From contig OZ024927.1 in assembly GCA_964017235.1 (NCBI GenBank), positions 57,169,293-57,233,292 on the forward strand: a stretch of DNA of 64,000 nucleotides, in the 5' to 3' direction. Shown here piece after piece: positions 1 through 64,000 of this stretch. The notes under the pieces were generated by a model. That model had not been told where the DNA came from and did not search any database. It worked only from the letters and a program-made list of their open reading frames with translations. Source of the stretch: Sabellastarte sp. h YS-2021. Its lineage: Eukaryota > Annelida > Polychaeta > Sabellida > Sabellidae. The position numbers and the translations under genes are program-made. Numbering within the stretch: position 1 is the stretch's first letter; every line of letters begins with the position of its first letter.

Positions 1-329
1 CGAATTCGAGTAACCGCGAGATTTAGTACCTACCATTAGAAGTCTGCTGTAAACAAGAAGTCGATTCCGGTAATGAAACTTTGAAAGAAAAACATCTTCT
101 ACTTAACCAGATATTATGGAATATGGAGTAAATTATACGTTTTTTAAGCGAAAACCTCAATTTTGATATTATATGACGGAAATGCTGAAATGGAGCATAT
201 TTTACACAAACGTTTCATTACGCAGGCGATAATACAATACCTTGCGAGTAACCGAGTAGTGATAATACCCTCGAGTACTTGTAAAGATCAACTCGTATAT
301 CGAGGCTCGAGTAACCGTTCACAGCCCTA
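1..329 (-). mobile_element. hAT-type MITE, cut by the window edge
   Basis: Reading from 329 leftward the sequence starts TAGGGCTGTGA, then shares most of its length with the complete element at 48032-48420 (for example the segment around gcggaaatgctgaaatgg-like bases at 170-240), in reverse orientation. The left end is out of the window, so the target duplication cannot be checked. There is no coding capacity. Confidence 0.8.
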
Positions 330-822
330 ATATTAACATGGTTCAACATTCTAATGCAATGAAATGAAAACTGAAAATGAGACTCATTTTGTCATACAGT
401 GTTTAAAATGTCAGACTTATAAGGACAAGTTTTTCACATATATCTGTAAGAATGTTTCAGCTAATTTTTACAAAAGAGGCGTACCAGATAAATTTATAAT
501 TTTAAATATATTTTGTGAAAATACTTGGCTTACACTTTGGAAATATTGACAGTCTATTTTATACACTAATGATTTATGTTACATACATTCTGTTAGTTTT
601 AAAGAAGTTCCACTTCTCACACACATTTCAGTATTATTAATTTAAACTGATTTGTGAGCCTCAACACTTGGGTGTTAGAAAGTGTATTATTGTAAAGCAC
701 AGGATCAGTAAAATAAAAACTGTATTATATATCTGTTGTGAAATTTCTAATCTTAAAGGGGATATATACATAATTTGCTTTCTATACACATAACTGTTCT
801 CTATGCATAAGAAAACCCTTAC
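330..822. other. intron or 3' flank, no feature seen
   Basis: AT-rich sequence follows the donor of MAP7 exon 9. A 61-codon open frame at 364-549 has no splice or start context and no recognisable motif. Confidence 0.5.
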
Positions 823-1003
823 TGCAATCCTCTCTTGTTCCCTCCTGGCACTTTCCTCTGCTTTACGTTTCTCCTCCTCCTCTATGGCAAGCCTCAGTCT
901 CTCCTCCTCAGCTTTCCTCGCCTCCTCTGCCAGGCGGATCTGCTCCTCCTCAAACAGACGCTGTTCTTCCTCCTCACGGCGGATACGCTCCTCTTCCAGA
1001 TGG
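823..1003 (-). CDS. MAP7: MAP7 exon 9 of those seen: Glu/Arg coiled coil of the MAP7 domain
   Basis: The exon has 181 nt. Its acceptor is tatttgcag before base 1003 and its donor is gca|gtaagg at 822-821. Its first base completes an Arg codon begun in the previous exon. The reading is HLEEERIRREEEEQRLFEEE and onward to ARREQERIA, almost only E, R, K, A and L in heptad-like order. This is the kinesin-binding MAP7-domain coiled coil. It ends in phase 0, so the gene continues left of the window. Base composition in this strand makes the opposite strand read as Ser/Leu-rich frames, which are artefacts. Confidence 0.88.
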
Positions 1004-4000
1004 CTGCAAATAGCCAGCAAATCAATGAGTAAACTAAGTTATGAATCTACATTTATAGCATCATGACATATGGCAAATCAAACTTTCTGATTATGTGATT
1101 GCACATTTAAAGTTCTTTAACTTTACAATATAGCATTCAGTCTCAAAAATTATAAAAATATACACAAAATTTCAGAAAGATGTTAATTCACCACACATTA
1201 CCGAGCCTCTTCTTCTTGTCGTTTCTTTTCCTCAGCCTCTCTTTGAGCTCTCTCCCGAGCCTCTCGTCTTTTTTCTGCCAGTTTTGCCTTGGCTTCCTCT
1301 TGGGCGGTCATTTTGGTGGGTGTTGCCTCGGCTTTGCTTGGCTCCGCCTTTTTTGAGGGGGTGCCTTCAGCAGATTTGGTCTGTTTGGCAGGTTCTTTTA
1401 CTGCAACTTCTGTCTTCTTCTCTTCCACTTTCTCCTTGATACTTGCTGACTCTGAGAGGCAAATACAGAAAGCTGAGAGAGATGTGGTGAAATTTATTAT
1501 TTACTCATTAGTAATATCCATACACAAATCTATTTAATCAATTGAAAAAAAAACTTAATTCAAGCCAGTACACACTCAAATTTATAAATTTAGTGGTAAT
1601 GCAAGCAGTAAACCACTACAACACTTTTTGTTTTGTAATAGAAAGAATGACAGCAAAAAATATTTAAGAATCAGTTATTGAAAATGTTAATACTAAAGGC
1701 TTTCTAATGTCCAACTAGTGACAGCAGTGAATAAACTAGAAATAGGACGCCTTGTTGATAGTAGATGCGAATAGAAACAGGATAGCATAGAAGAACACAC
1801 ATTATCATGTGTAATGTCCACCGCATGAACCTTTTGCCAAAATTGTACAGTAGTCTTACAAGACCCTGTTTCATTTGTAAAATATATCAATGATGCTTAA
1901 ACATTTATTAGTGTAGATGTAAATTATTTCAGCTTCATGCCTTTTTGCATTGGTTGGGTCGAAAATTTTGACGAAATCACTCTATCTTGCACGGTTAAGA
2001 AGATAGAAGCAAATTCCTGTTTTTCTATTTTATAGGGTAGAAAATTTTGACGAAATCGCTTTATCTTGCACGGTTAAGGAGATAGAAGCAATTTTGTGTT
2101 TTGTCATTTTTGGCAAAAATTCGAAAAATCAAAATGGCCGCCATTTTTGGGGAGGGGGAAAATTTTTTGAAAATTGCAAAGAGTACATTCCTTAGATACC
2201 CTGTGGGTTGAAAATTTCGATGAAATCACTCTATCTCGCACGGTTAAGGAGATAGAAGCAAATTTGTGTTTTGCCATTTTTGGCAAAAATTCGAAAATTC
2301 AAAATGGCCACCATTTTTGGGGAGGGGAAAATTTTTTGAAAATTGCAAAGAGTACATTCCTTAGATACCCTGTGGGTCGAAAATTTCGACGAAATTGCTC
2401 TATCTCGCACGGTTGAGGAGATAGAAGCAAATTTGTGTTTTGCCATTTTTGGCAAAAATTCGAAAATTCAAAATGGCCGCCATTTTTGGGGAGGGGAAAA
2501 TTTTTTGAAAATTGCAAAGAGTACATTCCTTAGATACCATCTGGGTCTAAAATTTCGACGAAATCGCTCTATCTCGCATGGTTTAGGAGATATGAGCACA
2601 TTTGCCTTTTTCAGTATTCAAAATAGCCAATTACTCATTTATTTAATTAATTACTCACTCATCTATAAAGCAATTCCCCCCAAAAGCAATCCCATACAAG
2701 CTATTAACCCAATGAACCTCCATACCAAATTTCAGAAAGCTAGGCTTAATAGCATTCCTTAAAATGTCTGGAAAACCAAAGAGCTACTCAAAAGTAGCAA
2801 AGTAGCTATTACTCAGTTAGCTATAGAGCTATCATCACCAAAAGCAATCCCATACAAGCTATTAACCCAATAAACCTGCATGCCAAATTTGGTAAAGATA
2901 GGATAAGAACTGTTGCCTAAAATGTCTGGAAACCAAGTGGGACGGCGGACGGCGGAAAAAGCAAAAATAATATGTCCACCCCCCAGTGGGGTGGACATAA
3001 TTACCACTTATAAACTAGACCTACGCATCGGAGAACCGATGCAAATCTGTATCCACCGAAAAGACAACTCACGAAAGCCAGTGAACCATCGTTTGACCTT
3101 GAGGGAGGGGACAAAGGTCAAATGTGACATCAGAAGATTCTCAGCCTACAATATCCTGTAAGTTGGTTTCACATTGCAAACCTCTAGGATCAATAATAAA
3201 CACGTTATAAACCCTTTTAAGTTTGGCTGTCCTCGTTTGACCTTGAAGGTCAAATCTGACCACATTAAAAGATTCCCAGCCCATGATTTCCTATAAGATG
3301 GTTTCACATTGCAAACCTCTAGGACCAATAATAAGCAAGTTATAAGCACTTTTACGTTTGGCTATCCTTGTATGACCTTGAATGAGAGGTCCAAGGTCAA
3401 ATCTGACCACATCAAAAGATTCCCAGCCCATGATTTCCTACAGGTTGGTTTACCATCCCAAACCTCTAGGACCAATAATAAGCGAGTTATAAGCACTTTT
3501 AAGTTTGGCTATCCTCGTTTGACCTTGAAGGAGGGGCCCAAGGTCTAATCAGACCACACCAGAAGATTCCCAGCTTATGATTTCCTATAGGTTGGTTTAC
3601 CATCCCAAATGTCTTGAACCAAAAATAAGCAGGTTATAACCACTTTTAACTTTGGCTATCCTTGTATGACCTTGAAGGAGGGGCTCAAGATCAAATCCGA
3701 CCACACCAGAAGATTCCCAGTTCATGATTTCCTACAGGTTGGTTTACCATCCCAAGTATCTTTGACCAAAAATAAGCGAGTTATAAGCACTTTTAAGTTT
3801 GGTTATCTTCGTATGACCTTGAAGGAGGGGTTCAAGGTCAAATCCGACCATACCAATAATTATCGAGTTATAAGCACTTTTACGTTTGGCTATCCTCATA
3901 TGACCTTGAAGAAGGGGTCCAAGGTCAAATCTGACCACATCAAAAGATTCCCAGCCCATCATTTCCTATAAGTTGCTTTACCATCCCAAACCACTAGGAC

Positions 4001-7000
4001 CAATAATAAGCGAGTTATAAGCACTTTTAAGTTTGGCTATCCTCGTTTGACCTTGAAGAAAGGGCCCAAGGTCAAATCCCACCACAACTGAGGATTCCCA
4101 GCCCATGATTTCCTATAGGTTGGTTTACCATCCCAAACCTCTAGGATCAATAATAAGCAAGTTATAAGCACTTTTAAGTTTGGCTATACTCGTTTGACCT
4201 TGAAAGAGGGGTCCAAGGTCAAATCTGACCACATCAAAAGATTTGCGGCACATGATTTCCTATAGGTTGGTTTCACATCGCAAACCTCTAGGATCAATAA
4301 TAAGGGAGATATAAGCACTTTTAAAGTCTGCTATGTGGGTTACTTTGGCACTCCGTGGAGGACCTTGAATTAAGAGCTTCAAGGTTAAATGTCTGCAAGG
4401 TTGTAGAGGACATATATATCTGTTATACATATCACCTATGAAGACATTCAACCTTCTACCTATGAAGACATTCAATAATAATAATAGATAATTTTCAAAG
4501 AAATGCCCGCAGTGGCCATCTTGTTTTTCAGAATGAGGCTAATTTCCTTCCCAGAGAAGCTTACCCCTCAATGAAGATATCCTGCAAATTTGGTGAACCA
4601 AGCTGATGCGTTAACACCGAAAATCTCTCTATGCGCGGCAGGCAATGCTAAACAAAAGTATCCACCGGAGGCATCAATTAACGTTCATTTATGCTCACGG
4701 ATTAGTTTCACAATACTGCTGACGGGTGTATGAAATACCACATTTTGTTCACTTCAAGGCCCTGGAAACCAATTTTAGTTTTCATGAATGGTTTGTCTAC
4801 TAAAATATGGTACCATGATTCACAATGCAAGACAATTTTCAACTTATCCTAAATATTGTCACAATCCACAATTAGCTTAATATAAAGACAAGGAAGGCTG
4901 TTACAATGCAATACATATTTTCTACAAATTTTCCAGGTAGGTCGATCACACTTTCAAACAAAATGAGAAGCATAATAATGAAGATAATGTGAGACAATCC
5001 AATGCAATAGTAGTGATAGAATGATTGTCAACAGACATCGAATGGTCGGTTAAAATTCATATTAGTTGCGATGATCGATCTGGAAGTAGCACACTTCAAT
5101 TCATCATTATTACTGACAATTTCATAAAATCTAGTTACTTTTCCTTATGTATCTCAATATCCACAAGTTTTAAATATTTTAAGCAGTTTCCTTTGATAAA
5201 ATGGTAGATTTTTCAAGAATTTTCGGGTCTGTTTATTTCTATTTGCAGGAAGTGAGTGTTTTTGGCGGATTTTAAATGTTGGAACAATGTCATTCTTACC
5301 TGATCCACATACACGTCACCCTGGAGTAAAAGAACTGATTATGGCATGAAAAAATGGACGATTAATTGACCATGTAAATTGGAGGCGATTTCCATCACTA
5401 TGCAATAGAAATTCAGATTTACCCTCATCTGTTTGATTTTTTGGTACTTCCTCAGAGGCAACTGGAGTGACCCCATCAGATGGAGACACCACCCTCTTCT
5501 CCTCCTCTCCTCCTGTTCTAGATGGTGGTCTGACCGCTTCATCTTTGACCTCATGTATGTCCTCTGAAGACCCAGCCTCCCGTGACTTTAAGTCTTTCTC
5601 TACATCCTTTTTCTCATTGGCTTCAGGCTTTGTTTCTTTTTCAATTGGCTGCTTGGCCTCGGGTGCTGGCTTATCTTTTGTAGTTTTTGACTTTCTGATC
5701 GGAGGTGGACCTTTACGTTCTGGTGGAGCTTTCTTCTCCCCACTAGGTGGAGCTTTTGTCCTCTCTCTAGAACTGCCAGTTGTACGCCTTTCTTTTGATA
5801 CTCTATCTTGAGAAGTTTGAACAGGTGTTGTTGGCTAAAATACAGAGGCAAGTAAAGCACAGGGGGAGGTATTTTTTACACTGAACAATTTTACTCTTTC
5901 TTAAAAATAAGTACAATTAAAGTAAGGGTAGCTGTCTTTCCTATTTTCAGAAAGACAAAACTTTTGATGACACATCTCATATAATTTTCATATATATAGG
6001 GAAGAATGTTTTGAAACCAAAGTTTTGAGAGGTATTACATTCATATAGTTTAAAATCTAATGAGAAGCTCCAGCACATGTGTAAAAGGCAGGACTGTCAG
6101 ATTATACAGCTTTTACACCTTTAAAACCCTTTACCATGTCATAACTTCAAAGCTGCAGATGAATTTGTCCTTGTATATCTGACCATGGTCCTTAATATTC
6201 ACCTTTTTGTGTTAAAATATTACTAACAAGAATAGTAAAGAAGTACTGAAATCAGCTAGATAATGTAAGGCACTCATAATCGGATAGACCTTCATTATAA
6301 AAATATGACATCACACTATCATGAGGCATTGAGCTTGTGAAGCTTTGGTTTTCATAATATGACCCATTTAAACCATCTGACATCATTGTGTAATTTGGGG
6401 CCACATTTTCTACAGTTTAGCCTGGGGGTTTGATTTTGGTTGATAATTAAATATGATAGCTGCTGGCCTTGTGGGAAATACAAAACTGAATTCATTCGAA
6501 GTTTCTTTATAAAATATGAATTCTCTTTAATACAGTTAAGTTCTGCTATGATCTTTGATATGGCAACATATTTTTTCAAGGTTTTATTGACAATAAAGTG
6601 TCAGGTTTCCTGTCAATGAGATGACTGTTTCAAAGTGTCACAGAAATGCAAAATGCCATTCATCAAACACTTTCAATTCTAATAATACAGAGCACTGCAT
6701 GACCTTTTTTTCTTTTACCTTAATATAGTACAATACAAAAAATATCTATTCATAAAAAAACAGCTGATAATAGCTGTGAAAACAGTACATGTCGAGGTTG
6801 GGTTCTCGTATTACAAATCGATATCACTCAATTTATATAAATGCCATGGTAAGAGATCAGAAGAAGCATGTTCTGCATTCACTATATATAATCTTCTCTG
6901 CATTTCATTCTGACAAACAACTAGTCATGAACTACTTCTATCCCTTTGATTATCAGCACCACATTTTCCCATTCAGACCCAATCAATACAATAAGAGCAT

Positions 7001-10000
7001 CAGACAGTGAGAGGTCTGTAACTTCAATGAAGCTAATAATTCCAACAAAGCTGACTAATCGCATGTACCCAGATGATAACTGTGTCAAAGCGGGGAATTC
7101 TCAAAAGGCTTTGTAACTTTGTTTGACTTAGTATTAAAATAACTAGAGGCACAAAATTAGAGACAAGGAACCTTCAGTACTTCAATATAGTTTCGGCTGT
7201 ATCTTTTTTGTCTTATTGCTACAATGCGGCAGTAAGTGCTGTATTTTTTTACAAGAAAAAAAAGAAGCTTACTTATGATTTTTTATGTATTCATAATCAT
7301 GTGACAAAAAGATAACAGTTATCATCAATCAATACACAGAATAAATATAACGCAGTTCACATAACAGGAAATGTAGCTCTCGAGACTGAGACTGAAATAC
7401 AAACATAGGTTACCACTGGCAGCATGTGGTCAAATAGTGTTATATGAAACATGTATATACATAACAATACTGTGAAATCTAAATGTCATACAAAACACCA
7501 TTGAAACCTGATACGCTGAACCACAATGGACGAGGAATCTATTTAACCAGAAACTCCTTATAACTAGGGAAACATTCAGTGAAGCCCATCTGATGGACCT
7601 GGTATATTGATACTAGAAAGGAAAATGTATTTGACAAGAGTGTCACTTAAACGATAACCTATGCGCATTATATTTAGTTATCTATGCATAATGTATGTTA
7701 GAAATCTGCAGTAAATATAGTGGCTTTTGTTTTTTTTCTCTCTGTCCTTTGCAGTTGCTAAAATCACTAAACTTGAAAGCCAATTATTTGGCTGAGATGA
7801 CCTTACACAGTCAAGAGGAAGTGAAATGGCAGACCTTTATCAAGAAAGAAGGAAGCAAATATTAATGTAACTGTGATTTGAAGTTCAGAGTATACATTTT
7901 CCAAGTGGTCCTCATAATAGACAAGCACACATATTCTGTCCATTCCATTCAAAACAGATATTCTTTGATAAATGAAGTGCTCTGAATTAATATGTACAAT
8001 CTCGTTGCCAATGTCTGTCATTTTTTTATGTTGCTTTGTTCATTAAATATTAACTGAAATAACACATAACTCATTTTGCAGCCACAATGACAGCTGAAGC
8101 AAGCCATGGTACAGCCACGGTTTGCCTGATTTGACCACAAAGTCATGATATTTATAAAGTAACAACAGTAGAAAGGGAATCGATTCAAAAACTGGTTTAA
8201 GCTTTTCTTCCTTTTTGCAAATGTGGATAATTAAAACTATTACATAGATTGTCTCAATAACTTCAAATGATACACGTCATTTGTAGTCCTTAACTGTACA
8301 ATTATTAATGCTAATTATACCGTATTTGCTCTCTGAAGTGCCCATGGGCAATGTGACCAAGTTTACTTGCAAAAGTTGGGGATGGACATTTACGAGCCTG
8401 GCGTTCTCGAAAAACTAACCAGAATCTTGGGGAAACACATTTTAGCAATCACCAACTGGAAGTAAAATGCAATTGATAAACAAATCTCTGCGCAATAAAA
8501 TGAGAAAGAACTGCTAAAATAAGGAAAATTTTGTTGAAAATGGATATAAAATAATAAGCAAATAAGCTGATTATTGGGTTTTGGTACAGAAAGTTAACCT
8601 TGAAAAGACATATCAACAATTTGCTACGATGACATATGATTATGGAGGGGCCCTTACGAAAGCAAGGGCTATATAGAGTGCAGCACCGGTATCATAGTGT
8701 TACAGACTCAAATGTGAAAAACATATGCCTTTTAAACTGAGAGTAAACCACAAGGAACAGGATAATAAGTGTAGTAATGCATTGCATTTTTCTTAAAAGT
8801 ATCAATTTTAAGTCTGATTTGATAATAACTTTGGGGAATGTTGCTGAGAAGTTTTACAGGGAAAAAAATCTTTCATGGTCTGCTTTGAACCACATGCAAT
8901 TAAAGGTTGACTTGCTGTCAAAAAACTACAGACACATAGAGTTTTATGCTTACCTTCAGCAACTATTAAGCTTTAATAGTTTAGTTGTGCACTCCCTGCC
9001 CTGGTTCTATAAGTCATTTAATGTAACATATTTCTGTATTAATTAACTCATGAGGGGAGTCAACAGGCTTTGTTACCTTGGTACTCCGTGCAGGTCTTTT
9101 CTCTGGTTGTGTGGGAGGTTTATGAATGGCTTTGACAGGTCCCTAGAAAAACCACACACACAGAGACACACATGTAGCAAGAAAAACAGGTCATACAACA
9201 GCGGGTCAGTGCGGTAAACAGGAAACAAGTGTGCAGAACTCAGTGTGTATATATGAACAGGAATGGAGAGAACAGCATTTCTCTTCTATATATTTATGAT
9301 ATAATGTTAAACCCTAATTAAAAGGATTGCAATGCTTCCACTAAATTAGAATTTTCAGGTAACAGGGTAAACTTCAGTAAAATAGGTCCTCTGGAGACAT
9401 GGTATTTACATCTACTTAAAAGGTGTATTCCACTAATCAGGGCCCTGTAGCAAGATATTTGATATTTCAAAATAATCAACGAGATTTGAAATTTGAATAA
9501 ACCTTCTGGTGTACGAAATTTGCTTATTTTTTGTATTAAAAAATACCCAGTTGAAATGCACACTTTATTTACTCTGCAATCTGAGAAAGAAATGAAACCC
9601 TCTGGCACTGTATTATGAAAATTTAGAAGATTTTATTCTTATAACACTGTGACAAAGATGTACAAAACTAGAGATTGCGTCTCGACACAGTGTATCATGG
9701 TTGAAGCGTGACATACAGAGTATTATGGTTGACACAAATATACCCCTGTGGGGAGCGGGCATAAGTGTTTATGGGGGCAACTTGTACTGACATTAAGTAA
9801 ACAAAATGTTTCCTTAATGAAAGATACAAATGTAACTAGATGTAGCTGATCAGAGAACCGATGCAAATTGTATCCACCAGAAAGAAAACTCGCCAATCAA
9901 CCATCACTTAACCTTGAAGGAGGAGTCCAAGGCAAAATCTGACCACATCAAAAGATTCTTATCCCATGATTTCCAATAGGCTAGTGTGACATTGCAAACC

Positions 10001-13000
10001 TCTAGGAACACGAATAAATGAGTTATAAGCACTTTTAATTTTGGCTATCCTCATTTGACCTTGAAAGAGGGGCCAAAGCTCAAATCTGATCGCACCAAAA
10101 GATTCCTAGGGCATGATTTCCTATAGGATGCTTTCACATTACAAACCTCTAGGACCAAGAAAAAGCGATTTATAAGCACTTTAGTATTTGCTATCCTCAT
10201 TTGACCTCGAAGGAAGGGCCCAAGGTCAAATCTGGCCACATCAGAAGATTCCCAACCCATGATTTCCTATAGGTTGGTTTCACACTGCAAACCTCTAGGA
10301 CCAATAATAAGCGAGATATAAGCACTTTTAAGTTTGGGTATCCTTGTTTGACCTTGAAGGAGGGGTCCAAGGTGAAATCTGACCACATAAAAAGATTCCC
10401 GGCCCATGATTTTCTGTAAGTTGGTTTGCCATCCCAAACCTGTACGACCAATAATAAGCGATTTATGAGAACTTTGAAGTTTGGCTATCCCCGTTTGACC
10501 TTGAAGGAGGGGTCCAAGGTTAAATCCGACCACACCAAAAGATTCCCAGCCCATGATTTCCTATAGGTTGGTTTTCCATCCCAAAACTCTAGGACCAATA
10601 ATAAGGGAGATATAAGCACTTTTCAGGACTGACAAAAAAAAACGCCCATGGCGGCCATCTTGTTTTTTAAAATGAGGCCGAAAATATTTCCAGTCAAGAT
10701 TTTGTAATATGGAACATATTCTGTGAATTTGAGATCTCTACCTAGAATACCGTTTGCTCTAGAGGGCCAACAAAAGTCCTTGCTTTAAGTCAAATAAACA
10801 TCCCTTGCGGCCATCTTGTTTTTCAAAATGAGGCAAAAAATATTCCCAGTCAAAATTTTATGGTTATGAATATATCCTGCAAATGTGAGAAGGCTAGGTA
10901 TAACATTTTTTTCGTTAGAGAGGCAACAGCCAATAATAAAGGAGGTATATGGCCTCACAGTCTAAGGTACCATTTTGAGTCATTTTAGCAGGCCTAAGGT
11001 GACCTTGAAAACAATAGCCAAGGTCAACAAACTTGATGCTGGTACTCCATCATGTACTCAACCTACAAAGCCATTTTCAATAGTTTCCATGTAATATAGT
11101 CAGCATTAAGTGTGAAAATATCTCCAAAAAGGCCAAAAATGGCCTCGGTGAGGTACTTCGGCGGTCTGTGGATGACCTTCAATGAAGAGCCTCAAGGTCA
11201 AATTTCTGCATGCTTACAGGGGACATATATACATATTATATATACCAGCCATAGGATGATCTAACTTTCTGTATATGAGAATTGGGCCAAAATGTGAAAA
11301 ATGGCCAAAATCTGACCTTTAAGAGGCCCCCAGTGACCTTGAAATTGAAGGTCAAGGTCACAACAACAGCATCGTCACATTGCCCATATATACCCATATA
11401 CCAAATTTGAAAGGTCTAACTAAAATATTTTTTAAGTTATCGCATCCAAAAGGAAATCTCTGTGGCGGCGGCGGCGTGACCGTACTGAATCCTAAGTATC
11501 CCCGACTTTTGTCCGGGGATACAATAATGGACAACAGTCTAATCATTAGATGCCAATTTCAAGTGGAAAGTGACTTTTTGGATAAAAAATTCCCTCAGGA
11601 TAGGTTTAATGTAGTAAAATCTCCATCTCCATACCTGTTCTTTAATATACTGTACAAGTGGATTTTTTTTTTCTTTCCTTTTTTAATTATTGAAACTGAA
11701 TAATCCTGACAGGTGAATGATGTTGAAAAAAATAAAGATGAAGTTTAATGTAATATTTACTGAAAGAATTATACCGGTGCCACGCTCTGTATCGCTCATG
11801 CTTTTGTAAGCGCCCATCCACAATCTATGTTATCTCCCATAAATTACTAATATGTTTTTTCGATGTAAACTTTCTCCATAAAAACCCAATAATCGGTCAA
11901 ATTTGATTAATTTATATCCCTTTTCAACAAATTTTTTTTTTATTTTAGTAATTATGTCACCTTTTATTGTGCTGAGATTTGTTTACCAACCGCATATTTT
12001 ACTTCCAGTCTGTATATGCTAAAACGCGGTTTCCCCAAATTCGGGTCATTTTTTTTCGAAACACCCAGCTGATTTTCATTGTCGTAAACACCCATCCCCA
12101 ACTTTTGCAAATATTTGGTCACATTGCCCATGGGCGTTACAGAGCACAGCTGTGGTAAATAACTTTAATTGGCATAACTTCAGGAGAACACCGACAGTAA
12201 GGTCTATAATTGTTAAGTATACCACTATTTTTGGTAACAAAATGAAATTATTATGATTTCTAAAAGATAATTTAAACAAGAGGAGAGTGCCCGTGAACGG
12301 GCACTGTGTCAGCTGACTGAGTGTTTTTGATTTGTGAAGGTGATTAGAGGACAGAATAATTATCAGGAAAAGGGCTGTACAGAAATACAGTAAATGGTAA
12401 CTGAACAGCAAGTTTGAAAGAAATTCCGAAGCTGACAGAAGAAAAGGATAAAAAAGTTGTGCCCTGTAAATGGTATTATGAAGGAAAATAACAAGGTAAT
12501 TGTTTAAGTGTAAAAAATAGGTTAAAACATATTTAAAGAAATACTACAAATGCAATATCCTCGTTCGACCTTGAAGAAGGGGTCAAAGGTCAAATCTAAC
12601 CACATAAATACATTCCCAGCCCATGATTTCCTATGGTTTACCATTCCAAACCTCTAGGACCAATTATAAATGAGTTATAAGCACTTTTAAGCTTGGCTGT
12701 CCTCATTTGACCTTGAAGGAGGGGTCCAAAGGTAAAATCTGACCATACCAAAAGATTCCGAGCCAATGATTTCCTATGGGATGGTTTACCATCCCAAATC
12801 TCTGTCACCAATAATAAGCGAGTTGTAGGCACTTTCAATTTTCGCTATCCTCATTTGACCTTTAAGGAGGGTTCCAAGGTCAAATCGGACCATATCAACA
12901 GATTCACAGCCCATGATTTCCTGTCTGTTTACCATCCCAAACCTCTGGGACCAATAATAAGCGAGTTATAAGCACTTTTAAGTTTGGCTATCCTTGTTTG

Positions 13001-16000
13001 ACCTTGAAGGAGGGGTCATTGAAGGTCAAATCTGACCACACCAAAAGATTCCCACCCCATGATTTCCTACAGGTTGGTTTATCATCCCAAACCTCTAGGA
13101 TCAATAATAAGGGAGATATAAGCACTTTTCATGACTGACAAAAAACACCTGTGGCGGCCATCTTGTTTCTCAAAATGAGGCCAAAAATATTCCCAGACAA
13201 CATTTTATGGTTATTAATATATACTGCAAACTTAAGAAAGCTAGCTATAATATTTTTTTTCATCAGAGCAGTAATGTTGAAATCTCTCTCTACACACTGA
13301 GGCTATCCAGCGGATACAATGATTTACTCAACAGTGAGAACCTGAAAGTAGCTATTGCTCAGCTATGCCATGACATAGAGGTCTGCAACTTCACTATGTT
13401 ATAGCTGACCAAAAATTCTGTGAATAACATATTTAACAAATTACTCTAAATGTAATAGTTTTCAAGTTACAACTGATTTACTCAACAGTGAGAACCTCAA
13501 AGGAACTATTACTCAGCTATGCAATGAGCTACATGTCTGAAATTTTACTATGTTATAGCTGACCCAAAAGTAGGTGAACAACATATTTAAGCAAACTACT
13601 GTAAATGCAATAGTTTTCAAGCTACAACTGATTTACTCAATAGTGAGAACCTGAAAATAGCTATTGCTCCGCTATGCCATGAGCTATAGGTCTGTAATTT
13701 CACTATGTTATAGCTGACCCAAAAGTAGGTGAACAATATATTTTAACAAAATACTCCAAATGCAATATTTTTCAAGTTATAGCTGATTTACTCAACAGTC
13801 AGTACCTGAGAATAGCTATTGCTCAGTTGTGCCATGAGCTATAGGTCTATAATTTCACTATGTTATAGCTGACCCAAAAGTAGCTGAATAACATATTTGC
13901 ACAAATTTCTGTAAATGCAATAGTTTTCCAATTATAACTGATTTACTCAACAGTGAGAACTTCAAAGTAGCTATTACTCAGCTATGAAATGAGCCACAGG
14001 TCTGAAACTTCACTATGTTATAGCTGACCCCAAAATAGGTGAATAACATATTGAAACAAAATACTCTAAATGCAATAGTTTTCAAGTTATAAGTGATTTA
14101 CTCAACAGTGATAACCTAAAAGTAGCTATTACTCAGCTATGCCATGAGCTACAGGTCTGAAATTTTACTATGTTATAGCTGGCCCAAAAGTAGCTGAATA
14201 ACATATTTATACGAAATTCTCTAAATGCAATAGTTTTTAAGTTACAAGTGATTTTACTCATGATGGAAGTTACTGAAAAGCCCAAAAGTAGCTATTACTC
14301 ACTTAGCTATTGAGACAGACACCCAACTTACTCACCATATTGTAGCTATGAAAAAAGTAGCTGAATAACATATTTTAACAAAATGCTCTAAATGCAACAC
14401 TTTTCAAGTTATAAGTGATTTACTCAACAGTGATAACCTCAAAGTAGCTATTACTCAGCTATGCCATGAGCTACAGGTCTGAAATTTTACTATGTTATAG
14501 CTGACCCAAAAGTAGCTGAATAACATATTTATACGAAATTCTCTAAATGCAATAGTTTTCAAGTTATAAGTGATTTACTCAACAGTGATAACCTAAAAGT
14601 AGCTATTACTCAGCTATGCCATGAGCTACAGGTCTGAAATTTTACTATGTTATAGCTGGCCCAAAAGTAGCTGAATAACATATTTATACGAAATTCTCTA
14701 AATGCAATAGTTTTCAAGTTATAAGTGATTTACTCAACAGTGATAACCTAAAAGTAGCTATTACTCAGCTATGCCATGAGCTACAGGTCTGAAATTTTAC
14801 TATGTTATAGCTGGCCCAAAAGTAGCTGAATAACATATATATACGAAATTCTCTAAATGCAATAGTTTTTAAGTTACAAGTGATTTTACTCATGATGGAA
14901 GTTACTGAAAAGCCCAAAAGTAGCTATTACTCACTTAGCTATTGAGACAGACACGCAACTTACTCACCATATTGTAGCTATGAAAAAAGTAGCTGAATAA
15001 CATATTTTAACAAAATGCTCTAAATGCAACACTTTTCAAGTTATAAGTGATTTACTCAACAGTGATAACCTAAAAGTAGCTATTACTCAGCTATGCCATG
15101 AGCTACAGGTCTGAAATTTTACTATGTTATAGCTGACCCAAAAGTAGCTGAATAACATATTTATACGAAATTCTCTAAATGCAATAGTTTTCAAGTTATA
15201 AGCGATTTACTCAACAGTGATAACCTAAAAGTAGCTATTACTCAGCTATGCCATGAGCTACAGGTCTGAAATTTCACTATGTTATAGCTGGCCCAAAAGT
15301 AGCTGAATAACATATTTATACGAAATTCTCTAAATGCAATAGTTTTTAAGTTACAAGTGATTTTACTCATAATGGAAGTTACTGAAAAGCCCAAAAGTAG
15401 CTATTACTCACTTAGCTATTGAGACAGACACCCAACTTACTCACCATATTGTAGCTATGAAAAAAGTAGCTGAACAACATATTTTCACAAAATGCTGTAA
15501 ATGCAACACTTTTGAAGTTATAAGTGATTTAGTGCATGATTTCATGAATTTTAATGCATTAAAAACTAGATTGGGCCAACTCGGCGCCAACATATCCCCA
15601 GACAGGTCATCACTCACGCCACAGGTTTTGATCGGGAATTTTTAAAAACATAATTACCCATTATTATATGAACTTCAGCACATCAATCTACTCTGTTTAT
15701 ATCTTCCAAGGAAGATGGTGTATCCCCAGACGCCGAATACATAACTCAAATTATATTTTCAATCTTCCTGCAATGATAACTCTAAACCTATTTTCAAAGT
15801 ATTTAAATGATTGATGATTGAATGTCCATTCTAAAATAATAATCCCAAAAGAGCATATCTGTTTCTATATTTGTTGACAAATAAAATATTATTTAAAAAA
15901 AAATTATTTATATTATTATTTTATTATATTATTTTTAGAATTTGCAAATTGTTTTCAGTTATTCATTTCCTCTATACCTATATATGTGGTCCATATATAT

Positions 16001-19000
16001 GCAACCTAAATATGTGACACAATCTCAGTTCTGACTCCCCTTTGTGTTATATGTAATGAAGCCCACCACCTCCCACCCCCACCCCTCTCCCCTTCTCCAC
16101 ACCTCTCTCACTATTACACAAGATCTGCAACCCCATTGAGTTCTTTGTTTCTCATCTGATATCATTAAATACCTTTGTTTATTTAGTGTCACTCAATATA
16201 GCTGGAGGTCCCAGAGGTGGGTGGGGGGGAATCCGGGTGGGGGATGTGGGTTGAGCATAAATGGTAAACAAACAATCTATATAAAAGGGGTACTCAAATA
16301 CAAAAAGAATTGAGAATTTTAAGTATGTGATTATCAACTGAAATGAGTTCATAACTGTAGGAGCTGTGCCAAAATTAACTGAGGCAAGTTGAATAAAACT
16401 GGGCTAGTTGAGGGTTAAAAATCCCCTAGTTTTACTACATAAGGATATAATTTCATTAATATTGGGACTTAAAGCTCACTTAAAGTGTCCATTTTGTCTA
16501 CTTGAATATGTTTAACCAGTTTCATTTTAAAAAGTGAAAAACTCAGCAAGCAGAGGTGGGTGGGGGGAATCCGGGTGGGGGATGTGGGTTGGGACTTAGT
16601 TTAGTTTATTAGTTTATTATAGTGACATGTATTATGTTGACAAGGATTATACAAAAACTATTGAAGTAATACCCAGCCCTATATGGGCTTATAAGTCACT
16701 TTAAATAGAGAGTTAATAACAAACAGAGCAAACATATTTTGAGGTAAGATACAGTAAATAAAGACAGCAATTCAATACATAAAAATTAACAATATAATTT
16801 ACTTTTTCTTTCTTGCCACAAATCAAAAATAAAATTAATAACCATATTGCCATTCATATGAGTTAATACCCTTGATAATTGATCTATTAATAATTCAGAT
16901 TTATCTATATTTAAAATTTTGAAATATTTCATACGAATCAGCTCTAAAGCTGGACAAACACAAACAAAATGTATCTCATCTTCTACATCTTTTTTACACA
17001 GTTTACATGTTCTCTCAAAGAGATGGAGTGCTACAGCAAAAATGGTAAACAAACAATCTATATAAAAGGGGTACTCAAATACAAAAAGAATTGAGAATTT
17101 TAAGTATGTGATTATCAACTAAAATGAGTTCATAACTGTAGGAGCTGTGTCAAAATTAACTGAGGCAAGTTGAATAAAACTGGGCTAGTTAAGGGTTAAA
17201 AATCCCCTAGTTTTACTACATACGGATATAATTTCATTAATATTGGGACTTAAAGCTCACTTAAAGTGTCCATTTTGTCTACTTGAATATGTTTAACCGG
17301 CGTTTAACCAGTTTCATTTTAAAAAGTTAAAAACTCAGCAAGCAGAGGTATAACACACAAAAATAAGTTCTTAAAAGACTAAGATAGCCATAACATTATT
17401 AATATTCAAAATTTAAATAGACAGGCATTTCCTTTTAAAAATTCAAAGATTTCAGCTCTATAACCCACATAGTTTGACAGTTACTGGGCTTTAAAGTGGC
17501 ATAATGTCCATAAATTGGGTTTCTGTGGGCATTTTACAATTGTTAAAGAGACCTTAGCAATTAAACTACAGATCTGAAACTTTTTGGGGGACATACATAA
17601 CAAACAAAAATTATATATAATACAGTTTAAGACTTGTCACACTAAGCATTTCCAAATAACAGGGCAAAATACGGAAAAAATGTCCAAAAAGGCACTTGGG
17701 CGAGTGTCTATGGCCCTCATACACAGGTTAAATGTCTACTAAAAACCTTGATTTTCGCCATATGTAAAAAGGACATAATAATGCATTCCCAGATGGGATT
17801 TCAGCTCCATCAATCACATAGTTTAACAGTCACAGGGCTTAAAGGTGGCAAAAAGTCCAAATATTGGGTCTCTGTGGGCCTTTTAGAGATCTCGATGTGG
17901 CTTTCAAATTAAAGCTTCAGACTTAAAATTTGTTACATACTAAGATTACACATAGAATATGTATCTAATAAAGTTTGAAACTTCTCAGACTTACCATTTC
18001 CAAGTTACAGAGCAAAATATGTGACAAATGTCTTAAAAGGGTCACTCAGGTGGGTGTTTAAGGTCCTCATACACAGGTTAAATGTCTACTTGAAGCCTTG
18101 ATTTTTGGCACATGTAAAAAGAACATAATAATGTATTCCCAGATGAGATTTCAGCTCTATCAGTCACATAGTTTAACAGTCACAGGCCTTAAAATTGGCA
18201 AAAAGTCCAAATACTGGGTCTTTATGGGGCCTTCTAGAGACCTAAATGTGGCCTTCAAATTAAAGCTTCAGACTTAAAATTTGTCACATACTAAGATTAC
18301 ACATAGAATATGCATCTAATACAGTTTGAAACTTCTTAGACTTACCATTTCCAAGTTACAGGGCAAAATATGTGAAAAATGTCTAAAAATGGTCACTCGG
18401 GTGGGGATTTATGGTCCTCATACACAGGTTAAATGTCTTCTTAAAGCCTTAATTTTTGGCACATATATAAATAACATACTAATATCTTCCCAGATAGGAT
18501 TTGAGCTCTATCAGTCACATAGTTTGACAGTCACAGGGCTTAAAAGTAGCAAAAAGTCCAAATATTGGGTCTTTGGGAGCCTTTTAGAGACCTCAATTTG
18601 ACCTTCAAAATTAAAGCTTCAGACTTAAAATCTGTTACATACTAAGATTACACACAGAATATATATCTAATACAGTTTGAAACTTCTCAGACTTACCATT
18701 TCCAAGTTACAGGGAAAAAGATGTGAAAAATGTCTTATAAGGGTCACTCGGGTGGGTGTTTATGGTCCTGATACACAGGTTAACTGTCTATTAAAGGCCT
18801 AAATGTTGGGGCACATATAAGAAAACACATAGATATATTCCCAGATGATATTTAACTTAGATGAGAGACATAGTTTTAAAGCTACAGTGCTTGAAAGTGG
18901 CAAAAAGTGCATAAATTGGGTCTCTGTGGGCACTTTTGAGACCTTAAGTTGACCCCTTTGGGTAAACCTACAGCCCTAAAATTTTCTACAGACAAGGATT

Positions 19001-22000
19001 ACATATCAAAGTTATACCTAGCACAGTTTGAGACTCATCAGAATTACCACTTCCAAATTATAGGGCAAAATATGTGAAAAGTATAGCAAAAAATCCCTAA
19101 GTGGGGGTATTTATGGGCCTCAAAGACAATTTTCTCCTCAACTTAAAGTCGTGATTTTCGGCACATGTACTAAGAACATATTAATGTGTTGTCAGGTAAA
19201 ATTTCAGCCAGCTGAGCATCATAGTTTGTGACCTACAGGGCTCTAAGTGGCCAAAAGTCCAATTTCTGACCTTAAGGTGGCCATAAGTTCTTTTTTACTG
19301 GGAGTTTAAGGTCACCTTAAAATAGGGATCTTCCTTTGGGCACCCTTAACATGTGTACCAAGTTTGAAAAAAAAATATTAATTTGTTTTTGAGTTATCGC
19401 GTCCACAAGGAAATTTCTACGGCGGCGGCGGCGGCGCGACGGACCTGAATCCAATATATCCCCGACTTTCGTCTGGGGATATAATTATTAAAAAAATTTA
19501 TTTAAAAAAAAGTAAGACAGATCCAGGTCTCATACTCACACAAGAGAATCTACCTCTGGCCTAGTACATATATGCAAGATATGAGAGAAATCCCTGCAAT
19601 AGTCACTGAGAAAATTGTGATAAAAAGTTGAAATTTTCACACTTTTGGTGGGGGTACCCCCCTTGTAATGTCTCTAGCAAAGAGACCAACAGACAGATTT
19701 GCATGCCTTGAACAATTTTTCATCCTCGATAGATAAGGTATCTTTTAAAAAAAACAGCATGTCTCTAGGCCTTGTAGTTTTGGAGAAGAAGTTGTTCACG
19801 CGGACGCGTACGCCCACGCCGCAGAGTGATGACATAATGTCAGCTGACTGACAAGTCAGCTGACATAAAAATCAGCCAGAAATAAATCCACTTGAACAGC
19901 ATGACACTACTTTGCAATAATTCCAATTTTTTTAAAGAAAAGTATGTACATAATGAAATACTAGAGAATCATTGGATATACATTGATAAATTCAACAGTT
20001 TTTACAATTTTAAGAAAAAATTTCTAACAGAAAGGTTTCTATATATTGTAGTGCACAAGAGAATATGTACATTTAATTAAATTTAGGTTAAAATCAATCA
20101 ACAAATATGAACAAAATTATAGAAAAATATAATTTACACAACTGATTGCTGACAAGTATTCCTTTTATTTTATTATTATTTTATTAAGATTTTTTTGAAT
20201 GTTTTAATTAAAACAGAAAACATATTGTTAGAAACAGACATCATGTCTTGCTCTGGCCATTCTGAAAATAAACGTTTAATTGTTTTATCTATTACATATG
20301 CAGATTAAACATATATAGAACTGCTATCTTCAATGCGAGATGCTAACTATTGTCACAGTTTGATCATTTGAAATAGTGGTTTTACATATTCAAAACTAGA
20401 TTGGGCCAACTCGGCGCCAACATATCCCCAGACAGGTCATCACTCACGCCACAGGTTTTGATCGGGAATTTTTAAAAACATAATTACCCATTATTATATG
20501 AACTTCAGCACATCAATCTACTCTGTTTATATCTTCCAAGGAAGATGGTGTATCCCCAGACGCCGAATACATAACTCAAATTATATTTTCAATCTTCCTG
20601 CAATGATAACTCTAAACCTATTTTCAAAGTATTTAAATGATTGATGATTGAATGTCCATTCTAAAATAATAATCCCAAAAGAGCATATCTGTTTCTATAT
20701 TTGTTGACAAATAAAATATTATTTTTAACTCAACTCATCATACTTTTCAATCTTCCTTCAAAGTATTTAAATGATTGATGATTCAATGTCCATTCTAAAA
20801 TTCATAATCCCAAAAGCGCATATCTGTTTCTATATTTGTTCACAAATAAAATATTATTTAAAAAAAAATTATTTATATTATTATTTTATTATATTATTTT
20901 TAGAATTTGCAAATTGTTTTCAGTTATTCATTTCCTCTATACCTATATATGTGGTCCATATATATGCAACCTAAATATGTGACACAATCTCAGTTCTGAC
21001 TCCCCTTTGTGTTATATGTAATGAAGCCCACCACCTCCCACCCCCACCCCTCTCCCCTTCTCCACACCTCTCTCACTATTACACAAGATCTGCAACCCCA
21101 TTGAGGTCTTTGTTTCTCATCTGATATCATTAAATACCTTTGTTTATTTAGTGTCACTCAATATAGCTGGAGGTCCCAGAGGTGGGTGGGGGGAATCCGG
21201 GTGGGGGATGTGGGTTGGGACTTAGTTTAGTTTATTAGTTTATTATAGTGACATGTATTATGTTGACAAGGATTATACAAAAACTATTGAAGTAATACCC
21301 AGCCCTATATGGGCTTATAAGTCACTTTAAATAGAGAGTTAATAACAAACAGAGCAAACATATTTTGAGGTAAGATACAGTAAATAAAGACAGCAATTCA
21401 ATACATAAAAATTAACAATATAATTTACTTTTTCTTTCTTGCCACAAATCAAAAATAAAATTAATAACCATATTGACATTCATATGAGTTAATACCCTTG
21501 ATAATTGATCTATTAATAATTCAGATTTATCTATATTTAAAATTTTGAAATATTTCATACGAATCAGCTCTAAAGCTGGACAAACAAACAAAATGTATCT
21601 CATCTTCTACATCTTTTTTACACAGTTTACATGTTCTCTCAAAGAGATGGAGTGCTACAGCATAAATGGTAAACAAACAATCTATATAAAAGGGGTACTC
21701 AAATACAAAAAGAATTGAGAATTTTAAGTATGTGATTATCAACTGAAATGAGTTCATAACTGTAGGAGCTGTGTCAAAATTAACTGAGGCAAGTTGAATA
21801 AAACTGGGCTAGTTGAGGGTTAAAAATCCCCTAGTTTTACTACATACGGATATAATTTCATTAATATTGGGACTTAAAGCTCACTTAAAGTGTCCATTTT
21901 GTCTACTTGAATATGTTTAACCGGCGTTTAACCAGTTTCATTTTAAAAAGTTAAAAACTCAGCAAGCAGAGGTATAACACACAAAAATAAGCTCTTAAAA

Positions 22001-25000
22001 GACTAAGATAGCCATAACATTATTAATATTCAAAATTTAAATAGACAGGCATTTCCTTTAAAAAATTCAAAGATTTCAGCTCTATAAACCACATAGTTTG
22101 ACAGTTACTGGGCTTTAAAGTGGCATAATGTCCATAAATTGGGTTTCTGTGGGCATTTTACAATTGTTAAAGAGACCTTAGCAATTAAACTACAGATCTG
22201 AAACTTTTTGGGGGACATACATAACAAACAAAAATTATATATAATACAGTTTAAGACTTGTCACACTAAGCATTTCCAAATAACAGGGCAAAATACGGAA
22301 AAAATGTCCAAAAAGGCACTTGGGCGAGTGTCTATGGCCCTCATACACAGGTTAAATGTCTACTAAAAACCTTGATTTTTGCCATATGTAAAAAGGACAT
22401 AATAATGCATTCCCAGATGGGATTTCAGCTCCATCAATCACATAGTTTAACAGTCACAGGGCTTAAAGGTGGCAAAAAGTCCAAATATTGGGTCTCTGTG
22501 GGCCTTTTAGAGATCTCGATGTGGCTTTCAAATTAAAGCTTCAGACTTAAAATTTGTTACATACTAAGATTACACATAGAATATGTATCTAATAAAGTTT
22601 GAAACTTCTCAGACTTACCATTTCCAAGTTACAGAGCAAAATATGTGAAAAATGTCTTAAAAGGGTCACTCAGGTGGGTGTTTAAGGTCCTCATACACAG
22701 GTTAAATGTCTACTTGAAGCCTTGATTTTTGGCACATGTAAAAAGAACATAATAATGTATTCCCAGATGAGATTTCAGCTCTATCAGTCACATAGTTTAA
22801 CAGTCACAGGCCTTAAAATTGGCAAAAAGTCCAAATACTGGGTCTTTATGGGGCCTTCTAGAGACCTAAATGTGGCCTTCAAATTAAAGCTTCAGACTTA
22901 AAATTTGTCACATACTAAGATTTACCATTTCCAAGTTACAGGGAAAAATATGTGAAAAATGTCTAAAAATGGTCACTCGGGTGGGGATTTATGGTCCTCA
23001 TACACAGGTTAAATGTCTTCTTAAAGCCTTAATTTTTGGCACATATATAAATAACATACTAATATCTTCCCAGATAGGATTTGAGCTCTATCAGTCACAT
23101 AGTTTGACAGTCACAGGGCTTAAAAGTAGCAAAAAGTCCAAATATTGGGTCTTTGGGAGCCTTTTAGAGACCTCAATTTGACCTTCAAAATTAAAGCTTC
23201 AGACTTAAAATCTGTTACATACTAAGATTACACACAGAATATATATCTAATACAGTTTGAAACTTCTCAGACTTACCATTTCCAAGTTACAGGGAAAAAG
23301 ATGTGAAAAATGTCTTATAAGGGTCACTCGGGTGGGTGTTTATGGTCCTGATACACAGGTTAACTGTCCACTAAAGGCCTAAATGTTGGGGCACATATAA
23401 GAAAACACATAGATATATTCCCAGATGATATTTAACTTAGATGAGAGACATAGTTTGAAAGCTACAGTGCTTGAAAGTGGCAAAAAGTGCATAAATTGGG
23501 TCTCTGTGGGCACTTTTGAGACCTTAAGTCGACCCCTTTGGGTAAACCTACAGCCCTAAAATTTTCTACAGACAAGGATTACATATCAAAGTTATACCTA
23601 GCACAGTTTGAGACTCATCAGAATTACCACTTCCAAATTATAGGGCAAAATATGTGAAAAGTATAGCAAAAAATCCCTAAGTGGGGGTATTTATGGGCCT
23701 CAAGGACAATTTTCTCCTCAACTTAAAGTCGTGATTTTCGGCACATGTACTAAGAACATATTAATGTGTTGTCAGGTAAAATTTCAGCCAGCTGAGCATC
23801 ATAGTTTGTGACCTACAGGGCTCTAAGTGGCCAAAAGTCCAATTTCTGACCTTAAGGTGGCCATAAGTTCTTTTTTACTGGGAGTTTAAGGTCACCTTAA
23901 AATAGGGATCTTCCTTTGGGCACCCTTAACATGTGTACCAAGTTTGAAAAAAAAATATTAATTTGTTTTTGAGTTATCGCGTCCACAAGGAAATTTCTAC
24001 GGCGGCGGCGGCGGCGCGACGGACCTGAATCCAATATATCCCCGACTTTCGTCTGGGGATATAATAATATCTTACCCTATCATACTGGTTCCCTATTGTC
24101 AGAGGAATACCATACTTCTTAATTTAAAAAAATTTAGTACTCTGAGAGTGGTATCAGATGGGTAAACATTAAAGTATATTTTGGTTTAGTAAATATATCA
24201 AGTGTCCCAAAACACTGGCTTTAAGAGTGATTTGTAAATTTTGAAATAAGGAGAAAAAAAAGTTCATTACATTATAATTCAGAGACAGTATTTTTGTGTT
24301 AGTTAATTTAAAAATTAGGAAATGGTTAAGAACACCAAGAGGCCACATCAGTTAAAAGGAAAGACACTAATTATACTCATGTTTAAAATTTAACAAAAGA
24401 AACTAAAACTAGTGCTGTCATGACACACACCTCTTCTGATAATAATGTTTACTATGTCTACTATGAGTGATAATTGGATGTATTTTTTTAAATCTTATTA
24501 TAAAGATATCAATATATTTATATAATAATGATATAATATCCTTGAAAAGTGAAAGATTCTACTCTTTTTACATTTACCTATCTTAGTGTTTTGACATCCC
24601 AGTCGATAGAGATGAAGTTAGATGATCTATTAGAAAATGTATTGCTCGCATGTAGTTTTGCAATTTTTACTTTATTTTTTTAGGTCAGTAGATTAATTAG
24701 ATTGACGCAAAACTTCAAATACTGTGATAACATTGTAATTTTATTTATTTGAGATTTATGTGCCATACTATAGCCATTATAAAGAATTTTATGTACAGAA
24801 TTAGATAACTGTTTTGACATGCTGATGATTTTTCAAAGTGTTCCACTACTGGACAATGAAAGAAGAACTGGAAAAAATTATGACACTATAAAACAGCATA
24901 TAAAGGTGAGAAAACAATATTATTGTACATTTTAATTGAATAGTTTCACTCTGAGTTGAGTTTTTGAAATCAATATATGTTTGCAGTGGTGAGTGACAGC

Positions 25001-28000
25001 ACTAATTACAACATTTGCTTTGGGATATTTTTAAATCACTGATTTAACATTTTCAATTAAAAAGAAAAATTAGACACATCTACAAAACTGTGCACACTAT
25101 ATTAAAATGCATAGCTTAATGGCTGCCTCAATATTAATGTGTAAATTGAAATTTCTGGGAGTTTCTTGACAGAAAAGCTCATCTGAGGTGTAAAAATGAT
25201 CTTTTACAGATGATTAAATTTATGCATTTCATTTTCCTGTAAATTAAATTTCATTTGGAAAAGAACTGATGTTAGATCAATGTTAATGTTCTTAACATAT
25301 TGGGTTGTAATAAACAGTTTTCCAGATATGGATAAATAGAATAACTAGACCTACGCATCGGAGAACCAATGCAAATTTGTATCCACCGGAAAGACAACTC
25401 ACCAAAGCCAGTGAACCATCGTTTGACCTTGAAGGAGGGGCCAAAGGTCAAATCTAACAACATCAGAAGATTCCCAGCCCATGATTTCCTATGAGTTGGT
25501 TTCACATCGCAAACCTCTAGGATCAATAATAAGCGAGTTATAAGCACTTTTAGATTTGGCCATCCTCATTTGATGTTGAAGGAGGGGCTCAAAGTCAAAT
25601 CTGACCACATCAAAAGATTCCCAGCCCATAATTTCCTATAATTTGGTTTCACATTGCAAACCTCTAGGACCAACAATAAGCGAGTTATAAGCATTTTAAG
25701 TTTGGCTATCCTCATTTGACCTTGAAGGAGGGGTCCAAGGTCAAATCTGACCCCATCAAAAGATTGTCCGCCCATGATTTCCTATGAATTGATTTAACAT
25801 TGCAAACCTCTAGGACCAATAATAAGCGAGTTATAAGCACTTTTGACTTTGGCTATCCTCGTTTGACCCTGAAGGAGGGGCCCAAGGTCAAAGCTGAACA
25901 CATCAAAAGATTCCAAGCCCATGATTTCCTACAGGTTGGTTTAATATCCCTAACTTCTAGGGCCAATAATATGCGAGTTATAAGCACTTCTAACTTTGGC
26001 TATCCTCATTTGACCCTGAAGGAGGGGCCCAAGGTCAAATCTGAACATATCAAAAGATTCAAAGCCCATGATATCCTATAGGTTGGTTTACCATCCCAAA
26101 CCTCTAGGACCAATAATAAGCGAGTTATAAGCACTTTTAAGTTTGGCTATCCTAGTTTGACCTTGAATGAGGGGAGCAAGGTCAAATCCGATCACACCAA
26201 AAGATTCCCGGCCCATGATTTCTTATAGGTTGGTTTACCATCTCAAACATCTAGGACCAATAATAAGCAAGTTATAAGCACTTTTAACTTTGGCTATCCT
26301 CGTTTGACCTTGAAGGAGGGGCCCAAAGTCAAATCCGACCACTACAGAAAATTCCCATCCCATGATAGGTTGGTTTATAATCCCAAACCACTAGGACCAA
26401 TAATAAGCGAGATATAAGCACTTTGTTAGGTTGGCTATCCTTGTTTGACCTTGAATGAGGGGCCCAAGGTCAAAGCTAAACACATCAAAAGATTCCCAGC
26501 CCATGATAACCTATATGTTGGTTTACCATCCAAAACCTCTAGGACCAATAATAAGTGAGTTATAAGCACTTTTAAGTTTGGCTATCCTCGTTTGACCTTG
26601 AATGAGGGGCCCACGGTCAAATCCGACCACACCACAAGATTCCCAGCCCATGATTTCCTATAGTTTGGTTTACCATCCCAAACCTCTGGGACCAATGATA
26701 AGCAAGTTATAGGCACTTTTAACTTTGGCTATCCTTGTTTGACCTTGAAGGATGGGCCCCAAGGTCAAATCTGACCACACCAGAAGATTCTCAGACCATG
26801 ATTTCCTATAGGTTGGTTTACCATCCCAAACCTCTAGGACCAATAATGAGTGAGTTATAAGCACTTTTAAGTTTGACTATCCCCGTTTGACCTTGAAGGA
26901 GGGGCTCAAGGTCAAATCCGACCACACCAGAAGATTCCCAGCCCATGATTTCCTATATGTTGGTTTACCATCCCAAATCTCTAGGACCAATAATAAGTGA
27001 GTTATAAGCACTTTTAAGTTTGGCTATCCTCATTTGACCTTGGAAGGGGCGACCCAAGGTCAAATCCGACCACACCAGAAGATTCCCAGTCCACGATTTC
27101 CCATAGGTTGGTTTACCATCCCAAACTTCTAGGAGCCATACTAAGCGAGTTATAAGCACTTTTAAGTTTGGCTATTGTCGTTTGACCTTGAACGAGAGGC
27201 CCAAGGTCAAATCTGACCACACCAAAAGATTCCCAGCCCATGATTTCCTATAGGTTGGTTTACCACCCCAAACCTCTAGGACCAATAATAAGCGACCTCA
27301 TTTGACCTTGAAGGAGGGGTCCAAGTTAAATCTGACCACATCAGAAGATTCGCAGCACATGATTTCCTATAGGTTGGTTTCACATTGCAAACGTCTAGGA
27401 CCAATAATAAGCACTTTTAAAGTCTGCTATGTGGGTTACTTTGGCACTCTGTGGATGACCTTGAATTAAGAGCTTCAAGGTCAAATGTCTGCAAGGTTGT
27501 CGAGGACATATATATCTGTAATGCATATCACCTATGAAGAGATTCAACCTTCTACCTATGAGAAACAGCCAGTAGAAAAATATAGATAATTTTTAAAGAA
27601 ATTCCCGCAGTGGCCATCTTGTTTTTCAGAATGAGGCTAATTTCAGTTCCAGAGAAGCTTACCCCCCCCCCCCCCCCCCCCCCCCCCAATGACGATATCC
27701 TGCAAATTTGGTGAACCTAGCTGGTGTAGTTTTCCTCTGAGAGCAATAACACCGAAAATCTCTACGCGCGGCGGCGTAGCGAACACTAAATCAAACTATC
27801 TACCGGATGCCTCCAGTGGATACAATTAGTGAATCGATGCCTAACAGAATGAAATCACCAGCTTGTAGTCTTGTATGCAGTAAAAATACTATTTAACTAT
27901 TACTCAATTATCTGCATTATATTATCACCTTCAGTGATATGTGTTTGTGGGGAAACTAAAACAAAGGAAAATCCTGCAGGGATTAAAAAGTGAGGCAGCT

Positions 28001-31000
28001 ATTAATAACTATAAGGTAAACTTCCCTATTAATGCAAAATTTCCACTAACGATCACTCTTGGGCAGACAGTCTTTGTTTTGTTGTGGCTTTATCAGCTAT
28101 CCTCTTCTTTTTCTCCTTTGTAAAAATCAGGGGTTAGAGAGTTAATAAACGGCTAGCACAGAGTTGTTGCACTTACCAGGTTACAGTAAAAAGCAGTTGG
28201 TTAGAGGAAAAGGATGTCTTTGTCTAACCTCTTTTTCCAGCAAGAGTAAAATGTAGTTAGATAGGCGAGAGGGTGTGTGTTTTACAGTCGTTCAAGTACA
28301 CTGCTACCTGTAAAAAAAAACCTTAGTCTTTCTGACGCAATAGGCTGGTTAATTGGCCCACTTAGTTCACTTTACCTTGACTGGGGTGCTTTCTTTCTTT
28401 GCTGGCTGCGACTTTGGAGGTTTCTGGTCCTTTGTTAGGCTTCTGGCGACAACTGGTTTAGGTGGAGTTGGTAATGTCTTGGGTTTTGTCACATTCTGTA
28501 TTGATAAATCAAACATAACGTTCAACCTTGGAAAAAGAAAATTCTTTTGAAGAAAAAAAAAAGACTAATCGTGAATTAACTTTACTTTTAAAATGACCAA
28601 CATTCTAAACTGAATCAGTCTACAACACTAGCATTAGCCAAATCATCTGAGGGATAGTTTTACAATAGATGTTAAAGCTACCTCTGTTCAAGAATTAATA
28701 GGACATGTGTGTAGTCACATTAGCTTACTTTGATAAAATATAACACAACTTATGTCTAAGATTTATTATTATTTTATAATGTAAACAGACCACCTAAGTA
28801 ATAGTGTATTTTACAAAAAAGGTAAGAAATATGAATAAAAGAAATGAAGGAGACAAAAAATTAAGAAGAAAAAGTCTGATCTTTTTTTATTTATTTATTT
28901 ACTGTCATTGAGTATTTATTACTTCTATATGTACTCATTTTATTTAATCAAATCTTCTATTTTGATGCTACTAATTATAAACTTGTTCCTATTCTTTTGA
29001 AAACAGAAAGTCATTATTAATACTAATTCCTGAGGCATATTATTAATTTTTTTTTTTCACTATGGAAACACTTAGTGTTTGAGACACATTTTAAAGAAAA
29101 GGTCTTTGATGGAGGAAGCCTGTTTCATTCACTCTTTTCCAAAAAGTTGGCTTTTATTTTTTTGTTTATATGCAAACTCTCGTTTGAATTGAACTGCTTT
29201 TGATGGGTGGCAAACATGGCACTTGAATGGCCTGGTTTTTATAAACTTTTGCTACATGACAAAACTACCCTGGATTGGTGAAGCACATGTGAAGTGCAAA
29301 GTGTGTTGTGTATCGATTAGGCTGATTCATCCTTATCACCTCATGCTGTAAGATCGATATTTTTTACACTTTATTTTTCACTAGTAATTGTATTATGTCA
29401 AATAATTTAAAGTTATGAATGATTGTGTCACGTTCAATGTTTACTAACACACTTTAAGTGCAAAAAAAAAAAAAAAAAAAATCAAACGGGATATTGAAAG
29501 AACATCAATATTACCACATTGCTGATGGTTTATGATTGCATAAAAAGGTTTAAGTACAAATTGATTGCATTTTACCAATAAAATTTTCAAAATCCTTTCT
29601 TCCAGAAAATTTAAATCATTCTTTTGAGTTTTTAAATGCAAACACCTGTGATATTTTAACACACAACATAAAAGAGTGAAGTGACTTCACTTTGAATGCC
29701 AAAGATGCAACACACTTTCTGCAAACAATATGGTCAAAAGTTGATTTTGCAAAACAGATTTTATAACAATCAACATATGTTCACATTTTTACATAATTCT
29801 CCTAAATAACCATGGGTAAAAAACACTCAATACTGCCTGTCTGTAACAACTGACACATTCTCACCACATTTAAAGCTCCATGAATATTTAAAAAAATAGC
29901 CAGACTCAGCAGGCAAGAACCCAAGCCCGCAGGTACAGCTAAATGGCCAACAACATTGAGATTCTGGAAAATCTTAGAAACAACTTCTGTTGTAAGAAGT
30001 ATAGAGAACCCACAAGATGTTCTACAAAAGATTCACAGGCCATGATTTCTTACAAGTAGTTTTCATATTTTGAAGCCCAAGAAACAATTATAAGGGAGAT
30101 ATAAGGTCTTTTTGATATGATGACCCTCCTATTTGGCATTAAAGAGGTGATATGGTGGCCATTTTGTTTCCAAAACAAGGCAAGCTTTCCTATCCATTTA
30201 CATTTTGTCCAAATGTGATGAAGCTAGCTGCAATATTTTTGGTTTCAGAAAACATTAAAGATTTTAGAACCAACTTTAAGACCCGAAAATTTTAAAAGTG
30301 TTGCCGCTGGATACCCCCCAAAACCTAATCATATCCTGGAAATTTGGTGAAAATCCATGCATGGGTTTAGGCTGTGAAACACCCACAAAGTTTAAGACCT
30401 AAAAATATTAAAAGTGTTGCCATGGCAACAGTGGTAACTGGATACCCTTCAAAATCAAATCAGCTCTAGATCCACTTGGGGTAAATATATCCTGAAAATT
30501 TGGTGAAAATCCGTGCAGTGGTTTCGGCTGTGGAACACTCACAAGCTTTATGCCTGCTCCCGCCACCCGGACGGTGCAGGGGATGACTATAACTCCAGCC
30601 TTTATGGGCTGGGGTTAAAAATGGAGAGAATAAATGAACGCCAACGTCTGTGGATTGTTATGATAAAGAATAAGATAATAATTTTGAAATATTTAATTTT
30701 TTTATCCTGAATTCCATATTCCAAACTAGCATTTCCCTATTGTTTTATAGAAGTATGCCTCTCTATTCCACCAATCTTCTATTATCCTGAAAAAAAATTA
30801 ACTCTCCCAACATGCTTGTACCACAGAGAAACCCACGCCCTTGAGGTTGGCATGTCCTGTCTTACAATGCCTACCAGTCCCATTCCCTTAAATACATCTT
30901 TTCAAGCAATGCCTAACAGGCCCAACCACTTACCTAAAAAATTAATATGTCTTTCCTTAAAATAGCTACCAGACCCCAGTCACTGGTACCCAGTATCCAC

Positions 31001-34000
31001 AATGCATCTGAACTCAATATTTCTTCTCTTACAATGCCATATTTATTACAAGTAAATTCAATAGGTATGCCCTTTCTCATTCCATGACTCTCACTGCTCA
31101 CCTTGCTGGCAGCTGGCTTTGGTGGGGTGGCTGACCCTGTTGTCTGGTTTGTGGAGGACTCTCTGGGTACAGATTTTGGGGTGGCCAGGCGGTCAAACGT
31201 GGCCTGGACCTCCGTCCTGCTCTGCCTGCCATCACTGCTCTTGGCTCGCTTTTGTACTGGAGGAGCAGATTGAGATCCTAAGTGTACAACAAGTAGAGCC
31301 CTTCACTGATATCTACATATAACACATGACTACAAGATCTCCCAAACACTCAAGGTGTACTATAGTGTGGTTAAAATATGCCTTATGTATGCCTAGAGGC
31401 ATAACTGATCAGATTTCAGTATTTACCTTCAAAATGATCTTGGGTGTTCTGCAGTTTATCTTCAGGATATAACATAACTATGTTCAACATCTGTAACTTA
31501 ACTAATGGAAAAATAGACCTTTGCCCACCTGTGTTGTAACAACCTGTCTATAGAGACTCCATCTGTCAATCATATTTGAGAAACTTGCAAAACCAAAAAT
31601 GTCTGATATTTAATATTTTCAAACAACAGCAGACCTGACATTAAATTCTGTATTTATTTGACTTAATTCAGATGAACTTTCAAAGGTCTGTGGCACACCA
31701 TCCTTTGGAACCTATAACAACCAATATGACAAGACAAATCACAATGTCACTCTTCTCAACTTATTGTGGGAATACAATTATGTTTCTAAAGCAACATATC
31801 TTATTTTAATAACTGTAAGTAGGAATTTATAAAATTGAGTTGGTGACAATGCACATTCTAATATACGAAGTTTGTATACGATAATTATGCTGTATATAAT
31901 TCAAATATATTGCCATCGCCTTTCTGCAAGGTTTTTTTCTGAAAAAGTCAGTATTTGAAAATTTTGCTACACCTAAGAAATATTAGTTTTCAAAGACCAC
32001 CCACATAAGACCATTGGACTAATAGTACATCTTTTTGCATTTCTTTATACATGTACTTAGCTAGTCTCTTAAGACCATATTCGGACATTCACGTAGGAGT
32101 CTTTAATAACAGGTTGGCTGTTCTACTTTGAATCTACCTAAGATGTTCAACCGCTTAGAACTGACCAAGTTAACTAAAGAATGTGTTATGTAACAGTGCA
32201 GTTGTGCTCCTAACAAAGAGTGTAGCTCTTTTAAAAAGATATGTAGTAAGATATGAGATATTTGTAGTGTTATTTGAAATTTGCCACTTTCCACAAAAAT
32301 CCCCCACAATTCATGTAAATAATTTTCACTGTATATTCTCTCATGTGTGATTTCTGTCAATTTTATTCCATTTCCTAATATGTTGCAGAATTTTGCTCAC
32401 TTTTACTTTATTTTTTTGCTTAATTTGAAAAGGTGGCTACATACATTGGCAAATTTCATGTATTGTGACAAACTTCACAAATTTTACTACAATAGTTAAA
32501 GTATAAAATAAACAAGAATGAGGCATCTAAAACTCCTTCCATCATTAAAATTTAAATCAGCTATAAAGGCAGACAAATTCGAAAACCAGTGTAGTAATAG
32601 TTGTAAAGCCTAGATATTTTACAATATCAACACTAGACTAACTTAATGCATAAATTTCTTTTTATTGGGGAAAAAACTTTCAGTTTGCACAATTTCGTAC
32701 AAATATGAGCCTTACGGTAAGGCTACATTAGGACCACTATTGCACATTAATTTGAAAATACAAATACTTGGTGCTGTTGGAGTCATGTGATAACCTTGAA
32801 AGTGTTTCAGTGATGTGAGCTACTCAGATTAAGCCCGGGGTATTATGATAAATAGCAAACACCACCTGTATTATGTATTAATATGAAACACAGGATTGGT
32901 GTTAATTATACACTTCAAATCTGTACACAATTGAGAGTACACTATTTACAGTGATTATATTGTTATACTCATAGCCATTGTTATAATATTATAATATACA
33001 TGAAAATTTACAACAATTGATAGTTACTGTGAAAAATGTTTAATTCAAATAGGTTATATCACAATATATACAACCAATCAATTAAAACTATTTATCAGTC
33101 AGGGCCACCACATGAATCAGATCAATGGAAAATTTGATTAGTATTCACACAATTCAGAAAAAAAAGTAGTCAAATACAAAAGAGACAAGGGGGAAACTGA
33201 AAAAAGTACAAGGTATAGAAAGTAGTCGACAAGTTTAGCCTTCACATTATTCTCCTTGAACAACATTTCTTGATACTGAAATATAATCTCATGTCAATTC
33301 TAAATACAATTTTATTTGACACTAAGAACATTGCAGAGGATGAAAAGGATACAGAGTATATAAAGGCTAGAGTAAAGGAGGATCAATAGGGATAGGGACA
33401 AAAAAGAGCCTGAAATTTTACCATAATTCCAAAGCTAATTATAATTCAAGTCAAACAATGGCTATATAAGACAATAAAACTTTCCATGAAACATAATAGT
33501 TGTGCCAGGTCTACTATTCATGAAATTCTCAAACTATTGTTGGAAAGGGTAAGATGTTAACTTGAGGTTAAACTGGAGTAAAAACCATTATTCTATGCCC
33601 AGTCCGAGTAGTTTGATTAACTATCAAAATGTATGTTATACCAGAAACATGGCAATGTTCTAACTGCCATATATGGACACAAACAATGAGGTTGGAAAAT
33701 AGTGGCAACTGAAAACTAATGAAATATAAATCTTAAAAAGTAAACTTATGAAGAATAGTACATCAAATTATAAATTCAAACACATAACTATTTTATCTAT
33801 AAAGAGTGGTATATTTGGTTTACAGGCTGATAAAGTATTGTTATGCGGGTGTTGTATATGTACACAGCAATGAAACAGCAAGGGAGGAAAAAACATACTT
33901 TGTCCTTTACTTATAATTAATTACTTAATAAGTATATACTTATAATACACAAAATGGTATACACATAAGGACCAGCAGAAGGAAAATGTAACAGCAGCAG

Positions 34001-37000
34001 AGTATGGGTTTATTGGAGGAGTTGGTTGAGCTGATGGGGTATATCAATCTATGAATGATTTAAACCATTCTGAGAAAATATACAGAAGATGGAAGAAGGA
34101 AAGAGAAGAGGGCACATGTCTCAAATCCCTGTAGTTACCAAGTGGAAGAAGAACTGATTCTGACCATTTAAGATGAGACAACCAGAAAGAGTGTGAAGAA
34201 CTTCATATATATTGGATGGAATATATTTTCTTTTGGTCTCAAATGTCTTTCAGTCTCCAAATATCAAGTAATGGGGGTATAAAGAAAAGATATGTGGAAA
34301 GAAAAGAGAACATACAGGTAGTTTGATGATATTAATTTTTCGGTCGTAATATCTTTATAGATACCAAGAGCAGGAAATAAAACCATCTAGGTGTGACTTA
34401 CTGAAGCGGTAGCACACTGTTTGTGTGGCGCCGTCGGTTTGGTCTCCAACTCTACCAGTGGCGCGTCCAAGGCGTAACTTGGAGGACACGGTGGGGGAGG
34501 CGTAGTTGGGCAGTCTGCCCACACTCTGTGGGCGGGGACGCCTGATGGGGCTCCCCTCACTACTCTGAGTGAGGTCAGAGTAACTACTCTTTGCTCGCTT
34601 AGAGGCTGCTGTTTTGGGAACACAGGATCATATATACAATCAACACCTCTTATGCTGAACTTCTGTTGAATTATTTTCTATTTCTGTTGTTATTATTATT
34701 ATTATTTATTTTTTATTTGGGGGGAGGGGGGGGGGGGACAAAATTTTAATTCCAATTTTTATTGATTTCTAAAATTGCAGATTACTTTAATTTCAGATTT
34801 ATAGTCTTTGCTTATTCTCAAGAGACTGGAATAGGTTGCAATGCTATAACAGTTTATAATATTAAACCAGATGTGTAACATAAATTCAACTGGAAGGAAT
34901 CTTTGAGAAATTTTTCCTCTTGGTAAACAGGATTTGAATGCAGTATTGATCTCAAGAAAGCCTTGACAGTTGAACTTAGATCTGCACAAAAGAAAAGTAG
35001 ACGCATTTTCAATGTTTAAAATGAAATAAGATGTTATGGATTTTTACATCACTTCTGCGTAAGAGGTGTTGTACCATACAAGGGCAAAAAAGACAGATCA
35101 GCCTTCAAAGATACACTTCTTCATCTCTGATTTTTCATTTTAAAAATTTTGTGTTTCACAATTGTTCAAGTTTCTTTTTGTGTGTGGTGATCGAATCTAG
35201 TGTGCACTTTATCTTTCTGTGACAAAATTTTGGGCATTTTATGATTATTTGGCGCTACAAGTGTGATCACACTCCTTTGTTAATCACTTTATTTTTCAGA
35301 TTTCATTTTTTAAATAACATTTTAATTTGCATGGAGGACAGTGTTTGATACAAGTGATATGCATCGATCATTAAATCTTTATATGATTCATACTGCTTAC
35401 CTGTATTATACTGACTTATTCCAACACTTTTCCACAACTTTAACTAGACCTACGCATCGGAGAACCGATGCAAATTTGTATTCACCGAAAAGACAACTCA
35501 CCCAAGTAAGTGAACCATTGTTTGACCTCGAAGGAGGGGCCAAAGGTCAAATTTGACATCAGAATATTCACAGCCCATGATATCCTGCAAGTTGGTTTCA
35601 CATTGAAAACCTCTGGATCAATAGTAAATTAGTTATAAGCACTTTTAGGTCTGACCATCCTCATTTGACCTTGAAAGAGGGGCTCAAGGTCAAATCTGAC
35701 CACATCAGAAGATTCCCAGCCCATGATTTCCTAGAAGTTGGTTTACCATCCCAAACCTCTACGACCAATAATAAGCGAGTACAAACCTCTACGACCAATA
35801 ATAAGTGAATTATAAGCACTTTTAAGTTTTGCTATCCTCATTTGACCTTGAAGGAGGGGCCCAAGGTCAAATCTGACCACACCAGAAGATACCCAGCCCA
35901 TGATTTCCTATGTGCTCGTTTACCATCCCAAACCTCTAGGACCAATAATACGCGAGTAATTAGCACTTTTAAGTTTGGCTATCCTCATTTGACGTTGAAG
36001 GAGGGGTCCAAGGTCAAATCTGACAACATCAGTAGATTTGCAGCACATGATTTCCTATAGGTTGGTTTTATATTGCAAACCTCTAGGACCAATAATAAGG
36101 AAGATAAAGGCACTTTTAAAGTCCACTATGTGGGTTACTTTGGCACTCTGTGGATGACCTTGAATTAAGAGCTTCAAGGCCAAATGTCTGCCAGGTTGTA
36201 GAGGACATGTATATCTGTCATACATATCACCTATGAAGAGATTCAACCTTCTACCTATGAAAAACAGTCATAGAAAAATGTAGATAATTTTCAAAGAAAT
36301 TCCCGCAGTGGCCATCTTCTTTTCAAAATGAGGCTAATTCCCCCCCACCCCCCCAAAAAATACTACAAACTTGGTGAACCTAGGTGGTGTAGTTTTCCTC
36401 TGAGAGCGTTAACGTCGAAAATCTCTACGCGTGGCGGCGGCATAGCGAATGCTAAACAGGTGGATACAATTAACTACTGTGCATCATTATTACCTGTATT
36501 AGACATCCAATCACCATACTTGGATTTGCATTTAAAGCATCTTTTGCAATTTTTGGATTGGGTGAAAGTTTCTGACATATTGTTTGGATCATATCACAAT
36601 AGGTAAATATTGAGAAAATTTAAAATACGTCAGTGTATACCAATGGGACGAGAGTCTGCGGTGCAAACCATCGAATATCTGCAAGCAACTGGTAAATTAC
36701 AATTAAAAGCCAGGGAATATATTTTATCTCATTACCGGCAGAACGTGAAAGGAGTTGGCCATTAAACTTACGAAAACTCTCCTGCTTAAGAATGAGATAA
36801 CAAAAAGAGTGGAGTCAAGTGTGTTAATGAAAGTTAGTTCTACAAGTGACACAAAAGTGGAGAAATTTACAGAGACAGCACTCAGTGCAGAAACGGTGTA
36901 GACATATATATCTTTGTTTATCATTAAGATTCCATCACCACCAAATAGATTTTTGAAAAGATGAAAAGTAATTCAAAGTATACATGTTTAGTCACAACAA

Positions 37001-40000
37001 TCATCTGAATCAGTAGAGTGACTGTTAAATTGTGTTATAACACAACAATTAGCAAATTATTAAATTGCTATTTCTTTCAAAACTGGTCTGTCAATAAAAA
37101 TAATGTGCAAAAAATTAAATAAAAATAATTAATGCATAAACTTTAACAAGTGCTAATTTATTGAATATTTTTTTAAAGCTTTCAATTTTACAGCAAAGCA
37201 ATCAGGAATTAAATTTGCATAATATTTTGCAATTTACATCATATCTTTGAAAAAAAAGTCTATGTTTTATCTCATTTTTTTTCTTTTTACTATAATTACA
37301 TTAATCTCTAGTTTCAATGGAACAAAAATAGTATATAACTTCAGATACAGTTTATACTACAACAAATTTCTGTGTTAGTAAGGTGTACAACTAGTTTTTA
37401 AGCAGATTTGAAAATATAGGAAAGCATTTAAAGCAAAGGTCAACACAACACAGCAGGCAAGCTATATGCATGTTGAAAAGATTCTAATATTAACATATTA
37501 ACTGTACAAGTTCAAAACAATATTTCCTTGAACATTATCAAGTTTTTCTTTTATCAAAATTTTTACTCAAACATTATTTGAAAAAGAAAATTTAAACATT
37601 GTCTTATTTTTCAACTAAATCTGAGAAATAGCAATGTCACATTTTCTGCAATCAATATGTTAATATAAGTTAGTAACTTAGTACTTATATATTTGATTTG
37701 TTAGGTCGGATAATAATCATGCATAAGCACAATTTAAAGCACCTTAACTACCATAGATTTTCAAACTTTTTAGCAACGTAGAAACAAGAATTATCAATCA
37801 AAAGAAACCAGAATGCCACAACATATCTAAATCTTTTATTTTCTTTTTTATTTTGTATTCGTCAAATTAATAAGAAAAAGGATGAAGCAATAAGCGATAG
37901 TGAAGGAACATTACCTAAAAATATATAATAATACAATATGCAATGTAAGGAAACAATTATATTCAACAGAATAAAACCGTTAACAAAAAACAAAGACGTT
38001 GATTTTAGTTTCACTCGATTCTCATGGCAGAAACCTAAACCTCATTAATTTTGATCTAGAACTTGGATCGCATAATACTTGCAACTATTATACATTAAGA
38101 TTTCTAATGATTTGTAATTATATCAATAAAATACCTTCCATATGTACTGTATAAGTTATATCTTAACTATATATCTAAGCAACACAATATCCAAACTTGA
38201 AGGAACTAGAAGCCATATAATTAACTACAATTTTCTGAGGGAATAATTTGGCATTCAATAATAAATTGCATGTGGACCCTTTCTCAGTTAAAATACAAAT
38301 AAAGATAAAGCACTATAATATTGATAAAAATAACAATCTAATATTAACCCATTGCCAGCTCAATCAAGAGATCTATTCTGGGTCTTACCAAATGCCCCAC
38401 TTTTGTTGTGGTGGTTGTGTAGATTGGACACAGATCCAGAGGCGACAGAGCGTCGGCTCGTTTTACTGCTGGCAGTCCTCTTGCTGTTATTGTTTGGAGA
38501 GTTACTGAGGTGACTAGTGGACATGGAGAGTCGTTTATAAGAAGCGGCAGCCGATGCAGGGCGGGCAGGTAATCCTGAAACCCCGGGTCCAGTTCTGTTG
38601 TTTGTAGTGGATGATGGGATGGTAGCTAATGTACTACTACCGGCTGCCAAGGCTGGATATGGATGGACAGAGAGGTTGGTATGTAAGTCACTAGACAGGA
38701 GGTTATTATTATTAATATAGAGCACATATAGACAGACATATAAACAGAATGCACAACAACAGAAAAGAAACCATAAAAGAGAAAATAACAAGGCTATAAT
38801 ACATGCGACAATCGATCATAAATCATCAATGTGTTGATTTTTATGCTGTTTTAAAATTTTAACTGATAGCTGCTTTCTGTGTCATGGTTATGACAAAATT
38901 GTAGCTGACAGGTGAAATATCATCATATTGTCATAATTTCAAAGCTTAACTCCTGTGGTGAGTACATGTACAAAGGTGTACAAAAAGCTACAAAATTGAG
39001 TTATAAAAATTGATTTTTAAAGCAGCTCAAACAATTACAGATTTGTTTTAATTATGTATCATAGCCTTAATAAAACAAAAAAATATGCACTTGTTGGTCA
39101 GAAGATCAAGGCACAAACACACAAAAACAAGTCTATGACTGACAAACAACAAAATACAGCAGTTTTAATGAGTCACACAATTTGGTCTTTTAACAAAATC
39201 ACCTAGGTCAAACCTTTCCATACTGGGGTAACAAGCTACATACAAATGGACTTGTATACTTTCAGGTGTAAGTCATTGTGATACAGTCAACTTTGTGTCT
39301 TCGTATGACATCTCTGGTGTAATTTAGTGGGATTCGTATATGAGTAGGCTGCATCTGTCGCAATTCACCACAACTCAGAAAGTGATTTGTTTTTCGGATG
39401 ACATTTTTGAAATGTTTAAAACAGTTGTTACATCCTCTCATTAATTGTATTAAACTCTATACACTAGAGGGGTAAAGCTGTTGGATGGATATATGATACT
39501 TCTCATTCTTCAAAGTGCACTAGCCAGATACAAGGTCTCTTTTCAGAATCATAAGGACAAGGTCATGACGTGGAAATCTGATATGCACAGAAATGACAAA
39601 AAGGAAAGGTGTGACCTAGGCTTAACATACTAAGAGGACTTAATGTTACTGAATGAATGTATATGAGACTATAAAACTTTACAGCACTGGGTTAAAGATT
39701 AAGTTACGGTCAAACATAGGTCAAACTATTGGCTCCCTCTAAGGTAGAGAAATCCCTCTATCAAATTTAATATATATTAAGCAATCAATTTACAAGATAT
39801 AATGGTTATGGAATAATTACACAGTCTAAATCATAAGATCAGAGTTAAATCCAAAATTTGCAAGATATGGTATCAATTACTATCGAAAGAATCATTTCAA
39901 GGTCAAATTCCAAGGTCAGTATCAGTCAAGGTAAAAGATCAGGCATTAACTTTACCATGATCACTCACACTCTATCATACATCAACACAGAATGTGCCAT

Positions 40001-42035
40001 ATATAATACAAATATATCATTCAGAACTTTCTAATTCATTAGTTCAATCAAATACTAAAAAATAAACATAGCTACCAAGCAAGGATAAATATATATGTAT
40101 ATAAAACAATGTCTAGCAACAAAACATGACTGCAAATTTTTTACAAATCTAAAAGTTCTGGTTTAAAACAAGCAGTTGCACTTCACATGCTGTAAACATC
40201 ATAAACTTCATCAAAATTTACATTCTAAGGAGACAAAATGCAGCCAACCTAAAGGCAAAAACAAACTGGCCACAAGGATAAGTAAATGTAAAACTGACAC
40301 TCAAAATGTCCCAAGAAGTCCTGTAAGCGAAACACTTTTTAATCTGGGTATTAAAATACATCCACAGAAATGTCACCACCTTCTTCCAAGTTTTGATGAG
40401 ACCTGCCTTTGTGGTTACCTGGCCTTTTGGAGGATACAAACTAATTTACTCTGTATATACTACATATATGTAATTTTACAATGTCTATCTGCAATATTTT
40501 TGTTCCCGGTCTTTCAGTGCATCACGGCTGTATGTTGTATAAGTTGTATTGAACTCTACCATGGAAAAAGATAAAATTTGATGGATAGTTTTCTACAAGA
40601 TTTCATAGTTTCTGGAGTATATATAGTAAAAGAAAAAAGTCCATTTCAATCACCCAAGACAAGCCAAATTTTATTGTTACAATAATGAATTTAAAAGCTC
40701 TTTAAAAACTTGTTACCTGAAAAGATATCAAAATTCAAATTTAGTTTTTTATATTTCATGCTAACATATCCTTATGTTTTAAAAGATTACATATAATATT
40801 ATTTTTGCTCTGATATTTCCTGTAAATAAGTCCATGTCTTACTTCTTGTCTGAAGTTACTTCCCTCAATTCATATTCTGGTCTATTCATCAAGCAATACC
40901 AAATAAGGAAAATAGCATGAATGATATAATGACTAAAAACTTATAATATTATTCTCTAGACAGGTTATACAGTAATGTGTCTTTCTTATTGTTAGTACTG
41001 AAATTTATTGTTTCTGAAGTCTACTTAGGTTACAATTTAAACTGACAGCCAACCACAAAGACAGGTAAAAGAAACATTTAGTGCTCAAACCTAAAGATAG
41101 AGAGGTATTATTTCAAACTGAATGAACTTAATCACCTAGGATAAATGGGTTTATGTATGAAAGTGTATGTACTATTAAGCGGTGAGCTATTTGCGATAGG
41201 AGCCCTTGGAATTGAAAGTATTATCACTTTCTGAGAACATCAATACATGATTATAAATTTGTATGTATAGAGAAGATTCTGTGAAGTAGTACAAGTGTAC
41301 AACATAGATGTGTAGAATGAACAGCTTTCATATATATATACAGCTATTACATTCATAGCTCATACAGGTGAAACATTTAATAGCAGGTAGTGTCCTCTTA
41401 ATTACACATCTAAGAGAGATACAATTCATATCACATATGTACAGGTTCATAATTTTTCTGGTAGACAACATGAAAATTAAAGCAGAGCCCATTTTATTCA
41501 TGTTAATTTTCCTGTATTTTTGTTTATGTTTCAGAAACTACCTTGGTTTCCTTCACAGATATATGAGGTCTTTAAGTAATTTATATATAAACCCTTCTAC
41601 CTTTTCACTTTTCTCTATTTCCAAATCTCATTGTCATATTAAGTAAAATTACATATAACCTTACCACACTTTAAATTTTTCTCTTATCTTTACCCAAATA
41701 ATGATTTACATAATGACCCTACCCGTGGCTTTGTCTGTGTTTCTGCGTACAAGACTTAGGGAGGAAGCAGAGCGACGGCTAGCATGCAAGCCGCTGGCCG
41801 CGGTCCCCTGGCCCCCTCCATCCGGTTCATCTGGTCCATTTGTGAGGGCGGAGGGGGAGGCTCGGGAACTTAGGCAAGACTGGGAGGCTGACCGCTTGGA
41901 CATATCCATCCCTTCAAAATTCATGCGGGGCGTGCTACTACCAAAAGCATAAGAAGCCATACTCCTACGGTTCCGCATCTGCTCCAGCTTGCTGTCACGG
42001 CTCTGGTACTTCTTCAATAGGGCTTCTCGCTTGGC
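823..42035 (-). CDS. MAP7: MAP7/ensconsin-family microtubule-associated protein, nine exons, partial at both ends
   Basis: MAP7 proteins bind the microtubule lattice and recruit and activate kinesin-1; that role is family knowledge. The spliced reading joins nine exons (join 42035-41723, 38652-38389, 34608-34402, 31277-31102, 28495-28376, 9142-9077, 5834-5423, 1451-1202, 1003-823). Every junction has GT and AG, and every donor phase matches the next acceptor, giving 663 codons with no stop. Order of regions: a short charged segment ending KLEQMRNRRSMASYAFGSSTPRM; Ser/Arg-rich low-complexity exons; a Pro/Lys-rich linker; then the MAP7-domain signature EEAKAKLAEKRREARER followed by a long Glu/Arg coiled coil. 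The N-terminal microtubule-binding coiled coil lies upstream of 42035 and was not found. The C-terminus lies beyond the left edge. Orthology to a specific vertebrate paralogue cannot be decided, since invertebrates usually have one gene. Confidence 0.85.
1202..1451 (-). CDS. MAP7: MAP7 exon 8: linker and start of the MAP7 domain
   Basis: The exon has 250 nt. Its acceptor is ttgcctctcag before base 1451 and its donor is ctcg|gtaatg. It starts with two bases of a Glu codon and ends two bases into an Arg codon. The first half is Lys/Ser/Thr/Pro-rich (EPAKQTKSAEGTPSKKAEPS). The second half carries TAQEEAKAKLAEKRREARER, which matches the family pattern of (D/E)EA..LLAEKRR.AR at the start of the Pfam MAP7 domain. 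An overlapping AG two bases downstream (acceptor at 1449) would give phase 0 instead of phase 2, but it does not fit the donor of the upstream exon. Confidence 0.88.
1452..1924. other. intron, no feature seen
   Basis: AT-rich intron between exons 8 and 7. No repeat or exon-like block was recognised up to the tandem array. Confidence 0.5.
1925..3000 (-). mobile_element. Helentron-like element with a 169-bp tandem array and terminal hairpin
   Basis: About four units repeat at 169-bp spacing (gtacattcct at 2183, 2352 and 2521). Each unit contains a run close to aaaatggccgccattttt. The right end is a hairpin, tatgtccacc...ggtggacata at 2971-2999, followed by A and a TT flank. This is the same layout (hairpin, ATAA, TT) as the other Helentron-like right ends in the window. 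The left end is not resolved. It lies 14 bp from the next element. Confidence 0.6.
3015..4677 (-). mobile_element. family 2 Helentron-like (HINE) element, copy a
   Basis: The left end is CTAG (minus strand 3' terminus) preceded on the minus strand by an 18-nt hairpin (gcatcggagaaccgatgc at 3025-3042 on plus). The interior is about eight 147-bp units, then a block containing gtggccatcttgtttttcag, and a decayed right end near caa|tt. A subterminal tgtatccac (3049-3057) has its complement at the right ends of the sister copies. Non-coding. A CTAG^T terminus with a preceding hairpin is the established mark of Helitron/Helentron 3' ends. Confidence 0.75.
3110..4330. repeat. 147-bp satellite array inside family 2 copy a
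   Basis: Successive gctatcc motifs fall at 3361, 3508, 3655, 3802, 3889, 4036 and 4183: a 147-bp step, with one 60-bp deletion. Each unit carries tgaccttga and, nine bases later, ccaaggtca in inverted order. There is no coding frame shared by all units. Confidence 0.9.
4678..5422. other. intron, no repeat seen
   Basis: Intron between exons 8 and 7. It contains only the candidate microexon at 5300-5320. Confidence 0.5.
5300..5320 (-). CDS. candidate 21-nt microexon
   Basis: A 21-nt block lies between ttcttttactccag (acceptor) and cag|gtaaga (donor), both near consensus, in the intron between MAP7 exons 7 and 8. In frame 0 it would read GDVYVDQ. In the phase delivered by exon 7 (one base carried over) it would read Gly followed at once by TGA, giving a protein truncated before the MAP7 domain. 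It is therefore either a poison or alternative-end exon, or a chance match. No other support is visible. Confidence 0.25.
5423..5834 (-). CDS. MAP7: MAP7 exon 7: long Pro/Lys/Glu-rich linker
   Basis: The exon has 412 nt. Its acceptor is ctgtattttag before base 5834 and its donor is gatgagg|gtaaat at 5422-5421. It enters in phase 0 and leaves one base into a codon, matching exon 8. The reading starts PTTPVQTSQDRVSKERRTTG, includes APPERKGPPPIRKSKTTKDK, and ends PVASEEVPKNQTDE. It is a disordered, positively charged segment followed by an acidic one, as in the linker before the MAP7 domain. It has no hydrophobic core. The other two frames in this exon look open over long stretches but have no splice-phase support. 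Confidence 0.82.
5835..8317. other. intron, no feature supported
   Basis: AT-rich intron between exons 7 and 6. Several short open frames occur at chance level. No repeat family shared with the rest of the window was recognised. Confidence 0.5.
8318..8691 (-). mobile_element. MITE with TACCG ends, TA target
   Basis: A 374-bp element that is an inverted, diverged copy of 11772-12157. It starts taccgtatttgctctctgaa and ends gcagcaccggta. Shared internal landmarks are cccatgggcaatgtgacc and aaaagttggggatgg. The termini are short imperfect inverted repeats beside TA, suggesting a Tc1/mariner-type non-autonomous element. It has no coding frame. Confidence 0.65.
9077..9142 (-). CDS. MAP7: MAP7 exon 6: 22-codon basic linker
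   Basis: A 66-nt exon with acceptor tttttctag and donor accaag|gtaaca, phase 0 at both ends. It encodes GPVKAIHKPPTQPEKRPARS then TK. It is basic and Pro-rich and continuous in style with its neighbours. Because it is symmetrical (0-0), it could be skipped without changing frame. The intron upstream is about 19 kb and nearly filled by transposons. Confidence 0.72.
9143..9835. other. intron, with a probable left end of another Helentron-like element at 9668
   Basis: Mostly unassigned intron. At 9668 CTAG follows aaaa, and on the minus strand it is preceded by a small hairpin (gaga...tctc). A ccctgtgggg palindrome follows near 9746. It may be a truncated or interrupted third CTAG family. Its right end was not found. 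Confidence 0.35.
9836..11524 (-). mobile_element. chimeric Helentron-like element: family 2 left, family 1-like right end
   Basis: The left end carries CTAG and a decayed version of the family 2 terminus (agaaccgatgcaaat). About five 147-bp units follow, then two blocks with cggccatcttgttttt about 156 bp apart. The right end, with a short ggcggcggcggc run and the hairpin tatccccgacttttgtccgg followed by gatacaa|t, is like family 1 rather than family 2. Non-coding. Confidence 0.65.
11772..12157 (+). mobile_element. MITE with TACCG/TACC ends, partner of the 8318 copy
   Basis: A 386-bp element. The left end taccggtgccacgctctgta matches the inverted right end taccacagctgtgctctgta at most positions, so the inverted termini are about 20 bp. 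It lies beside TA. It is in opposite orientation to the related copy at 8318-8691. Confidence 0.65.
12550..13130. repeat. 147-bp satellite units inside family 3
   Basis: About four units related to the family 2 satellite. The first holds ggggtcaaaggtca at 12579-12592. Confidence 0.85.
13300..15560. repeat. 155-bp tandem array with higher-order structure
   Basis: tatgttatag motifs fall at 13395, 13549, 13704, 13859 and 14014, a 154-155 bp step. From about 14240 a variant unit (catgatggaagttactgaaa at 14258 and 14890, with a one-base variant near 15369) is interspersed with normal units at spacings of about 632 and 479 bp, differing by one unit. All units share agctgacccaaaagtagctg. Non-coding. 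Confidence 0.88.
15566..19484 (-). mobile_element. family 1 Helentron-like (HINE) element, copy 1
   Basis: Length 3,919 bp. The left end (3' end on minus) is CTAG, with the hairpin ttgggccaactcggcgccaa at 15571-15590. The subterminal inverted repeat atatccccagac (15592-15603) pairs with gtctggggatat (19471-19482). The right end is a hairpin then ATAA. The exact empty site is visible at 62737-62746. The interior has about 351-bp units (gcttcagact at 17914, 18265 and 18616), a LINE fragment, and a roughly 310-bp segment present on both sides of it (about 16250-16560 and 17035-17347). No Rep/helicase frame is present, so it is non-autonomous. Confidence 0.85.
16592..17118 (-). pseudogene. LINE 3' fragment with C-terminal zinc-knuckle-like reading frame, copy 1
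   Basis: The 443-bp insertion at 16592-17034 lies between gtgggttg and agca. Its minus-strand frame reads VALHLFERTCKLCKKDVEDE, then IHFVCVCPALELIRMKYFKI, and stops at 16786. C-x2-C-x8-H-x4-C followed by CPALE is typical of the end of the reverse-transcriptase protein of mollusc LINEs. The residues upstream of VALH come from host element sequence, so the 110-codon frame is a fusion. The 3' tail is aataaactaataaactaaac. Only the last part of the LINE is present. Confidence 0.65.
19869..20395. other. intron between two large elements, nothing recognised
   Basis: AT-rich sequence with a 62-codon frame of no visible similarity. Confidence 0.45.
20396..24064 (-). mobile_element. family 1 Helentron-like element, copy 2
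   Basis: Length 3,669 bp, with the same ends as copy 1 (CTAG and hairpin on the left, (cgg) run and tatccccgactttcgtctgg hairpin then ATAA on the right). The flanks are caaaa and taat, again A^T with no long duplication. It differs from copy 1 by lacking the 310-bp segment on the left of the LINE fragment, by a duplicated tgattgatgatt block near 20640 and 20770, and by a deletion in one 351-bp unit near 22920. Confidence 0.85.
21218..21658 (-). pseudogene. LINE 3' fragment, copy 2, frameshifted
   Basis: The same insertion as in copy 1, 441 bp. A two-base difference in the run acaaacaaacaaaatg splits the CKLCKKDVEDEIHFVC frame from the PALELIRMKYFKIL frame, so it is broken. It shares its insertion point with copy 1, so it was acquired before those two copies separated. 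Confidence 0.65.
24065..25344. other. intron, nothing recognised
   Basis: AT-rich single-copy-looking intron sequence. No exon-like block with good splice sites was seen. Confidence 0.5.
25345..27825 (-). mobile_element. family 2 Helentron-like element, copy b (most complete)
   Basis: The left end is CTAG with the hairpin gcatcggagaaccaatgc. About 13 satellite units of about 147 bp follow (gctatcc at 25705, 25852 and 25999), then a block with gtggccatcttgtttttcag and the right end ccagtggatacaa|tt, whose gtggataca complements the left tgtatccac. A 25-base poly-C run interrupts it near 27663. Two late units are truncated. Non-coding. Confidence 0.8.
27663..27687. repeat. poly-C tract
   Basis: About 25 consecutive C within family 2 copy b. 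The corresponding place in copy c (36340-36354) has a shorter, interrupted C-rich run. Confidence 0.85.
27826..28375. other. intron, nothing recognised
   Basis: Short intronic stretch between family 2 copy b and exon 5. Confidence 0.5.
28376..28495 (-). CDS. MAP7: MAP7 exon 5: 40-codon Pro/Lys-rich linker
   Basis: A 120-nt exon with acceptor tcaatacag and donor gtcaag|gtaaag, phase 0 at both ends. It reads NVTKPKTLPTPPKPVVARSL and ends QPAKKESTPVK. It is disordered and strongly basic, which fits the microtubule-affine P/K-rich region. Exons 5 and 6 are both 0-0 and form a cassette that can be included or skipped without a frame change. Confidence 0.8.
28496..29929. other. intron with a poly-A run
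   Basis: AT-rich intron between exons 5 and 4. A 20-base A run at 29461-29480 may mark an old retroposed tail, but no body was identified. Confidence 0.5.
29930..30615 (-). mobile_element. Helentron-like fragment, hairpin ccagcc...ggctgg
   Basis: Contains diverged repeats with cctgaaaatttggtgaaaatc and gttgccatggcaacagtggt. It ends at ccagcctttatgggctgg followed by ggttaaaaa. The last 200 bp match 46997-47210. The left end is not resolved. Confidence 0.55.
30616..31101. other. intron, nothing recognised
   Basis: Short intron stretch before the donor of exon 4. Confidence 0.45.
31102..31277 (-). CDS. MAP7: MAP7 exon 4: Ser/Arg-rich segment with an FDRLATPK motif
   Basis: The exon has 176 nt. 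Its acceptor is gttgtacacttag and its donor is agcaag|gtgagc. It starts with two bases of a codon and ends in phase 0. It reads SQSAPPVQKRAKSSDGRQSR, then ATFDRLATPKSVPRESS. A short RL.TPT-like motif is typical of MAP7 proteins downstream of the first coiled coil, which supports the family call. KRAKSS also occurs near the start of exon 3. Confidence 0.82.
31278..34401. other. intron, nothing recognised
   Basis: About 3.1 kb of AT-rich intron between exons 4 and 3 with no repeat shared with the rest of the window. It is one of the few long stretches without transposon signatures. Confidence 0.5.
34402..34608 (-). CDS. MAP7: MAP7 exon 3: Ser/Arg-rich segment with tandem acceptor
   Basis: The exon has 207 nt. 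Its donor is cgcttca|gtaagt. The acceptor is a CAGCAG pair, so the exon can begin at 34608 or 34605. It begins with two bases of an Ala codon and leaves one base into a codon, matching exons 2 and 4. It reads AASKRAKSSYSDLTQSSEGS, then RRPRPQSVGRLPNYASPTVS, then RLGRATGRVG. It is low-complexity and basic with many candidate phospho-serines. The frame was chosen by splice phase. A longer open reading frame seen in another frame of the same strand does not connect. Confidence 0.8.
34609..35443. other. intron with a poly-G run
   Basis: Contains a G-rich run at about 34719-34737 after a (tta)n stretch. Nothing else was recognised. Confidence 0.5.
35444..36469 (-). mobile_element. family 2 Helentron-like element, copy c (short)
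   Basis: The left end is CTAG with hairpin gcatcggagaaccgatgc. About four satellite units follow, one with a local duplication of cctctacgaccaataataag. Then comes the gtggccatcttc block, a gcggcggc stretch and the right end tggatacaa|tt. Total 1,026 bp. Confidence 0.8.
36470..38388. other. intron, nothing recognised
   Basis: AT-rich intron between exons 3 and 2. Short open frames only. Confidence 0.5.
38389..38652 (-). CDS. MAP7: MAP7 exon 2: Ser/Asn/Ala-rich segment
   Basis: The donor tttg|gtaaga at 38388 is clear and fits exon 3. The best acceptor is ccatccatatccag before base 38652, which matches exon 1 phase and gives 264 nt. Alternatives after ttggcag (right edge 38642) or gtttcag (near 38581) keep the same phase, so the right edge is less certain. 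It encodes TIPSSTTNNRTGPG, then SYKRLSMSTSHLSNSPNNNS, then KTSRRSVASGSVSNLHNHH. SMSTSHLS resembles the S.STMNLS stretch of vertebrate MAP7. Confidence 0.75.
38653..41722. other. intron, nothing recognised
   Basis: About 3 kb between exons 2 and 1. Short fragments with aaggtcaa motifs near 39890-39940 may be decayed array sequence. A 132-codon frame at 40176-40574 has no recognisable motif. Confidence 0.45.
41723..42035 (-). CDS. MAP7: MAP7 exon 1 of those seen: post-coiled-coil motif with AFGSSTPRM
   Basis: The exon has 313 nt. Its acceptor is tgtgtattttccag and its donor is gccacgg|gtaggg. It enters in phase 0 and leaves one base into a codon. It reads AKREALLKKYQSRDSKLEQM, then RNRRSMASYAFGSSTPRMNF, then two Ser-rich stretches (MSKRSASQSCLSSRAS and SRRSASSLSLVRRNTD). 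The charged start and the aromatic/AFGSSTPRM segment fit the region right after the N-terminal coiled coil of ensconsin/MAP7. Upstream exons carrying that coiled coil must exist, because the exon opens mid-protein after a good acceptor. Confidence 0.85.
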
Positions 42036-43974
42036 CTGGAAAATACACAATAATATATCTTGTAGCTATATAATAAAATACATCAGTCAGTAACTGTATG
42101 GCCAATAGTGCAAACAAGCCTTGATGCCTATTCCATTGGGGATATGCTAGAATGCAATTTCTTTCAGTATCCTGGAATCGGTATGGTTTCACACTGGCGG
42201 GATACCGAAACAGAAAATCTGCTACCGACCCTGCCCTAATATTTGCATCCTCAACAATTTCTGAAAACATATCTCTGCACCAACATTGGGTAAAATTCCA
42301 TACTCTCACTGTAATTATTTAAATTTTTGGAGCGAGTTGTCCCAGAGTGTATACAAAAGAGAGATCCAACATGTATGTGGTAAATACAAACACTGACTAT
42401 ACATTTATGCATCTGACAATAAAAAATAATGTAAATATGTCAACGAGCCATACTTTCATCTTTCTTGTGACAAAAATTAAAATGTATACTTAAAACAGAC
42501 ATAAATTGTGGATTAAGAAGGGCAACTTTTATTGAGTGTGTTCCTGTTGTTATTATTAATTCTGAAAACATAGGGTCGACTAAATTCTATAATGTTCCTG
42601 TATCTTTTCTGATCCACCTAACATAGTTTGCAGAAAATGCTGTTGTTGCTGTTTTTGTTTCTGTCTGTAATTTCTCAAAATATTAGTGAAGGGTTGAAAA
42701 TAAATTCCCTGGATTATAAAATTTGCTTGTTATGTAGTTGTAACTAGGTTGCCATGACTTCTACATTTATCACAATTTCAGAAAGTGATTAGATTATCTT
42801 AGGCCATTTTAATATTTTTTTTTCCTTTTGAGTAAACTGGACAAACAAACAGAAGGCTATTCCCAAGAAGTTGCCATTGGGTGGTTCACTGGACTGGAAC
42901 TGTTTCAAAAGACTGATTAGGCCTGTGGGATAAAGCATTATCAAAAAGGTGACCCATAAAATATTGCAAACCTAATGAACCAATCAAGTGTAAAATGTGA
43001 AGAATGCATGTGAGCTTTGAGGAACTGAACAAAACAAACAACAGGTCCATAAATTTACTCCATTCATGCAGGGGTAACTCCTGCTAATAATGTACAATTT
43101 TACCAAAAAGAAAAATCAATCAACAAAAACAACTCTGGTTTGTGTCCGATGAAACATTTTATATCACAATAGATTTTATCATTTATAACATTGTAAAAAT
43201 GCTACTTTTAGAAATATGTTCACTTTAAAGCCCTAAATGGATGAATTATTCAAAATTAATTGTCATGTTCTGTCATGTAAATGACTCGAGTGACTTAAAT
43301 TAGTTTGCTTGGTTAAATATTGGAGATTCATAATCCCCAAGTCTTGGGTATATGCCATATTACATGTACTATATGTACTATTTCAGTGGCATTTTTTCCC
43401 AGTTATTGACTGTTCACACCTATTAGTGTGGTCACACAGATAATTGTGAAAACATGCAGAACAACATGTGAGAATGGAAAGGACTGCCAGAACATATGCT
43501 AGTCCAATACTGACATCATAATGAAAAATTTTAAAATGTATATATACTGACAAAAGTTCCCCCTTTAAAAATTTGTATAAAAACATCCATCATCTTTTAA
43601 TTGACAATATAAAAACCTAATAGTAACCGAAGCAAATAGTTAGAATTTTTTAATTTTATGGGAATGTACAGTAATTAACCACACATAACACTAGTCATTT
43701 TAATAATTTGGTCACATATAACTGTGGCCTTGTCACCAATTGTTTACAATACAATGGACACCTATTAATAAACACAGTACTCTCATTATAATGCAACCAG
43801 AAAGATTAATGTTTGAAATACTTGAAAATCATTTGATCACAAGTACTGATATGTCTTAAATCTTTAGTTATAACATAGTATCGTGCATATCAATAATACA
43901 CATTGTCTCTAAATGACAAACTGTAACAAAATCTAAAGGACAAATTTCTTACGAACTAATACATATGTCACTTT
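42036..43974. other. upstream intron, nothing firmly recognised
   Basis: AT-rich. The stretch 42100-42310 is richer in GC and reads open for 104 codons on minus, without motif or splice support. It may be part of an unidentified repeat. Confidence 0.4.
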
Positions 43975-44180
43975 ATTTGTTTTATTTGGGGTTTTACGTC
44001 GCTTTCAACACTGTACAGGTCATATCACGACAGGTAGTTGGAAGGGCAGAGGAAACCAGTACATACAGTTCATTAGGGTTCTGTACTGTAAACTGCCGAC
44101 CAACGGCAAGCAACTACCAGCTTTCCCACTTGAGGCCGTGACGGGGATCGAACCCCGGCCTCAGAGGTGGGAGGCGAAAT
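43975..44180 (-). mobile_element. tRNA-derived SINE, 5'-truncated
   Basis: On minus, cctctgaggccggggttcga tcccc contains a Pol III B box. It is followed by a core (ggcagtttacagtacagaac, tttcctctgcccttccaact) shared with 49043-49280. The tail is gttgaaagcgacgtaaaacc ccaaataaa, a style common in mollusc SINEs. The A-box half is missing or too diverged. Confidence 0.7.
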
Positions 44181-45161
44181 ACATGGAGAAACTCTGAGGG
44201 CTATCTCAGGTTGTCTTGGGAAAACTGGGATCAGAGGTTCTCCAAGGACAATTGGGGATTCTACTTGGAGAAACTGTAACTGATGAATAATGAAATATTT
44301 CTCAAATGATATTTTATCAATATAAGACAAAGGAGCCTTAAATTTCAACAAATTTTATTTGTTTGAATGATACAACATTCACAATCAAACTATAAAACAT
44401 TCACAATCAGTTCATAGGTAATTAATTACCATTCAAAACAGATATGCATTACAATTCTGATAATGAAGTCATATCTTGATGAACACACTGTCTCATTCTA
44501 TTGACCAGCTTGAATACTATTTTGACAAATGATGTAAGTGGCAATGTGACATTTTAATGATTTTATAGAACACTTAATTCAGCTGTTTAAAACTTGCCTC
44601 TATTGAAGATAGATTTGCTTCTATACAAGTACAAGTTACTTAATACCTACTCTGAATACAGTTTTTAAATAATTAAAGGTGAAATAGAATGAAAACAAAC
44701 TAATTCTTATTTTGAAAAATCCATTAACCTGCTCAATAGACGAAAGAGTCAAGCTAGTGACTTATCACTTCCAGTTTGCCCTATGGACTCTCCAACTGTC
44801 CTAGAACAAAGTCTGATTAGAGTAAGTCCTAAATCTTAGTCTCTTCTGTGACATATACAAAATTTTCTTTTACATAATTATTGATATAAGGCATACTTAA
44901 TTTCCACAGTGACAAAGTAAAGAAACAAAATTATAATTTATTCGTACTTTAATTGTTTTGTATACATGTACATAATAATTATATACGGTACTGTTCAGAG
45001 GCATTGGGTTCATCTTGTGATAGCTCCCCGAGTTTGATTTTCTATCTTCAGTATTTTGCTTCTTGAATTCTGTGCCAACAGAGGCTAGCGCAACCGTTTA
45101 AAATAGCATCAGAGATGCCCATACCCCACATCCTGGGGAAATAGTTTTTATCACCATGAGA
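44181..45161. other. upstream intron, nothing recognised
   Basis: AT-rich sequence between a SINE and a MITE. Confidence 0.45.
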
Positions 45162-45556
45162 TAGTGGGTAAATTGTTTATCGATGTTGCCGATATTTATT
45201 GTTTTGGAACTGGACTCCCGATATCGAGATCTAAACACGTATTTCAATATCGCCATTTTAAGTAAAACTGTAAACTTACACTGTTAATATCCGAAATAAA
45301 GCAAAACTCTTAAGACATTGTACACTTTTATTTCACATTTTTGAAGTTTTCAATGCGTTTTTGATGAAAACTGCATTGTTTTGTTTTGATACATTTCGCT
45401 TCCTGTTAGCGGTTCGGGAAACACTAAAATAAAACGTTTTCAGTTTCCCGAATTCGGACTATTTGGTAGACAATATGAACCCCCCGATATCGCCCGATAT
45501 TGAAATATTTTTACATTCAATATCGATACCCACAAGGCCAAACGATTTACCCCCTA
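45162..45556. mobile_element. hAT-type MITE with 8-bp target duplication
   Basis: The ends are TAGTGGGTAAATTGTTT and, inverted, TAGGGGGTAAATCGTTT. Both sides are flanked by ccatgaga (45154-45161 and 45557-45564). The 8-bp duplication and TAG termini indicate the hAT superfamily. 395 bp, non-coding. Confidence 0.85.
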
Positions 45557-45879
45557 CCATGAGATATAGAAGTAGTGTCCAAATAATGTTTAAGTAGAGA
45601 AAAAACAGCTAAGAGAAAAAAAATGTACGTAAAAATAAAGTATTAAAAACAAGACAATTCAATAGCAAGATGACAGCATTAATCAGTAAAATAAGAAATT
45701 ATGAAGCTGTAAAATTTATTAATGGGAGAATCCATATATCTTTGTCTTAAAGAGAAACATGTCTCAAATATGGCAGGTGAACTTACTTTGCCAGAACCAA
45801 AGTTAAAGGTCACACTATGATTCACAGCTATACCAACTAACCAATGTTCCCACCAAGTGTCCACTTCTACACCTTACGG

Positions 45880-46996
45880 AATCCAAGATTTAGCCCGGAC
45901 AAGATTTTATACGCAAGGTCACTATGGCAAGGTCAAAGGTCAAATACAGGTCAAACCATGACGTTGCACACCTACATCCCTCAACCAATGTCCCTATCAA
46001 GTAGCAACTTCCTACACCTCACAGTTTCTGAGATATAGCCGAAATAAGATTCTATAGGTCAAGGTCACAACTGCAAGGTCAAAAGTCAAATCAAGGTCAC
46101 ACCATGACGTTGCACACCTACAACCCCCAACCAATGTCCCTACCAAGTATCAACTTCCTTTATCTTACTGTTTCCAAGATATAGCCCAGACAATATTTTA
46201 TAGGTCAAGGTCACTATGGCAAGGTCAAAGGTAAAATCAAGGTCACACCATGATATTGCACACCTACAACCCCCAACCAATGTCCCTACCAAGTATCAAC
46301 ATCCTACACCTTACGGTTTCCAAGATATAGTCCAGACAAGATTATATAGATCAAGGTCACCACCACATGGTCAAAGGTCAAATCAAGGTCACACCATGAT
46401 GTTGCACACCTACAACCCCTATCCAATGTCCCTACCGAGCATCAACTTCCTACACATTACGATTTCCGAGATATAGCGGACAAGATTTTATAGATCAAGG
46501 TCACTACGGCAAGATCAAAGGCCAAATCAAGGTCACACAATGTCGTTGCACACCTACAACCCCTAACCAATGTCCCTCTAAGTGTCAACTTCCTTCACAT
46601 TACAGTTGCAGACATATAGCCCCAACAAGATTTTACAAGTCAAGGTCACCACACAAGGTCAAAGATCAAATCAAGGTCACACCATAACCTTGCACACCTA
46701 CACCCCCTAACCAATGTCCCTACCAAGTATTGATTTCCCACACCTTATAGTTTCCGAGATATAGCCCGGACAACATTTTCAAATTCAAGGTCACTATGGC
46801 AAGGTCAAAGGTTAAATCAAGGTCACACCATGATGTTGCACACCTACATCCCTAACCAATGTTCCTACCAAATATCAACTTCCTACACCTTACATTTTCT
46901 GAGATATAGTCCGGCCAAACTTTTTCCCGCCGTCTGTCCACCCAGACAACATGGGTGAAAACAATACTCCAACAGCCCTCAAGGGCTGTGGGGGTA
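45880..46996 (-). mobile_element. 146-bp tandem array ending in a hairpin
   Basis: ccaatgtccc motifs fall at 45985, 46131, 46277, 46423 and 46567, a step of 146 bp (one of 144). Each unit holds three or four aaggtca half-sites. The right end is the hairpin acagccctcaagggctgt (about 46969-46986) followed by gggggtaaaaat, matching the Helentron-like right-end pattern. The left boundary is approximate. Confidence 0.75.
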
Positions 46997-47210
46997 AAAA
47001 TCTTAAAAGTGTTGCCATGACAACAGTTGTTGCAGATAAGTCCAAACCTAATCTGCTCTAGATCCTCTTGGAGTAAAAACAGCCTGAAAATTTGGTGAAA
47101 AACCGTGCATGGGTTTAGGCTGTGGAACACCCACAAGCTTCATGCCCGCCGCTGTCAGTGCCGGCAAGTGCAGGGGACAACCAATAAAGGCTGGGGTTAA
47201 AAAACAAACA
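46997..47210 (-). mobile_element. fragment of the 29930-30615 element family
   Basis: About 200 bp colinear with 30400-30615 (gtgttgccatgacaacagtt, tttggtgaaaaaccgtgcat, gggtttaggctgtggaacac), ending aaggctggggttaaaaa. It abuts the 146-bp array directly. Confidence 0.6.
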
Positions 47211-47748
47211 AAAATAAATGCTTTAATGTCCAAATTATATCTGGCATCATGTAAATGATCATTCGTTATGTCAACATGGTCTACTGACTACTGAGGAAAC
47301 ACCTTATCCTTCTTTAAAATCTGGGAAATTTTTATCAAATCTAAAATTTTTGTTACCATTTTCTGCCATTTATCTTCTCTCTTGTGCAGTGTTTCAAGGA
47401 ATGATTAGTATGGATTACCCGAGAAGTTAATATGTCCCAATTACTCAAGCCTCTGCTTGCCCTTTGCACCAGCAGAATCTCCTTTTGTTAGTCTTGATTA
47501 TAAAAGGAACAGCAAACTGATCTGTAGACTAATCACATTGCAAAGTAAAACTGTGTTTAAATTTTCTTTCAATGTTAACCCCAAATTCAAGAGCACATAC
47601 ATCGAGTTTGGTGCACATTTTTGTGCTGGTTAGGAGATAAATGTGAAACAAATCTCATAAATCCAAAACATCCATTTTTATTCTCAATCATTAAACATAT
47701 TGTACTGGATTTTAAACATTTTTGACCAGAGCAATCCCATTTATCATA

Positions 47749-47876
47749 AACTCAGGTTACCTGATTAACCCTATTTATTTTAAATACTGAAGGAAACTGA
47801 TTTAATTTTTTTTTTAACTCAGGTTACCTGAGTAACCCTATTTATTATAAATACTGAAGGAAAGTGATTTAATTTT
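47749..47876 (+). repeat. 67-bp direct duplication
   Basis: aactcaggttacctga followed by ctatttatt..taaatactgaaggaaa occurs twice, at 47749 and 47816, with a few mismatches. The surrounding 47211-48023 is otherwise unremarkable. Confidence 0.8.
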
Positions 47877-48031
47877 GACAAAGATCGGGATTATTTTCTG
47901 GATAGGTAAAATCCCTAATTTTCAATGTATTTTAATTTATTTTTCTGATTGACATTTCTTCAATGACCAGAAATTTAGAAATTTTTATGTGGGTAGGACC
48001 TGGAAAGAGAGAGCAGGAATAACATTTTGAG

Positions 48032-48420
48032 TAGGGCTGCGAATGAGTACTCGAGCCTTGGTAGACGAGTCGATCTTGGCTAGTATTCGAGTCCATTTTA
48101 GTACTCGGTTACTCGTGAGGTATTGTATTATCGCCCACGTAATGAAACATTTGTGTAAAATATGCTGCATTTCAGCATTTCCGTCACATAACATCAATTA
48201 AAGTTGTTGTTTTCGCTTGAAAACCTATAATTTACTCCATAATCTATAATATCTGGTTAAACAGGAGACATTTTTCTTCAAAAGTTTCGTTTCCGGAATC
48301 GACTATTTGTTTACAGAAGTCTTCTAATGGTGGGAACTAAATCTTGCGGTTACTCGAATTCGGGCCAGTTGTCAGAGGGCGAGTACTCGATGCCGTTTTT
48401 TTGTACCCGTCACAGCCCTA
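48032..48420 (+). mobile_element. hAT-type MITE, complete, perfect 8-bp target duplication
   Basis: The ends are TAGGGCTGCGA and, inverted, TAGGGCTGTGA. The flanks are attttgag on both sides (48024-48031 and 48421-48428). Inside the ends are gagtactcga motifs in both orientations. 389 bp, the same family as 1-329. Confidence 0.9.
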
Positions 48421-48428
48421 ATTTTGAG

Positions 48429-49042
48429 AAATATTGAGCTCATATTCTGGATACAATAAATGTGCCCAAATTTTTGGTAACACGACGATGATGGAGGTCT
48501 GTGTTGTACAAGTTCTTTCTAGTTGTGCTGCTAGTGTGAGTAATATTTGCCTCATTCAGTAGATTACTTTGAAGTGTCCATCATTACTTTCCAGGTTTAA
48601 TAACTATAAGCTCCCATTAATCATCTCCCTTAGACATAGAATTTGGTATAAAATATTCATGGTTTTCTCTTCATATACTTACTTTCTATACAGACTATAA
48701 GAAGTTTCTGAAGATATATGAACAAAGCCCTGTGCATCCTTGACAAAAGCTGAAAGTGAACTGCAGAACTTTTAGAGCTCACAAAGACCAAATAAGAGCA
48801 CCACCTGATAATTCTTTTTTTTTTTTTTTTTTGAAAAATATACTGTTTACAATTTATCCATTTACCAATTAGAAAACTAAGAAAATACAAGGAATCCCAG
48901 AAGTCCATTTGCATGAACAAACTGAACACAAAAGACAAATTTCTGAGTCGCCACCATTTAAAGTCTTTGAAATAGTGAATCATTTTTGATCACAGTGTAA
49001 TAAGCAACAGACATACTATATATTATTACAAATATAAAACAG
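48429..49042. other. upstream intron with a poly-T run
   Basis: A run of about 18 T near 48817. Nothing else was recognised. Confidence 0.45.
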
Positions 49043-49280
49043 GAGACATGGTGGTGCAGTGGTAATACACTCACCTCTGACCTCTGAGATCAAAGTTCGA
49101 ATCCCGCACTGACATCATGTGGGAAAGATGGTAGCTGTTTGCCATTGGTTGGCAGTTTACACTTTACAGAACCTTGCCTAACTATATGTACCGGTTTCCT
49201 CTGCCCTTCAAACTACCCGTCACAATATAACAGAGAAGGTACTAGAGATGATTTAAAACACTAAATAAACTAAACTAAAA
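49043..49280 (+). mobile_element. tRNA-derived SINE, full-length head
   Basis: The A box tggtggtgcagtggta (49049-49064) and B box agttcgaatcc (49094-49104) are spaced as in a tRNA. A core shared with 43975-44180 follows, then the tail cactaaataaactaaactaa. An attacaaa on each side may be part of a target duplication, but the edges are uncertain. The tail resembles that of the LINE fragment inside family 1. Confidence 0.8.
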
Positions 49281-50682
49281 TTACAAAATGTTCAGTAAAC
49301 ATTTAAGATGCACAGAAGTCTTTTGTCACTATTCTATTTGGACTTCATTTCAGATAATTAGAACCAAATTCATGACATAGAAAGACTTTTTCTCCTTAAA
49401 ACTACTAAAAACAAAAATGACACTTAAATATTCTATGTAGTTCAAATATTTAAAGTTCTAAGCAAATTCTATTACACTTTTCAGCCATGACTAAAGCACT
49501 ATACCTAGTGTAGTTCAACTCCTGAATAAATTAAATCCACTCTTTTGAATTTTATTATCCTTTGATGGGGGCTATTTGATGAAATCCACCATTGTAGATT
49601 TTTAACATCTCTGCACAACTTGATATTTGTGTGAAATGTAAACATGATGTCTTTGTGTATGTGCTGTAATGCCTGTGTCTGGCGTATCTGAACATTAGAA
49701 CACCAAGCTTACATGTCTGACTTCATTAAAACATTCAATCAATACACTTAAAATCGAATTTCCTCTCAGTGAATGACACAATCAAAAGAAACACTGTTCG
49801 GTAAAAGTGAGAAGTCCAAAAAATACTATAATGTTGATATATAACTCTCTCATACGTGCACAAAGAAGTAATGGACAATTTAAGATGTTATTGAAGATAA
49901 GAAAACTTCTAGATATATACATCGCAGTGGATTACTAGTAATTAACCATCAGTGACAAGTTGGAAAATATCACAAGTAAATAGAACCTAATTGCTGACTA
50001 TCCTGTCTTAAATCTAGGAAAACTAGTCTAAACACGAATGCAAAAGCATCAGGCCAAGACATCTTGCATATTTTAAAGCAATATATGAAGACTCAGGCTG
50101 TCATAAAGATTCAGGAACGGATGAAAAACAAGATAATGGCATTTTATGGGTGCTGAAAGCCATTTACTATTAATGATCACAAATTACTTCAATATCCTTT
50201 AGTTATTAATGTAACAAGGTTTACAGTAGCATTCTAAAACAATTGCACATGGCTGATGTACCTAAAAGAAGCCTGTCTGAGGATTAATGTAATTTTTATG
50301 TCAACAATCACATGAATATGTTGTCAATATGGAGCCAAAGTTTAAACAATTTTCAAACTTCACTTAAGTCAGCATTTATTGGTTAAAAGAACAGTAATTG
50401 TACTGTCAAAATTTTGTCTTGATGGCTTCTTGCTCAAACTTGCACTGCTTCCATAAATACAGAGTACGAATACACATATATAGGGGGGAGTAGAGAGACA
50501 TAAGAGACAAAGTAGACAGCAGGTGATATATCACAAACACTGACACAGCTGCAGCATTACACAGAGGATAGGGAAAACTCAGGTTATACTCTTCAGCCAA
50601 TCACACACTCAATCGATTTAAGGCTCAAATGTAAAATCTGCGATGGCATTTTAAATTTGCCATGTGGCCACACTCCTTAAAA
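49281..50682. other. upstream intron, nothing recognised
   Basis: AT-rich. Short open frames only. Confidence 0.45.
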
Positions 50683-53600
50683 CTAGATTGGGCCAACTCG
50701 GCGCCAACATATCCCCAGACAGGTCATCACTCACGCCACAGGTTTTGATCGGGAATTTTTTAAAACATAATTGCCCATTATTATATGAACTTCAGCACAT
50801 CAATCTACTCTGTTTATATCTCCCCAAGGAAGATGGTGTATCCCCAGATGCCGAATACATAACTCAAACTAGATTGGGCCAACTCGGCGCCAACATATCC
50901 CCAGACAGGTCATCACTCACGCCACAGGTTTTGATCGGGAATTTTTTAAAACATAATTACCCATTATTATATGAACTTCAGCACATCAATCTACTCTGTT
51001 TATATCTCCCCAAGGAAGATGGTGTATCCCCAGACGCCGAATACATACCTCAAATTATATTTTCAATCTTCCTGCAATGATAACTCTAAACCTATTTTCA
51101 AAGTATTTAAATGATTGATGATTGAATGTCCATTCTAAAATAATAATCCCAAAAGAGCATATCTGTTTCTATATTTGTTGACAAATAAAATATTATTTTT
51201 AACTCAACTCATCATATTTTTCAATCTTCCTTCAAAGTATTTAAATGATTGATGATTCAATGTCCATTCTAAAATTCATAATCCCAAAAGCGCATATCTG
51301 TTTCTATATTTGTTCAGAAATAAAATATTATTTAAAAAAAAATTATTTATATTATTATTTTATTATATTATTTTTAGAATTTGCAAATTGTTTTCAGTTA
51401 TTCATTTCCTCTATACCTATATATGTGGTCCATATGTATGCAACCTAAATATGTGACACAATCTCAGTTCTGACTCCCCTTTGTGTTATATGTAATGAAG
51501 CTCACCACCTCCCACCCCCACCCCTCTCCCCTTCTCCACACCTCTCTCACTATTACACAAGATCTGCAACCCCATTGAGTTCTTTGTTTCTCATCTGATA
51601 TCACTAAATACCTTTGTTTATTTAGTGTCACTCAATATAGCTGGAGGTCCCAGAGGTGGGTGGGGGGAATCCGGGTGGGGGATGTGGGTTGAGCATAAAT
51701 GGTAAACAAACAATCTATATAAAAGGGGTACTCAAATACAAAAAGAATTGAGAATTTTAAGTATGTGATTATCAACTGAAATGAGTTCATAACTGTAGGA
51801 GCTGTGCCAAAATTAACTGAGGCAAGTTGAATAAAACTGGGCTAGTTGAGGGTTAAAAATCCCCTAGTTTTACTACATAAGGATATAATTTCATTAATAT
51901 TGGGACTTAAAGCTCACTTAAAGTGTCCATTTTGTCTACTTGAATATGTTTAACCAGTTTCATTTTAAAAAGTGAAAAACTCAGCAAGCAGAGGTATAAC
52001 ACACAAAAAAAAGTTCTTAAAAGACTAAGATAGCCATAACATTATTAATATTCAAAATTTAAATAGACAGGCATTTCCTTTTAAAAATTCAAAGATTTCA
52101 GCTCTATAACCCACATAGTTTGACAGTTACTGGGCTTTAAAGTGGCACAATATCCATAAATTGGGTTTCTGTGGGCATTTTACAATTGTTAAAGAGACCT
52201 TAGCAATTAAACTACAGATCTGAAACTTTTTGGGGGACATACATAACAAACAAAAATTATATATAATACAGTTTAAGACTTGTCACACTAAGCATTTCCA
52301 AATAACAGGGCAAAATACGGAAAAAATGTCAAAAAAGGCACTTGGGCGAGTGTCTATGGCCCTCATACACAGGTTAAATGTCTACTAAAAACCTTGATTT
52401 TCGGCATATGTAAAAAGGACATAATAATGCATTCCCAGATGGGATTTCAGCTCCATCAATCACATAGTTTAACAGTTACAGGGCTTAAAGGTGGTAAAAA
52501 GTCCAAATATTGGGTCTCTGTGGGTCTTTTAGAGATCTCGATGTGGCTTTCAAATTAAAGCTTCAGACTTAAAATTTGTTACATACTAAGATTACACATA
52601 GAATATGTATCTAATAAAGTTTGAAACTTCTCAGACTTACCATTTCCAAGTTACAGAGCAAAATATGTGAAAAATGTCTTAAAAGGGTCACTCAGGTGGG
52701 TGTTTAAGGTCCTCATACACAGGTTAAATGTCTACTTGAAGCCTTGATTTTTGGCACATGTAAAAAAAACATAATAATGTATTCCCAGATAGGATTTGAG
52801 CTCTATCAGTCACATAGTTTGACAGTCACAGGGCTTAAAAGTAGCAAAAAGTCCAAATATTGGGTCTTTGGGAGCCTTTTAGAGACCTCAATTTGACCTT
52901 CAAAATTAAAGCTTCAGACTTAAAATCTGTTACATACTAAGATTACACACAGAATATATATCTAATACAGTTTGAAACTTCTCAGACTTACCATTTCCAA
53001 GTTACAGGGAAAAAGATGTGAAAAATGTCTTATAAGGGTCACTCGGGTGGGTGTTTATGGTCCTGATACACAGGTTAACTGTCTATTAAAGGCCTAAATG
53101 TTGGGGCACATATAAGAAAACACATAGATATATTCCCAGATGATATTTAACTTAGATGAGAGACATAGTTTGAAAGCTACAGTGCTTGAAAGTGGCAAAA
53201 AGTGCATAAATTGGGTCTCTGTGGGCACTTTTGAGACCTTAAGTCGACCCCTTTGGGTAAACCTACAGCCCTAAAATTTTCTACAGACAAGGATTACATA
53301 TCAAAGTTATACCTAGCACAGTTTGAGACTCATCAGAATTATCACTTCCAAATTATAGGGCAAAATATGTGTAAAGTATAGCAAAAAATCCCTAAGTGGG
53401 GGTATTTATGGGCCTCAAACACAATTTTCTCCTCAACTTAAAGTCATGATTTTCGGCACATGTACTAAGAACATATTAATGTGTTGTCAGGTAAAATTTC
53501 AGCCAGCTGAGCATCATAGTTTGTGACCTACAGGGCTCTAAGTGGCCAAAAGTGCAATTTCTGACCTTAAGGTGGCCATAAGTTCTTTTTTACTGGGAGT

Positions 53601-53713
53601 TTAAGGTCACCTTAAAATAGGGATCTTCCTTTGGGCACCCTTAACATGTGTACCAAGTTTGAAAAAAAAATATTAATTTGTTTTTGAGTTATCGCGTCCA
53701 CAAGGAAATTTCT

Positions 53714-53762
<49 letters not shown>

Positions 53763-56700
53763 GACGGACCTGAATCCAATATATCCCCGACTTTCGTCTG
53801 GGGATATAATTATATTTTCAATCTTCCTGCAATGATAACTCTAAACCTATTTTCAAAGTATTTAAATGATTGATGATTGAATGTCCATTCTAAAATAATA
53901 ATCCCAAAAGTGCATATCTGTTTCTATATTTGTTGACAAATAAAATATTATTTTTAACTCAACTCATCATATTTTTCAATCTTCCTTCAAAGTATTTAAA
54001 TGATTGATGATTCAATGTCCATTCTAAAATTCATAATCCCAAAAGCGCATATCTGTTTCTATATTTGTTCACAAATAAAATATTATTTAAAAAAAAATTA
54101 TTTATATTATTATTTTATTATATTATTTTTAGAATTTGCAAATTGTTTTCAGTTATTCATTTCCTCTATACCTATATATGTGGTCCATATATATGCAACC
54201 TAAATATGTGACACAATCTCAGTTCTGACTCCCCTTTGTGTTATATGTAATGAAGCCCACCACCTCCCACCCCCACCCCCACCCCTCTCCCCTTCTCCAC
54301 ACCTCTCTCACTATTACACAAGATCTGCAACCCCATTGAGTTCTTTGTTTCTCATCTGATATCATTAAATACCTTTGTTTATTTAGTGTCACTCAATATA
54401 GCTGGAGGTCCCAGAGGTGGGTGGGGGGAATCCGGGTGGGGGATGTGGGTTGAGCATAAATGGTAAACAAACAATCTATATAAAAGGGGTACTCAAATAC
54501 AAAAAGAATTGAGAATTTTAAGTATGTGATTATCAACTGAAATGAGTTCATAACTGTAGGAGCTGTGCCAAAATTAACTGAGGCAAGTTGAATAAAACTG
54601 GGCTAGTTGAGGGTTAAAAATCCCCTAGTTTTACTACATAAGGATATAATTTCATTAATATTGGGACTTAAAGCTCACTTAAAGTGTCCATTTTGCCTAC
54701 TTGAATATGTTTAACCAGTTTCATTTTAAAAAGTGAAAAACTCAGCAAGCAGAGGTATAACACACAAAAATAAGTTCTTAAAAGACTAAGATAGCCATAA
54801 CATTATTAATATTCAAAATTTAAATAGACAGACATTTCCTTTTAAAAATTCAAAGATTTCAGCTCTATAACCCACATAGTTTGACAGTTACTGGGCTTTA
54901 AAGTGGCATAATATCCATAAATTGGGTTTCTGTGGGCATTTTACAATTGTTAAAGAGACCTTAGCAATTAAACTACAGATCTGAAACTTTTTGGGGGACA
55001 TACATAACAAACAAAAATTATATATAATACAGTTTAAGACTTGTCACACTAAGCATTTCCAAATAACGGCAAAATACGGAAAAAATGTCAAAAAAGGCAC
55101 TTGGGCGAGTGTCTATGGCCCTCATACACAGGTTAAATGTCTACTAAAAACCTTGATTTTCGGCATATGTAAAAAGGACATAATAATGCATTCCCAGATG
55201 GGATTTCAGCTCCATCAATCACATAGTTTAACAGTTACAGGGCTTAAAGGTGGTAAAAAGTCCAAATATTGGGTCATTGTGGGCCTTTTAGAGATCTCGA
55301 TGTGGCTTTCAAATTAAAGCTTCAGACTTAAAATTTGTTACATACTAAGATTACACATAGAATATGTATCTAATAAAGTTTGAAACTTCTCAGACTTACC
55401 ATTTCCAAGTTACAGAGCAAAATATGTGAAAAATGTCTTAAAAGGGTCACTCAGGTGGGTGTTTAAGGTCCTCATACACAGGTTAAATGTCTACTTGAAG
55501 CCTTGATTTTTGGCACATGTAAAAAGAACATAATAATGTATTCCCAGATGAGATTTCAGCTCTATCAGTCACATAGTTTAACAGTCACAGGCCTTAAAAT
55601 TGGCAAAAAGTCCAAATACTGGGTCTTTATGGGGCCTTCTAGAGACCTAAATGTGGCCTTCAAATTAAAGCTTCAGACTTAAAATTTGTCACATACTAAG
55701 ATTACACATAGAATATGCATCTAATACAGTTTGAAACTTCTTAGACTTACCATTTCCAAGTTACAGGGAAAAAATATGTGAAAAATGTCTAAAAATGGTC
55801 ACTCGGGTGGGGATTTATGGTCCTCATACACAGGTTAAATGTCTTCTTAAAGCCTTAATTTTTGGCACATATAAAAATAACATACTAATATCTTCTCAGA
55901 TAGGATTTGAGCTCTATCAGTCACATAGTTTGACAGTCACAGGGCTTAAAAGTAGCAAAAAGTCCAAATATTGGGTCTTTGGGAGCCTTTTAGAGACCTC
56001 AATTTGACCTTCAAAATTAAAGCTTCAGACTTAAAATCTGTTACATACTAAGATTACACACAGAATATATATCTAATACAGTTTGAAACTTCTCAGACTT
56101 ACCATTTCCAAGTTACAGGGAAAAGATGTGAAAAATGTCTTATAAGGGTCACTCGGGTGGGTGTTTATGGTCCTGATACACAGGTTAACTGTCTATTAAA
56201 GGCCTAAATGTTGGGGCACATATAAGAAAACACATAGATATATTCCCAGATGATATTTAACTTAGATGAGAGACATAGTTTGAAAGCTACAGTGCTTGAA
56301 AGTGGCAAAAAGTGCATAAATTGGGTCTCTGTGGGCACTTTTGAGACCTTAAGTCGACCCCTTTGGGTAAACCTACAGCCCTAAAATTTTCTACAGACAA
56401 GGATTACATATCAAAGTTATACCTAGCGCAGTTTGAGACTCATCAGAATTATCACTTCCAAATTATAGGGCAAAATATGTGAAAAGTATAGCAAAAAATC
56501 CCTAAGTGGGGGTATTTATGGGCCTCAAACACAATTTTCTCCTCAACTTAAAGTCATGATTTTCGGCACATGTACTAAGAACATATTAATGTGTTGTCAG
56601 GTAAAATTTCAGCCAGCTGAGCATCATAGTTTGTGACCCACAGGGCTCTAAGTGGCCAAAAGTGCAATTTCTGACCTTAAGGTGGCCATAAGTTCTTTTT

Positions 56701-56889
56701 TACTGGGAGTTTAAGGTCACCTTAAAATAGGGATCTTCCTTTGGGCACCCTTAACATGTGTACCAAGTTTGAAAAAAAAATATTAATTTGTTTTTGAGTT
56801 ATCGCGTCCACAAGGAAATTTCTACGGCGGCGGCGGCGGCGCGACGGACCTGAATCCAATATATCCCCGACTTTCGTCTGGGGATATAA
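50683..56889 (-). mobile_element. family 1 Helentron-like element, tandem copy 3 (head-head-body-body)
   Basis: 6,207 bp. The 186-bp left terminus (CTAG and hairpin) is present twice (50683-50868 and 50869-51054). A body to 53809 then ends in the full right hairpin and ATAA, directly followed by a second body (53810-56889) that starts at the base equivalent to 51055 and has no left terminus. The flanks are ttaaaa and ttaag. Neither body has the LINE fragment. The first has two and the second three 351-bp units. Confidence 0.82.
53714..53762. repeat. expanded CGG trinucleotide run
   Basis: About 15 uninterrupted CGG units next to the right terminus of the first body. The other three family 1 right ends (19420s, 23999-24016, 56824-56841) have about five or six. 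Confidence 0.9.
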
Positions 56890-57964
56890 TTAAGAATAAG
56901 GAGACAAGGCCTGCTGATTTTCTATATCAGAGAAGGATACTGCCTTAATTAGGCACATACCCCTTTGATAATTCAAAGAAAAATGAGGGTATTTCCCAGT
57001 GGAAAATTTCTCAAACAAAATTTTTTCTCTACAGTTACTTATATGTCGCAAATGTAGCAAAGCTAAAAAAATGTACTCAAACATTGTACCAGAAAAACTG
57101 CACATTTTGCCATGGGTTTCAGTATTAGTGTTAGAAGGAGAGATTCAAACTTTGTTTTCTTTATTTTTTTAACAGCTCAAACACATCACATATATACTCT
57201 TTGGAGTCTTCAAACAAGACGTTATGACACAGCTTGATTCTCTTCACAATTAAAACAGCACAAACCAAAACACAAGTACTGTTAGAACTATTTTTCCAAC
57301 GTTATTTAACTGTAAAGAAGAACCAGTTAATGCCCAACATCACTTATGAAGGCTGAAATATTGTTACTTGATACAAGGAAACAGCTTAATGTCGACCTGC
57401 AGGAAATAGGGCTTACACCAAAGGTCAGAAGAGGGATAATAGTCTTTGTGTTGTGTTCAATTTGCCCCTGCATAGCTTTGTCACATCACACAATTCGCCA
57501 CAAGGATTTATTTGGTGGATAAAAGTTCTGATGGCAGTAATTAATAAATGGGGAAGGCAGTCTTTTTCAGAAGTAGGCTATAAATTACTATTCATGCTGT
57601 TTGCTTACTTGTTCAGAATTTAACACCCCAAAAATGACTACTCCATACTCCCAGAGTAAAATAAAGGAACACAGGTTCACAAATTATTAACCAAGGCAAT
57701 ACAGCTTTGAGGAATCAACAACCTTTTTCCTGATTAATATTGAACAAGACTGGTTCTGCAACATTTAAGATAAAGATTGAAACCAAAACATCAACCTGTT
57801 AAAAAAGTCTCATTATTTAAAATAGAACAAGACCACTGCCGCGGTATTTATCTCCAGGTATTAATCAGAAATGGGGGTAGTCTGTAGAGCTGAAAGAGGA
57901 GACCAAACTTGTGGTCGAATATTCGTTACATATTTTCCGATATTTCCCGGAAATTCGTTTTATA
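56890..57964. other. upstream intron or flank, nothing recognised
   Basis: AT-rich sequence. At 57910-57960, cgaatattcg and related palindromes may be the end of an unidentified MITE around the next element. Confidence 0.4.
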
Positions 57965-57972
57965 GTTTTAGT

Positions 57973-58348
57973 TAGTGGTGGGAACGGTAAACCGGTAACC
58001 GGTTTTTTGTTCATTTCTGGCAAAAATAACGAAATTCGCAAAGAATATTTGGGAACCGGTAATTGAAAACGTCAACATTTTAGACCACTTAATGGCTGAT
58101 ACTTCTTCAAAACGACAAAAAATATGCATATTTTGAAAAATATGTCACATTTTTACATTTTATTGAGCAAAAATCTTGTTTACATACTTCTTAATACCTC
58201 GCGAAAGCCATTTCCAGTTTTGGGTTCTGCCTCTTGTACGCTTTGCGGATAATTTTACTGCACATTATAAGGCATACGAAATACCGGATTTCGTTCGTTT
58301 CAAAGCCCCGGTAACCGGTTTTGATTTCTGCAAACGGTCCCACCACTA
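57973..58348. mobile_element. hAT-type MITE with perfect 8-bp target duplication
   Basis: The ends are TAGTGGTGGGAACGGT and, inverted, TAGTGGTGGGACCGTT. The flanks are gttttagt on both sides (57965-57972 and 58349-58356). aaccggttt motifs lie inside both ends. 376 bp, no coding frame. Confidence 0.9.
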
Positions 58349-58356
58349 GTTTTAGT

Positions 58357-59335
58357 GTGTTCCAAAATTTAGGTAAAATCATGGACATTTAGGTTTTCAG
58401 TTAACCACTGGAAGAAAAACAAGTAATTTCACTTTTTGCTCTATTATTTAGTAAAACATTAGACAAAATGAGTGTTATTTGCAATATTTACATATACCAA
58501 GCCTGATTTTCATATTCATACCGAATATTTGTTTGCTTACGCTGAAAGTCGAATCCGGAAAATGCGGACCGGAAAACGAATAATGCGAATATCCCTTTCT
58601 AGCTCTCTCCATCCTGGTGTAATGCGAGATAATGACTCATTATTTTCCAAACAACATTTATCACCCCAAACAACAGGACTTAGAGGGGTAAAAATATTGC
58701 TTGCAAAACAATGACCCCCATTCAGAAACTGACTCCCCTCTATTGTTTCTGCACCCATATGATTTATTTATTTATTGGAGGATGTGGGGGTGGTGTCTGT
58801 CAATATTGAACAGGCTCAATTTCACTTAGACCTAATTATTGATGTGTCATTTCTTCAGCTTATTTAAGTTTAATTAGTTCCAAGTCACACAAAACAAAGA
58901 TAAACAATAAGCGCCACAATAAGCATCTTCCCAATGGTTTTGTCCGCCTCTTTTTTGTGGCTGGGAATAGTTTTATGCATCTGGCCTCAATGTATGCAAT
59001 ACAGTGGTTTCACATTTCTTTCTGGTGAATCCTAAAATCCTCAGTCTGCTGCCTGTGACACAAAGTAGTTATAAAAGCTATAGCAAACAACCCACAGTCT
59101 TTTACGCTTAACTGTTTTGTTACATCTGTGGTTATTTACTGTCCAAAACTCCCATAAATGTTTTCCAATACACTAACAGTTTTCTTAATCAACCCATTTG
59201 TGGATAATTTCAACAGCTATTTAAAATTTAATAGCAATACTGATCATAGTACTCATTATTAAAAATATTAATGTAATAATAAGTACACACGCAACTTATT
59301 CTTTAGCGAACACACATAATACACAACCCACTAAC
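58357..59335. other. upstream intron or flank, nothing firmly recognised
   Basis: AT-rich. The part near 58500-58610 with ccgaatatttg and aatgcggaccggaaaacg may be remnant MITE sequence. Confidence 0.4.
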
Positions 59336-59343
59336 ATGCTTTT

Positions 59344-62300
59344 TAGGGGTGTGACGAGTACAAATAATTCGGGTCGATTGCTCGCAGATAAAAACTCGAC
59401 TCAACATCGAGCCCTCGAGAAGTTTAGTATCCACCTCAACAGGAAACGACATCCAATATGGCGGCTCCCGTAAACGAAAAAAATATAAAGATAAAAGCTT
59501 TGAATCGCTTGAATTAGTTATTGTCAGCATATAATATCAATGATATTATGTTAAAAATGGTGGATTATGCGATTTAATGTAACTAAGGCGTGTTATTTAT
59601 GTTTTATTAATTAAACAAGAGGAGAGTGCCCGTGAACGGGCACTGTGTCAGCTGACTGAGTGTTTTTGATTTGTGAAGGTAATAATGAGAGGAAAGCATA
59701 ATTATCAGGGAAAGTGCTGTACAGAAGTACAGTAAATGGTAATTGAACAGCATGTTCAAAGAAATTCTGAACCTGACAGAAGAAAAGGACCAAAAAGTTG
59801 TGCCCTGCAAATGGTTTTATGAAGGAAAGTAACAAGGTAACTGTTTAAGAGTAAAGAGTAGGTTAAAACATATTTAAAGAAATACTGCAAATGCAGTATC
59901 CTCGTACGACCTTGAAGGGGTCCAAGGTCAAATCTGACCACACAAAAATATTCCCAGCCCATGATTTCCTATAGGTTGATTTACCATCCCAAACCTCTAG
60001 GACCAATAATAAGTTTGTTATAAGCACTTTTAAGTTTGGCTGTCCTTATTTGACCTTGAAGGAGGGGTCCAAAGGTCAAATCTGACCACACCAAAAGATT
60101 CCCAGCCCATGATTTCCTATAGGATGGTTTACCATCCCAAACTTCTAGAACTAATAATAACCGAGTTATAGGCACTTTTAAGTTTTGCTATATTTGTTTG
60201 ACCTTGAAGAAGGGGTTCAAGGTCAAATCGGACAACATCACCAGATTCCCAGCCCATGATTTCCTATATGTCTGTTTACCATCCCAAACCTCTAGGACCA
60301 ATAATAAGCGAGTTATAAGCACTTTTAAGTTTGGCTATCCTCATTTGACCTTGAAGGAGGGGTCAAAGGTCAAATCTGACCACACCAAAAGATTCACAGC
60401 CCATGATTTTCTACAGGTTAGTTTACCATCCCAAACCTCTAGGACCAATAATAAGGGAGATATAAGCTCTTTTCATGACTGACAAAGAAACACCAGTGGC
60501 GGCCATCTTGTTTTTCAAAATGAGCCCAAAAATATTCCCAGTCAAGATTTTATAATGAGGAACATATCCTGCGAATTTGAGATCTCTACTTATAATACCC
60601 TTTGCTCTAGAGGGCCAACAAAAGTCCTTTTTAAAGTCGAATAAACGTCCCTGGCGGCCATCTTGTTTTTCAAACTGAGGCCAAAAATATTCCCAGACAA
60701 CATTTTATGGTTATTAATATATTCTGCAAACTTGAGAAGGCTAGCTATAATATTTTTTTCATTAGAGCAGTAATGGTTAAATCTCTCTACACACTGCGGC
60801 TATCCAGTGGATACAATGATTTACTCAATAGTGAGAACCTGAAAGTAGCTATTGCTCAGCTACGCCATGACACAGAGGTCTGCAATTTCACTATGATATA
60901 ACTGACCAAAAATTATGTGAATAACATATTTAAACAAAATACTCTAAATGTAATAGTTTTCAAGTTACAACTGATTTACTCAACAGTGATAACCTCAAAG
61001 TAGCTATTACTCAGCTATGCCATGAGCTACATGTCTGAATTTTTACTATATTATAGCTGACCCAAAAGTAGGTGAACAACATATTTAAGCAAAATATTGT
61101 AAATGCAATAGTTTTCAAGTTACAACTGATTTACTCAATAGTGAGAACCTGAAAATAGCTACTGCTCAGTTGTGCAATGAGTTACAGGTCTGTAATTTCA
61201 CTATGTTATAAGTGACCCAAAAGTAGCTGAATAACGTATTTACACAAATTTCTGTAAATGCAATAGTTTTCAAGTTATAAGTGATTTACTCAACAGTGAT
61301 AACCTAAAAGTAGCTATTACTCAGCTATGCCATGAGGTACAGGTCTGAAATTTTACTATGTTATAGCTGACCCCAAAATAGGTGAATAACATATTGAAAC
61401 AAAATACTCTAAATGCAATAGTTTTCAAGTTATAAGTGATTTACTCAACAGTGATAACCTCAAAGTAGATATTACTCAGCTATGCCATGAGCTACATGTC
61501 TGAAATTTTACTATGTTATAGCTGACCCAAAAGTAGGTGAACAACATATTTAAGCAAAATACTCTAAATGCAATAGTTTTCAAGTTACAACTGATTTACT
61601 CAATAGTGAGAAACCTCAAAATAGCTATTGCTCAGCTATGACATGAGCTATAGGTCTGTAATTTCACTATGTTATAGCTGACCCAAAAGTAGGTGAACCA
61701 CATATTTTAACAAAATACTCCAAATGCAATATTTTTCAAGTTACAACTGATTTACTCAACAGTCAGTACCTGAAAATAGCTATTGCTCAGTTGTGCCATG
61801 AGCTACAGGTCTGTAATTTCACTATGTTATAGCTGACCCAAAAGTAGCTGAATAACATATTTACACAAATTTCTGTAAATGCAATAGTTTTCAAGTTATA
61901 AGTGATTTACTCAACAGTGATAACCTCAAAGTAGCTATTACTCAGCTATGCCATGAGCTACACATCTGAAATTTTACTATGTTATAGCTGGCCCAAAAGT
62001 AGCTGAATAACATATTTATACGAAATTCTCTAAATGCGATAGTTTTTAAGTTACAAGTGATTTTACTCATGATGGAAGTTACTGAAAAGCCCAAAAGTAG
62101 CTATTACTCACTTAGCTATTGAGACAGACACCCAACTTACTCACCATATTGTAGTTATGAAAAAAGTAGCTGAATAACATATTTTAACAAAATGCTCAAA
62201 ATGCAACACTTTTCAAGTTATAAGTGATTTACTCAACAGTGATAACCTAAAAGTAGCTATTACTCAGCTATGCCATGAGCTACAGGTCTGAAATTTTACT

Positions 62301-63220
62301 ATGTTATAGCTGACCCAAAAGTAGCTGAATAACATATTTATACGAAATTCTCTAAATGCAATAGTTTTCAAGTTATAAGCGATTTACTCAACAGTGATAA
62401 CCTAAAAGTAGCTATTACTCAGCTATGTCATGAGCTACAGGTCTGAAATTTCACTATGTTATAGCTGGCCCAAAAGTAGCTAAATAACATATTTATACGA
62501 AATTCTCTAAATGCAATAGTTTTTAAGTTACAAGTGATTTTACTCATAATGGAAGTTACTGAAAAGCCCAAAAGTAGCTATTACTCACTTAGCTATTGAG
62601 ACAGACACCCAACTTACTCACCATATTGTAGCTATGAAAAAAGTAGCTGAACAACATATTTTCACAAATGCTGTAAATGCAACACTTTTGAAGTTATAAG
62701 TGATTTAGTGCATGATTTCATGAATTTTAATGCATTAAAAATTATTAAAAAAATTTATTTAAAAAAAAGTAAGACAGATCCAGGTCTCATACTCACACAA
62801 AAGAATCTACCTCTGGCCTAGTACATATATGCAAGATATGAGAGAAATCCCTGCAATAGTCACTGAGAAAATTGTGATAAAAAGTTGAAATTTTCACACT
62901 TTTGGTGGGGGTACTCCCCTTGTAATGTCTCTAGCAAACAGACGAACAGACAGATTTGCATGCCTTGAACAATTTTTCATCCTCGATAGATAAGGTATCT
63001 TTTAAAAAAAACAGCATGTCTCTAGGCCTTGTAGTTTTGGAGAAGAAGTTGTTCACACGGACGCGGATGCAGACGCCCACGCCGCAGAGTGACGACATAA
63101 AAACGTAACCGGTTCTATAGGTTGTTACATATACATGAGCATTCGGCCCTGAGAATTGGGATCGAATTTTCATGAAATTTGCCTCGCTCGTCGAGTGTCG
63201 ACTGCTCGGTCGCACCCCTA
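59344..63220. mobile_element. hAT-type element carrying a nested family 3 element
   Basis: The outer ends are TAGGGGTGTGACGAG and, inverted, TAGGGGTGCGACCGAG. The flanks are atgctttt (59336-59343) and gtgctttt (63221-63228), seven of eight matching. Its own sequence is only about 272 bp left and 120 bp right. The rest is the nested element. No transposase frame. Confidence 0.65.
59616..63100 (-). mobile_element. family 3 composite Helentron-like element, second copy
   Basis: Colinear with 12277-19868 minus its nested insertion. It has the hairpin agtgcccgtgaacgggcact at the left, 147-bp units (59890-60480) with ggggtcaaaggtca at 60359-60372, a cggccatcttgttttt block, the 155-bp array (about 60780-62700), the block aagtaagacagatccaggtc, and the right end gacgacataa without the final inverted repeat. 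The uninterrupted junction at 62737-62746 is the empty site for the family 1 insertion. Confidence 0.78.
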
Positions 63221-63228
63221 GTGCTTTT

Positions 63229-63913
63229 ATGACACTCAATTAAGTGAGAAGTGGGGGATTAAGGGGGAGTCATAATTTTGCAGGGGTCAGAATATTTGAA
63301 CCCCTCTTGCAAATACTGACCCCCCAGTCAGAAATCTAGGGGAGCAGGAGCACTACACTGGGCTGTGGCTGCAAGCGAGCCCGAAAATGTGCCTCGATTC
63401 CTCGTTTTAGAAGAATCGACTCGGACTCGGTTCATCGCTTGATTATCGCCCACAAAATAAACTGTTTCATATTTTGACATAACACGCCATATAAAATGGC
63501 TACAAACCACACAACTGGAAAGAATTTTGATAATTTATTGAATTTTGGCAAAAAGAGGCATTTATAATGCAAAACATAAGAAACTTTAACCATCTTTATA
63601 TTGTGAGATTTGAGGCGTTTTCGAAATACATTATAATAAAATGCCGTCTTATAAAACGTTGTTGCACAAAGAATTAAAGTTTGAAAATACTGAAACGGAA
63701 ACGCCTTATATTAGTAAAATATATAACTATATTCATATATTTAAAGAAAAAATAGAATTTTGTAGTAGATTTTACTTAAGTTGAGCACTTAAAAATTATA
63801 TTTACTCACTAGCATTATAAGTGGAATCTGGTATGTCTAATTATACAGTGTTCTGTATTGTCAACCACTTTGTACCAGCTGCCCTTTTTCCCATTTATAT
63901 AAAGTCCAATTAC
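63229..63913. other. flank with a possible hAT MITE fragment
   Basis: 63390-63480 (ctcgttttagaag, gattatcgcccacaaaat) resembles the interior of the 48032 MITE family weakly. The rest is AT-rich and unassigned. Confidence 0.35.
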
Positions 63914-63943
63914 CTCATTCATGCTACAGGCAGCATCACCCAT
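63914..63943 (-). CDS. candidate first coding exon (MGDAACSMNE)
   Basis: An ATG at 63943-63941 in a strong context (ttaccATGg) opens a 10-codon reading, MGDAACSMNE, that ends at gag|gtaatt, a good donor in phase 0. An in-frame TGA lies upstream. The phase agrees with exon 1 of the MAP7 gene on the same strand, but at least one coiled-coil exon would still be needed between them. It could equally be chance or part of another gene running off the right edge. Confidence 0.2.
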
Positions 63944-64000
63944 GGTAATCCATGTGGGTGAAACGTCCCTTTCCTTGGATCACCTTGTGAGTCCGTGGCA

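Follow-up and report, generated by a model that had tools for sequence, protein, structure and literature searches.

The 3,919-bp segment referred to here as copy A is very probably a non-autonomous, satellite-carrying element of the Helentron type (HINE), which lies on the minus strand and would have been moved by the Rep/helicase of a partner through a rolling-circle process. It was found in the window, i.e., the whole 64-kb stretch of DNA that was analysed, together with three further copies of the same family, family 1, and members of other HINE-like families (Table 1). The original prediction had been a Helitron2/Helentron-type insertion rather than a cut-and-paste one. Our analyses support it: the published anatomy fits nearly every feature tested, and a second empty site agrees with the first. 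Copy A shows this clearly, but the type itself, the Helentron-related HINE among rolling-circle elements, is already known and copy A is an ordinary case of it.

Table 1. Insertions, empty sites and parts of copy A, with positions in the window.
Feature	Position	Strand	Remarks
HINE family 1, copy A	15566..19484	-	3,919 bp including terminal TT; host is composite copy 1
5' end of copy A: TT + subTIR ATATCCCCAGAC	19471..19484	-	
5' hairpin: subTIR + GAAA + imperfect complement GTCGGGGATAT	19455..19483	-	
CGG/CCG microsatellite, 5 units	19420..19434	.	adjoins 5' module
Central tandem repeats, period 351 bp, 4.7 copies	17447..19080	.	
3' subTIR GTCTGGGGATAT	15592..15603	-	26 bp from 3' terminus
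3' subterminal hairpin TTGGCGCCGAGTTGGCCCAA	15571..15590	-	weak
3' terminus CTAG	15566..15569	-	
Empty site in composite copy 2	62732..62750	+	
HINE family 1, copy B	20396..24064	-	3,669 bp
HINE family 1, inner (nested) copy	50869..53809	-	2,941 bp
HINE family 1, outer copy	50683..56889	-	own pieces 50683-50868 + 53810-56889, 3,266 bp; split by inner copy
Empty site of nested insertion in copy A	15740..15760	+	same 21-mer at 20570 in copy B
HINE family 2 copy, 147-bp repeats	25345..27825	-	end hairpins weak: z -1.5 and -0.8
HINE family 2 copy	35444..36469	-	3' hairpin z -4.2
HINE family 2 copy, altered 5' end	3015..4677	-	5' boundary less sure
Mosaic copy	9836..11524	-	3' end family 2-like, 5' end family 1-like (82% over 99 bp)
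Family 3 (HINE-like), composite copy 1	12277..19868	-	host of copy A; strong hairpins, both ends
Family 3 (HINE-like), composite copy 2	59616..63100	-	without 5' palindrome; carries empty site

Copy A is present in composite copy 1 and absent at the matching point of composite copy 2. It is bordered by gcattaaaaa up to 15565 on the left and by ttatta from 19485 on the right, while the empty site is represented by the 19-mer gcattaaaaattattaaaa, which occurs a single time in the window with both strands counted. The two composite copies were aligned, as had been proposed, by joining the flanks of copy A (300 bp per side). The alignment had 614 columns, of which 14 were overhang and were excluded; 594 of the other 600 were identical, and the differences, five mismatches and one single-base gap, left the junction itself unaffected. 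Both the uninterrupted composite repeat and the insert between 15565 and 19485 were thus borne out. The claim that nothing was duplicated or lost beyond one ambiguous base held for the clean junction but not for the number of ambiguous bases, which is two. The empty site reads GCATT-AAAAA-TTATT and the filled site GCATT-AAAAA-CTAG...GATAT-AA-TTATT, i.e., where the empty site has AAAAA, the filled site has AAAAA on the left plus AA on the right. This AA may belong to the element or may have arisen by duplication of 2 bp, and the ends of copy A are fixed to within these two bases.

Within the window, family 1 provides a second, independent empty site, that of the nested copy. The stretch 50683-56889 was assigned as a nested insertion because its junctions fall within the outer element; a tandem rolling-circle array was rejected, the junctions not being end to end. 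The target of the nested insertion, CATAACTCAAATTATATTTTC, is intact in both copy A and copy B. Across the rejoined site, 199 bases of the outer copy align with copy A, 196 of them identical, and there are two gap positions; the comparison with copy B gives the same values. The junction of the nested copy has the same form as that of copy A. At both empty sites TT lies on either side and a duplication longer than 2 bp is impossible; consistent target duplications, named in the original prediction as an observation that would speak against it, cannot exceed 2 bp at the two sites examined. A second, near-identical copy of the subterminal inverted repeat (subTIR), GTATCCCCAGAC, was noted at 15720-15731, starting 128 bp inside the 3' subTIR of copy A, and the nested insertion point in the outer copy is situated about 20 bp past the counterpart of this repeat.

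Read 5' to 3' on the minus strand, the family 1 element consists of TT, a 12-bp subTIR with a partial complement, a CCG microsatellite, 351-bp tandem repeats, the 3' subTIR, a weak hairpin and CTAG. This is the order in published descriptions of HINEs, which list a 5' subTIR, IR, microsatellite, tandem repeats, 3' subTIR and palindrome, together with a T-rich target and no duplication (PMC7492417, PMC4067079); the palindrome is weak in our element. The 12-bp inverted repeats that had been predicted proved exact at 15592-15603 and 19471-19482, and they are asymmetric, 2 bp from the 5' terminus and 26 bp from the 3' terminus; HINEs are characterised by asymmetric subTIRs of 11-15 bp. Among 200,000 random 3,919-bp segments of the window, three had the reverse complement of the terminal 12-mer within 60 bp of the opposite end, and these three may overlap copy A. 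Allowing up to two mismatches, the 12-mer occurs 22 times versus 4.0 expected, with 16 of the 22 occurrences in the four family 1 copies. The element ends were not among the 25 longest of 127 inverted-repeat pairs in the window. The first 40 nt at the 5' end gave a predicted fold of -9.7 kcal/mol (z -4.7), equalled by none of 200 shuffles. At the other end, CTAG and a hairpin (stem TTGG.GCC) are present as expected, but the energy of this hairpin is no better than chance (z -1.4), since 18 of 200 shuffles fold equally well. Pairing of the 5' subTIR with the 3' subTIR was predicted at -14.1, versus -10.7 for pairing with its own IR (-9.3 as hairpin). The CGG run is found in all four family 1 copies, and in the nested copy it extends to 15.7 units (53715-53761).

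Full-length pairwise identities of the family 1 copies were 98.87-99.55% over ungapped columns, with 391-1,310 gap columns per pair excluded, among them differences in repeat number and inserts; copies A and B agreed at 99.55% of 3,534 ungapped columns, with 520 columns excluded as gaps. Given these values the insertions look recent, and an identity of about 99% points to recent movement. The four copies have differing flanks, while their printed ends are identical over 46 bp at one end and 50 bp at the other. An additional segment, 16558-17034, is carried by copies A and B and is missing from the remaining two. By eye we take it to resemble a LINE 3' end in reverse; a 110-aa frame within it gave no Pfam match. 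In copy A the block adjoining this segment is also duplicated.

A six-frame Pfam search of copy A, the one family 1 copy searched among the four, revealed no transposase, Rep or helicase domain when stops were read as X. The sole listing at E<=1 was a K1-lyase domain with E 0.13, under its cut-off. Copy A has no accepted protein domain, and therefore a partner should move it. No autonomous Rep/helicase partner was seen in the window, and no long open frame either; among frames closed by stops on both sides within the window, the longest is 172 aa. Ten of the 17 window frames of at least 110 aa were searched in Pfam without a match above the cut-off, and a solved-structure search with one frame gave no match.

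In the proposed mechanism, a Rep/helicase from an unseen partner would nick at N^TT, a putative nick-site type that recurs at three places: the 5' end of the element (A^TT-ATATCC), just beyond its 3' end (CTAG^TT) and the target (A^TT). Rolling-circle replication would displace one strand, which would be joined to the target with no target duplication. The 5' subTIR has two potential pairing partners, its imperfect neighbour and, with greater predicted stability, the 3' subTIR, and the latter pairing may mark the end point. For Helitron2 it has been suggested that, when both repeats pair, the 5' hairpin is opened and the end point thereby determined (PMC3627910), which the stronger predicted pairing of the two subTIRs fits. 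The ends of copy A, the two empty sites, the lack of an accepted protein domain in copy A and the A^TT target are direct observations, and the occurrence of A^TT at all eight CTAG-ended insertions counts in favour of the HINE reading. The rolling-circle step is one that we infer from the anatomy of the family, and the enzyme, the sites at which it nicks, the transfer of the strand and a circular form are likewise putative; amplicons of FoHeli1 suggest a circular form (PMC5148889).

Other origins of the insert were weighed. An ancestral insert that composite copy 2 lost by precise deletion is exceedingly improbable: one pair of sites cannot polarise the change, but the same ends recur in three further copies with other flanks, and the site of the nested one is uninterrupted in two copies. 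An AA/TT target duplication of 2 bp, made by a cut-and-paste or MITE-type element, would agree with the AA seen on both sides of all eight CTAG-ended copies, and a duplication of this length is formally possible. It would be 2 bp at most, however, and the ends are asymmetric, with the inverted repeat 2 bp from one terminus and 26 bp from the other, the hairpins differ between the ends, and CTAG is found at one end only, so that we regard such an element as very unlikely.

Closer to our data, although still improbable, is a non-autonomous canonical Helitron (Helitron1) in which the inverted repeats would be incidental. It would account for the 3' CTAG, the weak subterminal 3' hairpin and insertion at A^T. 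All eight CTAG-ended insertions, i.e., two families and the mosaic copy, are at A^TT on the minus strand with the terminal TT counted to the element, against a minus-strand background in which A precedes 27% of TT dinucleotides. The hairpins are weak at the family 1 3' end and in the family 2 copy at 25345. The 5' TC of Helitron1 is absent, however, and TT precedes the 5' subTIR; TT likewise stands before the first element-specific base in all eight (the copy at 3015 has an altered 5' end). The 5' hairpin and the asymmetric subTIRs are assigned in the literature to Helitron2/Helentron. CTAG ends and A^T insertion are described as typical of canonical Helitrons, and Helentrons are described with TT (PMC5148889). 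The preferred reading remains a Helentron-type HINE, of tentative subclass because its CTAG end and its A^T site are both traits of canonical Helitrons. Tentatively, and with considerable doubt, one may think of a young, probably still active proto-Helentron lineage, combining Helitron-like termini (TT...CTAG at A^T) with the full Helentron anatomy. One Rep/helicase nicking N^TT at both donor ends and target would then explain the TT at both ends without duplication.

Satellite-bearing HINEs are known from bivalves. Cg_HINE of Crassostrea gigas, as described, has an 11-12 bp 5' subTIR, an adjacent IR, a microsatellite, satellite-like central repeats and a 3' subTIR with palindrome, like the element here, in which the palindrome is weak, and also a T-rich target at which target duplication was not found (PMC7492417); this likeness is drawn from published descriptions. 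The central repeat period averages 140-180 bp in Cg_HINE versus 351 bp here, and the 3' CTAG is explicit here, whereas the main text of that paper does not contain the word CTAG (PMC7492417). At least two Ts were reported at each end of every HINE insertion, with unclear assignment (PMC4067079), which is the same ambiguity as in copy A; a similar one is described for FoHeli1 and FoHeli2 (PMC5148889). Helitron2 resembles our element, according to its description, in a 5' ATIR that forms a hairpin of its own and is located 0-2 bp from the end, in a 3' ATIR upstream of the hairpin at 20-30 bp from the end (26 bp here), and in lacking target duplication where the 5' end of a copy is complete; unlike here, algal Helitron2 inserts after TTTT and shows duplications at truncated copies (PMC3627910). 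Proto-Helentron-Pi from Phytophthora infestans shares the 5' TT, the 3' CTAG and A/T insertion without target duplication, but is described as autonomous, about 14 kb long, with Rep/helicase and a Helitron-like structure, whereas the element here has subTIRs and no coding domain (PMC4067079). Helitrons of the Pacific oyster are reported with a CTAG 3' end and an upstream hairpin and with A/T insertion in 86%; among 751 of them, 257 carry subTIRs, and one third of these 257 also have an IR. Our elements share the CTAG, the subTIRs and the A^T insertion, and also the hairpin, which is weak in family 1; the authors suggest intermediates between Helitrons and Helentrons (PMC7992393). They differ in a 5' TC, a mean length of 1,092 bp and a microsatellite in one element only, compared to a 5' TT, 2.9-3.9 kb and the CGG run in all four family 1 copies here (PMC7992393).

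Elements that combine a CTAG end with subterminal repeats and insertion at A^T are accordingly already published for the Pacific oyster (PMC7992393), and the understanding of these elements is unchanged by our find. The case is unusually clean, as two empty sites within one 64-kb window define the ends to two bases. It adds to reports of animal elements between canonical Helitrons and Helentrons, and to reports that such intermediate elements spread satellite repeats. A full-text search, judged by title and covering neither figures, supplements nor animal repeat libraries, did not find the subTIR 12-mer or its complement in transposon papers; the four papers it gave had unrelated titles. Exact-pattern scans of viral contigs, from which records of the window's own genome were possibly excluded, returned 0 stretches each for the 3' end and for two kinds of tandem repeats. 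A custom detector for CTAG, hairpin and inverted repeat was discarded; it gave two overlapping hits at 7564 and missed all known copies, while each of 20 shuffles gave 0-3 hits.

The family 2 and mosaic copies start with CTAGA and have AA in front. The host of copy A, the composite repeat, is HINE-like too, with end hairpins of z -4.3 and -7.1 and the subterminal repeat GTCAGCTGAC at both ends of composite copy 1. The 5' palindrome of composite copy 1 is missing in copy 2 (19836-19868 compared with 63090-63105), the loss running from one GACAT repeat to another, a pattern as expected if a hairpin was deleted or transposition stopped early. All ten HINE-like copies have one orientation, with the 3' end leftward, and a self-comparison with the minus strand (E <1e-5) revealed no inverted member of these families in the window. 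The two-sided chance of this is about 0.002 if the copies are independent, the pattern having been spotted post hoc. Frames which by eye we take to resemble a MAP7-type gene are also on the minus strand. A palindrome at 2973-3003, GTCCACC...GGTGGACATAATTA, lies near a 169-bp array (2035-2604) and is a candidate 5' end for another HINE family, for which a matching 3' end was not found. Three inverted-repeat pairs with 75-84% identity (1-329/48032-48362, 8331-8695/11768-12144 and 44029-44177/49071-49221) are perhaps other transposon families.
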